Source of the DNA: a virus | DNA: 40,677 nucleotides | IMG/VR virus record: IMGVR_UViG_3300034062_000739 | Span: 1-40,677 of that record | Reading direction: 5' to 3' (one strand) | In this document: positions 1 through 40,677 of the stretch, in pieces | Position numbering within the stretch: position 1 is the stretch's first letter | Layout: each line of letters starts with the position of its first letter | Program-made: the position numbers and the translations under genes | Notes under the pieces: model-generated | Told to the model about the DNA's origin: nothing | Database searches by the model: none | Seen by the model: the letters and a program-made list of their open reading frames with translations, nothing else

Positions 1-80
1 TCCCTTTCGGTCATGTATCTACGCAAGATCTTTCCGAAACGAACGGCAAGACGACGAGGTGTGATCTCTTTCCATGTCAT
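1..80 (-). CDS. Partial duplicate of the early gene at 40101-40601 (5' end only)
   Basis: This is the first 26 or so codons of the 166-residue early protein that is complete at the other end of the window. The ATG is at 80-78, preceded by the ribosome binding site AAGGAGA. The reading frame runs off the start of the window. It is the assembly overlap, not a second gene. Confidence 0.85.
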   Translation of the reverse strand, partial: MTWKEITPRRLAVRFGKILRRYMTER

Positions 81-103
81 GGGTGTTCTCCTTATGAGGT
101 AAA

Positions 104-131
104 GCCCCGGCTCCACGAATGGAACCGGGGC
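104..131 (-). terminator. Strong GC-rich hairpin between early genes
   Basis: GCCCCGG pairs with CCGGGGC, with one C/A mismatch and then TCCA/TGGA closing a four-base loop. On the minus strand the stem is followed by TTTACC, a short imperfect U tract. It lies between the stop of the 145-732 gene and the start of the next early gene. It may terminate partially or protect the mRNA end. A repeat copy lies in the right-hand overlap. Confidence 0.6.
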
Positions 132-143
132 ATGGTGCTGCGG

Positions 144-158
144 TTTACACGGTGTAAA
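144..158. promoter_or_regulatory. Early dyad site (TTTACA-CGG-TGTAAA)
   Basis: Perfect 6-bp arms around a 3-bp centre. The TAA stop codon of the 145-732 gene lies inside it, and it is 64 bases before the start codon at 80. Part of the 12-member early dyad family; its truncated duplicate is at 40664-40677. Confidence 0.8.
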
Positions 159-732
159 GTTGCAGGTTCTCGACCTGCTCCTTGGTGGGCAGCGAACGAT
201 CTCGACCGCCGATGCCCAGCGACGAACTGGGCGTGAGCTTGACGTACTCCGCCACGCCCTGACTGGGCGGAAGCAGCGGAACCTCTTCCTGCACGACCCG
301 CATGAGGGCCAAGTACAGATTGGTGTCATCCAAGTCTGCGGTGTTCTCGAGGAAAACCCGAAGTGACGCGAGGCAGTCGATCAGGTAGTTGACCATGGTC
401 TCCAGCCGTTCGTCACTCATGTCCTCGACGGCTTCGGATGGATCGATACCTGTGACCCCTGCGTACTCCAGCATCTGTAGGTTGGTCGAGAGTGGGGCTG
501 TCGAGTCGAACGCCATGGCAGGGAAGCCGTCGCACGGTGACATGCCGTTATCGACGGCGATGCTTGCGATGGCCTGATCCCGCATGAACCGAAGAGCGTG
601 GAAGCGGTCGTAGATCTTCGGTGCGATCTCGTGCAGGAACATACCCGGAACGATGGGGTCGAAGAGTGGCTTGGTATCGAGGTTGTACCCTGCGATGTTG
701 CGAGCAGACTGACTTGTGCTAATTCCGAACAT
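145..732 (-). CDS. Hypothetical early protein, 195 aa
   Basis: I do not recognise a family. The start is ATG at 732-730 (MFGISTSQSARN), preceded by ACAGGAGATCACC. A longer reading frame back to 966 exists, but it would translate the dyad and overlap the upstream gene, so it is rejected. The product is soluble and mildly acidic, with no membrane segment. A middle segment (roughly residues 100-140) rich in Asp, Glu and Leu looks helical. It belongs to the run of short early genes each preceded by the dyad and an AGGAGA site, the place where T7-like phages keep host-takeover genes. The stop codon overlaps the next dyad. Confidence 0.8.
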   Translation of the reverse strand: MFGISTSQSARNIAGYNLDTKPLFDPIVPGMFLHEIAPKIYDRFHALRFMRDQAIASIAVDNGMSPCDGFPAMAFDSTAPLSTNLQMLEYAGVTGIDPSEAVEDMSDERLETMVNYLIDCLASLRVFLENTADLDDTNLYLALMRVVQEEVPLLPPSQGVAEYVKLTPSSSLGIGGRDRSLPTKEQVENLQLYTV

Positions 733-751
733 GGTGATCTCCTGTTGCGAC

Positions 752-766
752 TTTACAGGTTGTAAA
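752..766. promoter_or_regulatory. Early dyad site (TTTACA-GGT-TGTAAA)
   Basis: The symmetry extends to ACTTTACA/TGTAAAGT at 750-768. It lies 20 bases before the ATG at 732. Confidence 0.85.
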
Positions 767-774
767 GTCATGGG

Positions 775-792
775 TGTAGTGAGTGTAGTGAG
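775..792. repeat. Tandem 9-bp direct repeat (TGTAGTGAG x2)
   Basis: Two exact copies lie just upstream of the dyad. Read on the minus strand they give CTCACTACA twice, which resembles the CTCACTATA core of T7-type promoters. No more can be said from one locus. Confidence 0.5.
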
Positions 793-805
793 ACGAGTGA
801 ACGAT

Positions 806-1219
806 TCAAGCGCGGCCCTTGACGAGCCAGTTGGAAACGCGGTTCCAAAGTTCATCGGGAAGATCCTGCATGAGAACGTCATCGAGGATCTCACGCGCAT
901 CGACGAGCATGGCCAAGACATGCTCCATGTCTCGGTTGAGATCGTCCAAGGTAATCGGAGCCTCATTGTTGATGACGTCTCCGAGATGGTAGATGAAGTC
1001 GTCGGTACTCATCGAGTGCATGCGACGAGGAACGAAGGTGTCCCTGGAACCATGCGGCTGGAATCCGAGCGGTTCCTTGTAGACCTTGGACAGATCCACG
1101 GGAGGCGTGGACGGGTCGAGGTGAACCCCTGCGTCCTTGTGGTCCTGCCACATGATCCACGCGATTGTGAGCATGAACACGGCGAGTGAACCGAAGATGA
1201 AGATTCCGAAAGCGTCCAT
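806..1219 (-). CDS. Hypothetical early membrane protein, 137 aa
   Basis: Starts at ATG 1219-1217 after an AAGGAGACAGCC ribosome binding site. Residues about 4-23 (FGIFIFGSLAVFMLTIAWIM) form one N-terminal membrane segment. The rest is an acidic, probably cytoplasmic domain with DD, DE and ED clusters near the C-terminus. The family is not recognised. A single-TM early protein could act on the host envelope or on superinfecting phage, but that is only inference. A dyad lies 22 bases upstream and another follows its stop. Confidence 0.8.
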   Translation of the reverse strand: MDAFGIFIFGSLAVFMLTIAWIMWQDHKDAGVHLDPSTPPVDLSKVYKEPLGFQPHGSRDTFVPRRMHSMSTDDFIYHLGDVINNEAPITLDDLNRDMEHVLAMLVDAREILDDVLMQDLPDELWNRVSNWLVKGRA

Positions 1220-1240
1220 GGCTGTCTCCTTGTGTTAGGG

Positions 1241-1255
1241 TTTACAGGGTGTAAA
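1241..1255. promoter_or_regulatory. Early dyad site (TTTACA-GGG-TGTAAA)
   Basis: It lies 22 bases before the ATG at 1219 and directly abuts the stop codon (1259-1257) of the upstream gene. Confidence 0.85.
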
Positions 1256-1256
1256 G

Positions 1257-1520
1257 TCACCACTTGGTGTGGATGACGGTTCGAGTACCGAGAGAACTCT
1301 TCTGCACTTCCTCGATGTAGACGATTTGAGTGCCCAAGTCATCGCCGTGAGTCACGTACATGTGCTCCCAGTCGATATCGGGGCGTTGAGACGGAAGCGA
1401 CTCGAAGTGAGCACCGACCACTTCGGTCACGGTGTTGGAGTCGTCGAACTCATGGGTCTCCCCGGTTTGGATTCCGTTGATACCCGGGATCGTGTAGTGA
1501 ACTGTCCACTTGCTGGCCAT
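1257..1520 (-). CDS. Hypothetical early protein, 87 aa
   Basis: Begins MASKWTVHYTIPG at ATG 1520-1518, with ACAGGAGACAGCC before it. A longer open frame up to 2069 has no plausible start and runs through the dyad and promoter, so the short version is chosen. The alternating polar and hydrophobic N-terminus suggests a small beta-rich domain; no known motif is seen. It is the first gene after the sigma70 promoter at 1609-1637. Confidence 0.8.
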   Translation of the reverse strand: MASKWTVHYTIPGINGIQTGETHEFDDSNTVTEVVGAHFESLPSQRPDIDWEHMYVTHGDDLGTQIVYIEEVQKSSLGTRTVIHTKW

Positions 1521-1542
1521 GGCTGTCTCCTGTGATGTCGTC

Positions 1543-1557
1543 TTTACAGGCTGTAAA
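1543..1557. promoter_or_regulatory. Early dyad site (TTTACA-GGC-TGTAAA)
   Basis: The symmetry extends to 1541-1559. It lies 23 bases before the ATG at 1520 and about 45-60 bases downstream of the predicted transcription start of the promoter at 1609-1637, so it sits in that transcript's leader. Confidence 0.85.
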
Positions 1558-1608
1558 GAGCGGCGTGTTAGTGACCCGGATCGAGGACGTTCCTCGACCC
1601 ATGAACCA

Positions 1609-1637
1609 ATCTTATTCGATGATTCAGATCTTGTCAA
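1609..1637 (-). promoter_or_regulatory. Sigma70-type early promoter
   Basis: Minus strand: -35 TTGACA (1637-1632), 17-bp spacer, -10 TAAGAT (1614-1609). It begins TTGACAAGATC, the same 11 bases as the early promoter at 37494-37522. It should drive the early genes from 1520 onward through host RNA polymerase. Confidence 0.8.
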
Positions 1638-1784
1638 GTCCGCATACGGCCGGGATTGACGCAGGTCCGCGTCTGATGGCCCCGCGGAGCTATCACCCCT
1701 CCCGAATACCCCCCTCCTGTAAACACGGGTGACCCGAGGTGCGGCCGCAGCCCACGCATGGACGACGCCACGCCATGCCCCCAC

Positions 1785-1799
1785 TTTACAGCCTGTAAA
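1785..1799. promoter_or_regulatory. Early dyad site (TTTACA-GCC-TGTAAA)
   Basis: An intergenic member of the dyad family, about 150 bases upstream of the promoter at 1637. No credible gene starts just downstream, so here it is separate from any ribosome binding site. Confidence 0.8.
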
Positions 1800-1936
1800 G
1801 CCAAGGCAAGACGACGACGCGCCTGAGCCATGCGCCCTGATCCATGATGTCCTATCATGAAACCTCCGGGTTCCAGGGGCGGCCTGGAGTTGACCCCCAG
1901 CCTGCGCCGCTGGTCGGGCGACGCCGCCAAACGACA

Positions 1937-1964
1937 ACCCCCGCCCTCTTTCGAGAGCGGGGGT
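1937..1964 (-). terminator. Terminator-like hairpin after the first early gene
   Basis: ACCCCCGC pairs with GCGGGGGT, continued by CTC/GAG after one mismatch, with a TTTC loop. It lies about 30 bases after the stop at 1994. The minus-strand sequence after the stem (TGTCGTTTGG) is a weak U tract. Confidence 0.55.
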
Positions 1965-1993
1965 CGATGCGTGGCGTACGTTGTCGCGAAGGA

Positions 1994-2674
1994 TCAGGCC
2001 TTGGCGGGCAGTTTGCTCTTCGCCTTGCCGCCCGTCTTCGGAGTCTCCGCGGGCAGAGTCTCCTCGCAAGTCTTCGCGAGACTTCGGAGAGTCTCCGCCA
2101 TCGCGCGTCGCTGGTCAACGTCCATCCGACCGAGCGCGGCCGTCACAAAGTCGTGCACCGTTGCGAACGGATCCGATGCATCCATGGTAGCGGCCGCTCC
2201 CGCCGCCTTACCTTCCGATGCCGCGGCCCGCGGAGCGGGAGCGTGGGCCTTCACGAACTTCGTGATTCCGCCCGCCTTCGCGACCGCCTTCGTGACCGCC
2301 TTCGGATCCTTCGCGACGTCCAGCCCCGCCTTGCGGATCGACTGCGCGATGCGGCGTGCCTCCCCCTCTGTCTTCACGTCGGGAAGAGCCACGGCGACCA
2401 GTCCCGCGCTCTTCAGTTGCGAAACTCGCGATTCGGTCAGGAACTCCCCGTCGGATCCCGTGAACGTCGAGGCCCACGCCGCGTAGAATCCGGATCCCTT
2501 CCGCTTGCCGCCGCTCTCCCACATTCGGAAGGCGGAGAGGATGAACCGCGCCGCAGCCATCACGCCATCCGCCGACGTTCGCAGGGCCTCAGATGCCTGA
2601 CCCGCGAGGGTACGCATTCCGTTGGTTTCGGCGGCCGTGAGGGCGGGGTTCTCGATCTTGCTCTTCGTTGCCAT
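1994..2674 (-). CDS. Hypothetical early protein with possible helix-turn-helix, 226 aa
   Basis: Start ATG 2674-2672 (MATKSKIENPALT), with ACAGGAGACACTACAA upstream. The open frame extends to 2902 but crosses the promoter and dyad. The protein is rich in Ala, Lys and Arg, with a basic C-terminus. Residues about 79-95, LTESRVSQLKSAGLV, resemble the second half of helix-turn-helix domains such as LTxxxVSQ in plasmid KorA-like regulators. This is suggestive only. It is the first gene of the early region and has its own promoter at 2742-2769. Its GC content is clearly higher than that of the late genes. If the dyads are operators, this is the best encoded candidate to bind them. It could equally be a host-takeover protein. 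Confidence 0.75.
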   Translation of the reverse strand: MATKSKIENPALTAAETNGMRTLAGQASEALRTSADGVMAAARFILSAFRMWESGGKRKGSGFYAAWASTFTGSDGEFLTESRVSQLKSAGLVAVALPDVKTEGEARRIAQSIRKAGLDVAKDPKAVTKAVAKAGGITKFVKAHAPAPRAAASEGKAAGAAATMDASDPFATVHDFVTAALGRMDVDQRRAMAETLRSLAKTCEETLPAETPKTGGKAKSKLPAKA

Positions 2675-2741
2675 TTGTAGTGTCTCCTGTATTGCCCGGA
2701 GTGCGCCGGGTGCGCGGCGGATCAACCGATCCGATACAGGG

Positions 2742-2769
2742 AAGATACCGCATCGGCCGCGTATGTCAA
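2742..2769 (-). promoter_or_regulatory. Sigma70-type early promoter
   Basis: Minus strand: -35 TTGACA (2769-2764), 16-bp spacer, -10 TATCTT (2747-2742). It lies about 70 bases before the ATG at 2674, the first gene after the presumed genome end. Confidence 0.65.
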
Positions 2770-2827
2770 GCGGATCCCGACCAGAATCCCAAATAAACTC
2801 CCAAACAAACGGGAGCGGCCGTGGGGC

Positions 2828-2842
2828 TTTACAACCTGTAAA
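2828..2842. promoter_or_regulatory. Early dyad site (TTTACA-ACC-TGTAAA)
   Basis: Extended CTTTACA/TGTAAAG at 2827-2843. It lies about 60 bases upstream of the promoter at 2769, not between promoter and gene. Confidence 0.8.
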
Positions 2843-2922
2843 GACGGGCAGGCTAGGCGACCTCGGATTCACGAATGGCAATACACGAAATCCAGGTCGC
2901 ATGTTGACCGGCGGCTCACCGG

Positions 2923-2960
2923 GGGTGACCCGAGGTGTGCCATGGGTGACCCGGGGTCAC
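2923..2960. repeat. GGGTGACCC repeats and palindrome
   Basis: GGGTGACCCGAGGTG at 2923-2937 is an exact copy of 1727-1741. A second element, GTGACCC-G-GGGTCAC (2946-2960), is a perfect palindrome with a single-base centre. Another GTGACCCGG is at 1571-1579. All lie in the two early non-coding gaps. Confidence 0.6.
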
Positions 2961-2997
2961 GGGGGGTTGCGTCGCCTGTCCAATGTCACAAAGGCGT

Positions 2998-3378
2998 TCA
3001 GATTTTTTCGCCAAATAGTCGCAACTTCGGGTTCTCCCGGAAGAACGACTTCAGTCCCTGCTCGAAGGTGCAGACTACATGCTCAGGCAATTCAAGGCCA
3101 TAGATGACCCCAATAGCCTCAAGGATCTCATGGAACAGGGTAGACCTCTGTTCCTCCACGGGTTGCTCAGGGTTCACATAGATCTTCGGAGACGGGAAGT
3201 TGATGAACATCCCCAGTGCCTCTTTATCTGGACACTCTGAGAGAACTACGGGGACCTTGATACCTTGGATTAGGACTTTGGTAGGCAAAGGGGACGTTCG
3301 TCGGCCTCGTGGCGAGACGGATTGAACTGGAGTCTTCGAGGACTTCGTCTGGAGTTTCCGCTTCGGCTTTGTACCCAT
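2998..3378 (-). CDS. Zincin-like phage protein (HEIxEA motif), 126 aa
   Basis: Starts at ATG 3378-3376 with GGAG upstream. The basic N-terminus (KPKRKLQTK) is followed by a compact domain. Residues about 80-90 (TLFHEILEAIG) carry an HE-x-x-E motif and a later FEQGL. This matches a widespread phage family related to ImmA/IrrE zinc peptidases in which HExxH is often replaced by HEIxEA. With the third ligand altered, catalysis is uncertain. It is the last gene of the late transcript and overlaps the preceding gene by 155 bases in another frame. Early-region non-coding DNA follows. Confidence 0.75.
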   Translation of the reverse strand: MGTKPKRKLQTKSSKTPVQSVSPRGRRTSPLPTKVLIQGIKVPVVLSECPDKEALGMFINFPSPKIYVNPEQPVEEQRSTLFHEILEAIGVIYGLELPEHVVCTFEQGLKSFFRENPKLRLFGEKI

Positions 3379-3607
3379 GGTCAGCGAGCTCCGATCTGGT
3401 ATCTAGAGGAGGCAGGATTCTAAGAATAAGGGCCAGCAAGAGCCTGCTGATCCCGTGGGTCATCATGGAGTTGATTTCTGGATTGGAACGAAGTTGGAGA
3501 CCGAAGCCAGGAAGCTGGCTATCGGGATCTAGTGTTGCACCGCCATCCTCTTCCCCACTTGGGGGGAACCCGCCACCAGGATCTCCACTACCAGCAAACT
3601 GAGACAT
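3224..3607 (-). CDS. Hypothetical late protein, 127 aa, extensively overlapping the next gene
   Basis: Starts at ATG 3607-3605 in a TGATG overlap with the stop of the 50-residue gene, which implies translational coupling. The N-terminal 45 residues are Gly, Pro and acidic. Residues about 48-65 (MTHGISRLLLALILRIL) are strongly hydrophobic. The last third lies inside the 2998-3378 gene in a different frame, so its sequence is constrained. Function unknown. The out-of-frame nesting recalls Rz/Rz1 spanins, but no lipobox or i-spanin coiled coil is seen. Confidence 0.6.
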   Translation of the reverse strand: MSQFAGSGDPGGGFPPSGEEDGGATLDPDSQLPGFGLQLRSNPEINSMMTHGISRLLLALILRILPPLDTRSELADHGYKAEAETPDEVLEDSSSIRLATRPTNVPFAYQSPNPRYQGPRSSLRVSR

Positions 3608-3759
3608 CAGTTCTTCCCTCCCTTACTCATGATCTTGAATCCCTGAAGGTTGACCAGGTTGTTCATCTTCTTGGGCTTCTTATGGCTGCAACCGCAGTTC
3701 TCCTTGGACTTACCCGGCTTTACGCTTCGGTAGTTGTTCTGTTGATACTGGTTGCTCAT
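3607..3759 (-). CDS. Small basic Cys-containing protein, 50 aa
   Basis: Read directly from the sequence: MSNQYQQNNYRSVKPGKSKE at the N-terminus, then a CGC pair and a Lys-rich run (HKKPKK). ATG 3759-3757 overlaps the stop of the HNH gene (ATGA), and its own TGA overlaps the next ATG (TGATG). GGAG precedes the start at a suitable distance. Unknown function. Strong positive charge suggests nucleic acid or virion binding. Confidence 0.65.
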   Translation of the reverse strand: MSNQYQQNNYRSVKPGKSKENCGCSHKKPKKMNNLVNLQGFKIMSKGGKN

Positions 3760-3983
3760 TGCTTGCTCCGGTTGTACTTCTTGGTCGTGATCTGGAGGTT
3801 CCTGGGGTCGTTGTTGTGTGGGTTTCCGTCCCTGTGGTCCACGTCATGGTTTGTAAGGGCGGCCTTGCCGTGCTTACGGATCATCAGGGCTCGAGCACGG
3901 TTTCGGGAGGCTCGCTGTCGGATCTGCGCTGGACGACCGTGGTACTGCTCGTATTCACGCTTGTAATCGCGCTTTCGTGGCAT
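3756..3983 (-). CDS. HNH endonuclease, 75 aa
   Basis: The C-terminal half carries a compact HNH core: HDVDHRDGNPHNNDPRNLQ, with the DH pair, the central N and the NLQ end typical of phage HNH nucleases. The N-terminus is Arg/Lys-rich. Start ATG 3983-3981 overlaps the preceding stop (TAATG). It lies just after the terminase genes. In several phages an HNH protein near terminase assists DNA packaging cleavage; it could instead be a free-standing homing nuclease. Confidence 0.85.
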   Translation of the reverse strand: MPRKRDYKREYEQYHGRPAQIRQRASRNRARALMIRKHGKAALTNHDVDHRDGNPHNNDPRNLQITTKKYNRSKQ

Positions 3984-4102
3984 TACTTCTTCTTGTCCTT
4001 CTTCTTGATCTTCAAGGCCGAGTTGGCAACGGCCCGAGACGAGGACTCGCTATAGCCCTGCTTCTGGAGCTTCTTGGCGAGATCATGGACCTTCTTGGGC
4101 AT
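3983..4102 (-). CDS. Very small Lys-rich protein, 39 aa
   Basis: Read from the sequence: MPKKVHDLAKKLQKQGYSES at the start and a poly-Lys tail (KIKKKDKKK). ATG 4102-4100 follows AAAAGGAACTCAAG, and its TAA overlaps the ATG of the HNH gene. The pattern KLxKxGYSxSSxxAxANSAL resembles short conserved phage proteins usually left without a function. Strongly basic, probably helical. Confidence 0.7.
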   Translation of the reverse strand: MPKKVHDLAKKLQKQGYSESSSRAVANSALKIKKKDKKK

Positions 4103-4137
4103 CTTGAGTTCCTTTTAGTGGAAGTTAAAGTTCCAGT

Positions 4138-4401
4138 TTACCAAGCCCTGCAAGACCAGTACCGAGCACCTGTCTTGGGACCAGGGTTGTCACAGTTGTG
4201 TCTAGCCCTGAAGCTCTTACGACGAGCAGGGATGTTCTTCTTGATCTTCATGTTGGGGTCTCCAAACCGAACAACCACAACAGAGTTACCGTCCTTGACA
4301 CACACCGCAGACTTCTTCGGTCCACCTGGGGTCTTCCAAGGACGGTTCAACGACTTGCCTTGGCAAGCCGAGGAGATTCGGAGGTTACTGCGGTTGGCCA
4401 T
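4138..4401 (-). CDS. Basic phage protein with HNC...RYWSC motif, 87 aa
   Basis: Start ATG 4401-4399; no good ribosome binding site is visible. It is very basic, and residues about 63-87 hold SFRARHNCDNPGPKT and then ARYWSCRAW, with Cys/His spacing that could bind metal. I have seen similar C-terminal motifs in uncharacterised T7-like and marine phage proteins near the terminase. Function unknown. It is preceded by a structured 200-base gap and followed by the chain of small coupled genes. Confidence 0.7.
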   Translation of the reverse strand: MANRSNLRISSACQGKSLNRPWKTPGGPKKSAVCVKDGNSVVVVRFGDPNMKIKKNIPARRKSFRARHNCDNPGPKTGARYWSCRAW

Positions 4402-4432
4402 AAGTGTTTTGGGGTTGGTGTGACAAAATGAC

Positions 4433-4452
4433 TACACTTATTCGTAAGTGTA
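4433..4452. terminator. Perfect 8-bp hairpin with TTCG loop
   Basis: TACACTTA pairs with TAAGTGTA around TTCG (CGAA on the minus strand). On the minus strand it is followed by GTCATTTTG, a weak U tract, so it may be a terminator or a processing signal. Confidence 0.5.
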
Positions 4453-4462
4453 AGCACTTTAT

Positions 4463-4504
4463 CACCTGTATATTCCTGCGGTTATACCGAACCGCATACA
4501 GGTG
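4463..4504. repeat. Two-tier inverted repeat
   Basis: Outer arms CACCTGTA (4463-4470) and TACAGGTG (4497-4504) are perfect. Inner arms TGCGGTT (4477-4483) and AACCGCA (4490-4496) are perfect with a 6-base loop, leaving a 6-base bulge on one side only. No T tract follows, so it is more likely a processing site or protein-binding structure than a terminator. Confidence 0.65.
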
Positions 4505-4508
4505 TATT

Positions 4509-4556
4509 ACCTAGGTCTCTTTAATACCCATTCATCCTAGATCAGGTAGATTGCCC
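4509..4556. repeat. Direct repeat unit A (ACCTAGG ... TTCATCCT)
   Basis: Holds ACCTAGGTCT and, after a 15-base insert, TTCATCCT-AGA-TCAGGT-AGA-TTGCCC. Unit B at 4595-4629 has the same blocks with GAG in place of both AGA triplets. Confidence 0.6.
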
Positions 4557-4594
4557 CCCTACCCCCCATTGCTGGGGTTTAGAGAGGGAATACG

Positions 4595-4629
4595 ACCTAG
4601 GATTTCATCCTGAGTCAGGTGAGTTGCCC
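4595..4629. repeat. Direct repeat unit B, overlapping a gene end
   Basis: ACCTAGG followed by TTCATCCT-GAG-TCAGGT-GAG-TTGCCC. The second part encodes the last codons and stop of the 4605-4850 gene, so unit A may be a diverged duplicate of this gene end. Confidence 0.6.
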
Positions 4630-4850
4630 GAGGCATCTTCTGCCTCCGTAAAGTCACCTAATTGCAACTCCTCCAAACTGTCGGGAATACCGTTGAACAG
4701 GTCCTTCATGGACTTGGCCACTTCTTGGCTGGTCTTCTGGTCCAGTAGGTACTCCTCGTAAACCGACAGGGCCATCAGGGCGTTCCAAGCCAAACGCTTG
4801 TACCGTTCCTCAATGAGTTCCAAACGCTTCAGAAGCCGTTGTCTGTCCAT
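4605..4850 (-). CDS. Hypothetical late protein, 81 aa
   Basis: Start ATG 4850-4848 overlaps the end of the large terminase gene by 22 bases. The N-terminal half (RLLKRLELIEERYKRLAWN) is an amphipathic, probably coiled-coil helix; the C-terminus is acidic. No known family. Position directly after large terminase matches the small 19.x genes of T7. Confidence 0.7.
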   Translation of the reverse strand: MDRQRLLKRLELIEERYKRLAWNALMALSVYEEYLLDQKTSQEVAKSMKDLFNGIPDSLEELQLGDFTEAEDASGNSPDSG

Positions 4851-6505
4851 AGGTCTCCTCCTCGTGGGGGTCGTCGGATGGAGCTCTCCATGAACTTGTC
4901 CAATTCCCGCCTCAGGCGGTCTTCCTTGTGCTCTGAGATCTTCTTCTCAGCATCCTGGGCCATCTGCTGAACCCAGTAACCCACGGCCATGCTAAGGACA
5001 TCCAGGCGGTCATCGTGGTCCAAGGCCCGCTTGTTCTTGCTGATGCGGCTCAACTGGTACATCAACTGGTAACCAAGGGCCTTCTCGGTTGGGTACTTGC
5101 GGGTGCTTTCGTAATCCTTTTCGATGACCCGGCGGTCAATGATCAGCCTGTGCTGGTTCATCACGGGTTCCAAGGTGTCGATGATCCGTCGTTCCTTCTG
5201 GATCGAATGACGAACGCCCTCAACAGTCACCGGACGGGCCTTCATCAGGTATGGCTTGAGAAGCTCGTCAAACATGCCGTCACCGAAGTTCGACTCCACC
5301 AGCAGGTGGTTGACCTGATGATCCTTGACCACTTGGGCAATCTCGGACAAAGTTTCCGGGGAATACCCTCCCAAGAGTCCGTTACATGCTGTTACATACA
5401 GGAACCCGTTAAGCATCTTTACGACCGCGTAGGCCGTTTCGTCGCTTCCCCGGCCCGAGGGGTCCACCGCCATCACGGAGCCCGTATAGGGCAGCCAAGA
5501 GCCTATAAACGCCATTGGCCTGTAGTAGCGGTCCCCATTGAACCCAACACAGGGAAGATCCGATAACACAAGGGACGGATCTCCAGCCCACACAGGCTTC
5601 TCTGGGGCAGCCTCCCCATTCAGGGACATGACCATCAGGTCTGTCAGCTTCAGGGGATACCTGTCGTAGTCAGACAGGCTGGTGTCCAGCATGAACTGGA
5701 GGTTGAATCCAGAGCGACCATAGGCCGCCTCTCGCTCCCTCAGTTCGTGGTCATCAAACCGCCTGGGGTCAACTGGGGTCCCCTCGAGGTCGGGCTGAGA
5801 CTCCATTGACCTTGATATCTCAGGGGCCAGCCTAGAGCCATACGCGACCCTTTGCTTGGAGTCCGGGTATCGGGCAGGCCAGACCCTGATCTCATACCCA
5901 CGCTCCGGCAACAGGTTGTAGATGCTTTGGTCAGTTTGGGGTGTGCCAAGGTAGACAATGTGTCCACCCGGCTTGACCACGGCCTCGAACTCTTTGATGG
6001 TCTCGGCCAACTTATCCCGCAAAGTAACGGTGACCGAGTTGTTCAGGCTCTCGACATCGTCCGCAATGATGAGGTCAGCACGACTACCAGTGATCTGCGA
6101 CGTGATGCCCTTGGACACCACAGACGGAGCATGGCTGGCAGAGGCAGGCCCAACATCAAAGGCGACCTTGGAACTCCGCTGGTTCTCCTTGGGCCGCAGG
6201 TGCTGGAGCATCGGCATCTCATCAATGAGACGCAGAGTAAAGGTAGAGAAATCGTCAGATCGCTGCTTGCTGGCAGAGACGACGAGGATGTTCTTGTTCG
6301 GATCCAGCAGTAGCGTATGGACTACATACGCCGAGGTGATCCAACTCTTGCCGACGCCACGAAACGCCTCAATGATTCGACGCTTGGGTCCATTCTGGAG
6401 ATACTCGGCAATCTGGTACTGAGTTGGGGTGGGCTCAGGAAGCCCTAGGTGTTCCCAACACAGAAACAGAAAGTTACGAAAGTCCTTGAGGCGGCCATCA
6501 ATCAA
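4829..6505 (-). CDS. terL: Terminase large subunit (T7 gp19-like), 558 aa
   Basis: Packaging motor ATPase and nuclease. Walker A is AFRGVGKS (about residues 47-54) and Walker B is DLIIADD (about 144-150). The C-terminal nuclease part shows VDPSGRGSDETAY and later HDDRLDVLSMAVGYW, with the acidic residues expected of the RNase H-like fold. Length is close to T7 gp19 (586 aa). It starts with TTG at 6505-6503, overlapping the TGA of the small subunit, so the two are translated together in the usual terS-terL order. Confidence 0.95.
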   Translation of the reverse strand: MIDGRLKDFRNFLFLCWEHLGLPEPTPTQYQIAEYLQNGPKRRIIEAFRGVGKSWITSAYVVHTLLLDPNKNILVVSASKQRSDDFSTFTLRLIDEMPMLQHLRPKENQRSSKVAFDVGPASASHAPSVVSKGITSQITGSRADLIIADDVESLNNSVTVTLRDKLAETIKEFEAVVKPGGHIVYLGTPQTDQSIYNLLPERGYEIRVWPARYPDSKQRVAYGSRLAPEISRSMESQPDLEGTPVDPRRFDDHELREREAAYGRSGFNLQFMLDTSLSDYDRYPLKLTDLMVMSLNGEAAPEKPVWAGDPSLVLSDLPCVGFNGDRYYRPMAFIGSWLPYTGSVMAVDPSGRGSDETAYAVVKMLNGFLYVTACNGLLGGYSPETLSEIAQVVKDHQVNHLLVESNFGDGMFDELLKPYLMKARPVTVEGVRHSIQKERRIIDTLEPVMNQHRLIIDRRVIEKDYESTRKYPTEKALGYQLMYQLSRISKNKRALDHDDRLDVLSMAVGYWVQQMAQDAEKKISEHKEDRLRRELDKFMESSIRRPPRGGDLWTDNGF

Positions 6506-6723
6506 GCGGCTTCCTCTTCAGGGGCCACGAATGGCAGGGTCTTGGCAAGGTTCAACAGAGGCTCGCTCTGAGACGCCAAGGCGTCAATCCCGTTGTCCTT
6601 GAGGAACTGACGAGCAACCGACAGGTCCGCAGCGGTTGCGGTTCCCTCCCGGATCCGCCGAAGCAGATCCGCGGCCAAAGCCGTATGGAGGGAACCGAGG
6701 GTCTTCTTGAGGTCTTTGTCCAT
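6502..6723 (-). CDS. terS: Terminase small subunit (T7 gp18-like), 73 aa
   Basis: Recognises concatemeric DNA and hands it to the large subunit. The sequence LRRIREGTATAADLSVARQ followed by FLKDNGI (residues about 21-47) is the typical signature of T7-like small terminases. The C-terminus is hydrophobic and acidic. It is shorter than T7 gp18 (89 aa). ATG at 6723-6721; the stop overlaps the terL start. Confidence 0.85.
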   Translation of the reverse strand: MDKDLKKTLGSLHTALAADLLRRIREGTATAADLSVARQFLKDNGIDALASQSEPLLNLAKTLPFVAPEEEAA

Positions 6724-6725
6724 AT

Positions 6726-6935
6726 TCAGGTTTTCCGCAGGACCATGTTAAGTAGACCTCCAGCCACCGCTCCAAGGAGAGCTGCAGCTCCAAGAAAGGT
6801 CCCCCTGGAGTGTTCCAGGCTCCTTAGTCGTTCGTCGTGTTCCTTGATTTCCTCTTGCTGTACCTGTTGCATCTTGATGAGGGCATCCATCTTACCCTCC
6901 AAACGACCAAGGGCCAGAAACAACTCTTCATTCAC
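6726..6935 (-). CDS. Coiled-coil plus C-terminal TM protein, holin-like, 69 aa
   Basis: GTG start at 6935-6933, overlapping the stop of the collar gene. Residues 1-42 form a charged coiled coil (RLEGKMDALIKMQQVQQEEI), and residues about 47-64 a Gly/Ala/Leu membrane segment. This XhlA-like topology and its place between tail genes and small terminase match T7 gp17.5 (holin, 67 aa). It is one of two holin candidates; the other is at 23345-23533. Confidence 0.65.
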   Translation of the reverse strand: MNEELFLALGRLEGKMDALIKMQQVQQEEIKEHDERLRSLEHSRGTFLGAAALLGAVAGGLLNMVLRKT

Positions 6936-7462
6936 GGCACAGCCTCAGTGACGAGGTCTGACTTGATGATGTAGTTCAAGATCATGGTGGGCTGAAGGTT
7001 TGAGCCATCAACGCTTACCGGATCGTCTCCACCATATGAAGCCTGTTCCGTGGTCTGAGCTTCGTATCCGCCCGCAGAACCCAGAGAATTGGGGTTCTCG
7101 CCAAGGAAGAGTTCAGTAATCCTGCTTGCTCCGGTTCCACCCATGTTGTCTCTACCGGCCACAACTCGACCACGGAGATCCGGGACATTGAAAGTCGTGG
7201 ATCCATTTCCAGATCCATACTGAGTCCCAAGAACAGCGAACAACTCCGCATAAGTCGAGCGACTGACGGCCTGGCCATAACACAGGAGCCAGCCAGAAGG
7301 AGTCGTGGTCCCCGTAAAGGGGAGAATGATGCCCACCGGAAGACTCTGATCCAAGCGAATATTGGTGTACGCCGTGGCCAGATTTCCGGTCAACTCGGAC
7401 AGACGATTGGATGTCTTCAGAACACCGCTGGTCATTGCTGGATCAATGAAGTTTAGAGACAT
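6932..7462 (-). CDS. Tail collar-domain protein, 176 aa
   Basis: Residues about 42-105 match the phage tail collar domain: PVGIILPFTGTTTPSGWLLC and then SRSTYAELFAVLGTQYGSGN and FNVPDLRGRVVAG. These domains sit at tips of fibres or form receptor-binding caps. It follows the long fibre gene directly, so it probably is a second part of the adsorption apparatus. The start follows an AAGGAAAACAAC ribosome binding site. Confidence 0.85.
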   Translation of the reverse strand: MSLNFIDPAMTSGVLKTSNRLSELTGNLATAYTNIRLDQSLPVGIILPFTGTTTPSGWLLCYGQAVSRSTYAELFAVLGTQYGSGNGSTTFNVPDLRGRVVAGRDNMGGTGASRITELFLGENPNSLGSAGGYEAQTTEQASYGGDDPVSVDGSNLQPTMILNYIIKSDLVTEAVP

Positions 7463-7496
7463 GTTGTTTTCCTTTGGAAGTTAATTTTGATCGCAG

Positions 7497-10310
7497 TTAA
7501 CGGAATACCGTAAGATGAATTGAATTGACATCAATTCGATTTCCGGCCCACGACCACTGTCCAACTCGAACCTGTTGCGCTGTAATTCCGTTGCTTCCTT
7601 CGCTAATCTGGGAATTGACTCCATCTGCGTTAGTCGGACTAGAGTCAGCCGCCGCAACCTGACAACAATAGTTTGCATCGGGCATTGCTGTAGCAAAGTT
7701 GATTCGGTAGTCTCCCAGCCCGTTTTCGGTTGATCGAACGACGCTATGGATGTTACCACTGCCGTTGATTTGAAGCGTGGCAACTGGAACAGAAGAGTTC
7801 GACAATGCTCCGGTTGCGCTCGTCGTAACCGTAAATGTCGTTGCGCTTGGAACAGACTGAACACGATATGCGGCTGCCGCCGTATCAATGACGTTTGATG
7901 TGGTCCGAACATAATGGCCAACAATCAAACCGTGAGCTGTAGTAGTCGTAATCGTGCAGGTGGTTGAACCAAGGGTCCTTGTGGCCGTATAGGATCCACC
8001 TGGAACAGTACCAGCAGTGCCAGGACTGAACTTAACCCACGCCCGACACCCAAACACCGGAGCAATCGAACCATAACCAGCGTTCATCGACAGGTTGGGG
8101 ACACTAACCGTACCTGCTGGAGCACCGATTGAAACAGTCGCTGCGGCTCCACCCATATTCAAAGCCGTTGCAGTCGTGTTGAAGACTGCCGCCGTGCCAG
8201 TCGAAGTTGTGGTCACCTCTCCGCCGTTGACGGCCATGTTTCCGCTGGCTACAACATTTCCAGACACTTCCAACTTCTCGGTTGGGGTAACTCCGATTCC
8301 AAGATTACCGCCGGAAGTGATGGTGGCAAGATGGGCCAATGACGCCGAAGTATTTGCGGTCCCGGTCGTAGCTGTACCGAAGAACTGGAAACCACCGTTA
8401 TGGAAACGAAGGAGACTGGCTCGATCAGTACCGCGGTAATTCCAGGTGTTGTTCGTATCGGTAAAGGCCAAGTTATAGCCGATACCAGAATAGTCTCCAC
8501 CTGAATACCCGACACTGAGGCTGTTCCCAGTCAAAGATCCAAACGTGGCGACATTTCGTGTGTTTGTTGCCGGAGCTCCGCCAGCCTGCAACAGGCTGTT
8601 TGGGCTGGTCACGTTGATTCCGACATTGCCGTTGCCAGCAATCGTCAGGTGCGGGGTACTGCTGTTCTGTCCACCAGCAAGATGAAGTTTGGAGCCGTTT
8701 TGACCAGTACGGATGAAAGCGTCGTAAAAACCCGTATCCCAAGCAGGTCTTGGGGTTTTATCGCTGGATGACTGTCGAATCTGAAGGCCAGAAGTGTTGT
8801 TGTGAACAGGCATCTGCAACACAACTTCGGCTCCAGCCGTGTCGCTGGCGTTACGAAGCCGCAACACCGTAGCCGCATCGCCGTTGATCGTGTTGACAAC
8901 GCCGATTGCACCGTTGTTAACCGTCAGTTTCTCTGACGGAGTTTTGGTGTTGATGCCGACGTTACTGCTGCTATTGACAAAGATGGCTGGAGTCGCGGCG
9001 TTTGGCTGGGTTACCAAAGAATGCCAATCAGTCCAGTTTCCCTGATATCGACAGCGAATATGAGTTCCGTGAGTCGGGCTGAGATACGGAATGGCAAGTT
9101 GACTTAAATTAGACGTACCGTTCTTTGGCGCCGCGTATTCAAATGAAAACGGATGGAAATAATCGACAGACGCACCAAACGAAACAGGGCCATTAGCAGA
9201 CTGAGACTGAAGAAGCGTATGCCCGCCACCACCACGCGCATTGGATACGTCGTTCCAGTCTTGAACGCCGCTAGTAGCCATTGCCCCAACTCCGCCAATA
9301 ATCTGCCTAGGGAAAGTCACGTCATCAGCAAACGCAGCCACATTTCGTACTGCGCCAAAGTTACGAACAACAATGTTGTTGGTTCCAACTGGCGGAGCAG
9401 CAGAGAAAGTCAGAGTTGTCCCTGAAATGGTGTAGTTGGTCGTTGGACGCTGGATGACGCCGCCAACCTCAACAAGGAACATCTGGACGTCGGTTGAAGT
9501 CGGAGCGGGGTTCGCCAAAGTGAACGAAGTTACGCCAGCAGCTCCACTGAAGACCCAAGACTGCGGTGTAGCAAGGCCGCCTCCGGTGTAGAAAGTAACA
9601 CCATCGACATACGCCTTTGAAGCCGCATCCTTCGCATCGACTGGCGAAGCGATATTCGTAATTTTCAGGTTTTCTGCGTCCCAGTTTCCAGCATTCAGAA
9701 CCAAGGCGTCCGATGCAAACTTGCTGTCCACATAGTTCTTTGTCGTGGCGTCCTGCGCCGCAACGGGATCGGAAACGCTGTTGATGCGTCGGCTTTCTCC
9801 GTTCCAATGGCCGCCACTAAGCGTCATCGCGTCGGTATCGACCTTGGTATCCACATAGGTCTTGTTGGCCGCGTCATTGTTAGCGGTTGGAGTCTGAACA
9901 TTCTGAATCTTCAGAGACTCTGCATCCCAGTGGGTGTTATCCACGTTCAGGTTGAGAGCTCCGGTTCCAGTGTCGTCAGACTCTTGAACTAGGTACAGAA
10001 GTTGTTTACTGTTGGTGTCCAAATCACTTTCGGACAGAATGGAACCGTTGACGAAGTCCACCAACGGAACATTGTTCGGAGCGTCAGAACGACCTGGCGT
10101 CTTTCGGTAAACGCGAACAATCTGTCCCGCCGTGGCTCCAGTTGTAAGAACAACCGCTGTAGATGGGGACGTCTGAACCGTATAGGCATTCGATGCGAGG
10201 TCAGTTCCGTTGACGGAGACCTTCACATGATCGACGGCAAGATACGGGAACGTAAACGCGAAACTGGTCTGGCCGGAGGTGGCGGTGTACAGGTTGTAAG
10301 AAAGAGGCAT
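7497..10310 (-). CDS. Tail fibre protein (T7 gp17-type N-terminus), 937 aa
   Basis: The first 150 or so residues match the T7 gp17 tail-attachment domain (SYNLYTATSGQTSFAFTFPY; VYRKTPGRSD; SDLDTNSKQLLYL). Three shaft repeats of about 37 residues follow, each with HW/NWD/NxE at the start and a DAxxKxYVD end (about 120-235). Later NxGIxxxxPxxKLxVxxG repeats occur, typical of fibre shafts and knobs. Receptor recognition lies in the C-terminus. It is longer than T7 gp17 (553 aa). ATG at 10310-10308 after AAGGAAAACCAACC. A T7/SP6-like promoter candidate overlaps the upstream stop codon. Confidence 0.92.
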   Translation of the reverse strand: MPLSYNLYTATSGQTSFAFTFPYLAVDHVKVSVNGTDLASNAYTVQTSPSTAVVLTTGATAGQIVRVYRKTPGRSDAPNNVPLVDFVNGSILSESDLDTNSKQLLYLVQESDDTGTGALNLNVDNTHWDAESLKIQNVQTPTANNDAANKTYVDTKVDTDAMTLSGGHWNGESRRINSVSDPVAAQDATTKNYVDSKFASDALVLNAGNWDAENLKITNIASPVDAKDAASKAYVDGVTFYTGGGLATPQSWVFSGAAGVTSFTLANPAPTSTDVQMFLVEVGGVIQRPTTNYTISGTTLTFSAAPPVGTNNIVVRNFGAVRNVAAFADDVTFPRQIIGGVGAMATSGVQDWNDVSNARGGGGHTLLQSQSANGPVSFGASVDYFHPFSFEYAAPKNGTSNLSQLAIPYLSPTHGTHIRCRYQGNWTDWHSLVTQPNAATPAIFVNSSSNVGINTKTPSEKLTVNNGAIGVVNTINGDAATVLRLRNASDTAGAEVVLQMPVHNNTSGLQIRQSSSDKTPRPAWDTGFYDAFIRTGQNGSKLHLAGGQNSSTPHLTIAGNGNVGINVTSPNSLLQAGGAPATNTRNVATFGSLTGNSLSVGYSGGDYSGIGYNLAFTDTNNTWNYRGTDRASLLRFHNGGFQFFGTATTGTANTSASLAHLATITSGGNLGIGVTPTEKLEVSGNVVASGNMAVNGGEVTTTSTGTAAVFNTTATALNMGGAAATVSIGAPAGTVSVPNLSMNAGYGSIAPVFGCRAWVKFSPGTAGTVPGGSYTATRTLGSTTCTITTTTAHGLIVGHYVRTTSNVIDTAAAAYRVQSVPSATTFTVTTSATGALSNSSVPVATLQINGSGNIHSVVRSTENGLGDYRINFATAMPDANYCCQVAAADSSPTNADGVNSQISEGSNGITAQQVRVGQWSWAGNRIDVNSIHLTVFR

Positions 10311-10317
10311 GGTTGGT

Positions 10318-10341
10318 TTTCCTTATAGTGTGAGGAATCAA
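10318..10341 (-). promoter_or_regulatory. Candidate phage RNA polymerase promoter (T7/SP6-like)
   Basis: On the minus strand the segment reads TTGATTCC, TCACACTATA, AGGAAA. Aligned without gaps to the 23-base T7 class III promoter it matches at 17 positions, including all of the CACTATA core and GG near +1; the SP6 core ACACTATA is also contained. It lies just before the fibre gene. A single copy is not proof. Confidence 0.45.
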
Positions 10342-13300
10342 TCCTCGTCCTTGACTTTACTCTTTTCGGGGAGGTTGAGCGCCCCACTCACACGGTTCTG
10401 CAAGTAGTTCAAACCCTGGAACACTGGGGTCACCTTGCGGAACCACAGGATGTTCGTCAGGTTGTTCAGGTCCTGCTGAGAGAAGTCTCGGTCTTCCCGA
10501 AGCAGGGCCTGCACCGGACCACGAATGGCCTTTGCGTAGTTGTTCAACGAGGACCACGCAGGAGTACCGCTGATGTCGAACGGGCTGCCGCCGAGACCGG
10601 AGTATCGAACATTCTGACTGAAGACGGTTTCTCCAGTGGCAAACTGAGCCACGGAATCGATTCCACCCATGAGCAGGTAGTTCTCGGTCGGGCCCGACAT
10701 GAAGTACCCAAGCAGAGCCTTATTGGAGAACGAGTCCTCCCAGTACTTCTTCTGCTCTTTCTCGCTCTTCGTGGTCGGAGCAAATACCACCTTTCGAGCC
10801 ATCTGGGTAAGAAGCGACAGGGAGCCAAGCAGCATGTATTCCTTGAAGACTCGATCATCAGCGCGCTGCGTCGAAGTCATCAGGAAGTTCGTGATGCCCT
10901 TCATGTTGAACGTGCGGAACTGAAGCAGCAAGCGACCCCAGTCAGTCCAGAACGACTTGGCAAAGTCTCCGCGAACTGGGGGATCTTGGATGGACGACGC
11001 GGTTCCACGCTCGATGAAAAGCAGGAAGTTACCAAAGTCGGTCCCATTCCAAGTCGAGGTGTCAATATCAATGACTCGTCCCTTGGAGTTAGTCCTGGCT
11101 GTCTCAGACAACTTTCGGACGAATGAATCAAACTGGGCTCGGGTGACGCCCCACTGTGCCAAGATTGCGTCGCTATACGTTGAAACGCCACGTTTGGTGG
11201 AGTCGAACAGCTCTTGGATCAGAGAAGCCGCCATCAGCATCTGAGTGGCCGAGGTAACAGGAGCAAGTCCAGTCACGTCAGACATCAAGACGGTGGCTTG
11301 GTTGAGGTTGGGGTCAAGTTTGGACTTCATCCAGTTGTTGATGGATTGCCACCAACCCTGCCTCGTAGACGTATCGTATCGATTTAGACGGGCATCAACG
11401 ACAGACAGAACGGTGCGGCGAAGTCGATCTGAAGCCACACCAAGAGTCTGGTCAAGTAGACCCATCAATGGATACCTGGCTGGATCAATGGTTCCGGCCT
11501 TTGCAGCTTCCGTAAGTTCCCGAACAATCGGCAACTGACGGGCAACAGACGTGAACGAAGTTCGACCCGCAATTCGGGCGCTCTCGTTCACTGCCGCCAA
11601 CCCGAAACCTTGGCCGTTATGGAGATACCCGAGTTTCAGCAAACGCCCAACATACTGACTGAACAACGCGCCAAAACTCATGGGGGCGGGCTCGCTTCGG
11701 AGGCCAGCCATCAATTCGTCAAGGTGGCCAATCATCTGCTCCACTTCGGTGCTCTTCAAGCCGTACCGGAGTTCGCTGGATTCAAGGTACTCCTTGATGT
11801 TGGCCCAGTTCTTGATCTTATCCGCGGCCTCATCCGCCGTCATCTTGCCACGAGCAACAAGCTGATCGCGGAACTCATCAACCAGCATCTTCTCTCCCAT
11901 GGCCCCAAACACTGATCGGTTGTAGGACCCGAGGCCCTGCATGACGTCACTGTTGACCAGTTCAGACAGGCTCATCTCGCGACCATCATTCAACTTGACT
12001 TTACGAGAGATGTCCATGGGGACACGGCGCCGACCTCGAGGAGTCATGTACGGTCCCTTGCCACGAACTGGGGCCGGAGCCTCCTCCATAAGGACTTGGA
12101 GCATGACTTCATCCATGTCCGTGTACGCGCCCTTGTTGGTTCCTCGGGCAAGTTCACGAAGTCGCTCCGCCACCTTGAGAGCCAGGGCGTCTCGACCCAA
12201 CTCAGTGATGGCCTCGCCAGCGATGAAAGCTGGATCATCGACACTGGAGACAATCGGGATGGTGATGGAAGCGCGGATCATCTTGGCGAGATCCTTGGTT
12301 CCAGCCTCCGTCTTGGTGAACTCGTCAATCAGTTCCCACGACCAGAACCGCGGGAAGTAGGAACCATCCGGTTCAAGACCAACGAAGCCGGGAAGGCCAA
12401 CTTCTTCAGCCATGTCACGCATGGCCTTGAAGTGGTTTCGGAACGCATTGGCGGCTCGCTGTACCGCGGGATTGGTGGACGAGCCGGGACTAATGATCTC
12501 AGAATGAACTTCCTGATTGAACTGAGCCAACTTCTTGTGAGCCCACCCCATCTTGGCTCGATCAACCGTTCCAATCGCTGTTGGGTCAGAGGTCCCGTAG
12601 ATGAACTCACGCTGCGCTGACTTGAATTCCCGGATGACCTTGTTCTCAAGGACACCACGGACGCGCTGGATGAACTCACGGATCGTCTCGCGCTGGGGAG
12701 CAAACTTACCCGCAGCATCCACGGGGGAGATACGAGCCCAGAACAGGCGATTACCCAGCCATCGAATAGCTCCGCTGGATGAGGTCATGGCAGCAAGGCC
12801 CTGATTGAGCCAACCAGCTACCCAGCCACCACGGACGCCCAGGATCGACGGATCGGTCTTTGGGGCGTCAGACCAGTCAGAGGGAAGAGAATCCGGCGTA
12901 ACCGGAGCCGGAGGATCCACGGCCCCCACGGGCTTTCCATTGGCAATGGCGGTAAGACGACTGAAGAGCCTGGAGTTGGACTGGCGTTCCAAAGCCGCCA
13001 ACTTGGCTGCAATGTTCTTTCGGAACAGTTCTCGGAAGAAAAGATCGACCTTCGGCTTGGGAGCCCTGCCACCCAGCATGGGATCCGTGGCAGATGCAAA
13101 GGCCCTCATAAGAACCTGCTGAATCTTCTCGAACAGAGGGAACATACCCTCAGGAACTCCGTCAGCCCCGGTTCGCTTGAGCCAGCCAAGGAAAGCCGTC
13201 ACAAACCGCTCTTCCTCTTCGCTGGTGATTGGCTTGGTCCGACGACGGATTGCATACTCCGCGTCAACGTCGCCAGCAAGCCTTTCCGACTTTGTCAACC

Positions 13301-15287
13301 TGTCGGCAGCCTCACGCTCCTCCTTGATCGCATCATCGACCTTCTTGGCGTACTCGGCCTCCAGCTTTTTACGCTCAACCTCAACCTCCGCCTTCTTGGC
13401 GTCAAACTTCTTGTTGAGATTTGTGTACTCCCTGCGCTTGGCAGCCAAGTTCTTCTTGGCAGCCTTGAGAGCATCCCGAGCCTCCTTATTTGGACCCTTG
13501 GCCACGACTTCTTCAGCCTTGGCTACAGCCCGTTCAGCCTTCTTGACTTCAGCGGACGCCTTGCGGAGATCAGGACCCAAAGCAATCGATTCACCGCGAT
13601 CCTTGGTCTTCCTAGCGTCATCCAACTTGTCCCGAACAGACTTCAGCGCAGCCCTGCGGGTTTCAAGTTCTTTCTTGGCTCGGTCGAGTTCAGCCGCGGC
13701 TCGCTTCTTCAGGTCGATCTCGATGGACCTGGAGGTCTTCTCCTTGGCAGCCCGAACCTCAGCCGCGGCGTCCCGTAGTTCACGAACAAGAGCCGACGTC
13801 TCAGTCCGACGCTCCAGTTCCATCAGGTTCTCAAAGATGTCGGCTTCAGTGGCGAACGTCTCGGTCTCTGGGTCGTCCACGGCGGCCTTGAGCTTCTCAA
13901 AAGCGGCCTTGTACCTTTGGCGAGAAAGAGACAACTTGGTTCGAGCCGCGGAGACCTCTGGACTCCAGGTAGACGATGCCCCTTCCTTGAACTGGGCTCC
14001 AAGTCGAACTTCCCAAGCCTGCATGCCGGGGGGAGGAGCAGCACCAGTCTCAACCGCCGGGGTAAGCCTGGTGACATAACTCCGACGAACCTTGCGACCA
14101 GCCATGATGTCCCAAACCATCAGGACATCTTCGTTCGTTAGGAAATCATTGTCTTCACGGGCAACAGACCGGATCAGTACGCTGCCCATGCCCTTGACAA
14201 ACCCTTCGACATTGTCGGCCTGCTGAAGGGATCGAAGAACAATCTTTCCGTCGTTGAGTTGCTGGATACGAACCTTGCCTCCAGCGAGTTCGATGCTTCG
14301 GACTTCTTCCTGTCCGGGACGAAGACGCGCCTTGGGACCAGCGACGGCCACGTCATCCAAGACTGGAGACGCTGCGTTTGCTGGATCGGTAAGGGTACGG
14401 ACACCGACAATGAAGGCTCCGGCTTCTTCTCGCTTGACTCCGAATCTAGTGGCAACCTGATCCAAGACGTCATCGGCCCCAAACCGTACCGCCAACTCCT
14501 TACCAGCCATGTTGAGCCGCTGCTCATACTTGGTTGCATTCGCCAACAGTTGGTTCTTGATGAGCGACCTTCCAAACATCGTGTTGGCAACACCGCCAAC
14601 AGCTCCGCCAAAGGCAGCCGCCATGTAAAAGTCATCTGCTTCGGCTGTTGGGTCTACAAGCGAGTCAACCGCCATGTAGCCAATGCCGCCCATGGCTCCG
14701 CTTCCGGCCCCATATGCGAACAGTCGAAGACGACTAACAGTTTGAGCCATCCGGCCAGCCTGAGCAAGACGGCTGGAAGCTTGGGCCACCCTAGCAGCGT
14801 TGGCAGTCGAAACAGCAAATCTCCCACCACCAGCCAAGACAGCCGGAAGTGAAGTTCCGGCAGTTGCAAAGGTAAGTGGGGCCAATTCAAGAATTCCAAG
14901 ACCTAGCGCAGCAACAGCTCCTGAGGCCGATTCTGCAACCTTGGCTGAAGCGTTCAATTTGTACAGGACTTCGTTTCTTGTCTGACGAGCCTCGTAAATG
15001 GAATTGGAACTGAGGATGTCGTCGTGGTACTCGAAAGGAATGCTCTCAAGCAGCGAAGGAAGGTCGCTGGCATTCTTAGTCATCCACTCAGGATCTTCGG
15101 GACCTCCATACCAAGAGCGGAATGCGGAGGAGCCGAGGTCGTACAGAATGGACGTCGTTCCAACGGCCTCGAGAAATCCGGGTTGAGACTTGATACGGTC
15201 TTGTTGAGCCAGCCACTCCGCATCTCTACTTGGAGTTGGAGGCTGAGGAACCGCAACGTCAGGAACCTGCGGAATGTCTGTACTCAT
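10338..15287 (-). CDS. Large internal virion protein (T7 gp16-like position), 1649 aa
   Basis: By size and order it corresponds to T7 gp16, the ejected core protein that helps move DNA across the envelope. The N-terminus is Pro-rich and then has Ala/Gly hydrophobic stretches (about 120-240). A long Lys/Glu/Ala coiled coil spans about 470-690 (for example KAEEVVAKGPNKEARDALKA). The rest is mixed. I do not see the lytic transglycosylase motif usual at the gp16 N-terminus, so wall opening may be done by another protein. Start ATG overlaps the gp15-like stop (ATGA). Confidence 0.85.
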   Translation of the reverse strand: MSTDIPQVPDVAVPQPPTPSRDAEWLAQQDRIKSQPGFLEAVGTTSILYDLGSSAFRSWYGGPEDPEWMTKNASDLPSLLESIPFEYHDDILSSNSIYEARQTRNEVLYKLNASAKVAESASGAVAALGLGILELAPLTFATAGTSLPAVLAGGGRFAVSTANAARVAQASSRLAQAGRMAQTVSRLRLFAYGAGSGAMGGIGYMAVDSLVDPTAEADDFYMAAAFGGAVGGVANTMFGRSLIKNQLLANATKYEQRLNMAGKELAVRFGADDVLDQVATRFGVKREEAGAFIVGVRTLTDPANAASPVLDDVAVAGPKARLRPGQEEVRSIELAGGKVRIQQLNDGKIVLRSLQQADNVEGFVKGMGSVLIRSVAREDNDFLTNEDVLMVWDIMAGRKVRRSYVTRLTPAVETGAAPPPGMQAWEVRLGAQFKEGASSTWSPEVSAARTKLSLSRQRYKAAFEKLKAAVDDPETETFATEADIFENLMELERRTETSALVRELRDAAAEVRAAKEKTSRSIEIDLKKRAAAELDRAKKELETRRAALKSVRDKLDDARKTKDRGESIALGPDLRKASAEVKKAERAVAKAEEVVAKGPNKEARDALKAAKKNLAAKRREYTNLNKKFDAKKAEVEVERKKLEAEYAKKVDDAIKEEREAADRLTKSERLAGDVDAEYAIRRRTKPITSEEEERFVTAFLGWLKRTGADGVPEGMFPLFEKIQQVLMRAFASATDPMLGGRAPKPKVDLFFRELFRKNIAAKLAALERQSNSRLFSRLTAIANGKPVGAVDPPAPVTPDSLPSDWSDAPKTDPSILGVRGGWVAGWLNQGLAAMTSSSGAIRWLGNRLFWARISPVDAAGKFAPQRETIREFIQRVRGVLENKVIREFKSAQREFIYGTSDPTAIGTVDRAKMGWAHKKLAQFNQEVHSEIISPGSSTNPAVQRAANAFRNHFKAMRDMAEEVGLPGFVGLEPDGSYFPRFWSWELIDEFTKTEAGTKDLAKMIRASITIPIVSSVDDPAFIAGEAITELGRDALALKVAERLRELARGTNKGAYTDMDEVMLQVLMEEAPAPVRGKGPYMTPRGRRRVPMDISRKVKLNDGREMSLSELVNSDVMQGLGSYNRSVFGAMGEKMLVDEFRDQLVARGKMTADEAADKIKNWANIKEYLESSELRYGLKSTEVEQMIGHLDELMAGLRSEPAPMSFGALFSQYVGRLLKLGYLHNGQGFGLAAVNESARIAGRTSFTSVARQLPIVRELTEAAKAGTIDPARYPLMGLLDQTLGVASDRLRRTVLSVVDARLNRYDTSTRQGWWQSINNWMKSKLDPNLNQATVLMSDVTGLAPVTSATQMLMAASLIQELFDSTKRGVSTYSDAILAQWGVTRAQFDSFVRKLSETARTNSKGRVIDIDTSTWNGTDFGNFLLFIERGTASSIQDPPVRGDFAKSFWTDWGRLLLQFRTFNMKGITNFLMTSTQRADDRVFKEYMLLGSLSLLTQMARKVVFAPTTKSEKEQKKYWEDSFSNKALLGYFMSGPTENYLLMGGIDSVAQFATGETVFSQNVRYSGLGGSPFDISGTPAWSSLNNYAKAIRGPVQALLREDRDFSQQDLNNLTNILWFRKVTPVFQGLNYLQNRVSGALNLPEKSKVKDED

Positions 15288-17602
15288 GATCCTCCCATAA
15301 TGAACCGAGCCTTGAGATTCGTCTTGGCCCTTTCTTCAGCGGAGACATTGCCCTTGTAGCGGCGAATTGAGTGCTTGATGAGTTCGTCTTTCAGTTGATC
15401 GGACGTCACCGCAAATGGAAACCCGTCTTTCTGGAGTTGTTCAAGTTCACCCGAAGCGGGGCTCACAGCGTCCATAAATGACGCTCCTGCGGGAACAACC
15501 AAAACTTGGTATTGATCTCGGCTTGGATCATACGAAAGCATCACTGCGGAAACTCCGTCGCCACTGACTTTCTTTAGGGACTCGGTCAAAGACGCGCAAT
15601 AACTGGAAACAAGGCTATCATCGGCCAGTTCTGGCGGTGGCCGATCTGGACGCGCAAATGGAGAACCGTTCTCTAGGACGGTCAAGCGAGTATCAACCCA
15701 CTTACCAAGCACGGTTTTCATTGACTCGTCGGACATGTGTGAATTCACGGCGAGTAACGCAGTTGCATGGTCAGCAGCGTAAAGTTCAAGAACTGGAGCC
15801 GCGTCCGCAACCTCGGACGAGGAACGCCATGGAAAGTATGTGCTCATCCGATCTCGAACAACCTCACCAGCGAGCGTAAGTCGATCCTTTGGTGCACCAG
15901 AAGACAGAGCTAGAAGACTGACCTTGGTAGCCGCCGCTTTAGCCGCGTCTTGTGGGTTCTTACCCGCAAGCATGTTGGCGTCCATGAACTCAAGGAATCG
16001 AGTGTGCTCCTTGCTAAAGCCGTGCTTTTCCATTACCGAGACTCCACCTCGTGTTCGGAAGGCTCGAAGCATGTTGACGCCATAAATCAAATTGTTGTCG
16101 AAGTAAACCGCGGGTGAAGCAGTGACTTGTCGAATACTTTCCTGAATTACAGGGGCTTCAAACACTTCCGATCCAGCAGACACCGCATGATCAACAATAG
16201 CCACCGCCCTTATGGGGCTAGTCATGTCAATCTTGCTGTTACGAAAGGCAACCTCTTGTGATGCGGCGTATCGGATATCGCCAAGCAGGGTGTTCACTTT
16301 CGTGTTCAGGGCTTCATCCGAGACTTCTCTCTTGAATTTCGCATACACCTGCGCCAAACGACCGCGAAGAACAGTCTTAAGTTGGTTCGGGCTGCGAACG
16401 ATCAACGACTCGGGATCTGACGGAAGACGCCCGTTTTGATCAGGGGTAAACGCGGCCATGATTCCCTGAGAAACCTGGTACTCGACGCCATCAATCTCAT
16501 TTTTCATGACTCGATCAACAATGGATTTTGCTCCAGAGTTGATCTTGTCGTAATGAGACATGACGTCAGCGCGGGACATGTTTGAACGGACCTTGGTAAC
16601 CCCATAGGTTTCAAACGCATCTTCATCGGGTGGAACACCGTTCTTACCGATATACTCAAGGTAGAACTTTCCAAGCATGTCCCTATCACGATCCGTTCTG
16701 GCCACCTCGATGTTGTCCTTAGCGAGTTCTAGTTGAGCCTTGGCCTGCTTCGTTTCAAGCAACGGCCCGGTTCCAGACTTCAACTTGTACAGAGCCTCTA
16801 CAACAGCCGGATCATCTCCAGAAGCAATAATGGCTTTGATTGCGGCCTGAGCAGCAACCTTATTTACTTCCTCGTTGCCGATTGTTTGAGACGTCTCATT
16901 AACTTTGGGCTGAAGAGCCCCAAAGATCTTAAGAGTTTCTTGTGCTCTGGCTTCTGGGGTATCAGCCTTCACGTTTCCGGCGTCTGCCGCAGCCGCCAGA
17001 ATAGAGACCTCCAGACCATCAGTCATGGCCTTTCGGCGGTACTTAACCACGGCGTTACCATGGTTTTCCGCCATATAGGCAATCCTGGGGTTCACTTCCT
17101 GTAGGAACGACCGCTGCCATACCGGATTGTCCATTCCAGCAGCCATCTCATTCTGAATTCGCTCATTTATGAACGATTCAAAAGAGCCCATGTCGGAGGC
17201 AAACTTAGGATTAGTCTGCATCTTGGTCTCATACTCGGCCTGCCACCTAGAAATAGAACGATGAGCCGAGATCTGGGCGTCAGCCGAAGCGGCCCCAAGG
17301 GCTTCCCACGGGTTCTCAATCGGATCGATTTCACCGTCCTTGACTGCCTGCTGGAACGTATTCCGGCTTTTCTGGAGTTTGAGCTCGCCTTCCTTGATGG
17401 CTTCTGCTCGGTTCTCAGAAATGCGGTTGGCAATGAACGAAGCGGCGGTTTGACTGAAGCCAGCAAAAGCTGCTCCAAGGTCCCGAAGATCGCCACCACC
17501 AGTCTCAACCTGAATTGGCTGAGGAGGCTGAACAAACGGTACAACCGTCGTTGAGATGGGCTGGGCCGTTGGGTTATAAAACGGGTTTGGGAGTTGAGAC
17601 AT
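15284..17602 (-). CDS. Internal virion protein (T7 gp15-like), 772 aa
   Basis: Length matches T7 gp15 (747 aa) and it lies between gp14-like and gp16-like genes. The N-terminus is Pro-rich (PFYNPTAQPISTTVVPFVQP), followed by a largely helical acidic protein, as expected for the inner core and ejection tube. TAATG overlap with the gp14-like gene. No enzymatic motif is seen. Confidence 0.85.
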   Translation of the reverse strand: MSQLPNPFYNPTAQPISTTVVPFVQPPQPIQVETGGGDLRDLGAAFAGFSQTAASFIANRISENRAEAIKEGELKLQKSRNTFQQAVKDGEIDPIENPWEALGAASADAQISAHRSISRWQAEYETKMQTNPKFASDMGSFESFINERIQNEMAAGMDNPVWQRSFLQEVNPRIAYMAENHGNAVVKYRRKAMTDGLEVSILAAAADAGNVKADTPEARAQETLKIFGALQPKVNETSQTIGNEEVNKVAAQAAIKAIIASGDDPAVVEALYKLKSGTGPLLETKQAKAQLELAKDNIEVARTDRDRDMLGKFYLEYIGKNGVPPDEDAFETYGVTKVRSNMSRADVMSHYDKINSGAKSIVDRVMKNEIDGVEYQVSQGIMAAFTPDQNGRLPSDPESLIVRSPNQLKTVLRGRLAQVYAKFKREVSDEALNTKVNTLLGDIRYAASQEVAFRNSKIDMTSPIRAVAIVDHAVSAGSEVFEAPVIQESIRQVTASPAVYFDNNLIYGVNMLRAFRTRGGVSVMEKHGFSKEHTRFLEFMDANMLAGKNPQDAAKAAATKVSLLALSSGAPKDRLTLAGEVVRDRMSTYFPWRSSSEVADAAPVLELYAADHATALLAVNSHMSDESMKTVLGKWVDTRLTVLENGSPFARPDRPPPELADDSLVSSYCASLTESLKKVSGDGVSAVMLSYDPSRDQYQVLVVPAGASFMDAVSPASGELEQLQKDGFPFAVTSDQLKDELIKHSIRRYKGNVSAEERAKTNLKARFIMGGS

Positions 17603-18261
17603 TAGGTGAACATCCCTGGAGCCACGGCCATATTACTGGTGGTGGTGGAGGCTGATTGAGTTCCAAGACCAGCAAGCGCACTGCTGTTGCTAATCGCAGC
17701 CAAGGATCCAGCCACAGCCAGACCAGCCGTTGCGCCTTGGAGAATCGGGACAAGAATGCTGCCGCCCTGAATGGTCGGAAGCGGGGAGGGATATGCGCCA
17801 TTGATAACGCTTTGCCCACGAGCATGAATCGCCTGAGCCTCTAGACTCATCTGGGCTCGACGATCCTTCAGTTCAGTGAGACGGAGATTCTCAAAATCCA
17901 AGAAGTCTCGCTCAAACTCATCGATTGCGGCTTCAGCAGATCGACCCTTGATCCCGCGCTCTGCGTTACGGGCTGCGGTCACAGCCATGCCTCGACGAGC
18001 GTCGGCCGCAACGGCTCGAATCTGAGCAAAAGACTGCTGACGAACTTGGTCGTATTGGCGGAACAAGACGTCAGTTTGAAGGTTGACGTCCTTCTCAACA
18101 GCCTCCGCCGTCTCCAAATACCGCTGATTCATAAACGCGGCTTGGGCGTTTCGATTGGCTACGGCATTGTTGTATTCCGCATTCTGCCCAAAGATCCCGG
18201 CTCCAGCAGTGGCTCCGCCCACGGCCAAGCCGGAAACAATCATGGTGGTTGGGTCACACAT
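17602..18261 (-). CDS. Internal virion protein (T7 gp14-like), 219 aa
   Basis: N-terminal Gly/Ala hydrophobic segment (about 8-24, SGLAVGGATAGAGIFG), an Asn/Gln/Ala-rich helical body (NRNAQAAFMNQRYLETAEAV) and a hydrophobic Ala-rich segment near 170-190. This is the typical gp14 pattern, a core protein ejected first into the outer membrane. Overlaps the gp13-like gene by 8 bases. Confidence 0.85.
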   Translation of the reverse strand: MCDPTTMIVSGLAVGGATAGAGIFGQNAEYNNAVANRNAQAAFMNQRYLETAEAVEKDVNLQTDVLFRQYDQVRQQSFAQIRAVAADARRGMAVTAARNAERGIKGRSAEAAIDEFERDFLDFENLRLTELKDRRAQMSLEAQAIHARGQSVINGAYPSPLPTIQGGSILVPILQGATAGLAVAGSLAAISNSSALAGLGTQSASTTTSNMAVAPGMFT

Positions 18262-18721
18262 GGGTCAGTTTTGCAAACTCGTAGAAAGGGGTTTTATCGA
18301 CAGACACTTGCGTCGTCGATCTTATGAAGGAGAACCCAAGCCAACGGAGCCACTTGATGTGCAGCTCGTTTCTCGAGTCCACGAAATTCCAGACCAGTTC
18401 GTAAGGCTTGCTGATCTCCGCCACGCGATCCCGGCTGATCCTGAGAAACTCATAACGATGCTCCAGGATCTTATCAGTCCCGAGAAGCCAGATGGATGCC
18501 GACTTAGGGCTATCTCCGGTCTTTGCCGTACCATAGATCGCAATGGCTTCTCCATCAGCAACCAATGAGTAACAACGGTCTCCATGTAGATACCCATATA
18601 GCAGGGCATCCAACGGATCCTTCCCCTTGGCTCGGACCTCGTCCAGGTCCGCTTGCCTCAGGTTCCTCCCGACATGGTAGACGTCAGGAATCGTAGCGAA
18701 TCTGTGAGTTAGACGGTTCAA
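18254..18721 (-). CDS. Internal virion protein (T7 gp13-like), GNAT-like fold, 155 aa
   Basis: DVYHVGRNLRQADLDEVRAK near the N-terminus is the usual opening of gp13-type virion proteins, which resemble acetyltransferases. YSLVADGEAIAIYGTAK and WLLGTDKILEHRYEFLR follow the GNAT strand order. Enzyme activity is doubtful; T7 gp13 is needed for virion assembly. TTG start at 18721-18719 overlaps the TGA of the tail tube B gene. Confidence 0.8.
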   Translation of the reverse strand: MNRLTHRFATIPDVYHVGRNLRQADLDEVRAKGKDPLDALLYGYLHGDRCYSLVADGEAIAIYGTAKTGDSPKSASIWLLGTDKILEHRYEFLRISRDRVAEISKPYELVWNFVDSRNELHIKWLRWLGFSFIRSTTQVSVDKTPFYEFAKLTHV

Positions 18722-21156
18722 CGCCTCAGGGATCGATCAGAGAACAGGGCCTCATACTCGGCCGACAACAGGTTGCTGGGAAGCGGGGAATCGTTTTCCA
18801 CCAAGATCTTCACCTGGCTGTTGCGGGAGTATACAGGGAACCTGAAGTTACCCGAGTCAATCGAAATGCTGCCAACCAAGTTGTTGATGGCCCCCATGTT
18901 CCGCCCAGTAAACGGATACTCGTAGGTGGACCCGGCGTCAATCTGAACCTTGACCTTGAAGTACGCTGAGTTTCCATAGGCCAGCGTCCCGTATCGAATC
19001 TGATACCGACCCCCGAGTACCGCTGTGATGCCACCAGCCTGATTGGCCGTCTTGATCAGTTGCTCCGAGAACTCATAGAGCATGGTGTACTTGTCGCCAA
19101 TCCAGAAGTTGGTCTGGTAGTTACCTTGGACGCTAAGGGTGGTAGACGAATCCCGGGTAGTCGCCAATCGAAGGCCGCCTGTAGTTACCACTTCCATCTG
19201 GGCGTTGGACGTGATTACATACGGAAGTGTGTATGTCGTGCGGTTCGTAGTTGCGTTGTACGAGATGGAGACGCACTGGGATGGCGTAAGCCTTCGATCC
19301 AAGGCAGTGACGTACAGACTGCCAGAGTCCTTGCGCCCGCTTTCCATGCGGATCTTCTCAAGGACTGTGGATGTCCCGCGCTTCAGGACGACGTACAACG
19401 TTGTGTCCAGGAACTGGATATCCAGAATGGTTGCGTCACGGAAAGTGAACTTGCTCCACGCAGACTGGACCCGTTGGTCACCTTGGTTGAAGTACTTGTA
19501 GACGAACAAAGACGACAACTCGTCCTTGCACAGGGCGATTACATAGTTTTCATGGGTTGACGCGGCCATCTTGACAACCGATCCCGCAAGATATTGAGGG
19601 ACTTGGATGGTGACATCAATGGCGTCAAACTGAAGATCCAGACTGTTTGAGACCACCATCTCTCTAACGCCGCTATAAGAGCCGCGGTTGAAAGCAAAAA
19701 AGATGCTCGTACCGGATGAAATGGGACGAACATCGATGTTCTCAAACGAAGCGGACTGCGTCAAGGACACAGTCTTGGAGCTGAGGAAGCCGTCTCCTCG
19801 AAGCGTAAGTTGGGCTTGAGGGGTGAAGGCTACCAATCGATCACTGAAGACGACGCTGGACTTGAAGTCCATGACCTCGGGCTGCGTAGAACCAACCTCG
19901 ATTGGGTCAGTATCGACGAGATCTTGGACGGTTGTTGGGAAGAAGTTGAACGGATCTCCAATTTCGCTCATGGTGATGTATTCACCAGACAGCACAACCA
20001 ACCGATCTCGGAAGAAGTTGATGTCTCGAATCTTGTTATCAACAAATTGAGGCATCGGGCTCGAATCGTCGTCACCAACAGTCCTGGGAACCCAGTCAAA
20101 ATCGGCGTAAGTAGTGCCGTTTGCCTGCTTGAACCTGAAATCTCCGTTGGCTTCTCGCACAAGAATGTGCGGCATAGTCGAGAGATTAAAGTCATAGGTC
20201 AAGTTTGGACCCATGTCTTCACGCCAGTATCCCGCAGATAGCGTTGTAGTTGACGGGGTCGAGGCGCTTTGGACAAACCGAACCCAGTAGTCGTCTTTGG
20301 CGTTGTTTTCTGACCCCAAGACCTTCACCAAGTAGCCGTGTGGAGCCACATCTGGGAGATCATCGAAGGAGTTGACAGTTCTAGTTGTGAGCGACATGGC
20401 CTCACCACCAAAATCGTCAGCCAACGTGACGTCAAAAGTGTCAGAACTTGTGCTTCCATAGAACCACAGAACGTTTCCCACACGGACCATGCTCAATCCA
20501 GTGTGGGGGCTGGCTGTATAGTCAGCAGCGAGCTGAGATGCAACCTCTTCTGTCCCAATGTCGTCGCCAGCGCCGCTTCCAGTTTGGTAAAGCAGTTGCT
20601 TTGTGGTTCCACCCTTGGTGATGTTGACCTCAAAGTGTCGTTTGTAGTTAGTCTGACGGACCCAGATCATGGCTTCTGAGATATTTGTCGCCGTATTTCG
20701 AGACCAAGGCGACTTTGTAGTCGAAGCCAACACCGTCTTGTTCCGATTGACGACAAAAGTGACGTCAGCAACCGTTACACAGCGAAGTTTGGTGTCAATG
20801 TTCGCTTCGTTGATGTAATCCACGCCATCCGGAATGTGAACTGTCTTCTCGACCCCGTTGATGTCATACACCTTGATGTATGATGAGTTCCCGGTGTTGT
20901 TTCGGCCGAAAACGACGACATACCGCTCGGTTTCGCTGCGATCAATGACGTGAATGCTGGCGGAATCGTAAGACAGGTCAACACCAGCGTTCTTCAGGAC
21001 AGCCACATGCTCGGCTGGGGGACGCTTGATGAGGCCCTCAAATGCCGAAGCCAAGGCGTTCTCTTGGCGTTCGCACTGGTTCGGTAAACGAAGGGATGGG
21101 GGCTGCTGAGAGACCCCACCAACGAGGTTTGAGATACCAGTTGAGATCAGGGACAT
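18718..21156 (-). CDS. Tail tubular protein B (T7 gp12-like nozzle), 812 aa
   Basis: Opens SNLVGGVSQQPPSLRLPNQC and continues ENALASAFEGLIKRPP, a strongly conserved signature of T7-like nozzle proteins. Length is near T7 gp12 (794 aa). It forms the hexameric nozzle beneath the gatekeeper and carries fibre contacts. TGATG overlap with tail tube A. Confidence 0.95.
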   Translation of the reverse strand: MSLISTGISNLVGGVSQQPPSLRLPNQCERQENALASAFEGLIKRPPAEHVAVLKNAGVDLSYDSASIHVIDRSETERYVVVFGRNNTGNSSYIKVYDINGVEKTVHIPDGVDYINEANIDTKLRCVTVADVTFVVNRNKTVLASTTKSPWSRNTATNISEAMIWVRQTNYKRHFEVNITKGGTTKQLLYQTGSGAGDDIGTEEVASQLAADYTASPHTGLSMVRVGNVLWFYGSTSSDTFDVTLADDFGGEAMSLTTRTVNSFDDLPDVAPHGYLVKVLGSENNAKDDYWVRFVQSASTPSTTTLSAGYWREDMGPNLTYDFNLSTMPHILVREANGDFRFKQANGTTYADFDWVPRTVGDDDSSPMPQFVDNKIRDINFFRDRLVVLSGEYITMSEIGDPFNFFPTTVQDLVDTDPIEVGSTQPEVMDFKSSVVFSDRLVAFTPQAQLTLRGDGFLSSKTVSLTQSASFENIDVRPISSGTSIFFAFNRGSYSGVREMVVSNSLDLQFDAIDVTIQVPQYLAGSVVKMAASTHENYVIALCKDELSSLFVYKYFNQGDQRVQSAWSKFTFRDATILDIQFLDTTLYVVLKRGTSTVLEKIRMESGRKDSGSLYVTALDRRLTPSQCVSISYNATTNRTTYTLPYVITSNAQMEVVTTGGLRLATTRDSSTTLSVQGNYQTNFWIGDKYTMLYEFSEQLIKTANQAGGITAVLGGRYQIRYGTLAYGNSAYFKVKVQIDAGSTYEYPFTGRNMGAINNLVGSISIDSGNFRFPVYSRNSQVKILVENDSPLPSNLLSAEYEALFSDRSLRR

Positions 21157-21764
21157 CAGTTAGTCAGCCTTCGGCTCACGTTGACACGGTCAATGATGAC
21201 GCCAATGTCGTAGTTGTCGAAGATCGAGTAGTCGCCAGTGTCGCACTCGTATTCCTTGAGGTCGGACAGGGCTCGATACTCCTCTTGGATCGTGAAACCA
21301 TGGTGCTTCTCGGAGCCAACCATGCGATCACCGAAGATTCGACCTGCACGGATCATGATGAACTGCCGTGCTGGCTGAGGTAGTTCCTCAAATTCCAACA
21401 GATACACGGTAGTACACTTCACCGACTTGGAGAATGTGTAAGTACGGCTGGCTCGGTTGTAGAGCTGAGAACCACGCAGGACAATGTCAATGTCTGTGGT
21501 GACATTGACGTCTTCCGTGTCAACTCGGACAATGTTGTCAGCCACATAGATCAACTGATTGATATCCGGCTGAAACTCAACCTCTTTCTCCGTGTTGAAG
21601 TGCCACCCAGCACTCTGAACCTCCCTGGAAACCTCATTGAGGATGTTCTCGGCAATCAGAGCATCTGCCCGTCCGCTGCCAGTAAGGGTGTTGAGCGGAG
21701 GCTCGCCAATGATCGACAGCATGGTGTTCACAGCGTCGAGTTTAGTTGTCTTTCCAAGAGGCAT
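21156..21764 (-). CDS. Tail tubular protein A (T7 gp11-like gatekeeper), 202 aa
   Basis: Contains LDAVNTMLSIIGEPPLNTL and later ILNEVSREVQSAGWHFNTEK, hallmark blocks of gp11-type gatekeepers; length is close to T7 gp11 (196 aa). It forms the dodecameric ring between portal and nozzle. ATG 21764-21762 follows CCCGGAGAACCA. A terminator lies just upstream. Confidence 0.95.
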   Translation of the reverse strand: MPLGKTTKLDAVNTMLSIIGEPPLNTLTGSGRADALIAENILNEVSREVQSAGWHFNTEKEVEFQPDINQLIYVADNIVRVDTEDVNVTTDIDIVLRGSQLYNRASRTYTFSKSVKCTTVYLLEFEELPQPARQFIMIRAGRIFGDRMVGSEKHHGFTIQEEYRALSDLKEYECDTGDYSIFDNYDIGVIIDRVNVSRRLTN

Positions 21765-21788
21765 TGGTTCTCCGGGGGTTAGTTGCGT

Positions 21789-21819
21789 AAAAAGGGAGCC
21801 ACCACCTTTCGATGGTGGC
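21789..21819 (-). terminator. Rho-independent-type terminator after capsid (Tphi-like)
   Basis: GCCACCA (21798-21804) pairs with TGGTGGC (21813-21819). On the minus strand the stem is followed by TCCCTTTTT. It lies between capsid and tail tube A, exactly where T7 has Tphi, and would favour capsid transcripts over tail transcripts. Confidence 0.8.
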
Positions 21820-21848
21820 CCCCGTGGGACTCACTCAGTCAGTGACGA

Positions 21849-22931
21849 TCAGGCGGAGGCATCCTCACGCAGCCAGAAGCAGCACTCGTTGCGGAGCACG
21901 CCGTGACCCATGGCGTACTTCGCAACCATCAGGGTGCCCTGACGCTCGATGCTGTAGTCGCTCTCGACGCCGAGGTCGAGGAGCTTCACGGTTCCGATGG
22001 CTTCCTTCTGGAAGATGATTCCACTCGACCGGAGGAAACCGTTGTCAGTCGTGCGACGGTAGCCAGTACCACCAGTACCGAACGGATCGTTCTGAATACC
22101 AGCGTCTCCGTGAGGAGCAATCGCAGTCGCCGCTTCATCCGTGGTCGGGATGTTGTTCGACTTCAGAATGCGAATGCCAGCAACCTGAACGATGTAACCA
22201 CCAGCCTTGCTGCCATTGCCCTCGGGATTGAAATCACGACTGATCACATCCTTGTTGACATTGACGAGCTTGTAGTAGAAGTCCGGAGTCACGACCGCAT
22301 AGCGATCATTCTGCGGAACATTCTTCTCATCCATCTTCTGAGCCGCCGTAAAGAACGGCTTGACGATCTCGTCTGGCAGGCTCGCAGCAGCAATTTCGTT
22401 ATCCCAAGTAATTGTATCACCCAGGTACGGAGCCGCAGTCGTTCCGGTGTTGCCGAAACGATCCGTGGTCGCAAGCGCACCAGCGATGACGGTACGAATC
22501 AGGTTGCGGTCAGCGATGTACGCCAGAGCACGACCGATCTCCGTCGAATAAATCGAACGGACATCGTAGTGGTTCTTGGCCTCATCGATGTTGGCGATGA
22601 AGGCAGAAGACACCAGCATGTCGTCGATGCTGATCACAACCTCAGCGTGACGAAGACGAGACAGGTACTTGCTTGCGCCACCGCCAGCGTTATCGGTGGT
22701 CATCAGCGACTCGCCTGGAGTGTGATATGCCGCCGTTGCAATGCCGGTGGTCGGGAACTGAGCCGACTTACCGCTGCTGATGCTCCGCACGGTGTGCAGC
22801 GGCATCATCACGTTCTCGGTCTCAAACGTCGTAAGGACTTCGCCAGCAAACTGCTTGAGGAACAGCGCGTTGACATCGTTAGCAAGGTTGACCTGTCCCG
22901 GACGGGACGGACTAGTTTCCATGTATGCCAT
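21849..22931 (-). CDS. Major capsid protein (T7 gp10-like), 360 aa
   Basis: HK97-fold capsid subunit. Typical blocks: LANDVNALFLKQFAGEVLTT, RSISSGKSAQFPTTGIATA, YHTPGE, and ADRNLIRTVIAG in the E-loop/spine region, with YAVVTPDFYYKLVN later. Length is close to T7 gp10A (345 aa). No frameshift extension is evident at its end. It is preceded by the inserted lysis-type genes rather than directly by scaffold. Confidence 0.95.
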   Translation of the reverse strand: MAYMETSPSRPGQVNLANDVNALFLKQFAGEVLTTFETENVMMPLHTVRSISSGKSAQFPTTGIATAAYHTPGESLMTTDNAGGGASKYLSRLRHAEVVISIDDMLVSSAFIANIDEAKNHYDVRSIYSTEIGRALAYIADRNLIRTVIAGALATTDRFGNTGTTAAPYLGDTITWDNEIAAASLPDEIVKPFFTAAQKMDEKNVPQNDRYAVVTPDFYYKLVNVNKDVISRDFNPEGNGSKAGGYIVQVAGIRILKSNNIPTTDEAATAIAPHGDAGIQNDPFGTGGTGYRRTTDNGFLRSSGIIFQKEAIGTVKLLDLGVESDYSIERQGTLMVAKYAMGHGVLRNECCFWLREDASA

Positions 22932-23002
22932 GGTTGAAATGCTCCGTAAGTTGAATTGGGTAGTGTTTGTTACTCGGTTCTTAGGTCAACACGAATGGAG
23001 CT

Positions 23003-23257
23003 TCAGTTATCCGTCGCAACGGGCCGAGGATTCGTGTCTTCTTCCAAACCGGGGACTGAACCTGCATACCACCCTTCAGGCAGGTTCACAGTGTTCTGGG
23101 ACAGTTCCCACGAGGAACCATTCCAGTAATAGACATGGCCCCGGACATCGGGGCCAAGTCTTACAAGAGTCTTTGAAGGCTCAACGATTACCACTCTTGA
23201 GCCGCCGCATGCCATCAGCAAAACGCTGATACCAGCGAGCAGGAACAGGAGCAGCAT
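23003..23257 (-). CDS. Small phage lipoprotein, 84 aa
   Basis: The chosen start is ATG 23257-23255, which places a hydrophobic signal and lipobox at the N-terminus (LLFLLAGISVLLMACGG, Cys about residue 17). The mature part has VRLGPDVRGHVYYWNGSSWE and LPEGWYAGS, as in small outer-membrane lipoproteins of phage lysis regions. The ribosome binding site is poor and the frame opens further upstream (to 23323), so the start is uncertain. It may be an o-spanin-like or superinfection-exclusion lipoprotein. Confidence 0.65.
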   Translation of the reverse strand: MLLLFLLAGISVLLMACGGSRVVIVEPSKTLVRLGPDVRGHVYYWNGSSWELSQNTVNLPEGWYAGSVPGLEEDTNPRPVATDN

Positions 23258-23348
23258 CGGAAGCCACGGTAGGCTTCTTGAGGTTCTCGATCCAAGCGTC
23301 AAGCAACGCCTTGAAGAGACCATAAATGATGGCGGGTAGGCCCGTCAC
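23181..23348 (-). CDS. Small protein in the lysis-type cassette, 55 aa
   Basis: GTG at 23348-23346 overlaps the stop of the holin gene (GTGA). It opens MTGLPAIIYGLFKALLDAWI, an amphipathic helix, and ends in a basic segment FADGMRRLKSGNR. The 3' part overlaps the lipoprotein gene in another frame. It could be an inner-membrane-associated partner of the lipoprotein, but no spanin motif is recognised. Confidence 0.55.
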   Translation of the reverse strand: MTGLPAIIYGLFKALLDAWIENLKKPTVASDAAPVPARWYQRFADGMRRLKSGNR

Positions 23349-23533
23349 TCGCCGTTCTTCTTGAGGTTCAGGCGGGCTCCGGTGTAGCCAAGGCTCACCA
23401 GGGCAACCACCGCGGTACCGAGCATCTGACCCCAAGCGGATTCGCCGGGGACAAGACCAGATGCCTGCACAGCACCAAGGGCAACGGCAATCATCGACAG
23501 CCAAAATTCAGTTGTCTTGTATCCAGGCTTCAT
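23345..23533 (-). CDS. Holin-like two-TM protein, 62 aa
   Basis: MKPGYKTTEFWLSMIAVALG opens the protein; the KPGxKTTEFW start is common in small phage holins. Membrane segments lie at about 10-27 and 36-50, followed by a basic tail (RLNLKKNGE). ATG overlaps the scaffold stop (ATGA). It begins a three-gene cassette inserted between scaffold and capsid. Confidence 0.75.
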   Translation of the reverse strand: MKPGYKTTEFWLSMIAVALGAVQASGLVPGESAWGQMLGTAVVALVSLGYTGARLNLKKNGE

Positions 23534-24300
23534 CGGGGGCTCCCAAAGACGTCACTGATGCGAAGACGTTCCTCGACATCCTTCCGATACGCGGGATCGG
23601 ACTTGTAACGAGGATCACGCATGGCCGCAGTGAGTTCGGCCAGCGAACGGTAAGCAGTCGTCCCGGATGCCGCCATGCCTCCCTGAATCAGGCGTGGACT
23701 ACCGGCAGCCGCTGAATACCTAGCATGCAGGCCGCGAACGGCCATCATCACTGAGGCTTGATTGCCGGATTCGATCAGACTGTCAAACGCAGCAATCTCA
23801 TCTGGGGACAGGTTCTCAGCAGCCCACGATGTCATCTTGTTGTAACTCTCCTGACCACCAACCGCGGAGAACACGGAGTTGATCTGAGAGTCAGCCAGAG
23901 CCCTCTGGCCCTCGACATAGGCATCCACCAGTTCACGGGGGATTCCCTTGCCTTCCAAAGCTCTGTAACTCTTCTCAGAAAGTTCGCCAGTCTCAGCAAA
24001 CTCACGAGACATGGGAGTAAGATCATCAACAGTCAGGTTTGTGGCCTGAACCGCTTTCTGAAATTCATCTTGGCTCTGATTGGCCTGCGTGAAACGACTT
24101 TCAAGTTCCGAGTACGCCTGAGCGAGATCTTCAGGAGACTTGAACTTCTCGGGAAGCCAACCAGGACGGTTAGCGTTGGGTGCGGGAGCCGCCGGAACGG
24201 CAGCGTCCATGGGATTAGCCAGTTGCGCTCCATTGGCAGGAACCTCCTGGTTAGGGGCGGTCGGCGGGGCTGGGTTTGTGCGAATCTCAATCCGATCCAT
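23530..24300 (-). CDS. Scaffolding protein (T7 gp9-like), 256 aa
   Basis: N-terminal Pro/Ala/Asn-rich region, then PGWLPEKFKSPEDLAQAYSE, the signature of T7-type scaffolds, followed by helical sequence (YRALEGKGIPRELVDAYVEG) and a basic C-terminus (YRKDVEERLRISDVFGSPR) that should contact capsid. It lies between portal and capsid as in T7. Confidence 0.9.
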   Translation of the reverse strand: MDRIEIRTNPAPPTAPNQEVPANGAQLANPMDAAVPAAPAPNANRPGWLPEKFKSPEDLAQAYSELESRFTQANQSQDEFQKAVQATNLTVDDLTPMSREFAETGELSEKSYRALEGKGIPRELVDAYVEGQRALADSQINSVFSAVGGQESYNKMTSWAAENLSPDEIAAFDSLIESGNQASVMMAVRGLHARYSAAAGSPRLIQGGMAASGTTAYRSLAELTAAMRDPRYKSDPAYRKDVEERLRISDVFGSPR

Positions 24301-24309
24301 GGATGCTCC

Positions 24310-25866
24310 TTATTGCTGCGCCTGTTGAGCGGCGCTTTGGGCTCCCTGCATCATAGCACGGGAAGCAGAGGATGAAATCCCAGGCATCGACTGCTGAAGT
24401 ATGTTCTGATACGCAGCCTGTTGGGCTTCAGCCTGCAACTGCTCTTCACTCTTGACCAGTCCGTTGGTCTCGATTCCAAGAGCAGCCGCTCGACGAGTCA
24501 GGTACTCCCGAACATCGACATACTGCTGGATGACCTGAGGTCCCAAGACCTGCCCAATACCAGCCAAGTAGATGTCGAGACGATTCAGGTCATTGCCCCG
24601 ACCAAGGGCCTCAATACCCGTGATGATGGCCGGAGTGACGTACTTCTTGGGGATCTTAGGCAGACGACGTTCTCGCTCCATCTGCTCCATGATCTTGTTG
24701 ACCAAGGGAAGCTGGAACTCGAGCGAAAGCAGGCTGTAAATGCCACCCAACTGACGCTCAATGCTCTGAGTGACTAGACGGACTTCCTCAGCCGTCACTC
24801 GTTCCGCATTGCGGATGCTGGCCTCCGTCAGCAGGAAGGCGTATGAGAGCCGCTCAGACAGCGCATTGATCGTTTGGAGGGCCGTCGCGAAATCTGCCTG
24901 CTTGCCCGTTTGGAGGACAGAGACATCTGCGGCAGATCCCTCACGGATCGCTCCATTGGGGGCCTTGGCCAGCGTAGATGCTCGAGTAGTCCCATTGGGG
25001 TTCACAAGGAACAGGACCTTGGACGCCGCCGCGGCTCCCTCGACAATGACTTGGGTCAGAGCCTCGAGTGACTTGAGGTCACCGAGGTACTGCTCCACAT
25101 AGCCACGACCGTAGTCTTCGCCATCCACACGAACCATGCGGAGGGCCAAGAAAGGTGACTTCATCTCATCGAAGGTTCCATAGGTACCTGGGATGACGGT
25201 GTCCTTGATCTCCTGCCACATCTCCACCTTGCCATCCTCAACGGCGTGGATACAGGTGAACATGTCAACATCGGCATTGCTGGCATCCTGATGCTGGGAG
25301 GCAATCATCTTGGCCTCATCCGGAAGCATGGAAATCGAGACCGACTCCTTGATGATGGCCTGACGAACCTTGCCCATTGGGCAACGTCGGACCACATATC
25401 GATCCATGCGAACCACTCGCATTGGGCCGCCATCAACGGGGAAATACAATCCGACATTTCCGCAGATGATCAGGTGCTTCAGAGCCTCGAAGACTCCGAC
25501 GCGAACGGCTTGTACCTCGATCTCCCGCATGACGAGACGCTCACGCTCCGACATGGCGCGTTCGATCTCGCCCTTGATTCTGGGGTCCATCCCTTGAAGT
25601 TTGCGGATTGCCGCATCATCCACCACGAGCCTGAAGAAAGGCGAATTGGGTGGCAAGAGGGAAAGAAGGAGGGCTGAGGAGAGATTATTCACTCCTCGAG
25701 CCCCCACGGATTGATATGGCGTTGGAAAACGCTTGTCCGTGGTGGACCCCTCGTCTGGGATGACGGTCGGGATCGTCACACGAGAACAATCCCGAGCCCT
25801 CATCAAATAAGGATGCCGTAGAGACTCCAACTTGGAGTAAGTACTACGGGCTGAGTCTTGGTACAT
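24310..25866 (-). CDS. Portal protein / head-tail connector (T7 gp8-like), 518 aa
   Basis: Dodecameric portal. Recognisable blocks are RFPTPYQSVGARGVNNLSSA, LLSLLPPNSPFFRL, EALKHLIICGNVGLYF and RVTAEEVRLVTQSIERQLGG, all in the order seen in T7 gp8 (536 aa). The C-terminus is Gln/Ala/Ser-rich, as in the family. Preceded by an A-rich leader (AAAAAAAGAAAC). Confidence 0.95.
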   Translation of the reverse strand: MYQDSARSTYSKLESLRHPYLMRARDCSRVTIPTVIPDEGSTTDKRFPTPYQSVGARGVNNLSSALLLSLLPPNSPFFRLVVDDAAIRKLQGMDPRIKGEIERAMSERERLVMREIEVQAVRVGVFEALKHLIICGNVGLYFPVDGGPMRVVRMDRYVVRRCPMGKVRQAIIKESVSISMLPDEAKMIASQHQDASNADVDMFTCIHAVEDGKVEMWQEIKDTVIPGTYGTFDEMKSPFLALRMVRVDGEDYGRGYVEQYLGDLKSLEALTQVIVEGAAAASKVLFLVNPNGTTRASTLAKAPNGAIREGSAADVSVLQTGKQADFATALQTINALSERLSYAFLLTEASIRNAERVTAEEVRLVTQSIERQLGGIYSLLSLEFQLPLVNKIMEQMERERRLPKIPKKYVTPAIITGIEALGRGNDLNRLDIYLAGIGQVLGPQVIQQYVDVREYLTRRAAALGIETNGLVKSEEQLQAEAQQAAYQNILQQSMPGISSSASRAMMQGAQSAAQQAQQ

Positions 25867-25881
25867 GCTTTGTTTCTTTTT

Positions 25882-26139
25882 TTAGGCCGAGCCTGAAATT
25901 GACAGTCTGGCTCGACGACGGCCTCGACGAATGGAACTCTCAACAGATCCAGCAGCTTCAGTCGCACCAGGGTCAATGTATGAAACCGTGTTAGGCGGAG
26001 GAGGAGGCGGGGGAGGAGGCGGGGGAGGAACAGGTTTTGGCTTTGCGGAGCGGGTATTACTGAAAAACCGCCCGCCGCGAGACCCGCGAGTAGTCGCTGC
26101 ATATAGCCCCGCATATCGGGGGTAAGAAGGCCCAAACAT
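25882..26139 (-). CDS. Small virion-type protein, gp7.3-like C-motif, polyproline, 85 aa
   Basis: Third of three neighbouring small genes. It has a run of 12 consecutive prolines near residue 40 and ends RRGRRRARLSISGSA, resembling the Arg/Lys-rich end followed by SLSV in T7 gp7.3. It lies directly before portal, as the T7 6.7/7.3 minor tail/head proteins do. TGATG overlap with the previous gene. Confidence 0.65.
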   Translation of the reverse strand: MFGPSYPRYAGLYAATTRGSRGGRFFSNTRSAKPKPVPPPPPPPPPPPPNTVSYIDPGATEAAGSVESSIRRGRRRARLSISGSA

Positions 26140-26351
26140 CAGAAAGTCCCGAGAGCTGACGAAATGGTCAGACTCTTACGCGCCCTTCGACGAAGGGTCT
26201 CAGCAGGACCTTCGGCATCAGACGGAGCCGCAGTACGCTGCTGCTTGACGTCTGCCTGAGTCGGCATGGGGGCGGGCTCAGGAAGATTGATCTGCGGCGG
26301 CGGAGGCGGCGGAGTGGACTTGGGGCCACTAAAGAGACCGGGGAGGCACAT
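26139..26351 (-). CDS. Small virion-type protein, gp7.3-like C-motif, 70 aa
   Basis: Opens MCLPGLFSGPKSTPPPPPPQ and ends ETLRRRARKSLTISSALGTF. The Pro-run and the RRxxRKSLxIS end are shared with both neighbours, which suggests duplication or a common functional tail. Likely a minor tail or ejection protein; function not shown. Confidence 0.65.
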   Translation of the reverse strand: MCLPGLFSGPKSTPPPPPPQINLPEPAPMPTQADVKQQRTAAPSDAEGPAETLRRRARKSLTISSALGTF

Positions 26352-26357
26352 TGATTC

Positions 26358-26615
26358 TTACTCCTCAAAAGTTCCAAGAGAACTGATCTTAAGGGTTTTA
26401 CGGCGAAGGCGGCCGGAAGATCTACCCCCAGTTTCGCTTTCGCGACGATACCGAACAGCTTCAACCTGCTTCTTTGCGTCTTCGATGTTGGCTCGAACTG
26501 GCTCTGGAAGCTTGATTTCCATTGGAGCAGGCGGCGGCGGCGAGGACCTATTGATCCCCAATACAGCCTTCACTGCGCCACTAAAGAAGTTCCCAATCTT
26601 CTTGAAGAAACTCAT
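26358..26615 (-). CDS. Small virion-type protein, gp7.3-like C-motif, 85 aa
   Basis: Opens MSFFKKIGNFFSGAVKAVLG, an amphipathic possibly membrane-active helix. It then has SSPPPPAPMEIKLPEPVRAN and ends RLRRKTLKISSLGTFEE. First of the three related small genes upstream of portal. ATGA overlap with the gene before it. Confidence 0.65.
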   Translation of the reverse strand: MSFFKKIGNFFSGAVKAVLGINRSSPPPPAPMEIKLPEPVRANIEDAKKQVEAVRYRRESETGGRSSGRLRRKTLKISSLGTFEE

Positions 26616-26821
26616 TCTTCCCCTCTTGTCAATATGTTCTCGTTTTGTTTGGCGAATACGGAGTTCAAGAAGCGGACAATCCGACGCTGGCCCACGCGAA
26701 TCCAGATTTCACGATCAGTCCACCCCTCATCTGGGGTTTGTTCTGGAAATCGCTCATTCAGCTCAGCCAACAGAGCCTCAGGAACAATGGGAAAAGGTTT
26801 GGACGGGTTCCTATTAGTCAA
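26612..26821 (-). CDS. Hypothetical protein, 69 aa
   Basis: TTG start at 26821-26819, overlapping the previous stop region. Contains FPEQTPDEGWTDREIWIRVG and a C-terminal hydrophobic/basic helix (RRIVRFLNSVFAKQ). No known family. Both ends are translationally coupled to neighbours, which supports expression. Confidence 0.6.
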   Translation of the reverse strand: MTNRNPSKPFPIVPEALLAELNERFPEQTPDEGWTDREIWIRVGQRRIVRFLNSVFAKQNENILTRGEE

Positions 26822-26951
26822 CGATATCGCCCTCCTTGAGACGCTTTCGTAACTTGGCTAGAGCAGTCGATGCGATGGCCCGGGCAGAGCCAGCATCAAG
26901 CCGTTCTCCAGTCTTCTTGAAGTACTCCTCTACCACCTTACTCCAAGCCAA
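26814..26951 (-). CDS. Small helical protein, about 45 aa (start uncertain)
   Basis: The convincing part is WSKVVEEYFKKTGERLDAGS and ALAKLRKRLKEGDIVD, a compact charged helical domain. I place the start at TTG 26951-26949, near the end of the DUF1599 gene. An open frame continues to 27056 inside that gene, so a longer product is possible. It could bind nucleic acid, but no family is recognised. Confidence 0.45.
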   Translation of the reverse strand: MAWSKVVEEYFKKTGERLDAGSARAIASTALAKLRKRLKEGDIVD

Positions 26952-27288
26952 CGGAACTCGACTCTCGTCCTTCTTCTTTGGACGTCGTGTAGGCAAGGAA
27001 AAGGACGGCGTAATTGATGATGTCCTGAATCGTGTCATGGAGTTTCTCGTCGGCAACTTGGAAAGTACCAGTATCGCAGAAGGTGGAAAGGCGGCTCATT
27101 TTGTCGGTCAGTCGAACAAGGAAACCACGCTCAGTCGTGCAGATTCCCATGTTCTCGCAGCGTGTGAAGTTCAGGAACGGGTTGTAACCAGAGGCTCCTC
27201 CGCTGTAATCCGCGTTCTTCTTCTTCATCAACTCATACGCAGCCTTACAGGTCTGCGCGTGTAGTTCTAGCAGGCGATCTCGATTCAT
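26938..27288 (-). CDS. DUF1599 / Nmad1-like protein, 116 aa
   Basis: Starts MNRDRLLELHAQTCKAAYEL at ATG 27288-27286, inside the end of the exonuclease gene. The motifs KKKNADYSG, NPFLNFTRCE, FLVRLTDKMSRL and EKLHDTIQDIINYAVLFLAY fit DUF1599, also named nucleotide modification associated domain 1. This family is found in phages, often near nucleotide or DNA-modification genes; its biochemistry is not firmly known. The upstream in-frame extension to 27441 is rejected. Confidence 0.8.
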   Translation of the reverse strand: MNRDRLLELHAQTCKAAYELMKKKNADYSGGASGYNPFLNFTRCENMGICTTERGFLVRLTDKMSRLSTFCDTGTFQVADEKLHDTIQDIINYAVLFLAYTTSKEEGRESSSVGLE

Positions 27289-28030
27289 TGGTGGTTGGGC
27301 TCCAGAGTTTGACTTTGTTGGTTCGGAGTGAATACTCCCCCTTGCGAAGGATGCGAGCGACACGGGCTTGTCGTAGCGCGTCTTGTACATTGAGTCCTGC
27401 CTTTGTGTATGCGTCCACCACGGTCTCCCAGGTGGCTCCATGTTCGTCCAGTAGTTTAGCAGCCGTCTTTGCCCCTACGCCGGGGCAACCGGGGTATCCA
27501 TCAGAAGCATCGCCAACAAGCGTTTGGTACAGATGGTTCCAGTTGGCTTCCTCAACCGAAACAACGCGATCAGAGTCGTCATTGGGGTTATACAGGCGAC
27601 AAGGGATAGTCTTTAGATCTTTGTCGGCTGAGACGACAATCAGTGGCTCCTTGATACCGGGATATGCCCCGGTTGCCAACAGACCTAAGACATCGTCAGC
27701 TTCCAACGTTGGGGTCTCATACACACGGTATGCAACCCTGATGTACTCCTTGAGAGCCTTGTAGACCACGGGCTTTCGTGTCGTCTTGCGGTGCGCCTTG
27801 TACGAAGGCATCACCTGGAGTCTCCAGTTGTCGTTTCCCGTAAGGGCGAAAATGCAACGCCCAGCGTTGAACTTCTCCATGACATTCTTGACCCAGTAGT
27901 CGAGCCGCTGCTTTGCTTCGGAGGCGTCGGCATGAAGCGTCCACAAATCGTCTCCCCAGTCAAACGCCTCTTCCACAGCGGTCGCGTGTTGGTAAAGGAC
28001 AATGTCTCCGTCAATTAGTAGTGTCATCAT
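27245..28030 (-). CDS. 5'-3' exonuclease, PIN/FLAP family (T7 gp6-like), 261 aa
   Basis: Metal-binding acidic residues are visible: LIDGDIVLY at the N-terminus, ETPTLEADDVLG near 105-116, VVSADKDLKTI near 132-142 and VGDASDGYPGCPGVGAKTA near 172-190 (helix-hairpin-helix). It degrades host DNA and removes RNA primers. Two adjacent ATGs (28030, 28027) could start it. It overlaps both neighbours. Confidence 0.93.
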   Translation of the reverse strand: MMTLLIDGDIVLYQHATAVEEAFDWGDDLWTLHADASEAKQRLDYWVKNVMEKFNAGRCIFALTGNDNWRLQVMPSYKAHRKTTRKPVVYKALKEYIRVAYRVYETPTLEADDVLGLLATGAYPGIKEPLIVVSADKDLKTIPCRLYNPNDDSDRVVSVEEANWNHLYQTLVGDASDGYPGCPGVGAKTAAKLLDEHGATWETVVDAYTKAGLNVQDALRQARVARILRKGEYSLRTNKVKLWSPTTNESRSPARTTRADL

Positions 28031-28235
28031 GGACAGTCTTCTCCGCTGCTTGCATGGCCATCCCCATCAAACCAAGTACGCCGTGGTGAGACCCTTGAAG
28101 GAACATGACATAGTCAGAAATCGTGTTCGTCTTCTCTTGGTAGCCAACAAAGATCGCGTCATCGAAACGACGACGTAATTCATCAATCAGATCCTTGGTC
28201 TGAAAGAATTCAAGTGGCTGCTGCGGTTCACTCAT
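28011..28235 (-). CDS. Hypothetical protein, 74 aa
   Basis: ATG 28235-28233 with AAAGAGGATCAATT upstream. Contains FFQTKDLIDELRRRFDDAIF and HHGVLGLMGMAMQAAEKTV. Probably a small alpha-beta protein; no family recognised. Coupled to the exonuclease gene by overlap. Confidence 0.7.
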   Translation of the reverse strand: MSEPQQPLEFFQTKDLIDELRRRFDDAIFVGYQEKTNTISDYVMFLQGSHHGVLGLMGMAMQAAEKTVHDDTTN

Positions 28236-28578
28236 AATTGATCCTCTTTAGGTCTGTCAACTCTTTAGACATGACCTTGAATGTTTCACTGCTTCTGGCT
28301 GTGTCGAACATCTTGATCAACAGTTCAGCCTGTTTACGCTTCTCAACCAAAAACGGTAGTACGGCCCTGCAAAGCCTGATCGCGTTGGACCCGTTGACGC
28401 GGTAGCGGTACGAGGTGCGGGTCCTACCTTCACCACGAGCCTTTAGAGAAACAGCTCCATTGAACGCACCCTTGAACAGAACTAACGTGTGTGGGTATGT
28501 ATTGGAGATCTCCACCGCAGGGCTGTTGCCATAGATGAAACATCCTTCGCCGTCTAGATAACCAGCAAAGTACGCCAA
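28228..28578 (-). CDS. LAGLIDADG-type endonuclease ORF, about 116 aa
   Basis: LAYFAGYLDGEGCF is a classic LAGLIDADG helix, followed by a sensible strand-rich domain (TYPHTLVLFKGAFNGAVSLK; YRYRVNGSNAIRLCRAVLPF) and a C-terminal helix (VEKRKQAELLIKMF). A single motif implies a homodimer. I place the start at TTG 28578, just after the polymerase stop; the frame is open to 28797 inside the polymerase gene, so GTG 28626 is also possible. A free-standing homing endonuclease beside the conserved polymerase end is the likely role. Confidence 0.7.
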   Translation of the reverse strand: MAYFAGYLDGEGCFIYGNSPAVEISNTYPHTLVLFKGAFNGAVSLKARGEGRTRTSYRYRVNGSNAIRLCRAVLPFLVEKRKQAELLIKMFDTARSSETFKVMSKELTDLKRINYE

Positions 28579-28585
28579 CTCGGTT

Positions 28586-30313
28586 TCAGTGGGTTTCGGC
28601 CCAGTTATTCCCGATTCGATATTCACCGTCAAGCGCGCATCTGAACTTGAAGACCTGACCGGCCTTGCGTATTGCTTCAACAGTGAGGAGTCCAACTTGT
28701 TCTGCATTGTCTTCCTTAACAATGAACTGGATTTCGTCGTGAACGTGTGCGACCTGGTGAACTTCAATCCGAGCCTTGTGAAACGCCCTCCACGCAAGGA
28801 CGGTAGCCTGCTTCACCAGGATCGCTCCGGCTGATTGAAGCAGCGTGTTGAGTGCTGAGTGCTTGGACCTGACCTTCAACTTCCGGCCGTCAAGGCCCAT
28901 CAGATATCCGCGCTGATCCACAGCCCTCTCAATCTCTTCCTTGAGACGCTTGAGTGCTGGGACCTTACTCAGAAAGCGAGTTCGGACAGCTCGGCCTTTA
29001 GATCTATTCCCTCCAATGATCTTGCCGATCTTCTCATCACCCGCACCGTAGACCAACGCATAGATGAACACCTTGGCCTGATCTCTGGTTTCGAGCCCAG
29101 CGGCCTTCTGATTCATGGTGTGAACATCCCCACTGAGGACGGTGTTGACGTATTCCCCGCCGTCGTAGTTAGCCATGTAGTGAGCCAAGCAGCGAAGTTC
29201 CAACCCGCTGGCATCCACACCAACCATCTTCATGCCTGCTGGAGCATGGAACAGGCTACGGCACTCCTTACCAAACGGGCTCTTGACGCTGGGTACTTGA
29301 GCCAGATTTGGACTTGAATGTGAGCACCGCCCAGTCACTGCACCGTTGGTATTGACACGCCCATGGATACGCCCATTTCGGGCCAATTTCATCCACCCCT
29401 CTTTACCGTCCCCCAGCTGACCAATCCGCTTCTCGATCAACAGGTACTCACTCAGAAGTTTGGCCTCCTCGTATTCCAGCCCAGACAGCACCTCCTCATC
29501 GACCTTGGGCCTGCCATCTGGGGTGAAATCAACTGGAGACCACTTGTACTTCTTCATCAAGCCCTCAGCGATCTGTAATCGACTGCCAGGGTTGAACGGA
29601 ATGTACTTGGTCTTCGTCTTTAGTTTCACCTCCTTGGGAGGGAACAGGTCAACCAGTTTCTTTGAAAGTTCCCCCTTCCTGGCTACCAAGGTTGAATACA
29701 GGTCGGCCGCGGAGTCCAAGTCAAATGGAATACCGAACTCCTCCTGCTTCTGGATGATCTTGGCAAAGTCGTGCTCTAGAGCAACAGAAGTGAAAGACGG
29801 TTGCTCCTTCAGGATCCTCTCGTGCAAAAGGGCAGTCACATCTACGTCGTTCTTGCAGTACTCACCCATCTCTTGGGTGTAGACGTCCCAATCCGTACAA
29901 GATCCCTTATGAAGCCCAATCCGATGGCCCCAAGCTTCAAGAGAGTGTCGCCCAATAAGGTTCTTCGGAAAGCCCTTATCCATCTTGATGAAGTCGTCTT
30001 CCTTGATGTCAGGCCAGCATAGACGCGCCAAGATCATGGTGTCCATGACGGTCTGATCCCACGTCGGCTCCCAGCCAAGAACCTTCTTCATGGCCCGAAG
30101 ATCAAAGCCAATGATGTTGTGTCCGATGATCTCACTGGCTCGACTAAGGATGTCGATGGCCCGACTGAACTCTCCGTCAACGAAGATCTCGGTGGGACCA
30201 AAACCAGCCACAGGATCGTTGCACTTGATGGCGATGCAGTGGATCTTCTTCAGGTCGGACAGACGAGTGAAGTCTTCGATTCCGTTTGTTTCGATGTCAA
30301 TGTAAGCCTTCAC
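28586..30313 (-). CDS. Family A DNA polymerase with 3'-5' exonuclease (T7 gp5-like), 575 aa
   Basis: Exonuclease motifs: DIETNG (6-11), HNIIGFD (65-71) and YCKNDVDVT (152-160). Polymerase motif A has VGVDASGLELR with D367. Motif B is RDQAKVFIYALVYGAG, giving R410, K414, Y418 and Y422. Motif C is HVHDEIQF with D526. Y418 corresponds to T7 Y526 (E. coli Pol I F762), the T7-like state. It is shorter than T7 gp5 (704 aa), so the thioredoxin-binding insertion is probably reduced or absent. GTG start overlaps the previous stop (GTGA). Confidence 0.96.
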   Translation of the reverse strand: MKAYIDIETNGIEDFTRLSDLKKIHCIAIKCNDPVAGFGPTEIFVDGEFSRAIDILSRASEIIGHNIIGFDLRAMKKVLGWEPTWDQTVMDTMILARLCWPDIKEDDFIKMDKGFPKNLIGRHSLEAWGHRIGLHKGSCTDWDVYTQEMGEYCKNDVDVTALLHERILKEQPSFTSVALEHDFAKIIQKQEEFGIPFDLDSAADLYSTLVARKGELSKKLVDLFPPKEVKLKTKTKYIPFNPGSRLQIAEGLMKKYKWSPVDFTPDGRPKVDEEVLSGLEYEEAKLLSEYLLIEKRIGQLGDGKEGWMKLARNGRIHGRVNTNGAVTGRCSHSSPNLAQVPSVKSPFGKECRSLFHAPAGMKMVGVDASGLELRCLAHYMANYDGGEYVNTVLSGDVHTMNQKAAGLETRDQAKVFIYALVYGAGDEKIGKIIGGNRSKGRAVRTRFLSKVPALKRLKEEIERAVDQRGYLMGLDGRKLKVRSKHSALNTLLQSAGAILVKQATVLAWRAFHKARIEVHQVAHVHDEIQFIVKEDNAEQVGLLTVEAIRKAGQVFKFRCALDGEYRIGNNWAETH

Positions 30314-30507
30314 AGCGTAAGCCCCTTCTTGTCCGCCATGCGAATGATCTTCTCAATCTCGATGAGAATCGGGTAATGCTTCAGTCTTGCCCTGGCTTGG
30401 TGTCGAATGTATCGAGGGACCTTTGGGGTCGCCTTGGGATCCAAGAGACGGAGCATGAACATCCGTGCATTCTCGATGGCGAAGATTCGTTCTTCAGTCG
30501 TTGTCAT
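30310..30507 (-). CDS. BPSL0761-like small protein, 65 aa
   Basis: Contains ARMFMLRLLDPKATPKVPRY and IRHQARARLKHYP, the layout of the BPSL0761 family of short proteins found in phages and proteobacteria, function unknown. It sits between the 92-aa gene and the polymerase with overlaps on both sides, so it is part of the replication operon. Confidence 0.75.
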   Translation of the reverse strand: MTTTEERIFAIENARMFMLRLLDPKATPKVPRYIRHQARARLKHYPILIEIEKIIRMADKKGLTL

Positions 30508-30772
30508 TTCTCACATCCTTGTAGCAATCCCAACCACGGGAATCTGCAATTTCATACGCCTCCTTCATGTCATGTGGATATGAAGTGGAACGCAACTGAC
30601 ACACTTCTCGCCTTGCCTCGTCGCGCTCTTCCCGTAACCGCTCGAATCTGTTCTCAAGACGGTCGATTACTTCGGCCGCTTCCGTGGCGATGGCCACAAT
30701 CGAGCAAGCCATGCAGATGCAACGCTCGCGATGGTTCTTGTACGAGTTCTCAGTGCTCACTACGTCAGTCAT
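30494..30772 (-). CDS. Hypothetical coiled-coil protein, 92 aa
   Basis: ATG 30772-30770 with AAGGAGAAGACA upstream; the open frame further back is inside the primase-helicase gene and rejected. RERCICMAC near the N-terminus has a CxCxxC cluster. The centre is a charged coiled coil (EVIDRLENRFERLREERDEA). The C-terminus reads SRGWDCYKDVRNDND. No known family; may be a replication accessory protein. Confidence 0.7.
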   Translation of the reverse strand: MTDVVSTENSYKNHRERCICMACSIVAIATEAAEVIDRLENRFERLREERDEARREVCQLRSTSYPHDMKEAYEIADSRGWDCYKDVRNDND

Positions 30773-32369
30773 TGTCTTCTCCTTGTTCTGGTTCATCGGG
30801 AAACATCGACTCAGACAGCCTACCAGTTTCCTTGGAATACTCAAGTCGGCAGGCAATACCAGTATCGCCCGTGTAGCGATTCTTTAGGACACGAACTGTG
30901 GTCACGTTGGCCTCGTCACCCTGCTGATCTCGCTCGAGGCCGAGGACAGCATCAGAGAGCTGGGAGATGGCGTGACTACCACGAAGGTGGCTAAGGCTGG
31001 TCTGAGCACCCTCCTCATGCCCTCGGCCCTCTGGACGCTTCAGGTGGCTTACCAAGAACATGGCCACCTTGGTCTCTTCTACCAACGACCGAAGTTTGGT
31101 CATGGTGTTGTCGATGATCCGCCTCTCGTCTCCATCGGCCAGTCCTGACACAACGATACTGAGGTGATCCAGGAAGATGTGGGTGCAGCCCATTGCCTTG
31201 GCCATGTACCTGATCTGATTGACGAGGTTCTCAGAGTCGCAGGATCCCCAATGGTCGTACAAGACGATCTTGCCAGTACCCAAGGTCATGTCGAAGGCTC
31301 GCTTCTTCTTGGCCTCAGTGACCTTTGATTCAGCCCACTTGAACGCTGGGATACCAAGTTCAATACTCATCAAGCCCTGAGCTGAACGCTTGACGCTCTC
31401 TTCGAGGGCGATGTACCCAACCTTGCATCCCTGCTTGATGAGCCAATGCGCCACCTCTCGACAGACGCTGCTCTTTCCAATTCCAGTTCCAGAGCACAAC
31501 GTCACCAACTCACCAGGCCTGATTCCTAGGAGTTTCTCGTTCACGCCCATCCATGGGTACGGAACTGATTCCTTGTTGTCGTCCTTGCTTACGAGGTCCC
31601 AGAGTTCCTCGCCGGGTACAACGCCATCCGGCCTGAACACCTTGGCCTTCCAGATGCTGTCAACGAGTTGCTTACCTCGACCAGCCACAAGCATCTCGTT
31701 CGCATCCTTGAGCGGCAAAGAAGCGATCAATGCTTTACCTGGACTCAAAAGAAAGGCGCATTCCTTAGCCGCCCGCTGTCCATGCTCGTCGTTGTCGAAA
31801 CAGAAGACGACACGCTCAAACTTCTCGAGCCAGTCGATCTGCTTGCGGATGTACTTGGCTGCGCTCTTGGCTCCGTTGGGGACAGAGACCACAGGCCACG
31901 CATTGTTGAACATCTGGCTGACCGAAAGAGCATCGATCTCTCCTTCGGTGATGGTCACCATCTTGCCGCCGTCTTGCCATAGGTGAGACCCATAGAGGCC
32001 CATCTGATCAGCCGAGCCAAGGATGCGGAACGTCTTGTCGGCAAACCTCAACTTCTGGGCAACCAACTCACCGCTTGGGGTGTAGTAGTTAGCTACCTGA
32101 ACTGGACTCCCTTGATACATTCCAATGCCGTACTTCCACTTCTGGCATGTTTCCTCCTCAATGGCTCGCTTGCCAAGAGGAGCGATGTCGAATCGAAGGA
32201 AGTCACCCCTGGTGACCTCCTGAGTTTCTTCCATGAGTTCCATATCTTCTCCGGGTTCGTAGTACTCACAACCGAAGCAGTAAGCATGACCATCGTCATA
32301 CCTACCGAGGTTGTCCTTGGAGCCGCATTTTGGGCAGGGCTCGTGCCGCAGGAATGTTGATTCAGTCAT
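30765..32369 (-). CDS. Primase-helicase (T7 gp4-like), 534 aa
   Basis: N-terminal zinc ribbon with C12, C15, C31 and C34 (PCPKCG ... YCFGC) for template recognition. TOPRIM primase follows with TEGEIDALS (141-149) and FDNDEHG (191-197). The RecA-like helicase has Walker A SGTGIGKS (293-300), then HIFLDHLSIVVSGL and QLSDAVLGLERDQQG toward the end. Length is close to T7 gp4A (566 aa). ATGA overlap with the RusA gene. Confidence 0.96.
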   Translation of the reverse strand: MTESTFLRHEPCPKCGSKDNLGRYDDGHAYCFGCEYYEPGEDMELMEETQEVTRGDFLRFDIAPLGKRAIEEETCQKWKYGIGMYQGSPVQVANYYTPSGELVAQKLRFADKTFRILGSADQMGLYGSHLWQDGGKMVTITEGEIDALSVSQMFNNAWPVVSVPNGAKSAAKYIRKQIDWLEKFERVVFCFDNDEHGQRAAKECAFLLSPGKALIASLPLKDANEMLVAGRGKQLVDSIWKAKVFRPDGVVPGEELWDLVSKDDNKESVPYPWMGVNEKLLGIRPGELVTLCSGTGIGKSSVCREVAHWLIKQGCKVGYIALEESVKRSAQGLMSIELGIPAFKWAESKVTEAKKKRAFDMTLGTGKIVLYDHWGSCDSENLVNQIRYMAKAMGCTHIFLDHLSIVVSGLADGDERRIIDNTMTKLRSLVEETKVAMFLVSHLKRPEGRGHEEGAQTSLSHLRGSHAISQLSDAVLGLERDQQGDEANVTTVRVLKNRYTGDTGIACRLEYSKETGRLSESMFPDEPEQGEDND

Positions 32370-32794
32370 TCTTTCGTTGGCCTACGCAAAATGATCATGA
32401 TTCCAGGCTCATGAAACCCGTCAACTTCTACCGTCATGAACCGCTTGTATGCCTCGAATTCGACGATCTGATCGTCATCAAGCCAGAAGACGCCGTTGAA
32501 ACTGTCCAGCGTCTTCAGGTAGTTGTCCAGATCTCCATTGGGCCACTCTCGCTTTGTTGACTTCGGCTTGGCAACGTAGAACTTCACCGTTGCCTTGAGT
32601 GGACCAGAAAGAGGTAGATCCTTGGGCAAGTCCTTTCGCCCAAGGATCTCGGACACCTCCTTGCGGAAGCGGGTGTATCGCTTCCCATAGTACACGCCCC
32701 ACCGGGTGACTCTGGGCCTGCTGGCCGGTACAGGCTCGACAGGAATCCAGATGCTCGCGCCGTTTGGGTGTGACTTGACGACGAACGGATCCAT
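32366..32794 (-). CDS. RusA-family Holliday junction resolvase, 142 aa
   Basis: PVEPVPASRPRVTRWG at the start and GDLDNYLKTLDSFNGVFWLD with DDQIVEFEAYK are the RusA core, including the conserved Asp residues that bind metal. It cuts branched DNA and takes the place of T7 gp3 endonuclease I in this replication cluster. Start overlaps the SSB stop by one base. Confidence 0.92.
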   Translation of the reverse strand: MDPFVVKSHPNGASIWIPVEPVPASRPRVTRWGVYYGKRYTRFRKEVSEILGRKDLPKDLPLSGPLKATVKFYVAKPKSTKREWPNGDLDNYLKTLDSFNGVFWLDDDQIVEFEAYKRFMTVEVDGFHEPGIMIILRRPTKE

Positions 32795-33414
32795 CAGAAG
32801 TCGGATGCCGCCGTCTCTTCGGTTGCCTCATCTTCCGTCGCCGCAGCCGCAGGCTCCGCACTGCTCACGAAGCCGTCCTCCTTGGAGAACCACGACTCGG
32901 ATGACGAACCACCGAATTCCTTGAGGTCGATGACCTGAACAGCCTTGAGTCGAAGCGTGGCTCCGACACCGATGGTCGGGCTGAAGAAGGGGCTGATCTC
33001 ACAACCAACCTTCACCACGCTTCCACCACCGACACGCTCCGCCATCGGCTTGCCCTGACTGTCGAAGAGAGCTGGCTTCTGCTTCCAGGTCTTGTCCCCA
33101 GATCCGCCAACCGCCTTCAACTTGAACTTGATGTCAACCTCACCCGTCTCGTTGCCTTCCTCATCGGTGACCATCTTGATCGGAAGATCCGCCTTCTTGG
33201 GCTTCTTCTTCGTCTCCTTGGTGATGGTCTCGAAGTGCTCAGACGCCACCTTCTTGATCGCCGCGATGAAGTCCGCGGTGCTCTTGTCGCTGGCCGTAAG
33301 ACGCAGTGTCATGCTGTAGACACCGTTGGAATCAAACCTGCGGTCAGGCTCGTTGACCCACGGGTAAACGGCAGTCCCCTTCGGGGAAGTGAGGCGAATC
33401 GACTTGGTCTTCAT
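32794..33414 (-). CDS. Single-stranded DNA-binding protein (T7 gp2.5-like), 206 aa
   Basis: IRLTSPKGTAVYPWVNEPDR opens an OB-fold domain; KLKAVGGSGDKTWKQKPALF and ATLRLKAVQVIDLKEFGG follow. The tail is acidic and ends ASDF with a terminal Phe, the feature used by gp2.5 to recruit polymerase and helicase. ATG follows AGGAGCACAGCT. A sigma70-like promoter lies 92 bases upstream, so it opens the middle region. Confidence 0.88.
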   Translation of the reverse strand: MKTKSIRLTSPKGTAVYPWVNEPDRRFDSNGVYSMTLRLTASDKSTADFIAAIKKVASEHFETITKETKKKPKKADLPIKMVTDEEGNETGEVDIKFKLKAVGGSGDKTWKQKPALFDSQGKPMAERVGGGSVVKVGCEISPFFSPTIGVGATLRLKAVQVIDLKEFGGSSSESWFSKEDGFVSSAEPAAAATEDEATEETAASDF

Positions 33415-33483
33415 AGCTGTGCTCCTATTGAAACTTGAGGTGTTCCATGGGTACTACAGGTAGCCATGTATTTACCTTGGTGA

Positions 33484-33511
33484 ATAGTAACAAGAAAGAC
33501 TTGTATGTCAA
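33484..33511 (-). promoter_or_regulatory. Sigma70-like promoter before SSB
   Basis: Minus strand -35 TTGACA (33511-33506), 16-bp spacer, -10 TACTAT (33489-33484). The adjoining ACCTAGGTCT block (33511-33520) also occurs in the post-terminase gap, so this could instead be a phage polymerase signal. Confidence 0.6.
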
Positions 33512-33526
33512 CCTAGGTCTACTTTA
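33511..33526. repeat. ACCTAGGTCT(A)CTTTA block
   Basis: Ten identical bases plus CTTTA, shared with 4509-4523. Both copies are intergenic. Confidence 0.5.
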
Positions 33527-35941
33527 GGAGAAGTAGTATTTACTCTGGAGTACCTGAGTAATATCCATGTCTCCTAGAGGAGGAACCTCTGGTAAACTAG
33601 AGGTGGATGGTAGCATCGACTGCAACTGATTCCTGAAACTTTCCAGAAGATTCTCGGAAAACATTGCAACTGTAGCCTGTCTCAGGCAGTTATACAGGCC
33701 CTGACTTTCTCCTGCCGTCGTCCCGTAGGAGTCATGGACAGTCATCCAGTTCCTGATTCCAAAGTTCTGACCTGAGTTCACGGTAAGACCTAGTAGACCA
33801 CCGATGCCGTCTAGTGAATGGACAACATTGGCAGCGATGCCATTGTGGGTCTTCCTGGCGTCCATCTTACCGTTGCCAATGCGAACCACATGTTGACGGA
33901 TGGTTCTACCAATGGCCGTCTTGATTGGGACCTTGTCGCTCTGTTCGTACTGCATGTCAACTAGGAAGCCTTGGGGTGTCCACCATTTCGGAGTAACCTT
34001 GTTCTCGATGCAGATGTCGGCAACCTCCTGGAACCAATCCATGCCAACACGAGCTGATCGAACCACTCGGTTGATGGCTTCCCAGATGATCTCTGCCAAG
34101 TAATTACACGGTTTATACGTCTCCGTGCCAAAGGGAGACTCACGCTTGTTCTTCCTCGTCTGCTCGTAGAACCATTCTGCCGTGTACTCACGACACGAGA
34201 AGAACGTAGACCCATATGGCAGGGTCATGGTCTGTCTCTTCGTCGTCTTCCTGTCGATGCCGAACACAAGCCACTTTGTGGCGTAATCAGTGAACTCTGG
34301 TCGTGCCTCTGATTTCAGTAGGTCGAGGGCAACGCTAGCAACTTCGCTGTAGATGTCGCTCGGCTTGTCCCGAGGAAGCACGTTAGTAGCCATGCCTGCC
34401 ACAGGATCCTTCAACAACATTGAATAGATTTGCAGGCCCTGCGTCGTAGCATCCTGGGTCACAGGCAGGCGACTTACATAGCCATAGCCATGACGCTTAA
34501 ACGCCACCCACTCACAGCAGGCTGCAAGGAACTTCCATGGCTTGTCTGCCTTCGTCCATTCCAAGCATCCCCTCGCGTCTGATGCCACTGCGCCTATCAT
34601 GGCCTCGTTCTTGATGACCCAAGCCACCCGTTCGTCGTAGGATGATTTGTCCTCACCCCAGCAGTTAGCAACATGAATGGCAAGCCACTCTGCCGCTACC
34701 TTGTCGTTGATTGGCGTACCGTCTCTGAACAGAAGGAGAGCGGAAGCCCACTCGGGACCCTGCGGTTGCAGGTAATACGGAACTGGATATTCGCGTCCTC
34801 GAAAGTCCAACTGACGAGGAAAGTAGAGAGTGTTTCCCTTGAACTTCTCGCAAAGGTACAGGAGTTTAGATACCTGTAGCCTGCGGCTGGTTTGCTTCTC
34901 AATCTCGAAGTAATGCTTGGCTGCTGACTTTCGCCATGCCCGGAGTTTCTCTGGGTCTGACTTCAGGTCATCAGTAAACGGAGGCGCAGGTTCATCAGCG
35001 GTCGGCGGAAGGGAACCCAGGCTCGCACCTGATTCCCACGAACCTATCATGAGTTGCGCCAGCGACTCATTGAGAACGAACGGAACACTCTGAAGAGTGT
35101 TGACCGCCGAGTAGACCGAAGGCATGCCCATGGTCTCAATGGTGCTGACCCAGTTCTTATCCCTGTTCTTCACCAGCGGCTTGGTCCTGAAGACTCCCTT
35201 GGGGTATCCGCCGTTCGATGGGGAGGTCCAAGGAACTGGCTCCTCGACCATTGGCATGTAGACGGGCTTCATGAACTCGCCCATCTTGTGGGCCGTCTTG
35301 ATCCATTGGAGGATGTCATCAGTCGGCCGAACCAAGGTAACGCTACGGCCCATGACGTTTGTCCGGGTGGTGATCTCGATGATCCCGGTAGCCTCCCGCA
35401 TGAGCTCAATGCACACCATGCCTACCTGAATCATGTCCTTTCGATCCCATGCAGGCAGCGAAAGGTTGCCGTCCCTGGCCACCTTCTTGATGAACTTGGC
35501 CTTGGTCGAGTAGGCCGAGCCGCGGTCGATGTTGCGCTTGATGTGCTTCCAAAGGACTGGCTGATCATCCTGGATGAATCGGAACTTGACTTCGTCCTCG
35601 AGCAGCTTGGCTACTTGGTAAGCCGTTGCTGCAATCTTTCTGTTCTGACTGATGCAGTCGATGATGCACTGGCAAGTCAACCCAGCGATGATGTCTGTAG
35701 GCAGCTGCTCGAGGTACGCCATGGCTCGATGGCGGCGACCCGGCTTGTGCTTTGATTCATTCAGCCACCGCTGGATCCGCTTCTTCAGGGCCGGAACAGC
35801 CTTGGAAAGCAAGCGAGCCCCGGCAGAAGTCGTGGACTCCAGGCCGAGGCTCTGCGCCTTGTGGACTTTGGACCAATGGCGGTTCTTGCCTTCCTCCACC
35901 ATTTCCTTGTTGACTTGAGTCTGGGTCTTGGCCTGTTTCAT
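33524..35941 (-). CDS. Single-subunit DNA-directed RNA polymerase (T7 gp1-like), 805 aa
   Basis: Transcribes the middle and late genes. DFRGREYP (379-386) matches the T7 DxRGRxY block. Motif A has QDATTQGLQIYS with D497. Motif B has DRKTTKRQTMTLPYGS with R564, K568 and Y576, the exact spacing of T7 R627, K631 and Y639. HNGIAANVVHSLDG is followed by motif C WMTVHDSYGT with D737. Shorter than T7 gp1 (883 aa). Unlike the other middle genes it has its own early dyad and follows a terminator, so its expression appears separately controlled. Confidence 0.97.
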   Translation of the reverse strand: MKQAKTQTQVNKEMVEEGKNRHWSKVHKAQSLGLESTTSAGARLLSKAVPALKKRIQRWLNESKHKPGRRHRAMAYLEQLPTDIIAGLTCQCIIDCISQNRKIAATAYQVAKLLEDEVKFRFIQDDQPVLWKHIKRNIDRGSAYSTKAKFIKKVARDGNLSLPAWDRKDMIQVGMVCIELMREATGIIEITTRTNVMGRSVTLVRPTDDILQWIKTAHKMGEFMKPVYMPMVEEPVPWTSPSNGGYPKGVFRTKPLVKNRDKNWVSTIETMGMPSVYSAVNTLQSVPFVLNESLAQLMIGSWESGASLGSLPPTADEPAPPFTDDLKSDPEKLRAWRKSAAKHYFEIEKQTSRRLQVSKLLYLCEKFKGNTLYFPRQLDFRGREYPVPYYLQPQGPEWASALLLFRDGTPINDKVAAEWLAIHVANCWGEDKSSYDERVAWVIKNEAMIGAVASDARGCLEWTKADKPWKFLAACCEWVAFKRHGYGYVSRLPVTQDATTQGLQIYSMLLKDPVAGMATNVLPRDKPSDIYSEVASVALDLLKSEARPEFTDYATKWLVFGIDRKTTKRQTMTLPYGSTFFSCREYTAEWFYEQTRKNKRESPFGTETYKPCNYLAEIIWEAINRVVRSARVGMDWFQEVADICIENKVTPKWWTPQGFLVDMQYEQSDKVPIKTAIGRTIRQHVVRIGNGKMDARKTHNGIAANVVHSLDGIGGLLGLTVNSGQNFGIRNWMTVHDSYGTTAGESQGLYNCLRQATVAMFSENLLESFRNQLQSMLPSTSSLPEVPPLGDMDITQVLQSKYYFS

Positions 35942-35969
35942 GTATCTCCCGCGTTAGAGGTACATTGAG

Positions 35970-35984
35970 TTTACAGGCTGTAAA
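35970..35984. promoter_or_regulatory. Early dyad site before RNA polymerase (TTTACA-GGC-TGTAAA)
   Basis: It lies 29 bases before the RNA polymerase ATG and downstream of the terminator. It is the last member of the family in transcription order; I found none before any middle or late gene. Confidence 0.85.
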
Positions 35985-36010
35985 GTAATAGTCAGCGATA
36001 TAAACAAATA

Positions 36011-36043
36011 AAAATCCCCGCCCTGGCTTGCGCCAAGACGGGG
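36011..36043 (-). terminator. Rho-independent terminator before RNA polymerase gene
   Basis: On the minus strand CCCCG-U-CUUGGC pairs with GCCAGG-G-CGGGG (two U-G pairs) around GCAA, followed by ATTTTTATTT. It follows the DUF932-like gene and precedes the RNA polymerase gene, closing the early transcript. Confidence 0.88.
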
Positions 36044-36060
36044 ACTCACAGGAGAAGCTA

Positions 36061-36081
36061 CAGGGTCAGTATAGAACCCTG
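36061..36081. repeat. Inverted repeat around TATACT
   Basis: CAGGGT and ACCCTG flank 9 bases; the minus strand reads TATACT in the centre, a good -10, but no fitting -35 is seen. It lies just after the DUF932-like stop and before the terminator. Confidence 0.4.
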
Positions 36082-36097
36082 AAGCATGAGTGCAGGA

Positions 36098-36889
36098 TCA
36101 AGTGAGAGAGTTAGCGACCTCCTGCGGAGTCTGGCCTTCAATGCCGAACTCCGTGTTGAGGATCTTGTGCAGACGGTTCACGCGGGTTGACCGCTCGAAC
36201 GGAGAGCGACCGCGGTCGTATGAAGTGAAGGCGTTGTACAGCGACCAGACGTTGCGAGGACGGAACTCGTCGTGCTCGGGGGTGCGCCAATGATCCAGCA
36301 CTTGGCCGATGCCAGAGGCCGGGATGATCCCCTGTTGATACGCCTGACACACGACGTGATGCACCTGACGGTCGCTGCCAGCGTCGGTATCCAAGTACCG
36401 CATGAACTGCTCGAAGATGACGTTGGCTCGGTGATTCACCGTCCTGACGCTGTTCTCGACGAATCCGTCAATGCGGGAGAACACGTTGGACGTGTGCTTG
36501 GTCCGCATCAGGTACTCCGCCGACAGGCAGCCATTGGTGCATACATATACCTCTGCACCCATGGCAGTCTTGATGGCGACCTGACGGTTGTACGAGTTGA
36601 TGAGTGCGACCTGCCACCTGAATCCCATGCCAATCGGGAGGTGCAAAGAACGAACGCTGATCTTCGACAGGAACACGTCTTCCTTGTTCGTGGCGAAGTG
36701 CTCCTCTGCCTCGATGGCGTACCCCGAGCGAGTCATGGCGGCTGCCCAGGTATTGAACAGCCTGACGTGCTGCACGGGCTGGTAGGACGCTGTTGCTGGC
36801 GGTACTGGCATGCGACTGATGTCGTCGAGGGAGCAACTCTTACCCCAAACGAACTCGCGACGATTCAAACCGTTGTTGACTGAAACCAT
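36098..36889 (-). CDS. DUF932-like early protein, 263 aa
   Basis: Start ATG 36889-36887 after AAGGAGAGCACACA; the open frame to 36958 crosses the dyad and is rejected. FRWQVALINSYNRQVAIKTA and VYVCTNGCLSAEYLMRTKHT follow the DUF932 pattern (NSYDxS ... VxVCxN ... RKHT), a family common on phages and plasmids with no settled function. It is the last early gene before the terminator. Confidence 0.75.
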   Translation of the reverse strand: MVSVNNGLNRREFVWGKSCSLDDISRMPVPPATASYQPVQHVRLFNTWAAAMTRSGYAIEAEEHFATNKEDVFLSKISVRSLHLPIGMGFRWQVALINSYNRQVAIKTAMGAEVYVCTNGCLSAEYLMRTKHTSNVFSRIDGFVENSVRTVNHRANVIFEQFMRYLDTDAGSDRQVHHVVCQAYQQGIIPASGIGQVLDHWRTPEHDEFRPRNVWSLYNAFTSYDRGRSPFERSTRVNRLHKILNTEFGIEGQTPQEVANSLT

Positions 36890-36911
36890 TGTGTGCTCTC
36901 CTTGTAAGGAC

Positions 36912-36926
36912 TTTACAGGCTGTAAA
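36912..36926. promoter_or_regulatory. Early dyad site (TTTACA-GGC-TGTAAA)
   Basis: The longest symmetric member: 9 matching bases on each side of the 3-bp centre (36909-36929), overlapping the stop codon of the upstream gene. It lies 23 bases before the ATG at 36889. Confidence 0.88.
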
Positions 36927-36927
36927 G

Positions 36928-37395
36928 TCAGCGGGACATTCCAGACAGGGCTTCGCAAACATTGCGAAGAACCCCCTGAATCTTGGTGACCTGAACCACC
37001 AAATCAAGTATCTCACTCTTCATGCCGCGCATGTCTTCCGGCGTGACGGGCCAGCCCTCGTCATTACGGGCCTTGTTGCTGGCTGATTCCAGCGCATCGA
37101 GTCGAACGTTCAGTCCTTGAATGTCTTCCTCCAAGTCATTGACTCGCTCGTCGCTGGCGCAGTCTTGGACGTTCGACTCAACGTCCTCGATATCACTGCG
37201 AAGGTCATGAATATCGCCCTGCGTGACGAGTTCCCCGGTATCGATGTCGTCGAGCTTCCGCTCCAACTCATCGACCCGTCCTGACAACTCGCTGTCGCTG
37301 ATCGCGGAGTCCAGGTCGAGGTGGCTGGTAACGGCCTGCGCCAGTTCCTCGATGGCTGACTCGGGAATGTTCACATCAATCGTCTTCGTGCTCAT
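36928..37395 (-). CDS. Acidic coiled-coil early protein, 155 aa
   Basis: MSTKTIDVNIPESAIEELAQ opens the protein; heptad-like segments follow (ELSGRVDELERKLDDIDTGE; RVNDLEEDIQGLNVRLDALE). Strongly acidic, likely an elongated oligomer or DNA mimic. No family recognised. ATG follows CAGGAGACAGCA. It is the first gene after the promoter at 37494-37522. Confidence 0.75.
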   Translation of the reverse strand: MSTKTIDVNIPESAIEELAQAVTSHLDLDSAISDSELSGRVDELERKLDDIDTGELVTQGDIHDLRSDIEDVESNVQDCASDERVNDLEEDIQGLNVRLDALESASNKARNDEGWPVTPEDMRGMKSEILDLVVQVTKIQGVLRNVCEALSGMSR

Positions 37396-37429
37396 TGCTG
37401 TCTCCTGAAAGTTCTCGATGGTGTTCCGG

Positions 37430-37444
37430 TTTACACCCTGTAAA
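37430..37444. promoter_or_regulatory. Early dyad site (TTTACA-CCC-TGTAAA)
   Basis: It lies 35 bases before the ATG at 37395 and about 40-55 bases downstream of the predicted start of the promoter at 37494-37522, the same arrangement as the dyad at 1543. Confidence 0.85.
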
Positions 37445-37493
37445 CTCTTACAGGGCCGGATCGGGAGCCGAGAGATCTCCCGATGATCTGTGT

Positions 37494-37522
37494 AATATAT
37501 CAGACAGACTGGATCTTGTCAA
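37494..37522 (-). promoter_or_regulatory. Sigma70-type early promoter
   Basis: Minus strand -35 TTGACA (37522-37517), 17-bp spacer, -10 TATATT (37499-37494). It starts TTGACAAGATC like the promoter at 1609-1637. The -35 overlaps the last codons of the methyltransferase gene. Confidence 0.8.
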
Positions 37523-38517
37523 GTCGCTGAACCAGTCCGATCAAGTCGGGCCATGCGTCTGCCAAGCCACTTGATGACTGGGACAGCCATGCTGTTACCA
37601 ATCGCCTTGTAGCGCGCCGAGTCGGACGCTGGCTTGCCGCGGAACGGAACCAATGTCCAATCGTCGGGGAACCCCTGAAGCCTCTCGCACTCACGAGGCG
37701 TCAGCCTGCGGACACCGAGATCGGTCAATACACCGTGTGTATCCCGCTCGCAGATGTCGTAGGTATTGAGGGTGTTGGCCGTGTTGGCTGGAACCCAAGT
37801 CTCGTGGTCATCGACCGATTGAGGACGACGAGACTTGCGGAACACCGTCAGGTTTTGGCATTCGTCGCCTGATGGTCCCCCTGTTCCCTTGTGCCACTTG
37901 CTGCTGACAGTCGCAGCGCAGTCCGCAATGGCTCCACTATTGCCTTGCCTCGACGCCCCGCTCGCAGGAGGATTCCCGAAGCAGCTTTCGGACTCAAACA
38001 ATACTTGGTGGGAGCCTGGTGTTCCAAGACTTCCGACAAGTATGACGCGCCTGCGCCTTTGGGGAATTCCGAACCATTGAGCGTCAAGAATCCTCCATGC
38101 GACTGAATACCCCATGCGAGCCAGCGGCCCGATGAGGGCGGCAAAATCATGCCCTCCACCTGAAGACAGAACTCCAGGGACGTTTTCCCAGACACAGTAT
38201 CTAGGTCTGACACGTTCAACGAGGCCAAGGTATGCATACATAAGCTGCCCCCTGGGATCTTCAAGGCCCAGTCTCCGGCCTGCCGTGGAAAAAGATTGGC
38301 ATGGCGTTCCGCCGATGATGATGTCGATGTCGCCTTCTTGGATCTTCCAGTTCTCATGTTGCGTGAGGTCTCCATAGTTTGGGATGGTGGGGTAGTGATG
38401 AGCCAACACGGCGTTGGCAAACGGCTCGATCTCGCTGAATCCAATGGGATTGAAACCGAGTGGTTTCCAAGCAACCGTGGCCGCTTCAATCCCGCTGCAT
38501 ACGCTCAAGTAGTTCAT
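37519..38517 (-). CDS. DNA (cytosine-5) methyltransferase, 332 aa
   Basis: All main C5-methylase motifs are present: I SVCSGIEAA (5-13), IV GGTPCQSFS with catalytic C73, VI ENVPG (111-115), VIII QRRRRVILVGS (153-163), IX RRLTPRECERLQGFP (270-284) and X AIGNSMAVP (305-313). The target recognition region is about 165-265, so the specificity cannot be read. No restriction enzyme is next to it, which suggests protection of phage DNA against host restriction. The dyad is only 12 bases before its ATG. Confidence 0.96.
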   Translation of the reverse strand: MNYLSVCSGIEAATVAWKPLGFNPIGFSEIEPFANAVLAHHYPTIPNYGDLTQHENWKIQEGDIDIIIGGTPCQSFSTAGRRLGLEDPRGQLMYAYLGLVERVRPRYCVWENVPGVLSSGGGHDFAALIGPLARMGYSVAWRILDAQWFGIPQRRRRVILVGSLGTPGSHQVLFESESCFGNPPASGASRQGNSGAIADCAATVSSKWHKGTGGPSGDECQNLTVFRKSRRPQSVDDHETWVPANTANTLNTYDICERDTHGVLTDLGVRRLTPRECERLQGFPDDWTLVPFRGKPASDSARYKAIGNSMAVPVIKWLGRRMARLDRTGSAT

Positions 38518-38529
38518 GTGGTCCTCGAC

Positions 38530-38544
38530 TTTACAGGTTGTAAA
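38530..38544. promoter_or_regulatory. Early dyad site (TTTACA-GGT-TGTAAA)
   Basis: It lies 12 bases from the methyltransferase ATG, so the GAGGAC ribosome binding site almost touches the dyad. A bound protein or an RNA hairpin here could directly affect translation. Confidence 0.85.
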
Positions 38545-38580
38545 CCGCGTGTTGGGAGAGATGCGCGGCCCCTCTATGAG

Positions 38581-38775
38581 TTAGTCCAGTCTGACGATGT
38601 CGTTCTTCAACGCCACGAGGAACGATGTCTCGTCGTCAGTAAGCCAGTACTCGACAGCCAGTCGATCCACGAGTGGCAGCATGTGCGCGATGACGCCAAG
38701 TTTGCCCTGATCATGGAGTTCGTCTAGCCGTATGATGTAGTCAGACAGGAAGCATGGTTCGGGTGTCAACGTCAT
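38581..38775 (-). CDS. Hypothetical early protein, 64 aa
   Basis: ATG 38775-38773 overlaps the stop of the Gp88-like gene (ATGA); an earlier in-frame GTG at 38787 is less likely. Contains CFLSDYIIRLDELHDQGKLG and VEYWLTDDETSFLVALKND, a small acidic helical protein. It is one of the few early genes without its own dyad, since it is coupled to the gene before it. Confidence 0.7.
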   Translation of the reverse strand: MTLTPEPCFLSDYIIRLDELHDQGKLGVIAHMLPLVDRLAVEYWLTDDETSFLVALKNDIVRLD

Positions 38776-39572
38776 TCCAGGATACACCCCTCACGAACCG
38801 CGAACTGACCCGCAGTATCGGGAGACACGCCCTTGAGTTTGAGCCCGACGATGCAACTGCCGGGATCCAAGAACCGCAGGTCGTGCGCGTCACCGTTGAC
38901 GACAGGGTAACCCATGAACTTCTTGGGGAACCAGCCCGCAAACACCATGGACACACGGCCGCCTGAATCCAGGATGGACTTGCAGTCCGACCAGTTGTAC
39001 CCGCTGTACGAGAACGTCAGATCGTAGTTGGGGAATGGGCGCAACAGTCGAGCCGCGATCTTGGTGTAGTCGTAGTTGCGATACCCAAGATCCGTGGCGT
39101 ACTGAAGCATGCCGGGGTTGTGCGCCTCGTGAACGATGTCGCTGAAGGTGTTCCAGCGTACTGCCATCCGCTTGGCTGTAGCCATGCGCTCAAGCTCGTA
39201 AGCGATGATGCCCATGGCTGCTTCGGGGTGGCGGAACAGGAAGTTAGTGCGAGCGATGCGAGCATCGACAACCGCGGGATACCTAGCGTTGCCTGCGGTG
39301 TGACCGATGCAGGCTCGTCGGCACTCGTCCGTACAACTGGGACAGACATGGAAGTCGGACATGTCGGCTGGTGCGAGCGAGAGACTGACGGTTTGCCAGC
39401 CCTTGGCCTGACCCTTGGCCAACTTGGAGTTGGCTGATGGAGGCGAAAGGTACGAGCCGCCGCTGATCCTGCGCCACGCTGCTCGAGCCTCGTCTGCCGG
39501 GAGTCGTCTGTCCCAGGCACCCTTGATTCGAGCGTAGGCCGATGGCTTTACAACTTGTAAAGAGGTAGTCAC
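38772..39572 (-). CDS. Gp88-like phage protein, 266 aa
   Basis: FHVCPSCTDECRRACIGHTA places four cysteines at 77, 80, 84 and 88. AVVDARIARTNFLFRHPEAA, then WNTFSDIVHE and YDYTK ... YDLTFSYSG follow the order seen in the phage Gene product 88 family, whose function is unknown; the Cys cluster suggests a metal or Fe-S centre. GTG start at 39572-39570 with AGGAGA 7 bases away. The dyad lies inside the coding region at codons 5-9. Confidence 0.8.
   Translation of the reverse strand: MTTSLQVVKPSAYARIKGAWDRRLPADEARAAWRRISGGSYLSPPSANSKLAKGQAKGWQTVSLSLAPADMSDFHVCPSCTDECRRACIGHTAGNARYPAVVDARIARTNFLFRHPEAAMGIIAYELERMATAKRMAVRWNTFSDIVHEAHNPGMLQYATDLGYRNYDYTKIAARLLRPFPNYDLTFSYSGYNWSDCKSILDSGGRVSMVFAGWFPKKFMGYPVVNGDAHDLRFLDPGSCIVGLKLKGVSPDTAGQFAVREGCILE
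39547..39561. promoter_or_regulatory. Early dyad site inside the Gp88-like coding start (TTTACA-ACT-TGTAAA)
   Basis: Extended to 39546-39562. Here the dyad encodes residues 5-9 (LQVVK) rather than lying upstream. If the site acts in regulation it would act as a roadblock or translational element. Confidence 0.8.
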
Positions 39573-39593
39573 TTGTAGTTCTCCTAGATGGTT

Positions 39594-39612
39594 TGCAACC
39601 TACGAGGTTGCA
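39594..39612. repeat. Second dyad type (TGCAACCT-ACG-AGGTTGCA)
   Basis: Perfect 8-bp arms around 3 bases, the same geometry as the TTTACA dyads but a different sequence. It lies between the promoter candidate at 39620-39648 and the Gp88-like ribosome binding site. Confidence 0.65.
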
Positions 39613-39619
39613 TGGACTT

Positions 39620-39648
39620 ATGATCTCATGGTTTGGGCTTATTGTCAA
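39620..39648 (-). promoter_or_regulatory. Possible sigma70 promoter before Gp88-like gene
   Basis: Minus strand -35 TTGACA (39648-39643), 17-bp spacer, -10 GATCAT (39625-39620), a weak -10. It overlaps the end of the 39-aa membrane protein gene. Confidence 0.4.
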
Positions 39649-39745
39649 ATCGCAGATAAACCCATAACAAGTAGAGGGAGATACTGATGAACACCACCCA
39701 GTATCCGAGTGTCAGGAATTGAAACACGGGGTGAATATTCCTCAA
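39626..39745 (-). CDS. Tiny single-TM early protein, 39 aa
   Basis: Read from the sequence: TTG at 39745-39743 overlaps the stop of the preceding gene (TTGA), with GGGGAGG just before. The product MRNIHPVFQFLTLGYWVVFI continues with a Leu/Tyr/Trp-rich segment and ends RFDNKPKP. Residues about 8-31 are one membrane span. The same TTGA coupling is used by the gp13-like and large terminase genes here. Role unknown. Confidence 0.6.
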   Translation of the reverse strand: MRNIHPVFQFLTLGYWVVFISISLYLLWVYLRFDNKPKP

Positions 39746-40065
39746 TCGTCCTCCCCGAATGTGTCCTCCCAGTCGCGTGGGGACAGACCGGTCTTGATGA
39801 ACTCACGGTCTTCCTTGGAAACCGATGGCATGGCGTTCTGAACCAACTCACCTTCGTGCCACTTCTCGATGCCCTGAAGCAAGACCGAGATCTCATGCCA
39901 CGCCGTCGTGTACGGTCGTCCAGCCTTGTCCTCGCCGTGAACTGCGGCCTGGAGTTCGGGTGGCTGGACGTCGCTGTTGAGCTGCAACCGAAGCCGCAGT
40001 CCTTGGGGAAGAAGACGCTCGACGTTACGCTTGCGGTTGGTCCAATAGAAATCGCTAGTAGTCAT
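39742..40065 (-). CDS. Hypothetical early protein, 107 aa
   Basis: Start ATG 40065-40063 (MTTSDFYWTNRKRNVERLLP) after AAGGAGAGCACA; the frame upstream to 40104 crosses the dyad. Contains HEISVLLQGIEKWHEGELVQ and ends in an acidic GEDD. No known family. The DFYWTNRKRN start could bind nucleic acid. Coupled to the tiny membrane gene downstream. Confidence 0.75.
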   Translation of the reverse strand: MTTSDFYWTNRKRNVERLLPQGLRLRLQLNSDVQPPELQAAVHGEDKAGRPYTTAWHEISVLLQGIEKWHEGELVQNAMPSVSKEDREFIKTGLSPRDWEDTFGEDD

Positions 40066-40084
40066 TGTGCTCTCCTTGTGTTGC

Positions 40085-40099
40085 TTTACAACCTGTAAA
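40085..40099. promoter_or_regulatory. Early dyad site (TTTACA-ACC-TGTAAA)
   Basis: It lies 20 bases before the ATG at 40065; the upstream gene's stop codon (40103-40101) lies one base beyond the dyad. Confidence 0.85.
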
Positions 40100-40100
40100 C

Positions 40101-40601
40101 TCAAACCTGCGCCGTGGACTGACTTTCAGCCCACTCGATGAACGCTGGCATCTCTGATTCAGTAACCCCTTCGTCCTTGGCACACGATTCAAGGACGAAC
40201 CTGTAGTTGGAATCCTCGTAGATTCTCATGTAGTTCTTGGCTCTGTCAAGGGACGAACGCCACCGCATCATGCGGTATCTGTTCTCTTCGGCCTTGCGAT
40301 ACGACACGCCGATCCATGGATCCTTGTACCACAGATCCCATGCGGCAAGGAACAACTCATTCATCGGCCCAGGGATGCACAGGAGACGGCTCAGGCCACG
40401 ACGGTCAACACCGAGTGACACGAGGGCGTCATACATGGCCATATTGGCATCACAGAAGTCATGGCTGTGGCATACGAGATTGTCCTTCTCGGTTCGGTTG
40501 CGGTAGATGACAAGGCGGTATTCCCTTTCGGTCATGTATCTACGCAAGATCTTTCCGAAGCGAACGGCAAGACGACGAGGTGTGATCTCTTTCCATGTCA
40601 T
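40101..40601 (-). CDS. Hypothetical early protein with CHSHDFCDAN motif, 166 aa
   Basis: ATG 40601-40599 after AAGGAGAACACCC; an in-frame ATG at 40637 lies before the ribosome binding site and is rejected. The segment LVCHSHDFCDANMAMYDALV with two Cys, two His and acidic residues recurs in unannotated phage proteins I recall. RLLCIPGPMNELFLAAWDLW follows. A metal-binding role is possible. The gene spans the assembly overlap; its 5' end is repeated at 1-80. Confidence 0.75.
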   Translation of the reverse strand: MTWKEITPRRLAVRFGKILRRYMTEREYRLVIYRNRTEKDNLVCHSHDFCDANMAMYDALVSLGVDRRGLSRLLCIPGPMNELFLAAWDLWYKDPWIGVSYRKAEENRYRMMRWRSSLDRAKNYMRIYEDSNYRFVLESCAKDEGVTESEMPAFIEWAESQSTAQV

Positions 40602-40677
40602 GGGTGTTCTCCTTATGAGGTAAAGCCCCGGCTCCACGAATGGAACCGGGGCATGGTGCTGCGGTTTACACGGTGTA
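40522..40677. repeat. Terminal overlap of circular assembly (copy 2)
   Basis: Matches 1-156 except at 40560 versus 39. It includes the gene start, the hairpin at 40625-40652 and the first 14 bases of the dyad at 40664. Confidence 0.9.

Follow-up and report, generated by a model that had tools for sequence, protein, structure and literature searches.

The window (the whole 40,677-nucleotide stretch analyzed here) is an IMG/VR virus record of a T7-like phage. Its gene set [single-subunit RNA polymerase, T7-type SSB, primase-helicase, DNA polymerase, portal, scaffold, capsid, and terminase] is T7-like and lies on the minus strand throughout. The early region runs from ca. 2900 down to 1, over the join of the record, and on to the gene of the T7-type single-subunit RNA polymerase (33524–35941). 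The two ends of the window overlap by ca. 153 bases (1–153 = 40525–40677) with one visible base difference, which represents an assembly overlap or a terminal repeat. The integrase and resolvase families PF00589 and PF00239 were absent from the six records searched, some of which are partial.

The early region starts with gene 1 (1994–2674; 226 aa), which encodes the protein proposed below to bind the repeated dyads and has a predicted helix-turn-helix at approximately residues 73–96 and a basic Ala-rich tail. It continues with gA (1257–1520; 87 aa), gB (806–1219; 137 aa, putative membrane protein), gC (145–732; 195 aa), gD (40101–40604; 167 aa), gE (39742–40065; 107 aa), gF (38772–39572; 266 aa, GP88 family), gG (38581–38775; 64 aa, coupled to gF), gH (37519–38517; C5 cytosine methyltransferase), gI (36928–37395; coiled-coil protein), and gJ (36098–36889; conserved early protein of 263 aa). 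The start of gD falls within the terminal overlap and is also found at 80. No homologue of gC was found in the close relatives G001 or G003, and none of gD in G003.

Palindromes of the early region

A 15-base palindrome, TTTACA-N3-TGTAAA (TTTACANNNTGTAAA), occurs in 12 exact copies in the window, every one of them in the early region, from 2842 across the circular join to 35970. It is the palindrome with the most repeats in this genome, its arms do not vary within the window, and it appeared in none of 300 Markov-simulated genomes. The repeated dyad that had been noticed at early genes in an earlier reading of the sequence only is therefore real.

Eight of the 12 dyads lie 12–34 bases upstream of a start, against a null expectation of 0.54 for the range of 10–35 bases, and the median distance of the start-associated dyads is ca. 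21. These eight are located at 752–766 (19 nt upstream of gC), 1241–1255 (21 nt upstream of gB and 1 nt past the gA stop), 1543–1557 (22 nt upstream of gA), 35970–35984 (28 nt upstream of the RNA polymerase gene), 36912–36926 (22 nt upstream of gJ and 1 nt past the gI stop), 37430–37444 (34 nt upstream of gI), 38530–38544 (12 nt upstream of gH), and 40085–40099 (19 nt upstream of gE and 1 nt past the gD stop). The distance of 12–35 bases that had been given for the early genes holds for these sites and not for the other four. The dyad at 144–158 is 63 nt from the start of gD and contains the gC stop codon, and that at 39547–39561 occupies the first codons of gF, just past its GTG start and inside the ORF. 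The non-coding dyad between gene 1 and promoter A (1785–1799) and the one upstream of the gene 1 promoter (2828–2842; 153 nt from the gene 1 start) are not start-associated. The earlier statement had the dyad touching or covering the preceding stop codon at most early genes, which was too broad, since this is true of four of 11 genes (gB, gE, and gJ, by 1 base, and gD). The genes at 38775 (gG) and 39745 lack a dyad, as had been claimed.

The sequence-only reading had further included a AACACAAGGAGA-type leader, following the dyad, in a common gene-start module. The exact form ACACAAGGAGA was found at two starts only (1219 and 40065), and the same leader stands at dyad-free genes of relatives (gX and gJ of G001; gB, gE, and gJ of G003). 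Since the leader occurs in relatives both with and without a dyad, the two are separable, and the AACACAAGGAGA/ACACAAGGAGA leader is a separate Shine-Dalgarno context that is also found without a dyad.

Five early-type promoters, all on the minus strand, were predicted in the window, compared with 12 dyads. They are the sigma-70-type promoter of gene 1 (TTGACA-16-TATCTT; 2742–2769), promoter A (TTGACA-17-TAAGAT; 1609–1637), and the promoters of gF (TTGACA-17-GATCAT; 39620–39648), gI (TTGACA-17-TATATT; 37494–37522), and SSB (TTGACA-16-TACTAT; 33484–33511). Sigma-70 promoters were predicted at matching positions in the window, G001, and G003, and promoter A is followed by a 5′ hairpin, TCGAGGAACGTCCTCG, common to relatives. 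A strong intrinsic terminator lies on the minus strand just before the RNA polymerase gene (36012–36047), and G001, G002, and G003 have a similar hairpin with a T-run there. Given this terminator, early host transcription may end ahead of the phage RNA polymerase gene; the dyad at 35970–35984 lies past it. Dyads are found at ca. +12 to +53 from the predicted promoter starts (ca. +45 for the dyad upstream of gA and ca. +43 for that upstream of gI), off the −35 and −10 boxes, and also at internal gene boundaries that have no promoter. Some lie before terminators or upstream of promoters. Judged from these predicted landmarks, the dyad positions would agree more with a block to elongation than with the occlusion of promoters.

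A hairpin, TCGAGGANCGTCCTCG, opens predicted early transcripts of the window (1582–1597, minus strand), G003 (11130), G005 (1388 and 4237), and G007 (8292 and 9308), and is possibly a 5′ stem that stabilizes the mRNA. In G005 and G007, a GTGATGACAGCG-like sequence is repeated upstream of early promoters. The sequence CGCTGACTATA near the RNA polymerase start was considered as a phage promoter and dropped, as it does not recur at late genes.

Dyads in related phages

The closest relatives are G001 (39.8 kb), with a 77% identical RNA polymerase, G002 (4 kb), and G003 (17.7 kb), all of which have early genes in common with the window. The window motif is absent from all three, and G001 and G003 have dyads of their own at corresponding boundaries (GTWTACC-NN-GGTADAC and TTTACC-NN-GGTAAA, respectively). 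A terminase scan added G005, G007, G011, G015, and G016. The dyad GTTTAC-N4-GTAAAC is found in G001 (in degenerate form), G003, G005, and G007, and the sister clade of G011, G015, and G016 has GTCTAG-N3-CTAGAC or GTCTAG-N4-CTAGAC.

When the gap between the TTTAC and GTAAA half-sites was counted, all 12 window sites had gap 5 and none gap 4, while gap-4 sites numbered 11 in G003, 18 in G005, and 14 in G007. G011 has 11 TCTAG sites with gap 3, and G016 has six with gap 4. Arms and gap are nearly constant inside one genome and different between genomes. Departures from this pattern are three gap-5 matches in G007, one TCTAG gap-4 site beside six gap-3 sites in G015, one site of each gap in G002, and degeneracy in G001 at the arm base adjoining the outermost GT.

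In a FastTree tree of the terminases, the window pairs with G001 (support 0.84) inside an otherwise gap-4 clade (1.0), and the GTCTAG phages form a separate clade in which both gaps are present. Because this tree nests the window within the gap-4 clade, the 1-bp wider spacing of the window (gap 5) is, on the tree, the derived state, and it would have changed at all 12 sites. The gH site was altered in place: the flanks and left half-site (AGAGGGGCCGCGCATCTCT and ACGCGGTTTAC) are common to the window and G001, and the right half is shifted by 1 bp. The only old-type site left in the window is a relict dyad in the SSB leader (33471–33484; TTCACCAAGGTAAA, one mismatch to TTTACCNNGGTAAA), where G001 and G002 have dyads. 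In G001, six of the 12 early-region sites carry a T-T mismatch that breaks the would-be RNA stem.

Such a joint change of a dozen dispersed sites, with a 1-bp shift in spacing, is what a trans-acting dimeric protein would require, and it would follow neither from homology for recombination nor from RNA hairpins acting one by one. The concerted genome-wide change thus backs a shared regulator, one part of the earlier proposal that every early gene is under the same post-initiation control. It does so at the DNA level, as G001 has not kept the RNA stem.

G005 and G007 have a dyad after nearly every early stop codon, including those that precede terminators. At most of their starts the dyad reads GTTTACAGGAGTAAAC-ATG and includes the Shine-Dalgarno sequence. 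In G003 (L021, transcription sense), a perfect dyad at 11976 falls inside the coding sequence of the gB homologue, close to where a dyad truncates the gB homologue of G001.

Candidate binding protein and alternative roles of the dyads

Gene 1 is the first early gene, with dyads beside it, in all nine records that cover the place (the window, G001, G003, L103, G005, G007, G011, G015, and G016), and in L103 its predicted promoter lies between two dyads. The model of the gene 1 domain is helical, with a helix-turn-helix-like segment (pLDDT 91). No family match was obtained in Pfam, NCBIfam, or PHROG, and a comparison with PDB sequences gave only weak matches to designed repeat proteins. A Foldseek search against the PDB returned nothing significant; the most probable matches were Noc and RK2 KorB of the ParB family (probability 0.11–0.12, E ca. 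7). An assignment of gene 1 to the KorB/ParB family was rejected, as PF08535 is absent and the Noc and KorB matches are not significant.

The gene 1 proteins of the TTTAC lineages are of an RVSQ/RFSQ type and are related to one another at the helix-turn-helix (hhalign E 0.0013, compared with 0.07 to 0.79 for unrelated early proteins). Those of the TCTAG lineages belong to another family, with ST[VIC]Y. Between the two families, hhalign gave a match for G016 (E 0.0072) over the low-complexity N-terminal half and no signal for the others. The type of gene 1 tracks the half-site in the nine genomes of two clades, a small sample, and this correlation is suggestive as a pointer to the binder. The gene 1 product is probably the best candidate.

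The concerted change, the stem-breaking mismatches of G001, and the location of sites downstream of predicted promoters together argue for a role of the dyads as DNA operators, at which a trans-acting protein would block elongation. We therefore favor, with reasonable though not high confidence, the reading that they are operators of one phage-encoded dimeric protein, most likely that of gene 1, which would act probably as an elongation roadblock. We infer that the gene 1 protein would be made early from its own host-type promoter, with a dyad nearby, and would bind the palindromes downstream of early promoters and at early gene boundaries, up to the phage RNA polymerase gene. The bound protein would then probably form a stoperator-like roadblock to the elongating host RNA polymerase; such an action is probable because the sites are in the transcribed region and off the −35 and −10 boxes. 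Early transcription would be damped or shut off, possibly as the phage polymerase takes over. In G005 and G007, the direct overlap with the ribosome-binding site leaves room for translational control.

The sequence-only reading had proposed that the dyads make each early gene an exchangeable cassette, like T4-type promoter early stem-loops (PeSLs), which combine a promoter and a stem-loop; most window dyads lack a promoter. Several gene differences do follow the dyads. Three or four of those between G005 and G007 are whole dyad-to-dyad units, and b5 (G007 9824–10033) lies exactly between two identical 16-bp dyads. The G005 junction at the place of b5 keeps both the left flank with the dyad (GACTAACAA-dyad) and the right flank (ATGGGACT), which puts the joint in or next to the dyad. 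Two dyads of the ribosome-binding-site type are stranded without a gene before terminators (G005 2392 and G007 10444), gA and gB are swapped between the window and G001, and recombination between repeats has been inferred for cluster O phages (PMC4351075). However, nearly every junction in G005 and G007 has a dyad anyway. In the window's group, genes that were gained or lost (gC, gX, gY, gM, gN, gO, and gP) have a dyad at eight of 14 boundaries, which is about the base rate, as 50–57% of all junctions have one (7–8 of 14 in G001 and G003). About half of the insertions in this group accordingly have breakpoints unrelated to dyads. Furthermore, dyads also flank gene 1 and precede the RNA polymerase and SSB genes, where gene order is constant, and homology alone would neither produce a dyad nor shift every site and the spacing of a genome together. 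It is thus unlikely that the dyads mainly mark exchangeable cassettes. They can apparently serve as joints, but joints would not be their distinguishing feature; under the operator reading, gene shuffling at the dyads would be a by-product of identical 15–21-bp repeats at gene boundaries.

Alternatively, the dyads could act as RNA hairpins in the leaders and control how the mRNA of each early gene is translated or processed. This would agree with their location 12–34 nt before starts, with predicted RNA folds of −4.2 to −9 kcal/mol in most examples, and with G005 and G007, in which the Shine-Dalgarno sequence is in the loop of GUUUACAGGAGUAAAC, 2–4 nt before the ATG. In contrast, half of the G001 early sites have the T-T stem mismatch, and one such site forms no hairpin. 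The window arms are invariant in sequence rather than covarying, and the sites upstream of the gene 1 promoter lie outside the gene 1 mRNA. We consider a primary role as RNA hairpins quite improbable. If every lineage had a host of its own, a host protein could recognize the sites, but a host regulator that uses the dyads as operators to control early phage genes is very unlikely, as site sequence and spacing vary among phages of one clade, are uniform in each phage, and track its own gene 1 type.

Comparison with repeats of other phages

Among known systems, the stoperators of cluster A mycobacteriophages (20–30 sites, mostly not at promoters, where bound repressor blocks elongation; their consensus and the repressor of the same phage diverge in parallel; PMC6550527) are the best mechanistic model. 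Like them, the window dyads are away from predicted promoters and within the transcribed early region. Stoperators differ in being asymmetric, oriented with transcription, bound by a monomer, and carried by temperate phages, whereas the sites described here are palindromes in phages with no integrase match.

Microbacterium cluster EG phages have start-proximal inverted repeats, GATCAACC-NN-GGTTGATC, to which no function was given (PMC7302621). In both systems one perfect palindrome stands in short intergenic regions, ca. 14–22 bp before starts in EG and 12–34 (median ca. 21) in the window, and no integrase gene has been identified, which here holds for the six records searched. The three EG phages have one and the same sequence; among the T7-like relatives described here, sequence and spacing switch across the whole genome, and a candidate binder is proposed. 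Cluster O mycobacteriophages carry 17-bp dyads, TGTTCGG-NNN-CCGAACA (PMC4351075), which resemble those of the window in their invariant arms (over 34 sites), variable 3-bp center, predicted dimeric binding protein, and some deletions between repeats. However, the O sites are loosely tied to starts, ca. one-third are coding, most are away from promoters, and their sequence is the same in five phages. The start-associated sequences of cluster K (SAS and ESAS; PMC3203893) are likewise tied to translation starts in non-structural genes, with an inverted-repeat consensus that varies by subcluster, but SAS is a 13-bp asymmetric sequence resembling a ribosome-binding site and the 17-bp ESAS is an imperfect inverted repeat whose spacer varies. 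PeSLs, named in PMC4503421, resemble the dyads in being repeated between early genes, where a role in shuffling has been proposed for them.

Start-proximal palindromes have thus been reported in several actinophage clusters without a function or binding protein. The related phages described here provide a natural experiment, with the same gene boundaries, different palindromes, 1-bp spacing switches, and a dyad-flanked gene that tracks the palindrome type, and a single purified protein with two short DNAs would suffice to test the question. We tentatively suggest, as a possibility rather than an expectation, that this lytic T7-like clade has a genome-wide early regulon under a fast-evolving operator-binding protein, whose recognition sequence and spacing would have switched more than once, at nearly all of the 5–18 sites each time. 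In one branch the operator would be fused with the ribosome-binding site, forming operator, translation start, and gene-exchange joint at once. This raises the question of how a regulator could evolve in step with a dozen or more of its sites.

Outside these genomes, searches of the phage collection with megablast, with the protein encoded at 15284–17602, or with gene 1 returned no close relative; RNA polymerase identity reached at most 37% there, and the RNA polymerase detected no close relative in bacterial genomes. Scans with GP88 and the methyltransferase retrieved mostly unrelated phages, none with the TTTAC dyad. Dyads were not found in the extra terminase relatives; most of these records end before the early region. 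No repeated dyad was present in three named T7-like isolates, and the TTTAC and GTCTAG motifs are absent from the more distant T7-like genomes G010 and G027. G027 (L274 and L275) has ten TTAACT-N-AGTTAA palindromes across the genome, several of which are located before starts.
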